From NCBI GenBank assembly GCA_963082975.1, contig OY720345.1, positions 27,474,611-27,538,610 of the forward strand: a stretch of 64,000 nt of DNA, in the 5' to 3' direction. The number at the start of each line of letters is the position of its first letter. Position 1 is the stretch's first letter. Made by a program: the position numbers and the translations under genes. The DNA comes from Labia minor. Taxonomy: Eukaryota; Arthropoda; Insecta; Dermaptera; Spongiphoridae. Shown here in pieces: positions 1-64,000 of this stretch. Below the pieces are notes generated by a model that worked only from the letters and a program-made list of their open reading frames with translations, did not search any database and was not told where the DNA came from.

Positions 1-64
1 TTTTTTATTTTAAATATAATTTTTGAAATTTGTAATTTAACGTTGTTATTCTCTTTTTATTTAG

Positions 65-233
65 ATATAAATCCAGAGAGGAATTTTATGTGGATGTTCG
101 CCAAATATTCATTAATTGTGAAACATTCAACGAAGATGACTCTCCTGTGGGCAAAGCCGGCCATAATATGCGCTCATTTTTCGAAACTCGTTGGCTGGAA
201 TTGTATGGCACTCATCCGCCCACCTCCACATGA
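65..233 (+). CDS. Last exon of a BAZ2/Toutatis-like bromodomain protein (partial)
   Basis: An AG acceptor at 63-64 opens a frame, entered with one base, that runs 55 codons to a TGA at 231-233. It starts YKSREEFYVDVRQIF and continues with NCETFNEDDS, GKAGHNMRSFFE and RWLELYG. This is the C-terminal half of a bromodomain: helix B, the BC loop with its acetyl-lysine-binding Asn (the N of ETFN, bases 129-131) and helix C. The run NCETFNEDDS..GKAGHNM..FFE.RW near the very C-terminus is typical of BAZ2A/BAZ2B and fly Toutatis, subunits of ISWI-type nucleosome remodelling complexes in the nucleus. The rest of the protein lies left of the window. The family is confident; the exact orthologue is inferred from memory of the motif. 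Confidence 0.85.
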
Positions 234-415
234 ACAACTCTACCTAGAAACTAGTCGCCCAAACCCCTTCATTCCTAATACCTACCTATCTATAATATTA
301 CATTTCTGTATAATTTTTTATTTTGTTTATGAAAGGCAAAATTTGTGAGAGAAGTCTCTCCCTTATACAAAGCAAGGGCTGTTTACTTAAGTAGATTAAA
401 CAACGCATTCTATTA

Positions 416-421
416 AATAAA
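416..421 (+). terminator. Polyadenylation signal AATAAA of the bromodomain gene
   Basis: An AATAAA lies 183 bases after the stop codon at 233, in AT-rich sequence. It is the first canonical hexamer downstream, so the 3' UTR is probably about 200 bases long. Such hexamers are frequent by chance in this composition. Confidence 0.4.
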
Positions 422-2167
422 AAAGAACGATATTCTTTATTATATTTAATTTATTTATTAGACAAAACTCATACTCTATGAATAATGAATTTTTATAATA
501 TATATTTGTACATAAATATAATTGAGATCGTCAAATTTGAGTAGAGACAAGAAAACAAAAAATGTACATTTAAAAAAAAAAAAAAAAAAAAGTTTAAAAA
601 AAATCCAATGTTTTTTTGTAAAATTAATAAATGTTTGATCTTAAATATAAAAAAAAAACTGTATAGTTTTTATTTTTTTTTGAAGAAAAATGTTTTCTTC
701 AAAAGTGAATAATAATAAATGTATTCTAATTTATTTAAAAATTGAAGTGAAGAACTTTTATCAACCCTAAGAACCTTTAAAATTTATTTCAAGGGATCGA
801 ACAATGGCGGAAAGAGAATAATTATAAAATTTAATGTGATATAATTGCAAAGAATAAGGAAATGACAGATTAAGATAAATACTTAAGATAAAACTTGTAC
901 TTTTTTTAGAATTAATTTATATTAGTTATTTTTTTTCTTTTTTAAGATTTTGAGGAAAAAATATGTGTAGTTTAAAGATAAATTTCATGATATCCATTTC
1001 AATTTTGATTTGTACTTGTATATTTTTTTATGAAAAATTTATCAACATTTCTTCTCTAATTTTTTGTTTACAGTATATAAATTTTGTTTTAAATATTTTC
1101 CAAATAATATGATAGATAACATTTATAATTAATAAAATCTTTTTTATAATAATCTCATTCCATTTAATAATTCATATTAGTATTTAGATCATTTATTTGT
1201 TAAATTCAAACTTTTAAAAAATGGTTTAATGCTTAATGGTTGTTTTTGACCTCATTCTAACAGGTCTAATTTGAACATCTTTCTTTTAATGAAATCCCAA
1301 TAGATGCCAACGAATATAAAAAAAAAAGATTTCACTGAAAGGTAAGTTGAAAATAAATTTTGAAAATCACTGACCGTAACAAAGTTTGCTTGTAAAACGA
1401 TCTGAAAATAAATAAAATTAATCATGCAATATTAACCAAAAAAGAGCTGACAAGAATTATAAGAACTCTTGCCTCAGGCGATTAAGCTGGATATTTGGAT
1501 AAGGTCACCAAATTAAACTATGTCCTTGATTCTGGACAAGGACATTTATTCTAATATTTGCTGATCATATAATAAATAAATATAAATATAGTTAACAAGA
1601 CAGTACAATGAAATTATTAAAAAAAAATGTATTGTTTCCGCGATATTTTGAAATAATTTATTATTCAAAAATTTTTAATTCAGAATTTATAAAATGAAAT
1701 ATGATTTACCTAAACAAAAGCAAAAAAAAATTGAACCTATTTTCGTTAATGGGAAACTGGAATATTTGGATCCGGATTAATTTACACAGTAGACTTGAAT
1801 GAGTGACGTAGATTTTAGATTGTGTGTTTAGATAATATGATAGTTAACGGTATCAAACTTTCGTGGAAGGATCATTAATATATCTTTAAATATATTTACA
1901 TCAATCATAATATAATATATTATTTTTCATATTTATAAATTAACACCTGGTGGTTACAATCGTTTATTAATCAGCTTGGAAAAATATTAAGAATTCATAA
2001 TAGTATTTTTTTTATAATAACATTAATCATATTAAAACAGTAGTATGTATTATCGCAATCGTTTCTCTTCCTAATGAATTTTAATTATATTTTTATTTTA
2101 AATTTTTACTTTTCGATTAAAACTCAACCTTTTCAAAATAAGAAAGGTATAATTGAGTTTAATGGGA
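422..2167. other. AT-rich intergenic DNA, no gene seen
   Basis: All frames are broken by stops and no splice-bounded coding stretch was found. It holds poly-A/T tracts (for example 571-590). Slightly less AT-rich patches at 1460-1560 and 1735-1870 have no recognisable content. Confidence 0.6.
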
Positions 2168-2175
2168 GGTATTAT

Positions 2176-2395
2176 CAGTGGTGTCGGGCCGGGGAATGGG
2201 GCACAAACATTGTACAAAAAATAAATTTAAAATGATTAGATTTGTAACTGAGAACCCAAAAGTAAAAAAAAAAACTTTAAATTACGTATAAGTCTAATTT
2301 ATACGTTATGAAATAATTTATTTTGTCAAAATTATTTCCGGGGAAGACCCTCGGACCCCCTGCCCCCTAACATAATAGATCACGCTACGCCACTG
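2176..2395. mobile_element. hAT-type MITE
   Basis: It begins CAGTGGTGTCGGGCC and ends ACGCTACGCCACTG, so CAGTGG-type ends face each other. It is flanked by 8-bp duplications GGTATTAT (2168-2175) and GGTATCAT (2396-2403), one mismatch. CAGTG ends with an 8-bp duplication are diagnostic of the hAT superfamily. No transposase is present. Confidence 0.8.
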
Positions 2396-3232
2396 GGTAT
2401 CATATCTAAAGTGACTTTACTTTCATATCCCTATTCTATTCTTAATAAAAATCATTTATTTAGTTTCTTATCATTCATTAAGTTAAGTATTAAGTTAAGC
2501 ATGTTAAGTATAAATGAAACGGGATGAATATACATCTGTTCGCTGAAGTGCTCTGTTGCAAATGCAACCCCCCCAGGGCTCTCATCCTTTTTAAATTTTA
2601 TAATTAATAAAATGAATAAAAAATAAAAAACGTCCCAATTCTTCTGATTTTTTTTTAAATTTTTTTATCTTATTCTAATTAAAGTATTAAAAATAAATAG
2701 ATTCTAGTTTGTTACTACAAAGATATTTTTTACAAATTAATTTTTTGGTAATTTTAAGAAAAAAAGTCCCCCCTCCCTCAAGTAAAAATTGAAATAACAC
2801 CACTGTTATTATCACCTTTAATTACTCATTCATAATGAAAATATGTATATATTTGCTTAGTCAGTAGGTATTAAATCACATGTATATCAGAAGAGTAAGT
2901 CCTTATATCTTATAACACCTTACAATTATTTATATAAAAATAGGTATATGTATAAGTGATTATTTCAAATATTTATTTATGAATGTCTATTGTGGTGGGG
3001 TATGTGGGATGACGATGGTCAGGTGCTCCTTTTTTCTGTCATAAAATGATCTTCTTCCAATGCTACATTAAAAGTTAATTATCATGTAATGTATTTATTA
3101 TATTAAATCTATTCTTTAAGTTAATATAATTAATATATTTGTGTGTGATAAGGATAATAATAATTTATTTTTTACTTTATTTTTTTATTTTTTCAATAAA
3201 AATAAATATAGATGTTAAAAGTTATATACCAT

Positions 3233-3380
3233 CACATATGTCCCCGGGCGCCAAATTTAGGGGGCGCAAAATTAGGGTCATTAATATTCTTTAAAAAAAA
3301 ATTAAATTAAATATATATAAGAAAGGGAGCGCTAATTTCTCAGTTGCCCCCAGGCGCAAGAACCTCACGGTACGCCACTG
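3233..3380. mobile_element. Short hAT-type MITE
   Basis: It is flanked by an exact 8-bp duplication TATACCAT (3225-3232 and 3381-3388). The right end is CGCCACTG; the left end is eroded to CACATATG. Inside are G/C-rich runs (CCCCGGGCGCC, CCCCCAGGCGC) unlike the neighbourhood. It is non-autonomous. Confidence 0.75.
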
Positions 3381-3388
3381 TATACCAT

Positions 3389-4588
3389 TCATATTAATGT
3401 TTAAATTATTAATAAATAAATTAATCCCATTTAATTAAAAATTAGATTAAATTATATTTATTATATATATATATATATATAATTTAACTATCTATCTAAA
3501 TATATATATAATATATATATATGTAAACCGACAGAATTATTATTGAAGATAGCCATGACTCTTAGGATCAATTACCCACTATCCTTTACTTTTCATGACA
3601 ATTAGAATGACGTGACTTGTATATATTTACATATTGAAAATAATATCAAAATATGAATTAAAAAAATAAAATTCATCTTTTATATATAACCTTGGATGAT
3701 TCGGATAGGTGGTTGTTTGAATTTAGTATGAAGGAAGATCCTTCTTATCCTATACAATTGCTTATTATATATTGTATATTTAATCATCTAATCATTTTTT
3801 GCGAATTTTGTTTATATTTAGGCATTACAAACATTTCCGAATGAGGGTTTCCAATATTTGGTCATAGCCTATGATGCATGACTCATTATTATCTTGGATT
3901 TATAATAATGAAATTTGTGAAAAGTATAATTTAATTAATCGTTGATGAATGTGACGGCTTCAATATCCCAATGAAATTTTTTCTCTTTTATTAGGATGAT
4001 TTCATCTTAAATGCGTTTTGAATAGAATGTTGATTTATTTTTTTCTTAATTGAATTTTATTATAAATTAATATTATATATGTATAAATAAATAAACAAAT
4101 ATACCTTAATAGGTAATGTAATATAAATAAATAAATAAATAAATATTTTTAGAAATTTAAATTAATAATAATATTAAAATAAATTAGTAAATACTTATGG
4201 TGGGATCGATTTCAAAATAAAGCGCTTCAGACCTCACATGAGCTCATGATTTTTGCCCAGAATTCTGAAAATATATCTTTTATCTATAAATTATTTTCTT
4301 TTCCAATCCTTTTAGTAATTTTTTTCTACTATTGCATAAAAAGGAAAAACTTATTTACAAATATGTAAATACCTAACTATATATATATATATATATATAT
4401 AAAGGGGGAGAGAGAGAGAAAAACATCGCTTAATTTTTAAAATATTTTTTTGAGTGTAAATGAGTCAAATTTATTTATTTCAGAATTTACTAATCTATCC
4501 CTTTAACGGTAAATCAAACATAATAGAATAAATCTAAAATTGCCTAGAAATATTTTCTTTTTATAAAATTTTGATATATATTATATAA
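3389..4588. other. AT-rich intergenic DNA, no gene seen
   Basis: No ORF or splice-bounded exon was recognised. It contains (AT)n stretches near 3465-3520 and 4380-4400 and (TAAA)n near 4125-4145. Confidence 0.6.
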
Positions 4589-4796
4589 CAGGGGTGGCCA
4601 CACTTAGTGATACTTGGAGTCATATTGAAAAATTGAAAATGTTTAAGAGCCAGATCGAATAAAAATTGAAAAAAAAAATCGAAAATGTTTAAGAGCCTGA
4701 TCGCAAAAAGATTTTACCTTTTTTTTGTGTCAGGACTTTAAATTTTTTAATTGAACCACAATAAACTCGAAAAGAGCCACGGTTTGCCCAACGTGG
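4589..4796. mobile_element. hAT-type MITE (CAGGGGTGG end)
   Basis: The left end is CAGGGGTGGCCACACTT and the right end GGTTTGCCCAACGTGG. The 8-bp duplication TTATATAA occurs at 4581-4588 and 4797-4804. The interior repeats GAAAATGTTTAAGAGCC twice. A related copy lies nested at 40983. Confidence 0.75.
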
Positions 4797-5500
4797 TTAT
4801 ATAATAAATAAATATAATAATTTTTAAATACTGCCCGAAATTAAACGATGTAACTACGAAATAATGACAATTTATTTATTTATTTTATATACTCAAACAA
4901 TTAAATTCAATAAAAATACATTATACATACAAAATTGTTTCTAAATAGCAAGAATTCTAAATTGATTAGTATAAACATCAAAATAAAAAAAAACCTCAAA
5001 ATTGGCGTTAAATTAAATTTATTAGTGAAATTTCTAACCATTTTCTTTTAAAGAAGAATATCTATAGAATCAAGTCTGAAAGTATAAATACAAAAAAATA
5101 AATATTAAATATATATATATGATGATAATGAATAATACTCCCTCAAACCTGGTCATAGCTGATCATTATTTTTCATAAACAACCTTAAATCTTAATTTTA
5201 ATTTTTTTTTTTTTCATTTATCATTGGAGAATATTGGAAACAAACGGAACGACTGATGAACTAATCACTCCGCAATTAATAATCTTCTTAAAAGTGCAGC
5301 AGATGGTAAATAAAATTACAATGGATTGGTTGGATGACTGGATGTCTATAAAAACCTAACAGCCAACCACAAACAAGGTCAAAGTTCGTAAAAATTCTCC
5401 AGTTAACTATCCAAAAAGAAAAATTAAAAAAAAAATGAACAACGATACGACATCTTTTCACAAAAAGGCGTGGTTCACCATTCCGGGATGTGATTCGGGG

Positions 5501-5508
5501 TATAAAAG
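5501..5508 (+). promoter_or_regulatory. TATA box of the small cuticle-type gene
   Basis: TATAAAAG lies 71 bases upstream of the ATG at 5572. The start of transcription is therefore expected near 5526-5535 (CCCAACAGACAC), giving a 5' UTR of about 40 bases. A second TATA-like string, TATAAAAA at 5346-5353, lies about 150 bases further upstream and could be an alternative core promoter. The sequence between them is less AT-rich than its surroundings. Confidence 0.75.
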
Positions 5509-5571
5509 GGAGACCAAGGTCCCCAACAGACACATTTTGTCTGAACTTGATTCAAGCAAAATCTTTTAAAC

Positions 5572-7534
5572 ATGCAGTCCTTGGTGAGTATAATTTAACT
5601 AACCATATTTTTTTTTTGAATATTCATTTAAAAAAAACAAAATATTTTCTGATCCTATTTACAAAAGTTAATATTTCATATTTATAAACCAATATACTCG
5701 TATATATAGATTAATTAATTAATTAATTAAGAATTTGATTATATATAGTAAGAGGAAACATTGCAATTGGCCAAAAAGTCAAATTTTAAGATCTCCGGAG
5801 ACTAAAAAAAGCAGCCCGAATTTCATATTTAACTTATACTTCTTTTATATATTTTTATATATTTTTCAATAATATGAATATTTCCATTTAAAATGATAAA
5901 TTTAATTATTAGTATTTCTTATTTGTATAGTTTCCATATGAAAGGATTAATGAAAATTTTTATCGATGTGAAAGTTCATCTTTTTATAATTTAGTCTTGA
6001 AATTTGTCTTTGTAAAAGGGAGAACAAACTTAAATCGAATTATACTGAGCATCGATCCTAAAAAAATTTTAAGTTAAAGTTTATAAAATAATTATAAGAG
6101 AATAATATATATATTTCGATTATATATTATTTTTATATTTAATTTTTTACTTTTTTGCCAGAGATAGTATTGTGATCACGAAAATTTTCGATGTCGAGAT
6201 TTTGATGTTTTTATACGTTTTGAAGGTCCCTGAATCATTTTCACTATGGTTGAGAAAAATGTCTGTGAGTATATGTAGACAAGATTACGCAAACACGGAT
6301 TGAGCTAGAATAATGAAATTTGGTACATCGGTATTATTCAAAATTTGTAGTTTTCTATCAACTTTTGAGAAATGTAGCTCAAGCGGAAGAGGGAAATACC
6401 TACCACGTTTTCATTTCTTTTCCTCTAAACTGACCGTAAAAATAAAGATATATTTTTGATAGTTTTTCTCATGATTAAAAATTGAATAAAACTGCTATAT
6501 ATAGAATTTCAGCTTGATTGAATCGCTGAAAGTACCGGAATTAATTTTTTAACACGTTAACTGGCAATCACTCGCAAGCACGTGACGTGGTGCCATCAAC
6601 AATGAGCTAAACGCTGGTTTATTAAATATTATTTATTAATTTTAATTTATAATTTAATTAATTAAATTTAATTTTAATATAGTATATGTTCATTAATCAA
6701 ATTCAAATTGCGAGATAGTCGAGTGGAGACACTCCAGATTTTTTTTTTAAATTAGGTGATGAACCTTGCGGAATCAGACCTATTGATAATTTTATTAACA
6801 ATATGACTAAAATATTAAATAATTTTTATAATTAATATTTACTTGTGTTTTTTTAATTCTCAAAAAGTCTCAATTGCTCTATTAGAAAATAAATATTTAC
6901 AACTTATAGACAAATTATAATAATATATCATCAATCGATAAATTTTAGAGAAATCTATTATATTCAAATTTAAAATTCTAATTTTTTTTTTTTTTTTGTT
7001 TTTTTTTTTGTTTTATAAAAAAGATAATATAAACTTAGGTTATTATTAAAATCGAAATAGTGATCAATTAACTTATTGCCCTTGAGAAACTTTTATTTAG
7101 GGAGGGGCTCCATTATTTATTTTTTTTTTGTCGGCTCTCCTTAGAGAGTGGATCGATGGATGGACTATCGAAAGTGAAAGTGAAACGTTTTCCTTGAACT
7201 TCGCCGTGTTCTGTTTCAGGTTGTTTTCGCTGCTCTTCTCTCCGTGGCTTGCGCTGGTCTTTTGAGCGCTCCACTGGTGCCCAAGGTCCAAGTTGGACCC
7301 ACCCAAGTGAACGTTGTACGTCAACCCATTACAGTCCAACAACCTGAACTCCACTACCGTAATGTGCCAGTGCCCGTTCGCGCTGTAGCCTACGCTGCCC
7401 CTGCTCCCGTTGTCTCAACCTACGCTGCCGCCCCATTGGTTGCCTCCACTTATGCTGCCGCTCCAGTTCTTGCCTCTACCTATGCTGCTGCTCCCGTTTA
7501 CGGACATGGCCTTAGCACTGTTCAAGTTGCCTAA
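5572..7534 (+). CDS. Small secreted Ala/Pro-rich cuticle-type protein, two exons
   Basis: Exon 1 (5572-5583) codes MQSL and ends at a GTGAGT donor. Exon 2 (7220-7534) follows a strong pyrimidine tract and TTTCAG, in phase 0, and ends in TAA, giving 108 residues. MQSLVVFAALLSVACAG is a clear signal peptide (cleavage near residue 17). The mature part has a short VQVGPTQVNVVRQPI region and then a tail built on YAAPAP and STYAAAP repeats, ending VYGHGLSTVQVA. Ala-Pro-Val-Tyr-rich secreted proteins of this size are typical low-complexity arthropod cuticular proteins, acting in the extracellular matrix. No chitin-binding R&R domain is visible. The 1.64-kb intron carries a family A repeat. Gene structure is confident; the structural role is inferred from composition. 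Confidence 0.85.
6148..6740 (+). mobile_element. HINE-like family A, copy A1
   Basis: It lies inside the intron of the small cuticle-type gene. It starts at GCCAGAGATAGT and ends with GCGAGATAGT followed by the hairpin GAGTG-GAGA-CACTC and CCAGA. It has the shared internal core (GAAATTTGGTA, then ATCAACTTTTG 31 bases later). Short subterminal inverted repeats plus a 3' hairpin outside them match Helentron-associated HINE/DINE-1 elements. It has no coding capacity. Confidence 0.75.
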
Positions 7535-7549
7535 AAATTTAAATTATTT

Positions 7550-7555
7550 AATAAA
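7550..7555 (+). terminator. Polyadenylation signal AATAAA
   Basis: AATAAA starts 16 bases after the stop codon of the small cuticle-type gene, with a second at 7577. Either would give a very short 3' UTR. Confidence 0.6.
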
Positions 7556-7710
7556 TTAAAACTTTTTTTTTATAAAATAAAACACAAAATCATTGTTTCC
7601 ATTTATTATTTCACTAAATTTATCCTTAATTAATCCTTAAAAATAAAAAAACCATCAAAATATGATAATAATTAAAGAATTAAATGATGAGTAAATTAAA
7701 TAATAAAAAA

Positions 7711-8353
7711 TAAGTTGACCTGTGGCCAGGTCTGAACCGACCGACAGTTTGAAATAAATTAATTTCCAGCTACATAAACAATTTCAAATAATTTTAATAT
7801 ATCTATTAATGTAATAAAAAACAGATAGGCATATAACATAAATATTTTTAATTTCATTTTATTTATAATATATATCTAAAAACAGGCTGTGACGTCATGA
7901 ATGGCTGGATGACGTCATATAATTTTTAATTAAGAAAAAAACTAATAAAGATGATTTTTCTCGAAGATAAAACAAATACAAAGTGAATGATTCGTGATAA
8001 TATGTAAAAAATCTCCTCATGTGAAATTTGGTGTGAAAATAACCCTTTCCTTCCTATCGTCGATCGCTAATACTACCACTTCCGGTTTCCGGATTTGCAC
8101 CAAAAGTTGATCAATTCATCCCACTGATGCATTAAGTAAATATACCAAATTTCATCAAAATCCGTTGAGCCGTTCAGGCTGTACACATCTATACGGACGG
8201 GCGGACGGACAGACGGACAGACGGACAGACATCATGCTAAAAATACTTTTTTCTGTTTAGAAAATGCATGATTCGTGGAGATATGTAAAAATCTCCACAT
8301 GTGAAATTTGCTGCGAAAACAATACCTCCCTTACTATCGTCGGTCGGTAAAAA
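7711..8353 (-). mobile_element. HINE-like family B, copy B1
   Basis: Read on the minus strand it starts TTTTACCGACCGACGATAG, has a (GTCY)n array near 8198-8230 and the core GAAATTTGGTATATTTAC. It ends CCGACGGTTCG-type sequence followed by the hairpin ACCTG-GCCA-CAGGT. CCGACCGACG near one end is inverted near the other. Two perfect TGACGTCA palindromes lie near 7889-7917. This is the DINE-1/mini-me layout. It is non-coding. Confidence 0.75.
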
Positions 8354-8530
8354 AGATTATAATTATAAATAAAGGATTATTCAAAGTGAATTCTAACCTA
8401 ATTAAGATCATCTACATTCTGTTTTTATAATAGTTGGATTATATAAAAGATTTATAAACGAGTAAAGAATGTCAATTGACTAGCTTTCATAAACTTTGTA
8501 GAAAAAATATGAGAACTAAATATCTTACAA

Positions 8531-9325
8531 ATCTTATCTTATTATTCTAGCAAAAATTGTATATATATATAGATTTGTATATTTTTGAGATAATAAACTG
8601 CTCTAAGAATTTTTTTGAAATTTACACCTTATATAAAGATAGATCGATCTGTATTGGTTTCAGCCTGGAGAAAAATCATCTTCATTAGTTTTATCTTAAT
8701 TTAAATTTATATGACGTCACAAATGATGTGAAATTTGCCTCTTGCCATTATTTTTTAATTGATATTGTATTAATATTTTATTATATTTAAAATTTTTCTT
8801 GCAAACATTGTAAGTATATATTATCTTTCTCTGTTTCTATCTTGAAAACATATTATACATATTATTTATGATATTTTAAAAACAATTTCTTTCTTTAATT
8901 AATATTCATTTAAAATGATAATTAAAGAATATCTTATTCAAAATAAATTATTGAATAAATATGTTCTAATAATATTAAATATTTTTTTAATTCCTGTTTC
9001 TTTAAAATATTTGAAATTTTTTCATTTATTTTTTTTAATTATTAGTTTTTATTTATTTTATTAATTAGTTATTATACTTTTTAATTATTCTTTTTTCTCT
9101 TAAAATATTTATAAAATTTTAATCTGTTTTGTCGTTTAATTTTTTGTTAATTCTTATAAATTTTTATTAGTTAACTTTATTATTTATTGTTATTGAGGGC
9201 CCCATGTTCCATTATTTTAATCAGAATGATGTAACATTTAATAATTGTAATAAATAAATAATTAAAGAATTGAATATCAATAGTTTTTAAAGGGTCGAGC
9301 GATAGCTCAGTGTTCCATTTACTAA
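8531..9325 (+). mobile_element. Helitron-like family C, copy C1
   Basis: It begins ATCTTATCTTATTATTCTAG. It ends with AAAGGGTCGAGCGATAGCTC, a GAGC-GATA-GCTC hairpin a short distance from a CTAA. Two other copies (10586 and 44151) share the same head and tail. TCT start and hairpin followed by CTRR fit Helitron-type rolling-circle elements. A TGACGTCA palindrome sits near 8713. No Rep/helicase reading frame is present. Confidence 0.6.
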
Positions 9326-9699
9326 TTAAATCTTCTTAATATATTTTTTTAATTCTTAAAATATCTTATTATTTAACACAAGATTTCTATAATACTATAA
9401 TACATATTTAAATCTATTATAAAAGTTTTTTTTATTATATTTTAAAATTAAAACTTCTTTAATTTCCAATATACCATTTTAAATAAAATTGAATTAATTA
9501 AGCTTTTCAGTTTTTAATAATTTGAGAAAAATAGAATATATTTTGGTTAGAATCAATTTAATTTGTTCTGAAAAAATAACCTTGTTTTTTAAACGCCTAT
9601 GACCTAGGCAACCAAAATACTCTTTATTCATGCATATGAAGTTGGCATATATTTTACGATCACTCAAATATTGAATAATAACTATAATAACTATAAGCA

Positions 9700-9985
9700 T
9701 CTCTGTGACTCTTCGACAATGGAAAATTATTGTCTTCAGCAACCACATTTCTCCAAGTGTCCCTTTCTGAGCTACACCCATTCATCTTCTATTTTTCTTC
9801 CATCTTTCTTAGGTCCCTTCTTACTTTTCTGCCCATCGCGTCCTTGATTTTTCAAAAGGACGATTCCCAATAGGTCTCCCCACAAATATATTTTTCGTCA
9901 GTTTTTCTTCTCCAACTCTTGCCAAGTGTCTTGTCCATCGCAACCTACCCTAACCATGTATGTCTGGAGAAGCATAGGGGTCATA
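9700..9985 (-). mobile_element. LINE 3' end fragment (RTE-like, L1)
   Basis: Translated on the minus strand it reads RWTRHLARVGEEKLTKNIF, then FEKSRTRWAEKVRRDLRKME and, in the same frame after a stop, ERDTWRNVVAEDNNFP. This is the familiar C-terminus of RTE/CR1-like reverse-transcriptase proteins (R.RW.GHLAR...D.W..vV.eA). The fragment is 5'-truncated and carries an in-frame stop. Confidence 0.65.
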
Positions 9986-10585
9986 CAATTCCTCGTTATG
10001 CCGTCTCCACCATTCCCCGGTGACCTCATCTTTTTTTAAGTATTTATTATTTGTATATGTAATTAAAAAAAAATAAAAAAAATATTTGTTGCCTATCCTA
10101 GAATCATTAAAGATAAAATATATAAATTAGTAATAGATAATTGAGAGAAATTAAGAAGTAAAGCTAAAGTATAACCTGAATTAAATAAGTAGATTAATAG
10201 ACAAAAGGATTGAAAAATATAGAATAGAAAATAAACAATTATTACATAATTTTTATGAAGAAAATAACTATTATTTCTTTAAAATATCAATAATAATAGA
10301 AAAAATATAAAAAATATTTAGTAAGACTTATTAGAAAGATTTTGACGGGCAATGCGTTGATTATCCGTGACCTTGAAGGGGACAATTGTTTTTTTAATTA
10401 ATGCATAGCAATAATCTCTTGTTTACCCCCAATGGATGAGATTCAACTGCTTTTGGCCTTATTTCCTTAATACATTACTCTACATTAATTTTACATATTC
10501 ATCTTCGATTTTAATATATTATTTGATTTCATTAAGTTAAAGTATTATATTATAATAGAAAACGAGTATTTTTATTTTTTTTTAT
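9986..10585. other. AT-rich intergenic DNA, no gene seen
   Basis: No exon or repeat family was recognised apart from A/T runs. Confidence 0.5.
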
Positions 10586-11932
10586 ATCTTATCTTATTAT
10601 ACTAGCAAAAATTGTATATATATATCTATCTATATATATAAAAGGCAATGTCTGTGTGTCTGTGTGTCTGTCTGTCTGTGTGTCTGTCTGTCTCTTATAG
10701 ACTCAAAAACTACCCGTCCGATTACGGTGAAACTTTCAGGGATTGTTGTGGGCATCCCAGGGAAGGTTTTAGTGTAGTTAAATCCAAAATTAATTTATCC
10801 AAAATTAATTTAATTAGTAATATTTTGCTAAAAGTCTGTAGTTACACAAAACTATCGACAGATGGCGCTACATATAATTTTCCAAATTCAAATATTTTAA
10901 ATTTTTTTTAAACTTAATATTTCTAACTTTGTATTACAATACAATAATGAGACGGAATTGTTGTGTGTTAAATTAGATTTTATAAATTGAAAACCATTAG
11001 TTATACTCTTAAGTTATTTAGTTTTATTGATCACATATCTGGAAAAAATCATCTTCATTAGTTGTTTTTAATTTAAATGTATATATGTGACGTCACAGTT
11101 ACCTCCTTTTAGATATATATCTATTCTTAAAATAAAATTAAAAATATTTATATTATATTCATATATATGTAAAATAATAATCTCTATAAAATAAGAGAAT
11201 ATACTTATTCCGAAAACTGTTAATTAAAATGTAATAACTATTAACAATTAATAAAGTAGAAATAATTTTCGAACAAATAAAAATGTAATAATTATTAACA
11301 AAAAAAATAAAAAATAAAAATAAATTATTAACAAAATAAGTTGACCTGTGGCCAGGTCCGAACCGACCGACGGTTTGAAGTAAATTAATTTCCAGCTACA
11401 GAAACAATTTCAAATAATTTTAATATATCTATTAATGTAATAAAAAACAGATATGGACATAACATAAATATTTTTAATTTTATTTTATTTGTAATATATA
11501 TGTAAGACCAGGCTGTGACGTCATGAATGGCTGGGTGACTTCATATAATTTTAAATTAAGAAATATTCGTGGAGATATGTAAAAATCTCCACATGTGAAA
11601 TTTGGTGTGAAAACAATACCTCCCTTACTATCGTCGGTCGGTAAAAAATAAAAATAAAAATGTAATAATAAAAAATAAAATTTCAATTATATTAATTTAA
11701 TAAATTATTATTATTATTATTATTATTTTCACGTATTAAACGGTATATTTATTAATATTATTTATTATTATTATTATTATTATTTATTATTATTGAGGAC
11801 TCCAAGTTCCATTCATTTTAATCAGATTGATGCAATGATGTAACATTTAACAATTATAATAAATAATTAAAGAATTGTATATCAATATTCTTTAAAGGGT
11901 CGAGCGATAGCTCGGTGGTCCAGATACTATAA
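10586..11932 (+). mobile_element. Helitron-like family C, copy C2, with a nested family B copy
   Basis: The head ATCTTATCTTATTATACTAG matches C1 and C3. Next come (AT)n and a long (GTCT/GTGT)n array at 10650-10692, then CCGTCCGATTACGGTGAAAC, which resembles the core of families A and B. The tail is AAAGGGTCGAGCGATAGCTC. Family B copy B2 is inserted at 11337-11647. A TGACGTCA lies near 11090. Confidence 0.6.
11337..11647 (-). mobile_element. HINE-like family B, copy B2 (internally deleted)
   Basis: Both family B ends are present (CCGACCGACG type repeats and the ACCTG/CAGGT hairpin). The middle, with the (GTCY)n array and core, is missing, which makes it about half the length of B1. One TGACGTCA remains near 11515. 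Confidence 0.75.
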
Positions 11933-12260
11933 TATTATTGTTAAACCGCAAGATTGGAAAACTTTTTAAATCTGATCTCATTTGAAGCTTTTTATTATAA
12001 TTGATTTCTTTTCAATGGTTTAAAAATTTTCAAATAAAAATTTCAAATGTAATTGAATTTTATAGGTAGTTAATAATTTGTGATTTATTATATGAATTAT
12101 TTATTTATTATTAAGAAAAAAACAATATTTATATTTGCATTTGATTAATAAGTGATTAACTTCTTGGTCAAGAGTGACGGAGAAAAGAAAGTTTGGTGGG
12201 GTCCCAGTGAGAGGAGAGCTTTTGAGACTTGTCTGGGATGGTCGCTGCTTCAGTTCACTT

Positions 12261-15200
12261 ATGACCATGCTGCTCCGCAATATTATCGTCGTTGTGGCCG
12301 TCGTTTCCATTCAGGGAATCCTTGCCCAGGAATCAGTAAGTCATATTCATCAAAATTAATATATAAATTTCTACATTAAAAAAAAAAATTGAATATTCAA
12401 TTATTAAAGTTATAATAATTTGATTTTTCATAAGCGAAAAAATTTTTATATTTATTATAGATATATATATTATAAAAAATAATAAAATATTTTTCTTTTT
12501 AACGTAAACTTTATAAAAATAAAAATAATTCATAAAAATCTTTTCTTTCCACAGGATTAAACAAAACTACAATCTAAAAAAAATGCATATTGTAATAAAT
12601 TAAAATTTTTACATGGGTATCCTGTGATAGTTAATATCACTAGAATAAAATAATATTGTAATTTAAAAAAAAGTTAAAAAAAACATCGGGGAGGGGGGGG
12701 ATTATCCCTGATCTCTTAGTATTTTTTTTTTTTTTTTGAAATCATTATTATTTCAATATGAATATTGAATCTTTAATCTTACTTAATTTTAAATTTTCTT
12801 ATTTTAGTCATCTCTCATCTTTTCATTAGAATACAGTCCTTGAAATATACTTTAGAGGGAACTTTTAATTAATATTCATCATCATAGTTTAATTAATTTT
12901 TCCAAACAACCAATGGTAAAACAAATAAAACCAAGGACAATAAAACAAGTAAAATTATTGACCACCCTTGTAAGGCAAAGAATGTAATTTGTACATATTT
13001 GTCAAAAAGATGTTTTTCATAAAAATAAGCTATTATGCATATTAATATATATGCATATATATATATATATATATACCACTTCAAAAAATCTTATATGATC
13101 ATCGTTAAATTTTCAATTACAAAATTCGATTATATAATTTATTGATTTCAATATGAATTCAATATCAAATTACTATCACTAGCATAAGGGACAAAAATTA
13201 AAGAATAAATATGAAAAATATAAAAGAATAATAGAAAATTAATATTTTTATTTTATATTGTTTTTATAATTTTAAAAAAATATTTTTTTTACTAATAGTT
13301 ATCATAACAATAAAAAAATCTCTATTCTGGCTTTCAATTTGTAAAACAATTATAGGAAGAAATAAAATTATATTTAAAAGAAAATATTATATAACCATTT
13401 TTGAGAAAATGTGAAATTATTTATAAATCCATATTATTAAATTTAAATTAAAATCATATATATATAAATCATTCCTTCCAAATTATTAAATTACTTTCAC
13501 TTACATGTTCTTATATATATATAACATTTAAATACTATTATTTTTATTTTTAATATTTTTATTCTAAAAACAACAGAAAAATGGCTTTTTGTTTTATCTT
13601 ATCTTCTTTAATGCCATTAGTTTTTCTTTTAAACATTGAAATTGATAATTGACTTATTTCATGGACTCAATGAATAGGATTGCATTAGCAGTCTGGCTAG
13701 TATTTTGAAATAACAGGCACAATTTCTTTTTTTTTCCTTTTATAATACCGCCAGTTTGTCGTTTAACAATTTAAATATCTAAAAAAATATGGTCTTATTT
13801 CACCTTAAATATATAATAATTATTTTTAATAAGATGTTTATTAGCAAATAGTGATTAATGCTGTGTTATACGAATTTTCATAATAATCTAAATAGTATTT
13901 TTAAAACAGCTATTTCCAGGTTTGTTCATTTCTATATGAGGGTGTTTAAGATACCAATTATTTTGAAATATATAAACAATACTTGGATGAATTGTTTCAG
14001 GCCTAAACACAGAAATAGTGACCTGACCATTTTTAATTTTTATAATTTTTATAGTTTAGCAGATAACAAGATTACCTTTCATTATTTTTTCATATTTATA
14101 TTTGATTCTTGCTAATTCTCGAATAAAACAATCTTTATCACTCAACCAGAGTAAAAGATACTAACTTTTTTCATTTTTTTCATTTTAAGATGCAATACTA
14201 ATAATAATAGGAATAATAATAATAATAATAATAATATCAACTAGCTGCTCAGTTGTTTTTTACAAAAAAAAACATATTTTAAATATATTTCCACTTTATT
14301 TAATTTTTTTAAGAAATTTATCATAAATACACCATTGAGTTTCTATTTTTCCACGGTTAATTAAATATTATAATATCTTTCCTCTGGAGGTTGTTCTACT
14401 AAAAAAATACTATTTAATATAATTTGAAAAAAATTACATAGTAAAATGTAAATAAATATATAGGTATTTGATATAATAACTCTTTCCAAATATATATGTA
14501 TATATATATATATTATTTTAGGATCAAAAATATAACTCTGAAATTATTATAACAATACTTAAACATTATTAGAAATTCGTTTTTACTTTCGTTATCTAAT
14601 CCGTGAAAATGTTTTCTAATATGTATTATTATTTTCTTTTAGTGTATTAATTTTTAAAGTGTTTTAAATTATAATTATTACAAGAATTATAATAATTACT
14701 AAATCGATATTTAAAAATAAATTATAGGTGTATGCATTTATTTAATTAAGATAATTGTAAATAATTTTAAATGAGTATTTAACCTAGAAAATTTAAAATG
14801 GTCTCAACAAACCTTATTGTATTTTAGTGCCCTAAATGTTTTCTATAGGGAATATAAAATTTTTTTAAAAAAGTATTAGTTTTTATAATTTGTTTTTAAT
14901 ATAAATTTTAATTTTATATCCATTTTCGGATATTATTTTTATATTATATTTTTCTTAAATTAAAATCATATAATTCATATAAGAATACGGCTGCAAGAAT
15001 GATAATATGTTTCTAGTTTCAAACAACATTCTTTGTTTTTTATTAGAGTGATCATTTGTGATATGATAAAATAAATAAAATTGATTTATAAATAAAATTT
15101 TACCTATTATCAAATTTATTCAATAGAATGTCTTTAAAATATATATATTTAAGGAAAAAGAGGGATAATAGATAAATAATTAGTTTATTTTTTTGTGAGT

Positions 15201-18200
15201 TGATATTAGTTTATTTCGGAAACTTAATAAAGAAACCAATACCACAGACATCTGTGTTGTATATTAATTCACACAATATTACTATAGTAAACATTAAAAA
15301 GGATACATTCTATTATTTGCAGGTTTATAAAAGTTCGTATAAGTTTTTATTGTGAAATATATATACGAGGGTGGTCTGAAGAGTTTCGGACCTGACCAAG
15401 AAAAACGATGTTTTTCAATTTTTTGTTTGTTTTATTTTTCAAAATTCAAGATAGCTGAGACCTGTACGATGTCAGCTGAACGTGTGCGAAATATTTTGCA
15501 AAACCATTTGAATATGGAAAGCTGTGTGCAACGTGGGTGCCGCATTTCCTAACGTTAGACCAAAAATTGCTTCGACAAACCATTTCTAACGACAATTTGG
15601 CCCTGTAGGCCTAATCCAAACGAATTTTTGCGTTGATTCATAACTGTTGATAAGACTTAAATTAAATTATATCAAATTTAATTAATTAATTAATTAAATT
15701 AATTAGAACACCGTTATGAGAAATGTATCAGTGTTGATGGAGATTATGTTGAAAAATAAAACAAACAAAAAATTGAAAAGCTTCGTTTTTCTTGGTCAGG
15801 TCGGAAACATTTCACCACCCTCGTATGTATATATTACATCCTATATATTTTTATACGTATACTTCATATATATATATATATTCAATTATATTTTTATAAT
15901 ATATTTAATATATTCATTTATATTTTCACATCATATATATATAAACAAAAGATATTTATTTTGATAAAAATAGTATAAATTATATTTATTAGCAAAACAT
16001 ATACCATATATAATTGGTACTAATCAAATTATTTTCCTAATCCTTAAAATTTAAATCAATTTTCAAAAAATCGATGAAAAATTAAATATTTGAAAAATAT
16101 TTATTTAAAATTGAGTCCAAATCCTTCTCATTCCATTAAATTAAATTTAATTTATTGCATATATTAAGTAATAAAAGAATTAAAATATTATAAGAAATAT
16201 TAAAACGGGTATTTCCTTTTATTTTTTTACAGTCATCGAAATGTACCGTAGCGAGAGATGTGGCTGAAAGTCTTGAACGCGTGATTGAGGAGTGCCAGGA
16301 CGAATTGAAACTCTCCATCCTTCAGGGTAAGCAATCATTTTTATTATAATTTTCAAATCAGACAAAAATCCATTTGAATTCTAACCATTCCGGAAGAAAA
16401 TTTAATATTATTCATATTTTTTTCTTCTTCAACAATTTTAAAATAATTATTTATATGATATAAAATTAATATTCTATAATAATAAAAACTGGAATCTTTT
16501 CCAAAGATGGATTCAGGATGTTGTAAGATGATCTATTTGTTTTTTTTTTATATGAATTCATTTGAAATTTACAAAAAATTTTTAAAGCCTAAAGGAGAAT
16601 CCAAGAACATTTTTATATCTTAATAAGAGATGGATATCATTTGTCACATTATAAATCATTTATCTCTAATTTTTCCCAAATAATAAATTTATCAACCTAT
16701 AAATGAATGGTTGAATTAATTAACCTAAAATTCTATGTTCAGTGAACCATATGAAAAAAAAATATCTAAAAAAATAATCCATCCAAAAAAATAAAAAAAT
16801 TTCTCAGAAGAGTTAGAAAAAACGCACTTGTATGAATGTCTGAAACTAACCTTTATAGAATTTTTCATAATTTAGATCTACAAGTAATAAAGAAAATTAA
16901 TTAAATAGGTAAATTATTTAATTTAATATTTTTTACTTAATTTTTTTAATTTTTTACCGACCGACGATAGTAAGGAAGGTATTGTTTTCACACCAAATTT
17001 CACATGTGGAGATTTTTACATATCTCCACGAATCATGAATTTTCTTAACAGAAAAAAGTATTTTTAGCATGATGTCTGTCCGTCCGTCTGTCCGTCCGTA
17101 TAGATGTGTACAGCCTGAACGGCTCAACCGATTTTGATGAAATTTGGTATATTTACTTATAATGCATCAGTGGGATGAATTGATCAACTTTTGGTGCAAA
17201 TCCGGAAACCGGAAGTGGTAGTATTAGCGATCGACGATAGGAAGGGAAGGGTTATTTTCACACCAAATTTCACATGAGGAGATTTTTTTATATATCACCA
17301 CGAATCATACACTTTGTATTGGTTTTATCCTCGGGAAAATCATATTTATTAGTATTTTCTTGATTTAAAATTATATGACGTCATCCAGCACTTCATGACG
17401 TCACAGTCAGCTCTTATATATAATAAATAAAATAAAATTAAAAATATTTATGTTATATGCCTATCTGTTTTTTATTACATTAATAGATATATTAAAATTA
17501 TTTGAAATTGTTTCTGTAGCTGGAAATTAATTTACTTCAAACCGTCGGTCGGTTCGGACCTGGCCACAGGTCAACTTATTTTTTTTAACTAATTAAATCA
17601 AACAATTCAAATATTTGCATCCACTAATAATTACGTAGGTTGCTGGTGCTCAGGACACTTTCTTGAAAACTCATTAAAAAATTAATAATTTTAAATTTTA
17701 TGAAAAACCATGTCATACTAATCCATCCATTAATAAAGTAATAAGTGGTATTAAATTGTGATTATTTTTATTATGAAAAATATAAAATATTTATAGTCTA
17801 AGATGAGAATATGAAATATAAAACCCATTGGTAAGTTAGTATTATATCAGAACTTTTAGCTTATAATTAATTAAATAAATTCAAAATTATGTATATTTTA
17901 TTGTAAAAGTCATATTTTATTAATTTTTAAACATTGAAAAGATTCAGCCCTAATACAAAATAAATCATGTTGCCCATAGTATAAGTTTAATATTTATATA
18001 TAATTCATATAAAAAAAAAAACCTTCCATTTTATGTCAAATTTTGTAATTATGTAATTATTATTCTTATAAGTATTTTGAACTTTTCAAACAATGAAATT
18101 AAGACTCATTCAACGATGCGATGAAATTATTATTTTTAATTTTCTATTTAATCATTGATAACAGTTTCAACAAAATTATATATTCCTTCTATGTTTGAAT

Positions 18201-20632
18201 ATTTATTACATCTTTATTTACAAAAATTACATCACGTATGTACGTGAATTTAATATTATTTTTTTTCTTTTTAAACTAATATTTATACATCACTTTCATA
18301 ACTGTATTTCTACTAATATTATATTTTATGTTATCGGATATAAAAAATACCTTAATTATTATATAATTTTTTAACAAAAATCCAATTTTAGGGGTTGAGC
18401 CTTCCTCATTTCAAATTACAGAAGCTTATTTTTTAGGAATGTATTTTTAATTTATTTTGTTATTTGTAGTATCATAGTCCCATAAATCTGATTCAAAGAA
18501 ATATAAATTAAAGATTCCCTAAATAGTATACATAAAAAAACCTCTTGACTTTTGTACATCCTATGAAAGGGCAGAGTCTAACAAGTTGGTTGCCATCTAA
18601 GCTGGATAAAAATGTTCTATGATCAGTAATACGGATCCGATCAACCTTTATCTTGATTTTCTTGATCAGAGGCGCTACTTTTTATCAAGTAGTTTCCCAA
18701 TTTTGATCCCGGAGGCTGAGTGAACTCGGTCTCCTAGACCCCAGCTAAAGAAATGCCATATATATATATATATATTATATGAGGATGTGAGTCAAGCGCG
18801 TTGGACTCCAGACTGCGTAATGTCTTTTCTATGATTAGATATTGAATTATTAATTATTATGTTTTAAAAAATTATCATACGTTAATTTTAATCTTTTTTT
18901 TTTTTTTGTTTTGTTTAATTTGTCATTTAGATATAATACGTCAGAGCTTTGATGCTAAAAGAACGAAACGTGAAATTGAAACACCTGAAGATGATAATGA
19001 GAAGACCATAGCTGGGGTAAGTTTAGAATATTATATATATCTCAATTAAAAGTCCTCTAGTCATTTATTTAATCACTAATTTTGTGAATGTTTCTTGTAG
19101 TTTTGAAAAAAAATTATACATTCTCTTTAATAAATAAATATACTATATTATCTTAATTATAAAATTTTTGTACTTCTGGTTCTAATCAGAATTAAATATG
19201 AAAGAAATCGAGTTTATTTAATCTCTAACCTACATTTACATATTAACAAGAAAAAAATTTCTTAATACTTTTATAAATATATCATTTCATTTAGTTTGTC
19301 CTAATTTATTTATGCAAATAAATTTATTGAATTAATAATTTTTATTTAGGCAAAAATACATATTTAAATATTTTCTTATTTTAGAAATATAGTTGAAATT
19401 TAACTTTAAAACAATTTGTGTTTTACTACTTTCACTTATCTGTTGATCTGTATTTAAATTCAATAAGTGACGATTTTATCAATTTGGTGATCTGAATTTT
19501 AAATATAATGTAATGGTCTCTCTTAATAGGAAATAAGAAAATGGTTTTCCTATCGATTGATTAATTTTTGTGGATATATTTTATTTTCACTATCTATTTT
19601 GTAAAAAAATAATTTTTAATGAATGTTATAATTTAATTTCTATTGTTACTGTGATTTATTTTTAATATTTAAATAATTTACAAAATTTGAAGATATATAT
19701 ATTGTATATTTGAAATAAAATTGTATGATTATTTCTAAGATAAAAAAACATAATATAAATTGAAATTTAAAATCATTAATCATTTTTTTTTTAATTTTCC
19801 CAAATTTATTAATTTATTTATCATTTATATATATATATATAAATAACAAAATTATTTTATTATTAGACTATTTCTTCCCCATTTATTTAATAAAAAGTAT
19901 ACTCTTAATAATAAAAATAAAAATTATATATTTGTTTAACATCTTATTTAGATTTGTAAATTTAATACAATAATAAATATTATGATCTATGAATACTTTT
20001 TATTGAGGTTTAATAATGATGTAGGACACAATTACAAGATAATAATTTCTTTAATAGAATTTATATAGTATCTAATTCTAACTTTCCTTCATTAATGATA
20101 ATTTTTAATTTGGTACTAATTGATAATTTGCATTGCACTTTCACAATAAAAAAAAAATCTATCAATATATTCGTCGTATACGTTTAGTAATAAGCATTAT
20201 GTAATCAATTTTATATTAATTACTATTTAAATGGGTCAATAATGTTTATTATTATATGGGTTGGTTTATGCAAATATTACAAAACGTATAAGTGGGTTTT
20301 TTTTTGTGTTTTTTATTATAATAATCTGAGGTTGGATGGGTCAAACTCGTGTTTGGGTCAGTTTGAATTGCATAATGAGTCCAACCGGGAAAGTGTTGAT
20401 GTATATGTATTTTATCCCTCTCTCTTTTTCTCTTATTGCAGTGCTTGCTGCAGTGCGCCTACCGGAAAGTGAAAGCGGTGAGTCTACGACCTTTTAAATG
20501 ACATATCGGGGAGAATAACCTGAGAGGGAGGAGAAGAGAACAACTTAAAATACAAAAAAAATAATCATCTCACCATCACTGCACTTTGTCATAAAAAAAA
20601 AACAAAAAAAGTCCTCATCACGATTTAACCAC

Positions 20633-20678
<46 letters not shown>

Positions 20679-23600
20679 TGTTTTTATCAACTTTTCTGGG
20701 ATTTATTTTAATATGAAAGTTTTATTTAAATCATTCAAGTCATATTTAATTTTCTATTGAACAAAAAAAAAATATTGACAGTTCATCAGCCTTTCGTCTT
20801 AAATTTAATATTCAAAAAAATAAAAATTATTTTATAATAACTTAAATTAATCGTATTTAATAAATCCTGTTAATACTACTTATATATGCATTCGATAAAT
20901 TATTATTATTATTGCAATTATTATTATTAATATTATTATTATTGATCTTTGTAATGAATTTCCATTTGAACCAGCTTTCTCAGAATTATTGTGCAATTAT
21001 TTATTTAAATCTAATTGAACTTGACGAAGTTCGATCTCTTGAACTCAAGTTCAGCGGAATAAGATAAATTATTTTAATTATCAATTTTTTTTTCTATTAA
21101 ATTAAAATCAAGACAATAACTTGTAAAAGTATAATAATGTTTATTTAAGAATTATCTAATTTTTTTTTATTATCATTATCGTTTGATTAACCTTTGTATA
21201 TTGGGATGTTGAAGGTGGATCCATCTGGGTGGCCTACCCAGGAGGGGCTCGTTCGGCTCTATGCAGGGGGCCATACACAAGGACCTTATTTCGAGGCCAC
21301 CCGACAGGCAGTTCGTAGCTGCCTTGCTGCATCTATAAAACAACGCATCTTTTCAGGTTTACAATGTGAGTAACATAATTCATAAATTTCAATTTTATTT
21401 TTAATTTTAAGGTCGTGGTCATCGTCAGTCAATTATCATTATATTCTCCTGAAACACAAGAATTATAACCTTGAAACTAAAATTGTATTTTATCATTTTC
21501 AAGAAATAAACTTATTTTAAGGGATTAGGTTTATATTCTATTAAATAGAGTGAATTAAAAAAAAAAATTTAATTTTCTATTCATTAAATATTAGATTATT
21601 GTACATTACTATTGCATTTCATATTATTATACTATTAAATATTATTAGTTTTAATTAATTGTCATTTTTACAAATTTTAAATTTTTTACTTAGTCCATGC
21701 TTGTCTAAAGGGTGGCCTAATACCCTTTGAGATGCGGCCCAAACACAAATTATGAAAATATTTAAATTTATAATTTTTCCAATATTGTTCTAAAAAAAAT
21801 GCAATTAGGTCCTCGAATGATTATAGTTTAGACTTAGGCCAGTGGTTCCCAAACTTATTTGGCCAAGCGCTCCCTTTCCAGAAAATAATTTACTCAGCGC
21901 CCCCTTGGGAATTAACTTTTTTTAATTTTAATAACAATTAAACAGAAAGATAAATGTACCTATTTGCAAAATATTATAAATAAAGGTGTAAATTAGAAAC
22001 ATTGAATATTGTATCTATTTATTGATCTTAGAATAAAAAAATGTTTCTCAACCTTTTTGGACCAAACGCCCCCTTTGTAAGACCCGCTTCTTAATTCGCC
22101 CCCCCCCCCCCCCTATAAATCTTTACAGATAAAAATTGCATGATAATCCCTAATATAAGGTAGGTACACTAGGTGATACTTAGAGCCATATTGAAAAATC
22201 GAGTTTCAGAACCTGATTGCAAAATCATCTGACCTTTTTTTTAGAACCATTTTGAAAAAAGAGGAAATGTTTAAAAAGCCTGTTCGCAAAATCATCTTAC
22301 CTTTTTTTAGAGTTGAAAATGATTTCGCCCCCCAAAAATAACTTATCGCCCCCCAAAATCGTATAGTCAAATAATCGCCCCCTTTAAGATGACGATCGCC
22401 CAGGTTGAGAATCACTGACTTAGACGAAACAAAATTGATATCTATGAATATAATACTACTTTTTCATAAAATAATTCAAAAAAAATAATACTTTGTTTTA
22501 TATTATTATTAAATATGTTTTTTATCTAATTTATTCAATATTTTAATCTTAACTAATATTATTTACAGCCCTTGAAAATACTTTATAATAGATATTACAT
22601 TTTAATCTTTCTTTAGTTTTTACATTTTTAAAAAAATCTAAATAAAATAGACAATCAAATAATAAAAGAATTTACATAGAATATTATCAAATTTATCAAA
22701 TATGTAAATATATAATATTCATATGTAATTTTATTTCCTATTATTAGTAATTTATTATTTAAATAAATAAATAAATAAAACAAAAGAAAGAAAAAATTTA
22801 GTTTAAACAATCTAAAAATCATTTAAAATACAAAAAAAATCATTTTTTATTCAATTTGAATGAAAATTATGTATATATATATTTAAATATTATTATAATA
22901 ATAATTATTAATAATAAATAATAATATTCATATCTAATAAATAGAACAGGATGTATATTTATAATATGAAATTAAAAAAAAAATTAAAAAATATATAATA
23001 TTCAATTTTAAATAATTAAACTAGAAAAAATATATTTTATTTTTAAAATTTTTACTCCTTTCACTCTCAATGTTCGCTTCTGACGGCCAACATAAATCTT
23101 CTGATCGATCCTAGATATAAGAATATAACCATGTAAACATTGAACAACAATAATTTCTATAATTAAGAATCCCTTGGCATTATTAATCAATTCATGGATC
23201 GAATAAAATTGATTTAGGCGTGAGAAGGACAGGCATTAAAACATAAATTTAAACAGCGATTGTTAATTGAATTAATCTTTAATATATACATACCTTTTCA
23301 AGTTATAATTCGATGAGAAAAAACTTTTTTTAACTGCTAAATAAATACTTGGAAATATCAAAAAATAAAATTAATTTACTAACATAGATTTTTCATTCAT
23401 TTTTCCCTGGGTCTAATTTAGATTATTTTTATTTTAATAAATAATAGAATAAACCTTTGTGATCTTAATTCAATTTTACCTTGTTATCACAAAGAAAAAT
23501 TATAAAAATATAATTTAAAAATAAAAAATTAGGATCCATAAATATTATATGTAAATAGATTTTAACTTAATTAGGTATTCCAATGATCCAAGATCTCAAA

Positions 23601-25841
23601 GCTATTTTCCGGCCCTTGTACAGGGCCGCCCTAACCACAGGGCTAATTGGGCTATAGCCCTAGGGCGCAATCCTTCTGGGGGCGGCATTTTTTATTGGTT
23701 TATATATTTTTTCTTATTGTTAAATAGTAGTTTTATAGTAACCTCCAACCCGGAGTGACATCACGTCAAAGATTTTAATCATGCACATTCAAAATACATA
23801 TCTATTTTTCTTATTCATTATATCCGTATAAGCATTGAATAAATAATTTTAATAAGAATCCTAACAACAGCGATAATTGTGCAGTTTGAAAATGTTGACA
23901 TATAACATTTTCAACACAAATGACACTGTTTCAAATTTTATTGAAGAGTGTCTTTATTTTACGTGAATTTATTAGAAAATTTCTTATGAAAAGGGGCGCA
24001 AAATTTTAGAAGCCCACGGGCGCCGAAAATCTTAGGACGGCTCTGCCCTTGTAACAATTTTCTCATCTTAATAAACAGAAATTTGTAGATATAATAACTA
24101 TATTCATATGTAAATAATTTATATTCAATATAAATAAATAATATAGTATAATTTTTTTCTTAAAAAAAAACATCAATTATCCTTTCTCATTTCAAAAATG
24201 TAATTTTTATTCACTATCAATGTAAAATGATTGATATATACCTGCTTTTGCTTTAATAATTCTTGTAAAGAAAACACCTATCAAATCGATTGCCACCTAA
24301 GCGGAGTAAAGGTTTTATTTGATCAGCACAACGGATCTTCTCAACCTTTATCTTTATTTTCTTGAAATTGATATATTAAATTGTATTATTTATAGTTATT
24401 TTTATATATAAGAAACACGGTGTGCATCCTGGAATCTTAGAAATTCTTTCTTTTATAAAAAATACAAAAAAATTAAAATAAAATGTCTTCAGGCCTCAAT
24501 TACTTTAATCAATAATCTCAATATTAATATTATAATATTATTAAGAACTAAATAAACTAAATAAAATAAAATTAAAAAAAAAATAAATAAAACTAAATAA
24601 TTCAACTTACCTTTTGTAGATTTTTCCGCATAAAAAAACGAATACTTAAACAATAAAATATATAAAAAAAAAATTATATTCAAAATAAACAATAAAATAT
24701 AGGTATATAATATAATTTATTTCATTTAATGAGTGTCTATTGAAGGAATATACTCTTTACACTATATCAAAATAAAATAGTTTTCTCAATTCATTATTTA
24801 TCCCCTTTAAATAGCATATGTTCCAGATCTTCATCTTCAAACCCACATCTTTGTTAAGTTGTCCTAATTATTATAATTTATAATTTTTTTTTTTATTTAT
24901 AATTTTAAAATATTTACACTTTGAATGAAGAAGGTTGAATAATGTTAATCTAAAGAGAAGGGCATTTTTTTATTCTCTCTTGCCATTCATGAGCTTGTTG
25001 AATTTCCCCTTTTCATTTAATTAATTTAATGAGAAAGATGTAAAAGAGTAATAAATATTTTGGGAGAAGGTGATTGGAGGTTTATTGACCAAGGATCTCA
25101 TTCTATTCTGTTTTTCCTTGGCCTCCGGATGGAACCGCTCTTCTTCTTCACCCTTGTTAGTTAATTAATTAATTACCTTCATAAGGAAAGAATAACCTCC
25201 TTTATTTGATACTTTAAGAATAAATTAACATTAATCGTATCTTTTTATATGTTTCAGCTACCGAGTATAATTGTGATTTTGCATATGATATGTTTGAATG
25301 TGTTAGTGGACAAATAGAAAAAGTAAGTACATATTGTAAATATTTATTTTTTTTTTAAAAAAAATAAGGAAACTATAAAAATAAAATTTGACCTTTTAAT
25401 GTTATTTAGTTTTATTAAATTTTATTCAAAAAATAAGATACTATTATGTATTTTGTTTTAGAATAAAATAAGTTACATAAAATAAAAATAAAAATAAAAA
25501 CTAAAAATATATTATTTTCTTCTAAGGTGTAATAATTTTCATCGCCCCCCCCCCCTCCCCAAAAAAGTCGGAAATGTTGTTTAAGAGCCTCTTTACATTC
25601 ACTGTCTTAGTCAATTTTTTTAAATAACATTTTCTCTTGGATATGCTCGCGTCCCCTCCCCCCCTCATTAGTTTGCACCTAGGGGGGGGGGGGGGCCCCA
25701 CAGGCTAGGAATCACTGGTGTAAGGAATTACAATATTCATAAATTGAACATTATGAATGCTAAAATATTATAATTAATATAATCAATTTATTTAATAATT
25801 GTTTAATAATATTTTTTTTGTTTTAGTTTTGTGAAAATTGA
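12261..25841 (+). CDS. Odorant-binding-protein-like secreted protein (PBP/GOBP family), seven exons
   Basis: Exons: 12261-12335, 16233-16326, 18931-19016, 20442-20477, 21215-21365, 25258-25322, 25827-25841; all introns GT-AG and all phases agree, giving 173 residues. Residues 1-22 (MTMLLRNIIVVVAVVSIQG..) are a signal peptide; translation may start at Met3. The mature part is helical with eight cysteines at 29, 46, 86, 90, 133, 153, 162 and 171. CLLQC (C-X3-C) followed by AYRKVKAVDPSGW, and NCDFAYDMFEC (C-X8-C), are hallmarks of the PBP/GOBP fold (PF01395), small extracellular carriers of hydrophobic ligands. C46-C86 is longer than usual because of a basic/acidic loop (KRTKRE..PEDDNEK). Cys29 and Cys171 are extra, as in Plus-C-type OBPs, and could pair. 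Weakest points: the exon 5 acceptor (TTGAAG, poor pyrimidine tract) and the five-codon last exon. The ligand is unknown. Confidence 0.8.
15364..15825 (+). mobile_element. Internally deleted mariner element (M4)
   Basis: The inverted ends begin TACGAGGGTGGTCTGAAGAG and, on the other strand, TACGAGGGTGGTGAAATGTT, at TA sites. The interior keeps the transposase piece MSAERVRNILQNHLNMESC, then broken frames around SNPNEFL, and near the right end a VDGDYVEK-like C-terminus. The whole catalytic core is deleted and replaced by a TTAA-rich stretch. It sits in intron 1 of the OBP-like gene. Confidence 0.8.
16951..17580 (+). mobile_element. HINE-like family B, copy B3
   Basis: A full copy in intron 2 of the OBP-like gene: TTTTTACCGACCGACGATAG head, (GTCY)n at about 17076-17100, the GAAATTTGGTA core, and the hairpin tail ACCTGGCCACAGGTCAAC. 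It carries two TGACGTCA palindromes near 17378 and 17397. Confidence 0.8.
18553..18680 (+). repeat. Unclassified dispersed repeat, family F copy 1
   Basis: TTTGTACATCCTATGAAAG, GGTTGCCATCTAAGCTGGAT and TTCTATGATCAGTA recur in the same order near 24265, 31060 and 35135. No terminal repeats or coding sequence were found. Size suggests a SINE or truncated element, but no pol III boxes were recognised. Confidence 0.5.
20635..20676. repeat. (AT)n microsatellite
   Basis: An uninterrupted alternating AT run of about 40 bases in intron 4 of the OBP-like gene, just downstream of the short fourth exon. Confidence 0.9.
21840..22417. mobile_element. Composite hAT element
   Basis: The outer ends are CAGTGGTTCCCAAACTTATT and GGTTGAGAATCACTG, flanked by ACTTAGGC (21832-21839) and ACTTAGAC (22418-22425). 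A second hAT left end, ATGTTTCTCAACCTTTTTGG, starts near 22041, and from there the sequence is nearly that of 53456-53844. So one hAT is nested in, or fused to, another. A C-run of about 16 bases near 22098 is only about 6 long in the 53-kb copy. It lies in intron 5 of the OBP-like gene. Confidence 0.75.
23621..24045. mobile_element. hAT-like element with CAGGGCCGCC ends
   Basis: The left end CAGGGCCGCCCTAACC is inverted at the right as GGACGGCTCTG. It is flanked by the exact 8-bp duplication CCCTTGTA (23613-23620 and 24046-24053). It is non-coding and lies in intron 5 of the OBP-like gene. Confidence 0.8.
24263..24365 (+). repeat. Unclassified dispersed repeat, family F copy 2
   Basis: It has TTGCCACCTAAGCGGAGTAA and TTTGATCAGCACAACGGATC, followed by CAACCTTTATCTTTATTTTC as in copy 1. 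Confidence 0.5.
25534..25717. mobile_element. Decayed hAT MITE
   Basis: The right end is GGAATCACTG. Flanks are GGTGTAAT (25526-25533) and GGTGTAAG (25718-25725). The left end is eroded. It contains a C-run near 25546 and a 14-base G-run near 25683. It lies in the last intron of the OBP-like gene. Confidence 0.6.
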
Positions 25842-25998
25842 AGGCTCCATTACATTATTATTATTATTATAATTTTAATCAGAGCAAAGAAATCAAATAA
25901 TGTTATAGTTAAAATTTAAAATATAAAAAAATAATATCTTTCTAAAAAAAACTGATATAAACTGGTAATTTAACATTAAAACAAAAAATTATAATTAA

Positions 25999-26004
25999 AA
26001 TAAA
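25999..26004 (+). terminator. Possible polyadenylation signal of the OBP-like gene
   Basis: The first AATAAA after the stop at 25841, about 158 bases downstream. It is plausible but unremarkable in sequence this AT-rich. Confidence 0.3.
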
Positions 26005-27330
26005 TAATTAATTATTTATTAATATTTTCCAAATTGTAATATGTATTATATTTTCATAATTTAATTTTAAATATTCGCTTTTTTTATTTTTGTTTAATAA
26101 AAATAAAATAGATTATAATTTTAAATTAAAATTAAATTGATTTAATAGTAATTATATCTTTAAATTTTGTATACACATAAATATTTTATTGTATAAGATC
26201 TATTTAAAAAAATTTAAAAGTTTGATGGTGCGTAAGCTTTATTTGGCTTATTTTTTTTTTTGTATTTTTGTTATTTTATTAGAAATAAATTTAAAGTGAA
26301 TAGCAAAGAAACTTTTGAATTTTTATAGAGAAATCGATTTAAATAATCAAAATAAATAAATATTGTGTTTTTTTTAAAGATATGTATTATCAAGAATTAA
26401 TTAATATATATTATAAATCTACTATATCAAAGCTATAACTAATATAGTATCAAAGTACAATTAATCTATTTATTCGATCAGTGAATACAATTTTTATCCA
26501 TTCCTAAAACAAAATAACACATGGGTTTGTGGATCGGAGTTTTATAAAATTTTATATATGACAAATTCTAATTCTATCAAAGACAAATTTGGTCAAAGGT
26601 ACACTACTCAAATACTTATGTAAAATATAGGGAAAAAATATAAATACATAAGAATGTAAATAAGTTTTTTTTATATATTATAAATTAAAATTAAAATAAC
26701 TTTTGTTTTTTATAAAATTTGTAAATTTTATTTGTATTTTATAAATTGAATAAAATAATAAATTTTATTATTTTTTTATTTCTTTTACTTTTAATATAAT
26801 AATAATAATAATTATAATTATAAACTCTCTTGATGTGATGATTAATTCTATATAATTTTAATTTTTCAATTATAATTATTTTATAGTTAATGTGAATTTT
26901 TGTTTCTTTTCTTAGTTGAAACAATAGTTTTCTTAAAAGTTGAACTTGTAATTTTCTCTTTTTCTTTTTCATAGATAATTTCACAAGATAATGGATGAAT
27001 GTGGAATTTTCATTTCAATCTTTCAAAGAATAATTGGATTAATTAAGAATGGACATCATGGACCTCAATAAATTAAATAAATTAAATTAAAATAAATATT
27101 TTTTGTTATTAAATTCTAATAACTTAAAAAAAAAATTATTTATTTATTTTATGCTATGTTAATGAATATTTATTATTATAATCTTAATTATGAATCAATT
27201 TAATTGCATATTAAAGAATTAAATAATTATTTTTAATAGGATAGAGAGATTCAATTTAAAAACTAAATATTTTAAATTCATCATTGTAAATTTTTTTTGT
27301 ATTATTGTAGTTTATTTTAGTTTAGTCTAA
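26005..27330. other. AT-rich DNA, no gene seen
   Basis: No exon or transposon end was recognised; it is dominated by A/T homopolymers and TAA-type runs. Confidence 0.5.
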
Positions 27331-27334
27331 AGCA

Positions 27335-27524
27335 CAGTGTTTCTCAACCTTTTTTGTGCCATGCCCCACCTAAACCCTTCTAGAATTCTTATTCCCCCCT
27401 ATGTAACATATACATACATTTTAATAATATAAAAAGGGTTAAACTCGTATCGAGTCCATTTTCGAATTGCCCCCTTTACATTCAAATTCCCCCGATGTGG
27501 GGCGTGGGCCGTTGAGAAACACCG
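27335..27524. mobile_element. hAT MITE (CAGTGTTTCTCAACC ends)
   Basis: The left end CAGTGTTTCTCAACC is inverted at the right as GTTGAGAAACACCG. It has C/G-rich internal blocks and no clear target duplication remains. Confidence 0.65.
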
Positions 27525-27833
27525 AAAAGTTTTTTTTTTTAATATAAACATTCAATCAATTGAATTTTTTTTTTGTTTTAAATAATTTCCACCTTTATAA
27601 TTTAACCATAATTAATATAATTATAATTATAATTATTAATTATTACCTCAATTCTCAATTAATTCTGTAAATGAATCAATGCGATTTTCTTTTTAGAATG
27701 AGAAGATTCATTAATATGATAAAAATACCAATATTCAAGATTTAAGTTAAAGAAAAATTTTGAACAAAAAAAAGGTGTATTTTTTTAAAAAAATTTATTC
27801 GCCCGGAAAACAATTAAATCACATCCTTTTTAG

Positions 27834-27895
27834 CTGTGGCAGAGAGTCTTGAGGCGCTCAACCGTCTACAATCTATATGGAGGGGGTTATCAATT
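27834..27895 (+). other. Orphan exon-like segment downstream of the OBP-like gene
   Basis: These 62 bases are about 50% G+C in AT-rich surroundings and are bounded by CCTTTTTAG and GTAAGTATG, matching splice sites. One frame reads (A)VAESLEALNRLQSIWRGLSI. VAESLE also occurs in exon 2 of the OBP-like gene (residues 35-40) with about 17 matching bases. The phase-0 frame reads LWQRVLRRST and meets TAA at 27897, so it could alternatively be a different last exon of that gene. No companion exons were found, and the function is unknown. Confidence 0.35.
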
Positions 27896-29007
27896 GTAAG
27901 TATGATACATAACAAACAAGACAGGAAATCCATTATATATACATTATACTTCATTTAGAATCTATTATTATCTAAGATTGACATAACATTTTACACTGAA
28001 TAATTAAAAGAAATTAAGTTACAATTCCTTTATCTTTCATTCAAATCAATATATTTTAAATTCAAGACTTACATTCTATTGAAATTATTATAAATGAATT
28101 TATTGAAAGTTTAGTTTTATTATAAAATTATTTATCAACTTGTCGATTCTATTTTCAGGTACTTAAATTTCATTATTCCTTTTTAAAACAAAATAAAATA
28201 AATATTTATACTTTTTCAGAAAAAAAATTATATCTTTACTTTTTTAATTATTATATAATTTAAAAAAAAAATTATATTATTTTTGATTCAATTTTCATCA
28301 CTTAAAAAACTATACATTGAACGAGAAGTTATATAAATAATCAAAGAATATTAAATTAAAACTTTTCCATTTTTTTTCTAAAAAGATATTTAAAAGATAA
28401 GGAAGATGCTTATTATCATAATTAGCATTGCCACATTGCCATAAAATCACATAAAAGTTATTAATGAATAGCGAATTAAAAAAAAAGAAAGATTTCCGGA
28501 CATCCTTTAAAAAAATTGGGCATAAACTATCATTAAATTTAAATAAAAAAGAGTATTCCACCTTAATACAGCATTCATTATTCCACTATTAATCTCCATA
28601 AAAACAAATGTAATTTCATTTAGATTTGTTTTAATGATAAAAATGGGAAGAAACTTAAGGACGTTGAAAAAACTGATTGAATATCAAATAAATAGATATA
28701 GAAAAATAAAGATTGTTGTTTACAATACCTACCTATATTAACATTATCTTCTCTATTTCAAAATCTGTTTCATGCATCATACTATTATTATACATAAATA
28801 ATATCTAATTAAAAAAGACTTAGTTTATACACTTAATATATAATTTAAATAAATATTATTTTGATATAATTAATTATTTTAATAAAAACATTTATAATTT
28901 TTAATATAAATTTATAACTTCAATGAATTCACAATAGATGTGGATGAAATAATCGGTACAAGGAAAATATCTTTTGAATCAGAAAATTAACAAAAAATTA
29001 TGCAATC
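27896..29007. other. AT-rich intergenic DNA, no gene seen
   Basis: Frames are short and AT-biased, and no known element was recognised. Confidence 0.5.
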
Positions 29008-29391
29008 TACGAGAGCAGGTCAATAAGTTCATGACTTTTTGAATTTTCCATCATTTGAGTGAATTTCCAAGAAAATTCATGAATGGGATACGAATTGCTC
29101 CCTCATCCGCCCTATTCTCCGGATTTAGCCCCTAATGACTATTTTTTGTTTCCAAACCTGAATAAAAGAAACCCGGCGAAAAGAAATTTGACTCCAACGA
29201 TGAAATCATCTCACATCAAATCTATTTTTTTGTTCTCGACAAATCTAATTTTTTGGAAGGGATAAAAAAATTGGAAAAACGTTGTACGAGGTGTATAGAG
29301 CTCAAAGGAGACTACGTTGAAAAATGAAATAATTTTTTACTAAAAAACGGTTTCATTCAAAAAGTCACGGACTTATTGACCTGCCCTCGTA
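29008..29391 (+). mobile_element. Internally deleted mariner element (M1)
   Basis: The ends are TACGAGAGCAGGTCAATAAG and, inverted, TACGAGGGCAGGTCAATAAG, and the next bases also pair. Only the transposase C-terminal part remains: YSPDLAPNDYFLFPN, containing the third catalytic Asp of the DD34D triad, then a frame ending KG. A CIELKGDYVEK-like tail is visible in another frame. It is of the same subfamily as M3. Confidence 0.85.
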
Positions 29392-29500
29392 TCTATCTCT
29401 GTGACTCTACTGAACTCGAAAGTTCTTAGCCGCAGCAACCACATTCCTAAAAACGCCCCTATCCTAAGCCACTTCCTTCCAACTTCCATTCTCTCTCAAC
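29392..29500 (-). mobile_element. LINE 3' end fragment (RTE-like, L3)
   Basis: On the minus strand it encodes DRGVFRNVVAAAKNFRVQ before a stop, the same protein end as L1 and L5. It abuts the right end of mariner M1, so M1 may have landed in LINE tail sequence. Confidence 0.5.
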
Positions 29501-30559
29501 TCCCTCACATTTTATATGTTCTCTTAAACTGATTGATTACTAATGATTATCTCTTTAGTAAGTTGATCTGCCTTCTCTTTACACTTCATTTATATAATCT
29601 CCAGTCATCCATCTTATTTTCTTTATCTATTGATCCTACATATATATATTCTCTGTTTTTTTTATTTTTCTTAGGTGTGATTTGATATGTTATTCCCAAT
29701 TCAGTGTCTATCTCCAAAATGTTCAACAATATACATCATATTATATAAAAAAAAAGAATAAATAGATGAGATACTCGATGGGGTAAAATTAATAATAAAT
29801 ATTCTTTAAAGTGTTTCAAACATTACTGAATTTCTGAAACAAAGAAAAATCACAAATTTGGTTATTAGAATTTTATTTGAAAATACATTTGAAATTAATT
29901 CCTATTCTTAATCAAACTATTATGAAATTAAATTGATAAATAGTATAAGTTAGGTGTTGGTGTTAGATTTCAAATTGATTTTACCATTCACATGTAAAAT
30001 ATTCTATATATTGTATTTATATAATTGCCTATCTCCCAGGGACTGAAAATTATCTTTTCCAATTAGCATTAATAAAATTAAAGTTACTTATAATTTTATA
30101 ATTTGTTTTAAAAAATAATAAAAAGGAATAGATTTTTAGTAAAAAAAAGAAAATTTTTTGTATAAATATGTATTAATTTAATTAATATCATAATTAAATA
30201 TTAAACAATAAATTTAAATTAGCAATAAATTAGATAATAAATTACCTGTATATACAGATGAGCAACGGAAGGAGAAATTATTTTCTCACCAAAACAAAAT
30301 GTACATTATCTTGCAATTCAATGTTTAATATAAAAAAAATATTTTTAAGATGAAATTATACGAGTATTTAATATAATAATTAGATAAAAATTATTTTAAG
30401 AGAAAGAGGGACATCTTAATCCTATTGATTATGTCTTCCTGTATTCGGTCTTTTTGACTAGAATTTAAAGCTAATGCATATTCGCTCATTCACTTCAGCA
30501 ATCACACTCGGAATATTATGAATCGGAATATTCCAGAAATTAATACCATAAAACATTTA

Positions 30560-30955
30560 GAAAACAATTTTTGAAAAGTTGTATCAGGAATGAAATATCC
30601 ATTTAATCAAATTAGCCCTATCAGAGGATTGAGAAAAGTTTAGTATTAGGTCACGCGGACGATTTAAATATTAAAGGAGATTCGACAAATTCAATTAAAG
30701 ATGCGGTAGAAAAATTAATAGACGCTTGAAAACAGGTGTGGCTCGAAATTAATAGTGCTAAAACAAAATATTTAGTAGTGGAAAGGAATAGTAAAAACAC
30801 ACAAAATCTTAAAACTCAAAACCTAGAATTTGAAAATGTAAAAAAATTTATATACTTAGGTGAATGTTCTGTATTCACCAAGGATAATAATGTTCGAGAA
30901 CTTTCGAGTTCCTTAGAGTCGAGTCACAGAGTTAGATATAGATAGATAGAGGATT
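30560..30955 (+). mobile_element. LINE reverse-transcriptase fragment (RTE-like, L2)
   Basis: From about 30650 it reads LGHADDLNIKGDSTN, a decayed form of the YADD polymerase box, then after a TGA it continues VWLEINSAKTKYLVVERN and FENVKKFIYLGE. These are the standard blocks after the catalytic motif in RTE/CR1-type reverse transcriptases. It then joins the LINE 3' tail (CGAGTCACAGAG) and a GATA-type microsatellite. It is inactive. Confidence 0.7.
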
Positions 30956-31044
30956 GAGAAACCTCAACAATAAATGCAAAAATGGATAAATTCAATAAAA
31001 TATCGCTACAAGAGATGCAAAAGGAAGTATTAAAAAAAAATCGC

Positions 31045-31135
31045 TGGCTGGTGTATATTCTATGAAAGAACACCGACTATCTACACGGTTGCCACTTAAG
31101 CGGGGTAGAGGTGTCCTATGATCAGTAGAATGAAT
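31045..31135 (+). repeat. Unclassified dispersed repeat, family F copy 3
   Basis: TATTCTATGAAAGAACACCG, GGTTGCCACTTAAGCGGGGT and GTCCTATGATCAGTA are in the order seen in copy 1. It follows directly after the LINE fragment. Confidence 0.5.
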
Positions 31136-33127
31136 TTAATTTATGAATATTGAGTATTTTTCTTTTTTCACATTATTAATTACATCAACGAAGATTCTTG
31201 ACCAATTTTAGTTAAAAAAGTACTTCTTGAAAAATTAGCATTTCATACTTTATAAATTTAATTTATTTAAAAAAAATAAAACATTCAAAGTTAAGAAACC
31301 TAGGATGACACTCTTATTCTATTTTTTTACTCGTGCATGTGTAAATTGATATTCATTTATTAATTGTTTTTGTCTTTTTTTTTTTGTCTGTTAATTAAAG
31401 GGTCTTAAACAAAAGGAAGTTTTCTCTCTGCCCTCGTGGTCTAAAATAACATCCAAGATAATAATAACGATTTTAAAAAGTGAAAAAATCAATTGAAATT
31501 ATATTTTTGAATACAATATCTTTGTATTTGGCAAGAGGTTTATTGTCTACTAAAGCAGAAGAAGAAAAATTAAAAATAATCAGCCCTGACCGTCTCATTC
31601 ATTTGCCCTTGGACCCCATTTTCTAAATATTTATTTTCATCATTTTCAAAATTGTATCTTTTTTTAATTTATATATTTTTTTATTTACAGTTTTCTGCCT
31701 CACTCTAGATTTATATTAGATGATTTTTTTAAATAAAAAGCTTTTAAATATAATATAATATGTATCTTTATTTAATTTCTTTTACTTAAAAATAAATATG
31801 AAATTATTAAATATAAATTATATAATATTTTAATCAATTAAAAATTCTACTTATTCATAGATTTTAATTTTTTGAATAATTTTAATGTATTTTAAATTAA
31901 GAAATAATTTGGAAATGAAGGTTAAATAAAATCTGAAAAAAATAGTTGAATTATAAATGATTAAATTTTCAAATATGTTTTAATAAAACTTGAATATTAA
32001 AAAAAAATTAAAATTGTTATTTTTAAAAGGTCTAAATTTAAATAGTATAAAATGTGGATATTAAATGAACTTATTAAGTATGTATTATTTTTTAAATATT
32101 TTGAATTTATTTTAGAATATATAAATATTATTCTAATCATATAAAAGTTGCATTCATTAGATTACAAAAATTAAATTCTCCGTTCCCTAATAAATAATAT
32201 CCTATTAAATAAAAATTCATATTGTAGAAGAAGGGAGTTGGAATAGGAGGGAACTGCCTTCCTAATCTAGGAAACCAGTTGCCTTTTTTGGGCCGAATTT
32301 TTAATTTGACAAATATCTCATTAACATTGCTTCTGTCTCTAGTATAGTGAAAAACAATATATATTTTATCTATTGTATTAACATATATATATATTAAGTT
32401 ATTCATGGATTTTATAAAAAAAATTTTCTAAGCATCACAATTTATATATAGATATAGATATGTATATGTATATAAGTTTTCTGAAATTGAAAGTTAAACA
32501 AAATTTTTTGACTTCATGAGCCCTTAATTCGAAAACAGTCCTATTAACTAATAATTATTGATCTATTTATAATTTCTTCAGTATTTTAGAAAAGAAAATC
32601 GATAATTAATTTCTAAAAGTTTCTTTGTTACTAAAAATTATGTTAACTGTTGAAATTATTTTCTTAATTTCATACCATCTATGTTCGTATTAATGTAAGT
32701 GAAAGTAATGTAAGTATAAACCAAACTTACATCCTGTATTGTTAGATTGTTTATGATTTAATTTCAGTATATTTCATTAATAATATAAGAGTGATTGTTT
32801 TCATTAATTAGGAAGAAAAGAGGTGAAAGACTATTTTCATTAAGATTAAAATGACAAAAACAAAAGAATCAAAAAGGATAGAAAGTAGAATTGCAAAAGT
32901 TTCTTTAATTTGTTTTGGTAATATTGGTCCTTAATGATTAGTTTTACACCACCTTCTATTCTCCCTTTCTAAATTTCATAATGATTAATCTTAATCTTAA
33001 TTATAATAATATTAAATATCAACTGAAATTTTAGAATATCAAAGTAAAGAATATTTAATGGGCAGATTATATATGGTGTATGAATAGAATTATTTGAATC
33101 TAAATATTGTATTAAACAAAAGGTTAA
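31136..33127. other. AT-rich intergenic DNA, no gene seen
   Basis: No splice-bounded coding sequence or repeat ends were recognised. The ORF-sized stretch at 32137-32406 on the minus strand has no motif or codon bias. Confidence 0.5.
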
Positions 33128-34337
33128 TACGAGGGTCATTCAACAAGTACTTAGCCTACAAATGAAAAACAAAAATTTTGGAAAATTGGCAATTTATTTT
33201 CAACATAATCTCCTTCAAGCTCGATACATTTGGCCCAGCAATGTTCCAACTTTTTCAACCCGTCCAAAAAATACGTTTTCTCGAGGGCTACAAAATAGGC
33301 CTCCGTGGTAGTGATGACCTCTTCATTCGACCCAAATTTATTCCCGGCGAGTGACTTTTTCAGGTTTGGAAGCAAAAAGTAATAACAGGGGGACAAATCT
33401 GGAGAGTAAGGTGGATGAGTCGTTCAATTTGGCCATGGTAAAGTCGGAGGTGTGAGACGGCGCGTTGTCGTCGTGGGACAGCACTTTTTTCTTCAATTCG
33501 ACGTCGAATCGGCCCAACAACTCAGCATAGTAGCGCCCCGTGATTGTTTTACCCTTCTCGAGGTAATCAATGTGGATCACACCTTGTGAATCCCAGAAAA
33601 CGGTGGCCATCACCTTTCCGGCCGATCGAAAAGTCTTCGCCTTCTTCGGCACGTTCGCCGGGTGAAGTCCACTGTTTTGACTGCTCCTTGGTCTCTGGTG
33701 TGTACCAGTGAGTCCATGTTTCGTCGACAATCACGAAACGACGCAAGAACTCAGCCGGATTGCTCTGAAACAGCGCCAAACACGTCGTCGATGTGGTCTC
33801 ACGGTTGCGCTTGTTTTCCGGAGTGAGCGAGCGCGGCACCCATCGCGCCGATAGCTTTCTCATGCCTAGTTCTTCCTGTGTCTGCGATGCCTACAGTCTC
33901 AGTTATCTCACGAACCTTCAATCGACGGTCTGCCAACACGAGATGGTGGATATTTTTAATATTTTCGCAGTTTTCGGGGCACCTGGGCGTGGCTCGTCAA
34001 AAACCGACGTGCGGCCACGAACAACTAGTTAAACCAATTTGTGACGGTCGCCATCGAAGGAGAAGAGTCACCGTACACAACATCCAAGCGATCTTTGATT
34101 TCGCTGCGCGTTTTTCCTTCCAAAAATAAGAATCTAATCACCGAACGATATTGTTCTTTTTCTATTTTTGTACAACTGATCATACAACAAAGGCTGTCAA
34201 AACAAAACTAGTGAAGGGAATTGACTGAAACTTTGAGAGTAGGCTAGTAAAAGAATGTACTTCATGATGGTAAAAGTCTTTTGTGATAGTAGCGCCATAG
34301 AGCGGTGAGGCTAAGTACTTGTTGAATGACCCTCGTA
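33128..34337 (-). mobile_element. Full-length but dead mariner element (M2)
   Basis: This 1.21-kb element has near-perfect inverted ends: TACGAGGGTCATTCAACAAG at 33128 and its inverse ending at 34337. The ends match over about 30 bases, at TA sites. It contains one transposase pseudogene on the minus strand. It is clearly less AT-rich than its flanks. Its right junction lies inside the terminal repeat of mariner M3. Confidence 0.9.
33151..34183 (-). pseudogene. Mariner transposase pseudogene
   Basis: It starts at the ATG at 34183. In order, with frame changes and a stop, it shows an N-terminal helix-turn-helix piece (RSVIRFLFLEGKTRSEIKDR), VLADRRLKVREITETVGIAD, RKLSARWVPRSLTPENK, the first catalytic Asp in VIVDETWTHWYTPETK, VMATVFWDSQGVIHIDYLEK, the second Asp in SHDDNAPSHTS, and finally YSPDLSPCYYFLLPNLKK. 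In mariner DD34D transposases the last motif is PCDYF; here the third metal-binding Asp is Tyr (GAT to TAT, near 33385). There is a TAG after NWFN, and at least two frameshifts. It cannot encode active enzyme. Confidence 0.85.
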
Positions 34338-34831
34338 GGTCCATGACTTTTTGAATGAAACACAGGTTTTTGGATAAAAATTATTTTATTTTTCAACGTA
34401 GTCCAACGTTTCTCTAATTTTTTTATTCCTTCCAAACAATAAGATTTGTTGAGGACATCAAAATAGATTTGTTTGTGAGATGATTTCATCGTTGGAGTCA
34501 AATCTCATTCCGCCGAGCCATTTCTTCTGGTTTGGAAACAAGCAATTGTCACTCGGGGCTGTATGCGGAGAATAGGGCGGACAAGGGAGCAATTCGTATC
34601 CCAATTCATGAATTTTCAAGAAATTTCACTTTTTTCCATTTTCTTCTCCAATCACGGGAGTCTGCTATTGATGGATGTCAAACAAAACTAAAAGAGCCAG
34701 GTAGTTCAAATTTCGACAGATGTCAACTGATAGTTGCTTGCTGACACACACACACACACAAGAGCACTGTTGTCATTTCATTTAAGAGACGGGAAAGTAA
34801 AAAATCACGGACTTATTGACCTGCCCTCGTA
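34338..34831 (-). mobile_element. Internally deleted mariner element (M3), split by M2
   Basis: The right end TCACGGACTTATTGACCTGC..CCTCGTA equals that of M1. The left end is missing its first bases and starts GGTCCATGACTTTTTGAATG directly at the M2 border. Minus-strand remnants read GYELLPCPPYSPHTAPSDN and KKWLGGMRFDSNDEI, the transposase C-terminus with a damaged third-Asp region. It also has a (CA)n tract at 34744-34760. Confidence 0.75.
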
Positions 34832-36213
34832 TTTTATTGAAAATAAATTTGTAAAAAATATGGAAAAAAACGCGTTGAAAAAAGATATTACATGACAAAA
34901 AAAAAATCAACGAATTTGGGAAAAGTAAGTAAAGTAGTGGTTAAGTAAAATGTGTTAAATAGAAATAAATCAATTAGATTTTAGACATTGTAAATATTAT
35001 ATTATATTACATTAAAGAGATATTAAAGTCACTTTTTTTTTAATAAAAAATAATATATTCTTTAGTAAGTTGACACCATTATTACTTTAAATATTCAATT
35101 AATAATAATAATAATAATATAAACTCTGACTTTTGTACATCTTACGAATGAACAGAGATTAACAAGTCGGTTGCCATATAAACTTGATAAAGGTATGATC
35201 GGATTTTTAAACAAAACCTTCATTAAATGATATTTACTTACTTAGTATTATTATAATCCCAAGATATTTTATTTTTTAAATTTTTATCAGTGCATACTAT
35301 CAGTACAATATATATTTTTCCTATCAGTGTGAAAAATATACAAATATTCCGTTGTTCTTTTCATTCATTAAGCCCCAACAACAATAAAAACCAATAACTA
35401 CTTAATCTATTGATCAGTGGTGAGAAGGGATTGTACCATCAATCAACTGTCAAGTAGTTTACGAACAGACATAATACCTTTGTAATTACAATTCTAATTG
35501 GATATAAATACAGTATCATACAACAAATCTTAATGAGATAGAGTTTTTAATGGTTTCAATGAAGATGCTTGTAAATCTTTAAAATATTTTGTTTTGACAA
35601 TTAAAAAATTTATTTTGGAAATACTTAATTGAAGAAATTTCTTGTTTTAACATAAATAAATGGATATTATTTATTTTTTTATTGTATAATTGTTAAAATT
35701 GTAATTTTAATTAGATAGTCTATAGATACTCTAAATAAAAATAAAAAGTATATAATAATTATTTTAAAAATTAATTATTGATATAAAAATTAAGAAATAT
35801 TTTACAATACTACAAGTATTTTAGAGAGTGAATTTATAAAAACTAATATAATAGTAATAAATAAAATAATGTATTTCAAATATAAGTTATAAAAAATAAA
35901 TCACAATCTTCTATCTTAATTAATTAAAGAATTTTTATATTTTTCTTTATTGCAAATTGTTTAATATTATATTATTTCATTTAGAACTGAAAACGTTAAC
36001 AAATTTTCAAGAATTGATTAATATTAATTATTTATTAAAACGAATTTATTTTATGTTTAATTTTTATTTCAATTTATAAAAATTATTTAATCTTATTCAC
36101 TTTTCTTCCTAAATAACATCTAAAAGAAAATTCAATTTTCTAACTAGATCTAAATGATGGCAGAGCTATAATATTACAACTCATGATATATAATATTCCT
36201 TCCGCCCAATCAC
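34832..36213. other. AT-rich intergenic DNA with one family F repeat
   Basis: Apart from the family F copy at 35135-35215 no gene or known element was recognised. Confidence 0.5.
35135..35215 (+). repeat. Unclassified dispersed repeat, family F copy 4
   Basis: TTTTGTACATCTTACGAATG, CAGAGATTAACAAGTCGGTT and GCCATATAAACTTGATAAAG align with copy 1; the 3' part is lost. Confidence 0.45.
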
Positions 36214-36476
36214 TAGTGGTGTCTTGGAGGGGAACGCGGGGGAACGTTCCCTTACCTTTTTTCAGAACCGGAACGCGTTCCAGTACTTTTTCATGTCCCG
36301 ACGACTCCCACTTAAATCTACAGTTAGAATTTCTTTTTTTGTGTTCGTTAATATTTTGTATAGTAAGAATAAGAAAAAATAAAAACTGGAAAAAAAAATA
36401 GTTTTTGCTGAAAATAGGACTTTTTTTTGCTCCCACCATGCGTTCTCTTGCTTCTTATTTTACCAATACATCACTG
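36214..36476. mobile_element. hAT-type element
   Basis: The ends are TAGTGGTGTC and, inverted, CAGTGATGTA. Flanking 8-bp copies are CCAATCAC (36206-36213) and CCAATAAC (36477-36484). The interior begins with G-rich GGAGGGGAACGCGGGGGAAC. Confidence 0.65.
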
Positions 36477-36869
36477 CCAATAACTTATTTAGTAAATAAT
36501 AGTAAAATATACAAAATAAATATTTTAATGGAAAGTTATTTAATTTTTTCAAAAGTTTACAATAAAAATAATTAAATATTATTCACACCAAATTTTTGTG
36601 TTCAGTATACTAATATACATAATTTTTAACAATTTTAAAATTATTGACATTCAATGGTTATGTTATTTAATAATAATTCTTTTTTAAAATATGATTAATA
36701 TATAATTCATTTGAGAATTAAATAAAATGTTTAACAAAAAAAAATATAATGATAACATTTTTTTTCCGTTGATTTGATTTTCATTTTATTGATTTATTAT
36801 TATTTATTGAAAAGAACAAAATAAAGGTCCTTGTCCTAGTGATAAAATAATAATTAAGGCGATTGGTCA

Positions 36870-37017
36870 TGAGAGAGCATGTTGCCGATATGTCAGGCAT
36901 TGGATGGCCCCTCAGTGCAGATACAAGGTGGCCTGTGTCGACTATCAGGTGAATCTTTCCGGTGGATGACGACGGCCTTCCCAGCAGACTGGACCGACCC
37001 TTCCGCCGTCTTATTAC
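36870..37017 (+). promoter_or_regulatory. Proximal promoter block of the three-domain cuticle gene
   Basis: About 150 bases of clearly elevated G+C immediately upstream of a TATA box, in AT-rich surroundings. No splice-bounded frame was recognised. Composition and position suggest a proximal promoter with bound regulators; no single factor site is claimed. Confidence 0.55.
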
Positions 37018-37027
37018 TATATAAAAA
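37018..37027 (+). promoter_or_regulatory. TATA box of the three-domain cuticle gene
   Basis: TATATAAAAA stands in GC-rich sequence, 126 bases before a good donor (GGGCAG|GTAGGA at 37153). The transcript start is expected near 37047-37052 (GTTAGCC). Confidence 0.7.
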
Positions 37028-37047
37028 GGCAACGGGGAGTGTTAGCC

Positions 37048-37152
37048 GTTATAGTTGGTTGGATCGTGAGTGCAGCACAAGAACAAAATAAAAAGTTTAT
37101 CAGCAGCACAAACAAGGATTGGATTGCAAAAAGAGGATTGACCCAGGGGCAG
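37048..37152 (+). other. Non-coding first exon (5' UTR) of the three-domain cuticle gene
   Basis: It runs from the predicted start to the donor at 37153. It contains no ATG. The next acceptor with a downstream ATG on this strand is TGTTTCAG at 42811-42818, five bases before the initiator ATG of the cuticle gene. The link is inferred from positions and splice sites and predicts a 5.67-kb 5' UTR intron. Confidence 0.6.
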
Positions 37153-37384
37153 GTAGGAACACCGATCATAAACACCATCGTTAGATTGATAGGAAAGAAT
37201 TATTATTTTTTTTTGTTTATTAAATTTAAATTAAAAATATGAAATTCAAAGGTTGCTCATTAGATATTTCACTAAATTTTTCGGTTTTATTTTTCAGTAA
37301 TAATATTTTATATAAATTCAGTGTAAAGTCAGTATACTAATATACATACATTAATGATTCAAGAATTCTATCAAGTCTATTTGT

Positions 37385-37979
37385 ACTATCTCGTAAGAGA
37401 TAGTATTGCGATCACGAAAATTTTCGATGTCGAGATTTTGATGTTTATATACCTTTTGAAGGTTCCTGAATCATTTTCACTAAGGTTGAGAAAAATGTCT
37501 GTCTGTGTGTGTGTATGTATGTAACCAAGATTACGCAAAAACGGTTTGAGCTAGAATTATGAAATTTGGTACATGAGCATTATTCAAAATTCGTAGTTTT
37601 CTATCAACTTTTGAGAAATGTAGCTCAACCGGAAGAGGGTCATTGCCTACAACGATTTGATTTTTTTCCTCTAAAGTGACCGTAAAAATAAAGATATATG
37701 TTTGACAATTTTTACATGATTAAAAATTGTATAAAACTGCTATATATAGAATTTCAACTTGATTGATTTGCTGAAATTACCAGAATTAATTTTTTAACAT
37801 TGCAAATCTCACGCGCCAACACGTGACGTGGTGCCATCAACAAAAAGCCAAACATGCGCTGGTTTAATAAATAGTATTTATTAATTTATAATTAATTAAA
37901 TTTAATTTAAATATAATATATTATGTTATTTAATCCAATTCAAATTTGCGAGATAGTCGAGTGGAGACACTCCAGCTAA
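37385..37979 (+). mobile_element. HINE-like family A, copy A2
   Basis: The best-preserved + strand copy: ACTATCTCG head, (TG)n near 37500-37520, GAAATTTGGTA core, and GCGAGATAGT followed by the GAGTG/CACTC hairpin and CAGCTAA. It lies in the 5' UTR intron of the cuticle gene. Confidence 0.8.
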
Positions 37980-38454
37980 TTTTAATTTTATTTTACATTT
38001 ATATATCTTTTTTTAATAAGATGATTGAATATTATTTGAATTTATCATTTTTATTTTAAGCAAAATATTTAAAAGAATCTCTCAATGTTTCAATTTTATT
38101 TAAATAATTTCAGGGAATATTTTATCTAAAAAATATTATTTAAGGGCGATCAATATTTTACTAAACAAAAATCAAATAAATAAGTTTTAGCTAGGAACTT
38201 TTTTTTTTTATAAATTGTATATAATAATAATTTTTATAAATTGTATACCTAAAAAATATTAAAATTATTTGAAAAAAAAAATATAATTTCGAAACAAAAA
38301 GGCGGGAGTGTCCTCCCCTAGACTTTCCCGCATATAAATAGGTAATTAGGTTATTATTATTATGTTTTAACAACAATAAAAATATACAAACTAATTAATT
38401 TAAATTATAAAGTAAAATGGTTTAACACTATTATATATATTTATAATTTACACC

Positions 38455-38700
38455 TAACGCTACTTGTATAGGTAAAATGTCACTTCCGGTAGTCAGATCA
38501 TGATGAAATTTGGTATCTGAATTTTTTTCATATTTTTAAATCTATATACAAAATAGGAAGCAAATATCTCGAAGCAAACTGGTACTTTACTTGAAAGGTA
38601 AACGCAACCAGTGTAGGTAAAGTCCCACTTCCGGTTAACCGATTTTGACGAAATTTTGATAGAAATCTACAAACTTTCGAAGTCCTAGCTTGATTAGAAG
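38455..38700. repeat. Two tandem copies of a core-like repeat
   Basis: Two units 120-130 bases apart each read GGTAAA, then CACTTCCGGT, then about 15 bases, then GATGAAATTT or GACGAAATTT. They resemble the cores of families A and B but lack their ends, so they may come from a further relative. Confidence 0.45.
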
Positions 38701-39692
38701 AATGGGTGGTTTGTACAAAAATAATTAAAAATTTTAAAAATATCTATGTATTAAATTTAAAATAAATAATATATAATAATAATAATAATAATAAATTAGA
38801 AATAATTTACAAATGAAAATATTAAATTCAATAATAGAAAGATAATTTTATATTATTCGACACATACTATTGAAATATAAATATATTATTTGTTTTCTTC
38901 TTTGAAAAATCTTTCAATATATTTTCGAAAATGTAAAATAAATCAGGTTGAATTTTCATCGTAATTAATAAATTTTGATGTACATTTAAGAAAGACAAAT
39001 GGAATTTGCTAACATCCAGTAAAGGTAATCCTTGTGATTAGACAATCTGATAAACAATGGTTGATTAAAAAAAGAGAGAAATGAATCCATTCACAATTAA
39101 CTCATCAAAACAAGCCAGATACAAATTCCAATATTTTGTAATACAGACATCCGGTGCGAAATTCATTAAGAAGTAAAAATAAGTGTAAATTGTAGACCCA
39201 GCAATTTATTTCCGAAGACAAAGAAAAAGAAACTATTTTATTCAATGAAGGATTATTTATCAGAGAAACAGACCTCATTGATCTGTAAAGATAAGCTATT
39301 TCAAAAGTAAATTTTGTAAAAGTCATGAAGAAATAGTGCTATGTTATTTAAAATAGTGTGAGGTAAAAAAGGGTTGATTTTACAATAATTGAAATATTTA
39401 TGTTTTTTTTTTTAAATTTTCAATATGTTTTCTAAATATTATGTAATATTTTAATAGCAAGGGGTGTGTGTGGTTTCAATTGATTTCCATCAATGATCAT
39501 TCGAATTTAACATCAATAAATAAATAATTAATATAAATGATAAATTAAATTCAAATATATATTATTCATAAATTTATAAATTTATAAAATTATTTCCACT
39601 TGTTATATAAAAATATTTATTATTTATATTAATGTTATTTGTGAAAATATAGTATGTTAAAATCATTGTTATCCTATTATTAAAACATCTAT

Positions 39693-39965
39693 GCATCTCC
39701 AGACATAGTTATGGTCATAAAATCGAGAAGGATGCGATAGGCAGGACACTTGGCGAGAATTGGAGATGAAAGACTAGCGAAAAATATTTGTGGGTAGCCT
39801 AATTGGGAATTATCAGGTTGGAAGATCAAAGACGCGGTGGTGGACAAGGTGGACAATGGAGAGATGCGAGAAAATAGAAGTTCGATGGGACTCTTAGAGA
39901 ACGATGGTTGATTGCTGTGGTCAATTACTTTTTCGAGAGGTATGTGCCAATTCAAGGTAATTGAT
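39693..39965 (+). mobile_element. LINE 3' end fragment (RTE-like, L4)
   Basis: It reads IKSRRMRWAGHLARIGDERL, then AKNIFVGSLIG and VGRSKTRWWTRWTMERCEK, the C-terminal block of RTE/CR1-type proteins, with a stop soon after. It is on the sense strand of the 5' UTR intron of the cuticle gene. Confidence 0.7.
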
Positions 39966-40137
39966 TATTGAAAAATGTATATTGCATTGCAATATTAAGA
40001 TTTTGAAGTTCAATATTCACTTCATATATTGCAGATTACATTACATTACATTACTAGCAAAATTTAAAAAATTGGAGTTATTCGGTTTAGCTTCTGAATG
40101 GCTCATATGTAGAGATAGATTGTTATTATTATAAAAA

Positions 40138-40725
40138 TTAGCTGGAGTGTCTCCACTCGACTATCTCGCAATTTGAATTGGATTAAATAACATAATATAT
40201 TATATTTAAATTAAATTTAATTAATTGTAAATTATAAATTAAAATTATTAAATAATATTTTTTAAACCAGCGCATGTTTGGCTCTTTGTTGATGGAACCA
40301 CGTCAGGTGTTGACGCGTGAGATTTACAGTGTTAAAAAATTATTTCTGGTAATTTCAGCAATTCAATCAAGCTGAAATTCTATATATAGCAGTTTTATTC
40401 AATTTTTAATCATGTGAAAAATTATCAAACATATATCTTTATTTTTACGGTCACTTTAGAGGAAAAAAAATCAAAACGTTGTAGGCAATGACCCTCTTCC
40501 GGTTGATCTACATTTCTCAAAAGTTGAAAGAAAACTACGAATTTTGAATAATGCCCGTATACCAAATTTCATAATTCTAGCTCAAACCATTTTTGCGTAA
40601 TCTTGTCTACACACATTTTACTCAACCTTAGTGAAAATGATTCAGGAACCTTCAAAACGTATAAAAACATCAAAATCTTAACATCGAAAATTTTCGTGAT
40701 CGCAATACTATCTCTGGCGAGATAT
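40138..40725 (-). mobile_element. HINE-like family A, copy A3
   Basis: A complete copy in reverse orientation to A2 within the same intron. It has the hairpin end at 40141, core and GCCAGAGATAGT end; the microsatellite arm is shortened. Confidence 0.8.
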
Positions 40726-40930
40726 AAATCATTTCTGATTGTTTGGTAGTATATAGTATATATATTGTATATATGATATATTATAGATATTGTAAGCAGA
40801 TATATGAATTTTCCTAAGTTTAGAAAATATAGAAAATTTAAAAAAAAATATTTTTTGAAAATTTAAAAAATCTTTTTAAACTCTTTCATGAGAATTATGA
40901 CATACTTTAAAGAAAAATTATTATCTAGAA

Positions 40931-41171
40931 CAGGGGTCGGCAACCCTTTTCAATAGCCGGGCACATTGCTGAAATAATAGAACAGGGGTGGGCACACTTG
41001 GTGATACTGAGAGCCATATTGAAAAAATTGAAAGAAAAATCGAAAAAAAATCGAAAATGTTCAAGAGCCTGACTTTTTTTTGGTGTTATGACTTTAAATT
41101 AATATTATACTTAGTAATTTGAATACGGGCACTTGAAAATGGCTTCTCGGTCACCAGATTGCCGACCACTG
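40931..41171. mobile_element. hAT MITE with a second hAT nested inside
   Basis: Outer ends CAGGGGTCGGCAACCC and GATTGCCGACCACTG, flanks ATCTAGAA (40923-40930) and ACCTAGAA (41172-41179). A second left end, CAGGGGTGGGCACACTTGG, starts at 40983 and matches the element at 4589. Confidence 0.75.
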
Positions 41172-41357
41172 ACCTAGAAAGTAATTTGAATGATTAAAAT
41201 CTTTCTGAAATTAAAAACAATTTTAGAGTCGATTTAGAAAAAAAAACTGCAAAACATACACACATACATGTTTTTTGAACTCGAGGGTAGTTAAAATGTT
41301 CCTTTTTATTAAAAATTTTAAATTTTTTATCCAACGTAATACTTTCCTGTAATAAAA

Positions 41358-41982
41358 TTAGCTGGAGTGTCTCCACTCGACTATCTCGCAATTTGAATTG
41401 GATTAAATAACATAATATATTATATTTAAATTAAATTTAATTAATTATAAATTATAAATAATAAATAATAAATATTAAACCAGCGCATGTTTGGCTTTTT
41501 GTTGATGGCACCACGTCACGTGTTGGCGCGTGAGATTTGCAGTGTTAAAAAATTAATTCTGGTAATTTCAGCGAATCAATCAAGCTGAAATTCTATATAT
41601 AGCAGTTTTATACAATTATTAATCATGTGAAAAATTATCAAACATATATCTTTATTTTTACGGTCACTTTAGAGGAAAAAAAATCAAAACGTTGTAGGTA
41701 ATGACCCTCTTCCGGTTGAGCTACATTTCTCAAAAGTTGATAGAAAACTATGAATTTTGAATAATGTCCATGTACCAAATTTCATCATTCTAGCTCAAAC
41801 CGTTTTTGCGTAATCTTGCCTACATACATACACACACACACACATACACACACACACACACACACAGACATTTTTCTCAACCTTAGTGAAAATGATTCAG
41901 GAACCTTCAAAACGTATAAAAACATCAAAATCTCAACATCGAAAATTTTCGTGATCGCAATACTATCTCTGGCGAGATAGTA
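41358..41982 (-). mobile_element. HINE-like family A, copy A4
   Basis: A complete copy, same orientation as A3 and about 630 bases from it. It has a long (CA)n tract at 41826-41868 at the position where other copies have a shorter array. Confidence 0.85.
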
Positions 41983-42823
41983 AAAAGTGAAAAGAAATTA
42001 ATTAAAATCACTAAATTGAAGAGTATTTCAAATCGTACAAAATCAAGTAGTCTATTGTTAAATTGAAAAAAAACCAAATATAAATATTTATGTAATTTCT
42101 TATGTTATCTAAATTAATATTTAAAGAATTCTATTGATAATGATTTTAAATAATGTACATTTTGCCTTGAATTCATAATATTTATTATAATCCGATATAT
42201 ACATTTTTTTACTATAAATATACATTATAATACATAATAATCGAATATGTCATTCTCGTGTGAAATTCTATCCAAGTCATGTTTATTCATATTAACTAGT
42301 AGAACTGGGTCATGAACATTGTTTAATTTTTATGTTTTTTTTTTTTCTTGAAATTAAAATCAACAAACATGAAAAAAAAGATATTGTTATTATTATTACA
42401 TTTAATTGAAATGAATAACAAATAATACTAGTAACTTGGTAGTTATTAGTTGTTAGTTATTATTCGCCCATGGATGGATGTCTTCCTTTTGTTTTCTGGC
42501 CCCTGACCTTCTCAAGAAAACACGTCAGGCCATGCTGCCTGGCCATTTAACACTTCCTTCAAACTTCCTGAAAATTGGAAAAGAATTAGAATAATTAAAT
42601 TAAACTTTTATAATAGCGTGGTAATTAACAAACGGCGTTAACCTTCGTTAGAACTCAAGGTTTTTCTCTCCATCTCTGCCTCCAACTCTCTGATTAATAA
42701 TATAATTAAAAAAATAAATAAATAAATAAAGAAAAAAGAAAAATGATTAAATTAAATTTCGGTGCTGGCCAAAGTGTTATATAATTCAACTTATAATAGT
42801 ATTACTTGAATGTTTCAGCCGGG

Positions 42824-45800
42824 ATGTCTTCTACGACGGCGGCGGCTGCGACCTTGCTATGCCTAACTTTGGCGGGGGTGTTTGCTGAGGGACCCGAGGA
42901 ATATCTTGATATTCAAAAAGGTGGCAGTTATCGATTCGGTTATAAAACAGGTACAATTAAATTATATGATTTATTATTCTAAAATTAACTAATATTCATA
43001 CATATTTTAATCCAAATTGAATAATTGAAATCAAAGAAAATTACATAATTGGATGATCTAGAACAGTGGTTTCCAAACCTATTTCGCCAAACGGCCCCTT
43101 TCCAGAAAAAAATTTACTCAGCGCCCCCTGAAAATTAACTTTTTTTAATTTTAATAACAATTAAACAGAAAGATAAATGCACGTATTCTCAAAATATTTT
43201 AAATAAAGGTATAAATTAGAAACATTGAAATTATGTATTTATTTATTGAACTCAGAATAGAAAAGTAATATATAAGTAATTTTCCCTAAATCCACCTGTG
43301 GCCATCACCGCCCCCTGGATCGCTGCAACACCCACGAGGGGGCGGTAGCGGCCACTTTGGGAATCACTGTTCTAGATACTGGTAATAAAAATTTTAAAAG
43401 CTAAAATTGAAAATATATGGATTATGTTTATATAGATCGTAATTTAGTACAACTAAAGATAAAACAATTTTTCAATAAATAACTTTTTTACCGACCGACG
43501 ATAGTAAGGGAGGTATTGTTTTCACACCAAATTTCACATGTGGAGATTTTTACATATCTCCACGAATCATGCATTTTCTTAACAGAAAAAAGTATTTTTA
43601 GCATTATGTCTGTCTGTCCGTCCGTCCGTATAGATGTGTACAGCCTGAACGGCTCAACGGATTTTGATGAAATTTGGTATATTTACTTAATGTATCAGTG
43701 GGATGAATTGATCAACTTTTGGTGCAAATCTGGAAACCGGAAGTGGTAGTATTAGCGATCAACGATAGGAAGGAAAAGGTTATTTTCACACCAAATTTCA
43801 CATGAGGATATTTTTTACATATCACCACGAATCATGCTCTTCGTGGTGGTTTTATTCTCGAGAAAAATCATCTTTATTAGTTTTTTTCTTAATTTAAAAT
43901 TATATGACGTCATCCAGCCATTCATGACCAGCCTGGTCTTACATATATATTATAAATAAAATAAAATTAAAAATATTTATGTTATATTCATATCTGTTTT
44001 TTATTACATTAATAGATATATTAAAATTATTTGAAATTGTTTCTGTAGCTGGAAATTAATTTATTTCAAACCGTCGGTCGGTTCGAACCTGGCCACAGGT
44101 CAACTTATTTTAATAAGTATTTTGACTCGTATCCTTCCTTCTTAAAAATAAATCTTATCTTATTATGCTAGCTAAAATTGTATATATGTATTTATCTATA
44201 TATATTGGTTCTCAAAAACCGCTCTAACGATTTTTTTCAAATTCACACTAGATATAGTATTTATAAAGAAAAATTAAGTTTTATTGATGATATCTCTTGA
44301 AACATACAGCTTCATTATTAATTTCTTAATTGAAAATTATATATGGAAAACGTCAAAATTTTTAATACTGCCTGCTAAGACAGTAAAAAAATGACAATTT
44401 TTTATCTAAATACATATAGTCCAGCGGTTGGACTGATGTTTTAACGAGTGGATTTCGTCGGTTCGAAACTCGCCGGGTGAATCGTTATTTAAAAATGAAA
44501 ATAATGATTTTGTTATTTTTTTTTCTTTTTATCTATTGTTTACTTTTTAATAAATTACTATTCTATATTTATTTATTCATTGTTCTTTTATTAATAAAGT
44601 TTTAGATAGTTTTATAAGTTTTAATATTTTTTCAATAAAATATTATTCAATATATTTATTAATATTATTTTATTTATTATTATTGAGTACCCGAAGTTCC
44701 ATTCATTTTAATCAGATTGATGCAATGATGCAACAGTTAATAATTGTAATATTGTAATAAATTTCTATCTTGAAAATTGTTACATATTATTCAGGATATT
44801 TTAAAAACTATTTCTTTCTTTAATTAATATTCATTTTTTCTATAAGTCAGATATATTTCCAAATATTAAATAATTTTTGAAGTGAAAACTTCTTTAGCGG
44901 CGTTGAGCACTTTTGCGGGATGGGGAAAAAGTATAGAACTCGCGTGATCGTGACTAACACCATGAAACCATCTGCTTTCAAATTTCTTATAACAGAGCGC
45001 GAAATTTGAATTGTCATTAGAACTGTTTTATAAATTATCTCTAACATATAAATATATATTTATTATGTAAAGTTCATTTCATATATACATATATAATCAA
45101 AATTATACGAAATGAACTTCACATAATAAATATATATTTTATGTTAGAGATAAGAATTATAAAACAGTTCGTATTGCAATATTTTAAACAAAGTTGTGTA
45201 TTTATATATATATAAATATAAGTTACAAATTTGTTTAAAATATATGTTTAAAATAATATATAAGTTATATATATATACATGCATATGAAATTCATCTTTC
45301 TCGTGAAATAGCGCGAATTTCGTCTGTTTTAAAATTTCTTACGCAGAAGTTTTCACTTCTGTCGGCCAGTCCCACGACTGCCAATTTTGCTTTTTTAATT
45401 CCGAAAAGCTGCAAAGCACGTTTTTTTGTCTTTAGTTTGTTTTATAACCACTTGGGGCGCTAAACAGTTTTTCAAAAAAACACTATAGAAAAAAAATATA
45501 TGTACCTATATATTATATATTTATGTATTATTGAGGAGCACAAGTTCATTAATTTTAATCAGATTGATGCAAATGTGTAACATTTAATAATTGTAATAAA
45601 TAATTAAAGAATTGTGTATCAATATTTTTTAAAGGGTAGAGCGAGAGCTCGGTGTCCCAGGTATTAATATTACCAGCCAAATCCAATAATAATGAATCAT
45701 TTTTTTTAACTTAAGTACCGAGCCGAGGCTCGGGGTCCCGGTACTAAAATATTTATTCTCATAAACAAAAACTGTTAACTACTGTTTTAAAAAGTTATTT

Positions 45801-48800
45801 GAATATCAAAATCATGTTCAAATATTTTTTCTAAATAACCTTGATAAATTACTTCTGGAAAAAAATCACTCGGATTATTGGTGTATTTCTATTAGAATGT
45901 TGAAGAAGAAGAATTGAGGTCCTATTTTAGGTTAAATTAAAATTTAATTGAATTTTAACAAAGTTTTTCACAAAAACTGAAATAATATTCATAAAGATGT
46001 ATGGTTTTTAATTAAGGATAGATGATACATGAAGGATGTTGAAATTTTGGTATTAACTACTCCATTTGATATGTCTAGTTAAGATATTTTTATAAATTAT
46101 TAGTTAAAAATTTAACTTGATAATATGTTATAACTGAAATTTGCATAAATAATCAATAAATTTGAAATTACATTGAGCATATTATTATATAATTATAACA
46201 AAAAATTTACTTTTTATATTTTTAAATTTAATTTTAATTGATATAACTAATTTTATAAATTAATTAATTTTTTTAAAGATATATAAATATAGCATATAAT
46301 GAGTTGTGGTTGAATGAATGATTATATTATATCATAAATCATTGAAGTTAAATACATATTAATTATTTCATTTCATTTATAAATTAAATTTATATAAAAA
46401 ATAATTTATTTTCACTAAGTAAAATTCGTAATTTTTAGATTTAAACATAGATATGTGTGTGGAATGAAATGATCATATGAATAAAATTTATTCATTCCCT
46501 GTTTTTTAATATACTGTTCCTCTTATGCGACTAACCGAAGTATAACTGAATTTAACTATTATTATTATTTGGTTAATTTTTTTTTATTTGACATAAATCG
46601 CGTCCCACTCTATTCTATCTAAATTAAGGCGAATGATTAAATTGAATGAATATTTTTTGTCTTTATCCAGATTAATTAATTAAAAAGCATTATTATTATT
46701 TGCGGATAGACCCTGGTGAGAGCTTTACCGAGAAATTATTAATTATTGGTATTCCCTAGGCCCGAACCCGAGTCTTCAGTGTGGTAGACTGTCGTGCTAA
46801 CCACTGAAGAGTCTTTAATAAGCATAATACTTATTTAAATAATAACAATTTTTACATATATAGGTAAATAAATGATATTTCTCTTAGTAGCTATATTAAA
46901 TCAAAAAACTAATAAATAATTATAAATAGAAGTCAAGATTATAATTTCGAAAACAATTATCGATATGATTTTTAACAATAGTAATTGAAAAATTTATAAT
47001 TCCAATTCAATCCTCATTAATAATTATAGTAATAATAGTTATTATAAATTACAAGATGTTGGAATATAATTGCTAAAATAAATGGGTAAATGATTAATAT
47101 AAAAGATCATAAGGAATTAATGGAGGAAAAATAAACAACAGGGAGATAAAAAAGAACAAAAGTTTTTTTTTTGTTTGTTTAACTTTTTTTGATTGTATCT
47201 TGTGATAATTCGTCATTCTAGAGGATGTTTAACTGTCTAATGGCTTATGGTTAAATAATTAAGCCACAGTGTCGGAAGTGGAACACGGCATTGAGCCTCC
47301 CGAGCTGCGTCTTCTGCTGCTGCATCCAAATGAGCCTAATGAGGCTGCTTCACAATGAACGGCCAGCCTAGACCCAGATGAACTTCCGCTCCCCTCACCC
47401 ACCACCACCATATCAACTGCATTTATCAAACAAATCCCTCCCCCAAGATTTATTACTTCAGTTTAATCGGTTTATTATTATTTATTCAAACAATTCAGTT
47501 TTCTATTTTCTATTAATTTAAAAAAAAATACAAGGATAAAGGGGCGTGGTAAAAACTCTAGAATTTAAATATTATACATATATTTTAAAATTTTTAAAGG
47601 ATGGATTGGTTATTATTATTGTCCTCCAATTCTATATTAATATATACAATAGGATGTAGATTGAAATAAGGATTGTAGAATGGATAACATTGATATACTA
47701 GTATATATAAAAAATCTGGAGTTTCTCCACTCAACTATCTCGCAATTTTAAAATGGATTAATAAAAACATATATTATATTTAAATTAAATTTAATTAATT
47801 AAATTATAAATTCCAATTAATAAAATTAATATTTATTAAACCAGTGCGTGATGGCAGTCAAGGTGTTAAAAAATTAATTCCAGTACTTTCAGTGATTCAA
47901 TCAAACTGAAATTCTATATTTAGCAGTCTTATACAATTTTTAATCATGGGAAAAACTATCAAACATATATCTTTGTTTTTACGGTTAGTTTAGAGGGGAA
48001 AAATGAAAACGTGGTAGATAATGACCCTCTTCCGGACGAGCTACCTTTCTCCAAAGAAAACTACGAATTTTGAATAATGCCCGTGTACCAAATTTATTTT
48101 TCTAGCTCAAACCGTTTTTGCGTAATCTTGTCTACGTACACAAACACACACACAGACACAGACATTTTTCTCAACCTTATTGTTAGTGAAGATGACTCAG
48201 AGTTCCTGAGTCAGGGACCTTCGAAACGTATAAAATCATCAAAATCTTGACATCGAAAATTTTCGTGATCGCAATACTATTTCCGGCGAGATAGTAAAAA
48301 CTATAGAATAGGTAATTAATAACTACTGTATATTATTATTCAAAAAAGCTAGAAATTATTTTTTTTATTTACCCGATAATTTGATGGATAGCCCTGTAAG
48401 CTATTCAACAGAAACAACAACAATTCATAGAATCCATTTACAATATTGACCGACAATGAATACAAAAATATTTTTTCTAAAAAATCCCATAATTATTAAA
48501 TCTACATATTATTAGACATTTTTAGTAAATCAAATATTTCCAAATTTATTATTTGACTAATTTAATGTAATTATTAGATCATGTTAATTCATAGTAATTC
48601 TACATAATAATAAGATTATATAAAAAATTACATTTAATTAAACATTAAACTATAAGTTTTTCTTTTTAAAGTAAAATCTCGAAAATGTGACCTTTTTAAC
48701 CATAATATATTCACTTTTGTGTTTAATTGCATTAGGTGATACGGGCGGTCATTTTCATCATGTTGATTCCACTGGAAAAGGAAAAGATCAGGTTGTAAGA

Positions 48801-51800
48801 GGCCGCTACGGATACAAGGATCCTGAAAAACCTGGTGCAGAACTTACTGTAGAGTATACCGCCGGTAACAGGGGTTTCCGTGCACGAGGCCCTCATATTT
48901 ATAGGAAAATGGATCTCTCTCAAGGAGGACCTTTTTACAAGTAATTATTTACATCAACAAAAAAAAAAAACAAAAAATTATAACATTATTTATGAAGGTG
49001 AAATATTAAATGAAAAATTATTCTTCTAATTATAACAAAAATTACTATTCTTTATTAATATAATAACAATATAATCTAATAATTATAACTATTTAATATT
49101 CAGAGTAATTATAATCATCTTAAAAATAATCACTAAAAGATAAATTAACTATTATTAAAAATAAAACAAACCTTGATTTATATATTATTATTTAGAAAAC
49201 GGAAGAAAATATTCAGACAATGATTATTGTCATCAAAATTCTTATTTTTATTTAATGAGACTGATATATGAAAGATAAATATCTCTCTAGTTATTTTTAT
49301 CTGAATAGAATCACACTAATTAAAGAAATATTTATATTATAATGATTAAATAATCAGTTGAAATTTGTATTTTTTATATAAAAAAAGAGATTTGATGATT
49401 TGCTTCTTTTTTTTTTTATTTTGTTTTAAATAAATAATTAATCCAAACACTTGATTTATATTTTTAATTAACTATATAGGTATATATATATACTTATTTA
49501 TTTATTTATTTTTTAATGTTTTGTTACTTATCTAGAAATTTATTAATCATTTTTTTTCTTTAAACTGATTATAAATCAAAAGTAATAAGCGTGAATAACC
49601 TTATATACTAAATTAAGAAAGCATTCATTCTGATATTTTAAAATATTCATTAATCATTTATATTATTTTTTTTAAATTAATAGCGGAAGAGTTAATATAT
49701 TTTAGAAAATAAGGATCCAACACTATCGTTCGACTAATTTCATTTGAAATTAAAATAAAAACGAATGGGTTTTCCCAGGACCTTGATTTATTAAATAATT
49801 ATAAAAAAAAGTAAGAAATAAATAAACGAGAATATTTGAGAATTCTTATATATATATTTAATTCAGGAAGTATTATTCACATGCTATCTATATATATATA
49901 TATATGAATTAGATTCTTATAATTTAGTTAATTTATTCATTTTAATAGGTAATTTAATTAATGATGATAATGATGATCAATGTCGAATTTATTATGCTAG
50001 AAATAATTAAGCCCGCCAATTTGAAACAAAAACAATATTAAAAGATAAAAAAGAAAATAAATGCAAAAAAAAAATTTCAAACTAACATAAATATTAAGTA
50101 GTACTTATTACTTAATTATATGTTAGCTATTAATTTATTATTCTATTATTTTCAATAAAACTAATATTAATATTAATTTATTTTATTTAGACAAAGTCCT
50201 GATTATGCTGATCCAAATGACGACCCAAGCTACGAGTTTCAATTCAATAAACCTGGGCATTCGCGGCATGAGATAAGTGATCGAAATCGAAATATTACAG
50301 GCAATTACCAATTTATTGATGATGTTGGTGATATCCATCGAGTAGCTTATGAAGCAGGGGCAGGCAAAGGATTTATTGTCAATACATATACACCTGATGA
50401 TGACAGTCAAGTGCCACCGAACAGCGGTTTTATTGCTGGTAAAACACCCCCAGGTAAACCCACAAGAGGAAAAGCAGCCGTTTTATCGAAAAAAGATGGA
50501 TCTTATAGGCAAGGAATCTACTTTTGATATAATTTAATGATCAATGGTTCTTGTAATGTCGTTTGAATTTTATGTTTATTTGACAGATTTAGAACTGCTG
50601 GACCGGATCAAGCACGGGAGGAAGAACGTTCAGCTGGTGGTTATGTTCGCGGATCCTACACTTATCGAGATGATCGAGGGCAATTACGTAAAACAGAATA
50701 TATTGCTGGGCCAGGAACTGGTTATAAAGTGATAAAAACTTTACTGAATGGACAACCTTCTCCTGGAACACTTCCAGACGGTTATCCTTCGCCTCCATAT
50801 CCACCACCACCACCTCCTTTTCCTAATCCTCCACCACCTTACCCAAATCCTCCATTCCCACCATTGCCCTCATCTGAAGGAGAGAGTGGTTCAGGAACAT
50901 CGGGATCTGGAGGACAGGGTGGTGGAACAAGGCCTGGTGGAACTCGTCCTGGAGGAACAAGACCAGGTGGTACGCGTCCTGGAGGAACACGACCTGGTGG
51001 CGGTACACAACAAGGTGGTACAAGACCTGGTGGCGGTTCTCAACAAGGTGGTACAAGACCTGGAGGCACGGGTACAAGACCAGGCACTTCGGGTGGCAAT
51101 GAACCCCCGTCATATGGAGGCAGTTCAGGTAGTGGAGATGACGGAAATTATCCTGGAACAAATGGTGAAGGTTATGAAGGTGGAGATGGATCATCAGGAC
51201 CCGGAGAAGATGGAGGAGGTGGCGATTATGAAAACGGAGGAGGCGATTTATCCACAGGGGGAGGTGGTGATTATGGATCGGATGGAGATGGAGGTGGAGA
51301 CGATGGTGGAGGAAGTTTTACATCTTCAGGTGGGGGAAGTTTTACGACATCTGGAGGAAGCAGCGGAAGTGGAGGAGGATTTACACCATCGGGAGCAGGA
51401 CAAGGAGGAGGAGGAGGTGGAAATTATCCCCCTTCAGAGGTATTAAATGAATTAAAAGAATTAAAACAGTTAAACGAATTAATGGAATTAAAAGAATTAA
51501 ATGAATTAAATGAATTGAATGAAATTAATGAAATTGATAAATCCTTTTAATTTTTGAATCTATATTTAGACAATATTATTATAGAAATTATTTAATCAAA
51601 AATATATTCTATCTTATCACCGGTATTGATAATCTAGTCGTTAATAATATTTTGTTGAATTTGCAAATGAACTAATGAATTCTCTAGCATGTAATAATTT
51701 TTTTTTGCCGTAAATGTAAAGTCTTGACGAAATTTCTCTTTAAATTAGTTACAATAAGAAAAAAAAATTGAAAATAAAAATACTTAATATTTAAGTTATT

Positions 51801-53217
51801 AGGTTTATCAAATTAACCAAATTTTTATAATATTTTTTGAAACTACACTTTTATAAATTGTTAATATACTAATTATAAAATATATTCTTTATGTATGAAT
51901 ATGATGATGATGTTAATAGAATTTTAATTTATTTAAATTATATTTTGATTTTATTAAGTTCCTAATAAAAATTATATATTATCTAATATTAGAATTTTTA
52001 AAATAAATATTTATTATAAAATTATATTTTGCTTTTATTTATTTACTTCACCCAGAGTACAAAAAATTCAACCTTATTTTATTTATTCTGTTTTTACAAT
52101 TTATATATATTTAAGAAAATTATTTTTATCTTTCTATTGGGGCAAATTGGTTTACTATCAAAGATTTGCAAATCTCAATGAATTTGATAAAAGAGGAAGC
52201 AAATAGTAATTTTGTATTTTTATTTATACATTTGATTATCAATTTCCCACCTTCATTCATAAGATATAGCACTAACTATTTAATTGACACAGTTATACAG
52301 TGAATTAATAAAATAAATTATTTGCTATAACTTAGAAGCTCTAAATTATATTGATTAGATTACAAAAGAGATAAAAATATTTTTTAAAAGAAATTAGTAA
52401 ATAAATATAATCTATTATTAAATAACCATTTTAAAAAATAATTATTTTTGATTTACAAAAAATAGAGTATTAATTTTTAAGATAAATATAAATTTTTGTC
52501 AGAAGAATTAATAATTGATTTGATTTTCAGTCTGGAGGAAATGGTGGTGGTGGAGTGATCTTTGGCCCTGGATCACCTAGCCCCACCCCTTCTTTACCTC
52601 AGCCACCGGGATTTGGTCGACCGGAAGGTCCTGATTCCGTCAGTGATCCTTTTGATATATTTGGTGGAGCAGGAGGAGGTGGAGGGAGCGGAGGTCGTCC
52701 GAGGCCAGGAGATCGTCCGGGAAGCGGAGGCAGTGGCCGGCCAAGTCGACCTGAAACTGGAGGCCGACCCACTGTAGGCGGAGGTGATGGGGGTGGACGT
52801 CCCATCGGCGGTGGAAATGGAAATCGCCCAGGAGATGGTGGTGGTGGTGGTGGTAGTCGTCCAAGTGGTGGTGGTAGTCGTCCAAGTGGTGGGGGTAGTC
52901 GTCCAAGTGGAGGATCTGGACGTCCAAGTCAAGGAAGTGGGGGACGTCCATCAGGGGATGGTGGAGGCGGTGGAAACGGTCGACCAGGAGGCACCCATGG
53001 CGTCCAGGGAGGCGATGGACCTTATCCATGGAATCCTTGTTGCCTGTTCAATTGGAACCGGGCTGATAAATTCACTTTCCCGAAAGGTGTTCATGTCCGT
53101 GCACACGTTCAAAGTTTGGATATAGTACCGTTACGGGATCGAGAGGGAAGATCACCGGGGGCAGCAGCCGAGCATCATTCCAGGGGCCAAGTCGTAACGA
53201 CAAGAAGGGTTTCTTGA
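42824..53217 (+). CDS. Secreted cuticular protein with three R&R chitin-binding domains and a resilin-like tail
   Basis: Coding exons: 42824-42950, 48736-48940, 50191-50508, 50587-51439, 52531-53217; phases agree, giving 729 residues. MSSTTAAAATLLCLTLAGVFA is a signal peptide. Three Chitin_bind_4 (PF00379) domains follow: about 34-105 (GSYRFGY..GRYGYKD..VEYTAG..GF), 122-175 (SYEFQF..GNYQFIDD..VAYEAG..GF) and 213-266 (GSYRFR..GSYTYRDD..TEYIAG..GY). Then come a Pro-rich stretch (about 274-315), GGTRP repeats, a Gly/Ser/Asp/Glu-rich region, and GGGSRPSGG repeats recalling resilin; the end is compact with a CC pair and basic residues. It should bind chitin in the extracellular cuticle with an elastic tail. 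Gly/Pro-rich, multi-R&R proteins annotated as l(3)mbn-like are a possible relative. Intron 3 is GC-AG (50509-50586). Confidence 0.88.
43064..43369. mobile_element. hAT element with TCTAGA target site
   Basis: Ends CAGTGGTTTCCAAACC and TTTGGGAATCACTG; flanks ATCTAGAA (43056-43063) and TTCTAGAT (43370-43377). It starts like the composite element at 21840. It sits 113 bases into the first coding intron of the cuticle gene. Confidence 0.75.
43485..44110 (+). mobile_element. HINE-like family B, copy B4
   Basis: A full copy with CCGACCGACG head, (GTCY)n at about 43608-43630, core and ACCTGGCCACAGGT hairpin tail. One TGACGTCA remains near 43905; the partner site has lost its CRE core (ATGACCAGC). 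Confidence 0.85.
44418..44480 (+). repeat. tRNA-like sequence, probable SINE or tRNA relic
   Basis: AGCGGTTGGACTG resembles a pol III A box, and GGTTCGAAACTC, about 40 bases later, a B box. No cloverleaf with paired acceptor arms forms, so it is not an intact tRNA gene. Confidence 0.35.
44879..45359. mobile_element. Large fold-back (inverted-repeat) element
   Basis: The ends are GAAGTGAAAACTTC and its inverse, each itself a small palindrome. In the middle two arms of about 61 bases (45020-45080 and 45109-45170) are almost perfect inverse copies around a 28-base loop. GCGCGAA-type blocks near both ends add further pairing. No coding sequence was found. Confidence 0.75.
45713..45756. repeat. 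Isolated Helitron-like 3' end with nested palindromes
   Basis: AAGTACC, then CCGAGCC-GAG-GCTCGG, then GGTCCCGGTACTAA. It resembles the family C tail but lacks the body. The outer AGTACC/GGTACT pair encloses the inner hairpin. Confidence 0.5.
46725..46815 (-). repeat. tRNA-like sequence on the minus strand, probable SINE head
   Basis: On the minus strand GTGGTTAGCACGACAG resembles an A box and CTCGGGTTCGGGCC a B box about 30 bases later, with CAGT-CTACCAC-ACTG forming an anticodon-like hairpin. The acceptor and T stems do not pair well. Confidence 0.4.
47259..47416 (-). CDS. Candidate last exon of an unidentified minus-strand gene
   Basis: A block of about 50% G+C inside the cuticle gene's first coding intron. 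On the minus strand ATAAATGCAG ends at 47417 and an open frame follows: DMVVVGEGSGSSSGSRLAVH, then CEAASLGSFGCSSRRRSSGG, ending SDTVA and TAA at 47259. There are 50 residues from the Met at 47411. It is Ser/Gly/Arg-rich without a recognised domain. No other exon of such a gene and no polyadenylation signal was found. A conserved intronic enhancer is an equally good reading. Confidence 0.3.
47712..48295 (-). mobile_element. HINE-like family A, copy A5
   Basis: Hairpin end GGAGTTTCTCCACTC at 47718, core, CA-rich array near 48140, and end TATTTCCGGCGAGATAGT. It is more diverged than A3/A4. It lies in the first coding intron of the cuticle gene, 440 bases before the next exon. Confidence 0.8.
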
Positions 53218-53277
53218 GTTTAAGAGACTTTTTTTAAAAAATATAAAACATAAAATAATCATTATTTAGTTTTAATA

Positions 53278-53283
53278 ATTAAA
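53278..53283 (+). terminator. Possible polyadenylation signal ATTAAA
   Basis: No AATAAA occurs within 100 bases of the stop codon at 53217; ATTAAA at this position is the nearest common variant. Confidence 0.3.
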
Positions 53284-53455
53284 TATCATCAATTACTTTG
53301 CAAATGTCATTGTGCGATCAATCATGTGTCATGAAAATCGGAAATTACAAATCTTAAAATAATTTCATCCATTTTAACAAATAAGTCCGATTTAAGTAAA
53401 TCTTACTTGAAAAAAAAAATCAAAAAAAAAATCCATATTTATCTTAAGTCTAAAA

Positions 53456-53844
53456 CAGTGTTTCTCAACCTTTTTGGACCAAACGCCCCCTTTGTAAGAC
53501 CCGCTTCTTAATTCGCCCCCCTATAAATTTTTATAGATAAAAATTGCATGATAATCCCTAATATAAGGTAGGTACACTAGGTGATACTTAGAGCCATATT
53601 GAAAAATCGAGTTTCAGAACCTGATTGCAAAATCATCTGACCTTTTTTAGAACCAAATTGAAAAAAAGAGGAAATATTTAAAAAGCCTGTTCGCAAAATC
53701 ATCTTAGCTTTTTTTAAAGTTGAAAATGATTTCAGCCCCCAAAAATAACTTATCGCCCCCCAAAATCGTATAGTCAAATAATCGCCCCCTTTAAGATGTC
53801 AATCGCCCCCCAGGGGGCGATATCGCCCAGGTTGAGAATCACTG
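53456..53844. mobile_element. hAT MITE with perfect 8-bp duplication
   Basis: It starts CAGTGTTTCTCAACC and ends GGTTGAGAATCACTG, flanked on both sides by GTCTAAAA (53448-53455 and 53845-53852). It is almost the same sequence as 22041-22417. It is repeatedly marked by CGCCCC blocks. Confidence 0.9.
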
Positions 53845-53852
53845 GTCTAAAA

Positions 53853-54829
53853 TATATGAAATTATTTGTAAATAATGTTGAAACAATTTATTTATATTAA
53901 TAGATTATCTATGTAGATTGTACTTATGAAAATATTCTTTACATAAAACAAATATCAATCATAATATAAGAAAATGAAAATTTTTAAAAACAAAAAATAA
54001 TAATGATTATATAATTTGAGTTATAATTAATGAAATGACTACAAAAAAACAGGTCAAAAACAAATTATTGTAATTCATATATTAATATTATAATGTTTAA
54101 ATTTAAAAACATTATATTCTTATATTCATTCATTCCAATGTATATAGTATATAAACACGTATAGATATCAAGAATAAGAAGAAATTAATCAAATAACCAT
54201 TTATGGAATTAAATTAATTACTTATTCTAAATCTAAGTCAATTTTCAATAATAAATATCTTTACTATATTATGAATATCGTATAGCCAAAGTAAAATTCA
54301 AAATAATCTTGTATATAAGAATTTACGTTATATTTATTATATATATAAAAATATGTTTTTAATATATTTTATAAGAGAAATAGTACTATTTTAACACTAA
54401 TTTAATGCATATTTTAAAAATATAATTTAAATGTGATATGCTATTCTCAAAGGAAATAAAATATTAAAAACTTGAATTGTTAGTTGGTTCTATAATCTTA
54501 TTTAAAATAATACTCATATTTAAAATAACAAATAAATCCTTGTTGATTTACTATGTATATATAAGAAATTTTCACATTTATTGTAAATTTCATATTTGCT
54601 CCTGGAAGGTATTCTTGATAGAATATTCACCAGATCACCAATATTTTACCCGTGTTCCGTTCAATTTCCATAATTTATATAAGTATTATTGTATATTTTC
54701 AATCTTATTCGAAATTTAGGTAAGTAATTTAGAATTTCGTCTGAGTATCAATATTAAAGATCAATTAATACACCTCAAGTTATATATACTAGTATATAAA
54801 TAAATCTATAAGATAAGTATTTTTACCGA
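53853..54829. other. AT-rich DNA, no gene seen
   Basis: No splice-bounded exon, coding bias or repeat end was recognised. Confidence 0.5.
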
Positions 54830-54861
54830 CCGACGATAGTAAGGGAGGTATTGTTTTCATT
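54830..54861 (+). mobile_element. Family B terminal fragment (B6)
   Basis: Only the head of family B is present (TTTTTACCGACCGACGATAG and AGGGAGGTATTGTTTTCA). Confidence 0.6.
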
Positions 54862-55278
54862 TTTTTAAGTAAGACATCGAATATATGACTAAGTTGACTC
54901 TCACTCAATATGATTTTTTTTATTTTATATTTAGTACATTTACGAAAACTTCATCATTTATGAAATTATACATTAGATCTATATTAGAGAAAAAAAAATT
55001 CTCAATTATTTTAATTATGTTTTCAATGAAAAATACTATTTTTATAAGGTTTAAAAAGAGAAAATTTATTCAGAATCGAAAAAGGTCTTCTCACTCTCTT
55101 GGTAATATAAACGCAAGAAGTTAAATAAAATCATTATTGATTAAAGATTTTTTTCCAGTTTTAAGAAAAAAATAAAACAATTATTTTTATAAAAATTTTC
55201 TTTAAATAAATATAAATTAATGAAGGAATTATTTTATTTTTAACTTAAATTTTTTCAAATATTAAAATTAAAAAATAT

Positions 55279-55834
55279 CGCAAATTTGAATTGAATTAAA
55301 TAACATATATTATATTTGAATTAAAATTAATTAATAAAATTATAAATTAAAATTAATGAATAATATTTATTAAATCAGCGCTTTGTTGATGGCACCACGT
55401 TACGTGCTGGCGCATGTTTTGCGCATAATTCCGGTACTTTCAGTGATTCAATGAAACTGCAATTATATATATAGCAGTTTTATACAATTTTTAATCATGT
55501 GAAAAACTATCAAACATATATCTTTATTTTTACGGTCAGTTTAGAGGATAAAAAATCAAAACGGTAGATAATGACTCTTCCGGATGAGCTACATTTCTCA
55601 AAAGTTGATAGAAAACTACGAATTTTGATTAATGCCCATGTACCAAATTTCATGATTCTAGCTTAAACCGTTTTTGCGTAATCTTGTCTACATACACACA
55701 TACACACACAAACACACACACACACACACATTTTTCTCAATCTTAGTGAAAATGACTCAGGGACCTTCAAAACATATAAAATTATCAAAATCTCGACATC
55801 GAAAATTTTTGTGATCGCAATACTATCTCTTGCG
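55279..55834 (-). mobile_element. HINE-like family A, copy A6 (hairpin end lost)
   Basis: It lacks the GAGTG/CACTC hairpin but keeps the core, a CA array near 55692-55730 and the GCAATACTATCTC end. Confidence 0.75.
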
Positions 55835-55844
55835 AAAAGCGGAG

Positions 55845-55945
55845 TTAGGAAGTGCTTCGACGATTGAAAGAAACGCTGACTTAAGTGCATTATATCTGAG
55901 GGAATTACTTTGAAGGGGACAAAATGGATATTGATGAATAAATAA
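55845..55945 (+). mobile_element. Fragment of a mariner-like transposase C-terminus
   Basis: One frame, with breaks, reads LKCIISEGNYFEGDKMDIDE before a stop. It resembles the W.KCI...GDYFEGD ending of mariner-type transposases. It has no terminal repeats of its own. Confidence 0.4.
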
Positions 55946-55950
55946 ATAAG

Positions 55951-57261
55951 GTAAACGTACCAGTCGTGGACCACTGTACCAGTAATGGACCATTTGATAG
56001 ATTTTTGATCAAAATAAGCTTTTTAATTTCGAATTAAACTTGAGATATCGATAAATATCAAGAAGAGCCTTTTTCGGATTGCTTAGCAATAAAACAGAGA
56101 CCAGTCGCTACATTTATATTATAATTATGAATTTTTTAAAACACGAGACAAGCGTTCTTGCATTTTAAGGTTAGTTTCTTATGCAAAACGTTAAGGATAT
56201 GCTTCACTTTATTTTCAATATATTATGTTTTATTTAATAATAATTTCAATCTAAAAATTAAATTCAATAGTTGATACTACAAATTATATTAATCAGTTTG
56301 AAATATTTAATTTATGTGATAATTATAAATTATTAAGGGTCATTTTCTGAAACAAATATCTCATTTTTTTCAGAAGTGGCCCATTACTAAAAAAAAAGAT
56401 TGAAATTTTTTTTTATTAAAATAATGTGATGTATGCTAATTGTTTTTGTTTTAAGTGTCTAGAACAATTTTATTCAGTAGTGGACCACTTGGCCAAATAC
56501 TGAGATAAACATGCCCAATCACTAAATCTTTATAACTTAAATTATATTATCATCAGATTCTTTTAGATATCTAAATTTTATGCTTATAATAAATTGTGTA
56601 AATAAGCTAATTCCCAATTTATAAACATTATTAAATTTATAATTTTATTTTATGAAATTCAATCAACAACAATTTATTATATTTAAACATCTTATTACTG
56701 ATAATAATGAATTTAATAAAATATATTTATTATTATATTAGTATGATCAATTATAATTATATTAAATTAATATTACTAAAATTTCCAATATATTTTTTAA
56801 ATTATATTAATGTTATTATCTTTCTCTTTTCGATTGCATTAACTGACCTTCTTTCTTGTTTAAAAACCGCGCGTTTAAATTGATAAGAATTGTAAATATA
56901 TAGAAAAAAACTGTAAATATAAAGAATAATTAAAATAAATTATAAAAAATTATAAGAAATTATAAAAATATTAATAAAACCAATCTTTAGTGCATTTTAT
57001 TCCATTTATTTATTTTAAACCCATTTTAGGTTGATGGTCCATCACTGAATCAAAAAGTGGCCCACTACTAGAACAAAAAATACGTTTTGAAAAAAATTAA
57101 AAAAAAAAATATTTAAATATAAATTAACCGAATGTTTGTGTTGTAGTGATAATTAAAAATAGTTGTACACTTGTTTTGTTGTTATTCTCACTTTTATTAC
57201 AGAATAATAGTATTTTTTAATGAAAATTTCTCCTAACATGGCCCACCACTGGTACATTTAC
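55951..57261. mobile_element. 1.3-kb element with iterated TGGnCCA motifs
   Basis: The left end GTAAACGTACCAGTCGTGG is inverted at the right; the right end read inversely is GTAAATGTACCAGTGGTGG, 19 of 22 bases matching. Variants of CAGTnnTGGnCCA in both orientations recur near 55961, 55976, 56375, 56474, 57030, 57047 and 57240. No transposase frame and no superfamily assignment. Confidence 0.6.
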
Positions 57262-57339
57262 ATTACTTTTAGAAATAATTCAAAATTCACCTTTTCTTTT
57301 GGACAAACCTCCTATATATTTTATATAAATTTAATAAAA

Positions 57340-57343
<4 letters not shown>

Positions 57344-57372
<29 letters not shown>
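57344..57372. repeat. (AT)n microsatellite
   Basis: About 28 bases of alternating AT, some 170 bases left of the GC-rich island. Confidence 0.85.
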
Positions 57373-57375
<3 letters not shown>

Positions 57376-57544
57376 TTAAAATAATTATACATTTTATAAC
57401 TCGTTTATTTCAGTACCTTGAATAAAATTAAATAATCTATCGAATCGATTTCAAATTTATTCAGAATTCACCATTAATTATAAAAAATAATATTTTGTTT
57501 TTATTTTATTAATATGATTTATATTTTGTAAAGAAATAATCTTT

Positions 57545-57800
57545 CGTAGTCGCTCACCTCCGCTTAACCCCGCCCGCCACACTCCATTCCCCTCCGCCGC
57601 CTGCCGGCCGCCCTGCCTGCATCGCGCGCATTCAGTTCCCAACGTTCCCAAACAGTGAGGAGCACAGAGCATCCGTATCAGAGGGGATCACTCAATGCTA
57701 TTTTTTTCTCACCCTTAGTGATGGCAAGTGATGGCAAGGATGGCAAACAGGTTGGACATGTGGGAGCGTTTTTACCGACCGGAGAGAGGGGCATTTTTAA
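57545..57800. promoter_or_regulatory. GC-rich island, candidate promoter and first exon
   Basis: 57551-57640 is about two-thirds G+C with many CpGs (CCCCGCCCGCC, GCGCGC), the strongest such island in the window. On the minus strand an ATG at 57622 opens MQAGRPAGGGEWSVAGGVKR and meets a good donor (GGAG|GTGAGC) after 57558, the look of a first coding exon. On the + strand GCATTCAGTTCC at about 57628 resembles an arthropod initiator, and an ATG at 57721 (MASDGKDGKQ) follows. Direction is undecided and no second exon was found on either side. Confidence 0.45.
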
Positions 57801-58244
57801 ATTTTTTTTGTATGAATATTGTGAATTTAAAAATTATTTATTGAGATATAAAATTAGCATTACAGAAATAAAATATGCTTTTTTCAAATATCCAAATAAA
57901 TAATTTAAATTAACAGAAAACTTCACCTACTTTTATGTAATTTACATAAATAAAATAAACGAATAATGTTCTTGTTAATATTTAATATGTATGGATTAAA
58001 AATTTTCTTCAATGCCAATATTTGAAACGAGAGAAACACATAAGAATTGTTCTTAGTGAGAAGGAAATTTATAAATAAATAAATAATCATTTCTATTTCC
58101 AAAAAGATACTATTTAAAAAGATCACAAGAAATCCATAAATCATTGATTAACTAAGAATAATTAATCCAACGCATTTTTAATCATCTAAGTTTATCAAAA
58201 AACTGAATTACGAACATTTGGGTAAATTTATAAATGAAAAAAAT

Positions 58245-58530
58245 GTGGGATGTCTCCGGTCGGCTATCATGCAAATTCCAATTGGATAAATTAACACATA
58301 TATATTATATTTAAATGAAATTATAAATTAAAATTAATAAATAGTATTTATTAAACCAGCGCGAGTTTGGCTCTTTGTTGAGGGCATCTGGTCACATGCT
58401 GGCGCGTGATTGTTAGTCAACGTGCTAAAAAATTAATTCAGGTACTTTTAGCGATTCAACCAAGCTGAAATACTATATATAGCAGTTTTATGCAATTTTT
58501 AAACATGTGAAAAACGATAAAAGATATACT
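58245..58530 (-). mobile_element. HINE-like family A, copy A7 (partial)
   Basis: Only the hairpin-side half remains (GATGTCTCCGG, CTATCATGCAAATTC, ACCAGCGC, TAGCAGTTTTATGC). It stops before the core. Confidence 0.65.
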
Positions 58531-58819
58531 GAGAGGAGTATGTGAATATATTTGATTTAATAGTGCTTATTGTGAATTTCTATATTGCTGTGAAATTTGT
58601 ATTTATTTATCAAATATTAAATAATTTAACTTTGATATTTGATTTGTTACAATGTAATTTAAATTATTTATCAAACAATTTATAATAAATTTTTCAATGT
58701 TATTTGTGTTAAATGTTAAATAAAATTTATATTTATATTTATGCTGGGTTTGTTTCGAATATTATGTGCACGGATACTCTATGTACGGATGGTATATCGA
58801 GTTTGATATTCAAATAATT

Positions 58820-59040
58820 GCAGGGAATTCGGAAGGCCTGTGGGAGGGGGTGATCTTTGGTCATTTTTTTTTTGCGGTGCCATCTATTGGACGCCTGAAG
58901 AGTCGACTTTTTTCATGTAACGCCATCTGGTGTTCGAGTTACACCGGTCCCATTGAGCTGATACCCCCCTGGTGAGGAGCGAAGAGGTTGGCCGGCCTCT
59001 CCATCGAAATCATCCCTCAATCACTCGTCAATCAAGAATT
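58820..59040. other. Moderately GC-rich patch, no assigned function
   Basis: It includes GTGCCATCTATTGGACG and ACGCCATCTGGTGTTCGAG, two similar GCCATCT-TGG motifs 60 bases apart. An exon-like AATTGCAG|GG acceptor and a CCTG|GTGAGG donor frame it, but no coding frame is convincing. It could be regulatory sequence tied to the island at 57.6 kb. Confidence 0.3.
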
Positions 59041-59534
59041 AAATGAGAATTTATTTATTTTTATTAATTAAATCGAAGATTTTATTAGTGAACTTGAAAA
59101 AAAAATATTTCAATAAAAATTAAATTTTATAAGAAATCAATTATTATAACTTTTTAATGACATACCTATATATATGTATATATTCATTTTCATTATGATC
59201 TTTAAAATGAATTAAGGTTAACTATTCTATAGATTCGGTCCGAGATCTCATTAATTCAATATTATTAAAAAAGTTAAATGTAAATTATTTAAACATTAAA
59301 AAATCATATATAAGCTTGATTTAAATTTTTTTTTAATGAAAATCACCTTTAAATTGTTAGTATTCTTTTTCGTAATACTTTTAAAATTTAAATGTTTACT
59401 AAATAGTATATTCATATTGTATCTTGAAAAAAACATAATTTTATAAATTATATATTAAATGTAAGTATATCTGCACTGTTTATTTTCATAATTAATATAA
59501 AAAAAAATAAATTAGATTTTTTTATATATATGTA

Positions 59535-60537
59535 TACACCTATCCCCCGATTTACACGGTAGATACGTTCCTGAGAAAAACGTGTAAATCGAAAATTAAA
59601 AATTTTCAAGTCAAAACCGTGTAAATCGAAAAGCTTGCAGAAAATGCATAATTTTGCTATTTAACAGTTGTGATTTATTTCAATATTTTTAGGTGTACAC
59701 AGAAATAAAAATAAAATGCATTGGCAGGTTAAAATATGTAATATATTGCGGAAACACTGTTTTTTTTATTTAATTACAATACATTAAACAGAAGAACAAA
59801 AAATAAAACCAAAGGTGTTTTATTATCCTTCATCACTATCAGAAATTACTCTCATTCTTTTTTTCGGAATCGAAGGTTGGAATTCACTTTCATCACTCGA
59901 AGTTATTTGTGCCGATTCGATGTTTGAAGCAGAAATATTTACATTCTGAGAGGTGGTAATAAAATCGGTTATTAACAATTGTACCCATACTCGTGGTATT
60001 GCCAGCGTTGCACTCTTTCTAATTGTGTTTTCATTTGTTCTAATAGTTCTTATTGTTGCTTCGTTCATGCTATATGATTTTGCAACATCTACTACTCTAT
60101 CTCCCTTTCGTTAGCGATCCAAAATTTCGATTTTAGTTTCTAAAGAAAGAATTTTTTCTTTTAACTTCTTTCAACATTATAAGCCTATAATTTTTTTTAA
60201 TTTATGTTAATTTATAATAATGTAAATTATGCACTCACTTGTAATTTATGAATATGGAAAATTAAATCTTTCTGAAACTGAGAAACTTTCACTCAAATAC
60301 AATTTTCCGTAGATAAAACTTTAATTTTATGCGAAGAAATACAGACACAGTGTGCATGTGCACCAAGTCAGCACATAAGCTCGGGATTCCCCGTGAGTTG
60401 TGTACACAGCGCACGTGTTCAAACACAGTAGCATTTAGTAGAGTGCGGTAAAAACAAAAAAAAAAAATTTATTTGGAAAACCGTGTAAAAGCGAAAACTT
60501 GTAAAACAAGTACCGTGTAAATCGGGGGATAGGTGTA
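59535..60537 (-). mobile_element. Pogo/Tigger-like element, 1.0 kb, defective
   Basis: Near-perfect 27-base inverted ends starting TACACCTATCCCCCGATTTA, beside TA. GTGTAAA-TCGAAAA is repeated just inside both ends. On the minus strand a fragment reads LSLETKIEILDR, stop, RKGDRVVDVAKSYSMNEATI, the helix-turn-helix start of pogo/Tigger transposases. It continues SATLAIPRV and jumps to a Ser/Asp-rich end (KKRMRVISDSDEG, stop at 59823). The DDE catalytic core is absent. Confidence 0.7.
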
Positions 60538-62740
60538 TTATATAATTTTAAATATATCTATATATTATTTCTAACCTCATTAATTCTTCACACCACCTCC
60601 TTACAATACAAAGCTCTTTCGGTAAATATGGAATTCGATTTCTTCCTCTCGATTCTAACAGTACATCATCTTTGAATTGGTAAGTAAGCATTAACTCGTA
60701 ATAAAAATTATTATTTTCACTTAATAACATTTCATTCTATTTAACAATAATTTTATTTTATTAGTATTATTAATTTTTATGGGGTGTTTCTCTTCAAAAA
60801 CATTATTAATTTTAAAAAATAATATTTATTATTATCACACTGTATTATGATAAAAGAGAAATCCCGGTGTATTATGTTTTTTAACTGTAGGTATCGTGGA
60901 CAAGAATTTATCTTTTTTCTTTTCTGAGAAATATCCAAATGCTCTTGGCAATCGACTGGGAAAGGAGAGCATTGATCAGGCCAACGTTGAATAAGCCCGG
61001 TTGAATCACAAGTAAATGCCATATATCCCCTATTATAAAAGGAAAGTGCCAAAAGGGGATTAGAAATACCCCTAAAAAAGAAAAAGAAAAGATATTCTTA
61101 AAAAAAAAATTTTTTTTTAATTTTGATTCAATTATCAAAATGTTTTAATTTTAAATATTGCCAAATGGTTTTAAAATTCACAAAATTTAAATTATGATTC
61201 TATTTATATTCATTGACCCTTTAAAATATTTATATAAGTTATAGAAATGGCTTATTAGGGTTCTATCAGTGCATAAATGAATAACAGATATTTACATTAA
61301 ATATCTTTGGTGGGTAAGGCTTGATCCCTGTTTTGATTTTCTTTTAGCAAATTTGAACTTTTTTCAATTAGACATGTAGCCGCGACCATATAATCAATCA
61401 TGCACGTATTTAAAAACTTTCTTATTTTTTGAACAAAAACGTAGAATCAGTTTTTTCAAACTCCTGCGTAAGGATCAAATACCTGATCCCGACGAGTGGG
61501 TTACTTGTGATCCCGAAAAATAAATCATACCTTCAGCTAAAGTTTCAACCATAAACTATTAAACTAAATTTAAAAACATAAATAAACTAAATAAACTATT
61601 TTTTAATGAGTTGTAATATACAATTAAAGAGGTAGTTATGACAAAATGTTATTTGAGAAGTATGGCACTGAATACATATCACGTGTTTTTGAAAATTGCA
61701 TCGACTCTGGCAGGTTTCCTAAAATTTCAACTCATTCTTACAACAATAGGTCTTCTTTTGCTGGCCACTTCCACAACATGCAATTTGTTTTTTTGCATCG
61801 ATTTTATTGTAGCCCAGTTTGCATTTATTTCTGTGATTTTTCAAGAGTATGAATGTCATTATAAGTATGATGCCGCCTGTGAGTAATAGGTGTTCAAAGG
61901 ACCAAAATAGACCTAACTAGGTTTAGTATAATAACCATCATGGCTGCTACCCAACTTGTTTAACAGAACAAAAATAAAGCACCAATTTTAAAAGGTGATC
62001 ATGTATCCCACTGGAATCAATTATCCCATTTCTCTCCTACATCCTTATCTTCTTAAGTTCTTATTCTCTTAATTACTCAAATCAAATAGAAAAAGTGAAT
62101 TAAAAAAAAATGAATTATCAGAAATGAGTTTAAATGAAGTTTGATATTTATTCTGATATGAGAAAACTTTCTCTCTCAAATTATTTTTTAAACTTCCTGA
62201 ACAAGGAATACAAAGTAGTTAAATTTTTTATGAAGACTCTTTTTAATACCTGTTTATTCTTTCTTCTGGGTTCTTCGAGTTGAACATCAAATTCAATTTC
62301 ATTTTTGTTGACGACGAAAAGGTTCAAGTGGTCTACAAGTGACCATTTGGCTAATATTTTAATCCTACTTTTTGGTTTAATTTTAATTAGTTTTAATTTA
62401 TTTAATATTCAATGAAATTTATTTATATATATAAAATCTATAAATAATAAAAATGTATATAAACATAATCGTATATTAATAAAAACAATATTATTATATT
62501 AGTTTTTGTACATACATACATATTTTTTAAAAATTAAATTTTTTTGGATTAGATAATGATTTTACTTATACTTTTTATAGCCTATGTGTGTGTGAAATGA
62601 TTTGAAATTATAAAAATTTATAGAACTAGCAATTCATAGATATGTTGGTTGATTGATTGGACGCCGTTGCAATCACAAAAATTGGAGAAAATACATTTTT
62701 TATAATTTTTATAATAATCATTCCATACATTTCAATCAAT
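60538..62740. other. No gene identified
   Basis: Two stretches have slightly higher G+C. At 60900-61050 the minus strand reads FTCDSTGLIQRWPDQCSPFP and VDCQEHL, with three cysteines. At 61638-61886 overlapping + strand frames occur, one hydrophobic. Neither has convincing splice sites, codon bias or domain. Confidence 0.4.
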
Positions 62741-62965
62741 ACAAAGTGCATGATTCGTGGTGATATATAAAAAAATCTCCTCATGTGAAATTTGGTGTGA
62801 AAATAACCCTTCCCTTCCTATCGTCGATCGCTAATACTACCACTTTCGGTTTCCGGATTTGCACCAAAAGATGATCAATTCACCATACTGATGCATTAAG
62901 TAAATATACCAAATTTCATCAAAATCCGTTCAGCCGTTCAGGCTGTACACATCTATACGGACATC
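62741..62965 (-). mobile_element. HINE-like family B, copy B5 (partial)
   Basis: It matches the central part of B1, including ATGATTCGTGG, CGTCGATCGCTAATACTACC, the core and CTGTACACATCTATACGGAC. It ends where the (GTCY)n array would begin. Confidence 0.75.
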
Positions 62966-63380
62966 GGTTAGTCCAAGAGATCCGAAGTGAAATATTTATG
63001 TCCATAAAGGCTTGCTGAGCATATGGGGTGATCAGCAAAGTGCTAAAACCTAATGTAACTAACTGCAGATGTCTACCGACGTTATCTATACATATTGAAC
63101 GAAGTATTTTTACTAAAAAGACCAGTAATAACGAGTAAAATACGCTAACATATCCTCTTGACAAGGCTGGGCCACACGTTGCAAGAGTTGTGAAGGATGC
63201 ACAAAGAATCGATTATTACTTACTTTATTATTATATATTTTTGATTATTTTAAGTAATTTTGAGTGCAGCTCCACAAAAAATAATTCGGGCTATCCGAGC
63301 CGCTAAATTAAATATATTTGTTCCTCGAAGCGGCATCAGGGGATGCATATAGATAATAGATAGATAGGTAGATTTATGAT
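62966..63380 (+). mobile_element. Probable transposon remnants, unassigned
   Basis: Degenerate + strand frames include DKAGPHVARVVKDAQRIDYY near 63160-63220, loosely like the second-Asp motif (DNA.PH.A..V) of mariner/Tc1 transposases. A GATA-type tail follows at 63345-63372, as after LINE ends. Evidence is weak. Confidence 0.3.
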
Positions 63381-63846
63381 TCAAATATTATTATTAATAA
63401 TAATTATAGGGATTAAAAATATTTTTTTTCAGGTTAGTATTTTATTTCTAATTAAATCATTTGAACGATTAATTGTTTGGAAACAGTCAATTAGATTTTA
63501 AGAATGTCAGAGTTTATGAAAAAAGTAATATAATGATAAGATGAAAAAAAAAAAACTAAAAACATCATTTATCGAGGTGTATTAAACTAAAACATCATAC
63601 AGTATTTAGGCTCTTACCTAGACAAAAAAAAATCGCATTTAAAAATTGAAATATTTTTAAATGAATACATATTTAAAACCATTGTTGTTTTTCTAACATA
63701 ACCTCACTGTTGCAAAAATATTTCTTTCCTGTGCAACTCCGGGTACTTCAGCAAGAATATTATAATTAAAAATATTAGATTTTTCTAAAATAAATTTATT
63801 ATTTCATTTTAATTATAATATAAAACTTGACATATAAAAAAATAGA

Positions 63847-63960
63847 TTTTCTATCTATCTGCGGATCTTCAGAATTCGAAAATTCTTGGCCTCAGCCACA
63901 TTCTTATAAAGGTCCTTATCCTGAGCTACTCTCATCTTTTTTTTCTCTCATCTCTTTCAC
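63847..63960 (-). mobile_element. LINE 3' end fragment (RTE-like, L5)
   Basis: On the minus strand it encodes VAQDKDLYKNVAEAKNFRIL then a stop, the same ending as L1 and L3, followed on that strand by a GATA-type tail. Confidence 0.55.
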
Positions 63961-64000
63961 TTTTATACATTGTACACTGTTTAATGTGTTTCGTTTCGAT

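What the first reader, a model, noticed from the sequence alone, without database searches (positions are those of the whole stretch)
12261..25841. An odorant-binding-protein-like gene in what looks like a non-insect arthropod
Seen: seven in-phase exons coding a signal peptide and the spacing C-X39-C-X3-C-X42-C-X19-C-X8-C, plus outer Cys29 and Cys171. Known: C-X3-C and C-X8-C mark PBP/GOBP (PF01395) proteins; classical OBPs are considered hexapod-specific, with only divergent OBP-like proteins reported from some chelicerates and myriapods. Inferred: if the organism is a crustacean, this is an ancient or divergent OBP-like member with an extra N-to-C-terminal disulfide and an inserted charged loop, possibly a carrier for host or pheromone cues.
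Basis: partly seen in the sequence, partly recalled or inferred. Interest (0 to 1): 0.88.

Follow-up and report, generated by a model that had tools for sequence, protein, structure and literature searches.

The report
Ordinary insect Obp73a odorant-binding protein gene
The gene is real and does encode an odorant-binding protein, but the animal is an insect and the gene is its copy of the long-known, widely shared insect gene Obp73a; the one fresh point is a possible protein-cutting signal found in all the relatives in which it could be scored.

Summary
In detail: seven GT-AG exons join in frame into a 173-aa protein with exactly the stated cysteine spacing, and it passes Pfam's PBP/GOBP cut-off (32 bits, cut-off 22). 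The non-insect interpretation does not. Of 99 homologues found with a profile, every one with a visible organism name is an insect; labels include 'OBP 70' and 'OBP73a'. About 17 kb downstream lies Cpr73D, listed next to Obp73a in Tribolium (PMC4117572). The window's own 604-Mb genome has 109 exon-level matches to the insect odorant-receptor family PF02949; odorant receptors were not found in copepods (PMC9692914). So this is an insect Obp73a orthologue. Both 'odd' features are family traits: the outer cysteines are invariant in 40 of 40 aligned orthologues, and the charged loop carries a furin-type R-x-[KR]-R motif in 94 of 94 scorable members (34 of 34 non-redundant) against 3.8 of 94 in shuffles. 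I propose, untested, that Obp73a is cut into two disulfide-linked chains; two paper searches showed no report of this. The insect's order is unresolved (long branch; outside Holometabola).

The parts
12261..12335 (+). OBP exon 1: start codon and signal peptide
   Evidence: signal peptide judged by eye (hydrophobic run..GILA|QES); not hit separately
16233..16326 (+). OBP exon 2: outer Cys29 and C1 (Cys46)
   Evidence: tblastn with orthologues
18931..19016 (+). OBP exon 3: charged C1-C2 loop
   Evidence: not hit separately; aligned
18960..18971 (+). codons of RTKR (aa 67-70), furin-type motif R-x-[KR]-R
   Evidence: motif in 94 of 94 scorable family members, window included
20442..20477 (+). OBP exon 4: CLLQC (C2-X3-C3)
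21215..21365 (+). OBP exon 5: up to and past C4 (Cys133)
   Evidence: best single exon, E 7.8e-10
25258..25322 (+). OBP exon 6: C5-X8-C6 (Cys153, Cys162)
25827..25841 (+). OBP exon 7: FCEN-stop with outer Cys171
   Evidence: the C-terminal Cys is invariant in 40 of 40 aligned orthologues
42887..53217 (+). Neighbour gene Cpr73D (chitin-binding RR domains); homologous pieces at about 42887-42952, 48735-48940, 50191-50510, 50588 onwards, 52529-53217
   Evidence: exon ends partly guessed (one assumed GC-AG intron)
36..230 (+). Open frame holding an exon of a BAZ2/toutatis-type bromodomain
   Evidence: PDB BAZ2B, E 2.4e-15; an MBD domain further upstream

Best explanation
The gene is the insect's orthologue of Obp73a (also annotated 'general odorant-binding protein 70'), an old OBP conserved across insects. 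The protein is most likely secreted, folds as a helical OBP with the three classical disulfides (46-90, 86-153, 133-162 by family rule) plus an outer 29-171 bridge, and carries small hydrophobic molecules in extracellular fluid. My leading guess for its invariant R-x-[KR]-R loop between C1 and C2 is that a furin-type convertase cuts it on the way out, giving an N-chain (about residues 23-70) and a C-chain (71-173) held together by the 46-90 and 29-171 bridges. Shown here: gene structure, family membership, conservation of motif and outer cysteines, insect origin, neighbourhood with Cpr73D. Inferred: secretion, disulfide pairing, ligand binding, cleavage. The role is probably broader than host or pheromone sensing. 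The confidence given is for identity as an insect Obp73a orthologue; for the cleavage step alone I give 0.45.
Confidence: 0.93

Rival explanations
1. One reading: a crustacean (copepod) OBP, an ancient or divergent member outside insects, perhaps a carrier of host or pheromone cues.
For: The window is a very long branch in both gene trees, and an AU test on the OBP tree does not reject grouping it with Odonata and Ephemeroptera, i.e. outside Neoptera (p 0.133). No homologue exceeds 56% identity, so the lineage is poorly sampled. The protein search needs shared five-residue words and could miss very distant crustacean relatives.
Against: 109 matches to insect odorant receptors PF02949 in the same genome, 93 of the 109 marked over cut-off (six of these only together with neighbours in the frame), many clustered; that this family is confined to insects is recalled. 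ORs and OBPs were not found in 18 copepod transcriptomes (PMC9692914, passages). No visibly named crustacean among 99 OBP or 56 Cpr73D homologues. Contig C71 holds a partial mitogenome whose gene order (genes named by eye) I recall as ancestral for insects and some crustaceans, while copepod mitogenomes are, as I recall, strongly rearranged.
Confidence: 0.02
2. Obp73a orthologue as above, but the R-x-[KR]-R motif is a conserved basic surface loop (for example for binding an acidic partner or membrane) and is not cleaved.
For: No experimental cleavage data. Conserved basic motifs have other uses. OBPs are commonly described as single chains (general knowledge).
Against: The P4 and P1 arginines and P2 K/R are kept in 94 of 94 scorable members while the loop around them varies in length and sequence, and the residue after the site varies only among E, D, A, Q, S, never K or R. 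The loop is the least ordered part of the orthologue model.
Confidence: 0.4
3. A pseudogene or wrongly joined set of exons.
For: Long introns with repeats, a fast-evolving sequence, and three exons without a separate homology hit.
Against: All seven exons are open, in phase and GT-AG bounded, and the joined product keeps the columns that are invariant in its alignment with 13 orthologues, all eight cysteines among them.
Confidence: 0.03

Closest known systems
Insect Obp73a / 'general odorant-binding protein 70' orthologues (e.g. Lycorma P0009, Diaphorina P0001, Periplaneta P0039)
   Same: Eight cysteines with C-X3-C, C-X8-C and a further X8 to the last Cys (86 of 94 scorable members, window included), R-x-[KR]-R before C2, GCLLQC and AYDxFxCVS-type motifs; Cpr73D as neighbour where that could be seen
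   Different: 15 instead of the commonest 12 residues between the basic motif and C2 (12 in 66 members, 15 in 13), a C-terminus that ends right after FCEN, and a long branch
Classical OBPs with solved structures (Leucophaea PBP 1p28, Bombyx PBP 1dqe, LUSH)
   Same: Predicted helical fold of the orthologue resembles them; weak sequence matches to PBPs and OBPs; six-cysteine core
   Different: They lack the outer N-to-C cysteine pair and the convertase motif (recalled, not tested)
Obp59a
   Same: The other OBP conserved across insects (PMC8067015, passages); also has outer cysteines as I recall
   Different: No homologue with a visible name carried that name; not compared by sequence here
OBP-like proteins of chelicerates and myriapods (e.g. 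Varroa OBP1, 7nyj)
   Different: Lower rank than insect OBPs; none among the named hits

Membership tests
PBP/GOBP family (PF01395, insect OBPs) | Profile match above Pfam's gathering score | tested here: met
   32 bits against cut-off 22, E 1.4e-7, residues 34-163
PBP/GOBP family (PF01395, insect OBPs) | Six-cysteine signature with C2-X3-C3 and C5-X8-C6 | tested here: met
   X39-X3-X42-X19-X8
PBP/GOBP family (PF01395, insect OBPs) | Helical OBP fold | tested here: inconclusive
PBP/GOBP family (PF01395, insect OBPs) | Secreted; binds small hydrophobic ligands | not testable with these tools
   Signal peptide seen by eye only; no binding assay possible
Obp73a orthologous group | Similarity to annotated Obp73a/OBP70 across insect orders | tested here: met
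   99 hits, labels such as 'odorant-binding protein 73a [Lycorma delicatula]' and 'general odorant-binding protein 70' among them
Obp73a orthologous group | Outer Cys pair and R-x-[KR]-R loop (features defined here from the group) | tested here: met
   Cys29, Cys171, R67, R70 line up with invariant columns
Obp73a orthologous group | Chromosomal neighbourhood with Cpr73D | tested here: met
Obp73a orthologous group | Falls inside the group in a tree rooted with other OBP classes | not tested
   No other OBP classes were fetched; the trees hold this group only
Crustacean OBP | Host organism is a crustacean | tested here: not met
   109 insect odorant-receptor matches in the same genome; all visibly named homologues of two genes are insects
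Plus-C OBPs | Two extra conserved cysteines plus a conserved proline | not tested
   Two extra cysteines are present, but the Plus-C proline and positions were not compared
Furin-type convertase substrates | R-x-[KR]-R in a flexible loop | tested here: met
   Motif in the window and in 94 of 94 scorable members; loop under pLDDT 50 in the orthologue model
Furin-type convertase substrates | Cleavage takes place | not testable with these tools
   Needs protein data

The most novel reading that the evidence does not exclude
Obp73a, one of the few OBPs shared by nearly all insects, is not a single-chain carrier but a convertase-processed protein of two disulfide-linked chains, tied by the classical C1-C3 bridge and an extra N-to-C bridge, a form not known to me for OBPs. 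Processing could open or retune the ligand pocket, or make the N-terminal helix part of a signal, giving this old OBP a job outside smell.
Probability: 0.45. Interest if true: 0.55.

Novelty: new member of a known kind. Interest (0 to 1): 0.25.

Why it matters
As a finding about crustaceans it falls. What remains useful is a complete Obp73a-Cpr73D neighbourhood from a poorly sampled insect, and a testable hint about a protein that almost every insect keeps: an invariant convertase motif that predicts a two-chain mature form. If confirmed, recombinant Obp73a made without convertase may have been tested for binding in the wrong form.

Tried and rejected
Rejected: crustacean origin. Considered and not settled: which insect order. 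The OBP tree joined the window to Orthoptera (95/80) with the Hemiptera clade (99/97) excluding it; the program warns that so long a branch is placed unsurely. AU tests: with Hemiptera p 0.048 (OBP only) and 0.104 (OBP plus Cpr73D); with Orthoptera plus Blattodea p 0.383; with Odonata plus Ephemeroptera p 0.133; control Odonata plus Ephemeroptera without the window p 0.384. Holometabola rows exclude the window with 100/100 in the Cpr73D tree and 100/99 in the joint tree (beetles and moths only); in the OBP tree they are not one clade. My first guess from the psyllid hits, that the window is hemipteran, is therefore not upheld.

Dead ends: PF01395 in the own genome gave 0 matches, which shows only that exon-by-exon search is too weak, because it also missed this gene. 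PDB sequence searches: four weak matches to PBPs/OBPs with the single sequence (best E 0.66), none at E <= 0.01 with the profile. Viral fold library: nothing at E <= 0.001. Rfam on the window: nothing at gathering score. Base composition, tandem repeats and the mitochondrial contig did not name the species.

Six of the 100 family rows (99 hits plus window) were dropped from the motif count because the GC[LVI][LIM]QC anchor was absent: P0025, P0082, P0090, P0091, P0097, P0099. Trees used 48 of 99 OBP hits, 26 of 56 Cpr73D hits and 20 species rows.

Full report
What was checked. The spacing is X16-X39-X3-X42-X19-X8-X8, as reported. The product matches PF01395 with 32 bits against a cut-off of 22. 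Orthologues from other insects find four of the seven exons (2, 4, 5 and 6) separately inside the window, with tblastn E-values for exon 5 of 7.8e-10 (Anabrus), 1.9e-9 (Periplaneta) and 5.0e-7 (Diaphorina); exons 1, 3 and 7 were not hit on their own.

What it is. A single-sequence search found four proteins, E 1.6e-29 to 7.6e-29; three carry names, from the psyllids Diaphorina, Cyamophila and Cacopsylla. A profile search with these found 99 proteins at E <= 1. Where an organism is visible it is always an insect: Hemiptera, Blattodea, Orthoptera, Coleoptera, Neuroptera, Lepidoptera, Ephemeroptera, Odonata. The labels include 'general odorant-binding protein 70', 'odorant-binding protein 73a', numbered OBPs and hypothetical proteins. 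A review calls OBP73a and OBP59a the two OBPs with clear orthologues in almost all insects (PMC8067015, passages seen). Of eight orthologues scanned, seven match PF01395 and one, of a moth, does not at E <= 0.001.

Neighbourhood. The gene at about 42.9-53.2 kb on the same strand is Cpr73D, a cuticle protein: Pfam PF00379 in three exons; 56 homologues at E <= 0.001, all visibly named ones insects, best Halyomorpha 52% and Timema 50%, some labelled Cpr73D; pieces placed by tblastn. In Tribolium, Cpr73D (TC016311) and Obp73a (TC016310) are consecutive entries in a table of neighbouring genes (PMC4117572, passage). Among the hits, the longest contigs of OBP and Cpr73D have the same length in 4 of 8 species that list both with contigs (Tribolium, Cryptolaemus, Aricia, Operophtera; in Cryptolaemus the tags are HHI36_003812 and HHI36_003811) and differ in 4 (Halyomorpha, Cimex, Zophobas, Plutella). 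Upstream lies a BAZ2/toutatis-type gene (bromodomain exon in 36-230; MBD domain in the flank), downstream another RR cuticle gene and frames with DUF4774.

The organism. The window lies in a genome of 604 Mb in 71 contigs, on a 95-Mb contig. That genome has 109 matches to PF02949, the insect odorant-receptor family, best E 2.3e-13, 93 of 109 marked over the curated cut-off (six of them only with neighbours in the frame), many clustered; they are exon-level matches, some with stops, not counted genes, and the 14 control genomes gave none. Copepods were reported to lack odorant receptors and OBPs in 18 transcriptomes (PMC9692914, passages), and OBPs were reported only from hexapods (PMC4145409, passages; PMC8067015), with more distant OBP-like proteins in chelicerates and myriapods (PMC8214410, passages). 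A small contig, C71, is a partial mitochondrial genome in the order nad5-H-nad4-nad4L-T-P-nad6-cob-S2-nad1-L1-rrnL, protein genes named by eye; I recall this as the ancestral order of insects and some crustaceans but not of copepods. The animal is thus an insect. Which order is open: the window is a long branch in both gene trees, apart from the Holometabola (100/100; 100/99), nearest by path to Orthoptera, Blattodea and Phasmatodea; Hemiptera are marginally rejected by one AU test (p 0.048) and not by another (p 0.104).

The loop. After thinning at 70% identity it is 34 of 34; shuffled loops give 3.8 of 94 on average and 11 at most; the next residue is E 38, D 18, A 17, Q 11, S 10. The hits came from a profile of related sequences, so divergent members without the motif could have been missed; no visibly named dipteran was among the hits. 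In the AlphaFold2 model of the Periplaneta orthologue (mean pLDDT 80.5) the only segments of three or more residues under 50 are 62-64 and 66-72, and the motif is at 69-72; variable loop length in the alignment may contribute to that. This is what a furin-type cleavage site in a secreted protein looks like. Two paper searches for OBPs with furin or proprotein convertase (5 and 4 papers, listings; one followed to passages, where furin is among seminal-fluid proteases) showed no report of it; most subscription papers are not covered.

Mechanism. Most likely a secreted carrier of small hydrophobic molecules; my leading guess for the loop (0.45, against 0.4 for an uncut loop) is cleavage by a furin-type enzyme into two disulfide-linked chains. 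Shown: sequence, motif conservation, low model confidence of the loop in an orthologue. Inferred: secretion, pairing of cysteines, ligand, cleavage. A weevil Obp73a was found in all five tissues tested, in whole heads mainly in females (PMC9961831, passages), which speaks against a purely olfactory or host-finding role.

Verdict. Observation confirmed, taxonomic claim refuted, a new member of a known group. The fresh element is the invariant convertase motif, a hypothesis with a simple test.

Noticed in passing
window 15366-15826 (intron 1 of the OBP): A short element with long inverted ends (ACGAGGGTGGTCTGAAGAGTTTCGGACC... and roughly its reverse complement), mariner-like by eye.
   Followed up: no
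window about 7690-8360, 16950-17600, 43480-44110, 62734-62962: Copies of one repeat of up to about 650 bases, 91-95% alike in the pairs seen; one lies in intron 2 of the OBP.
   Followed up: partly
window about 6140-6755, 37380-37990, 40130-40730, 41350-41990, 47700-48300, 55275-55838, 58232-58528: A second repeat family of about 600 bases, roughly 67-91% alike.
   Followed up: partly
window 33151-33890 (-): Broken mariner-type transposase pieces (PF01359 over cut-off in one frame).
   Followed up: no
window 50177-50600: In Cpr73D the frame continues only if an intron with a GC donor (AG|GCAAGG at about 50510) is assumed.
   Followed up: no
window 7184-7531 (+): A GC-rich open frame with AAP repeats, like a short cuticle protein by eye; no Pfam match at E <= 0.1.
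   Followed up: no
L038 about 5520-8000: The partial mitogenome on C71 has roughly 2.5 kb without a gene that I could recognise between trnS2 and nad1; true insertion or assembly fault unknown.
   Followed up: no
L015 5858-7832, L018 1934-2185: Three DUF4774 (PF15999) frames downstream of Cpr73D.
   Followed up: no
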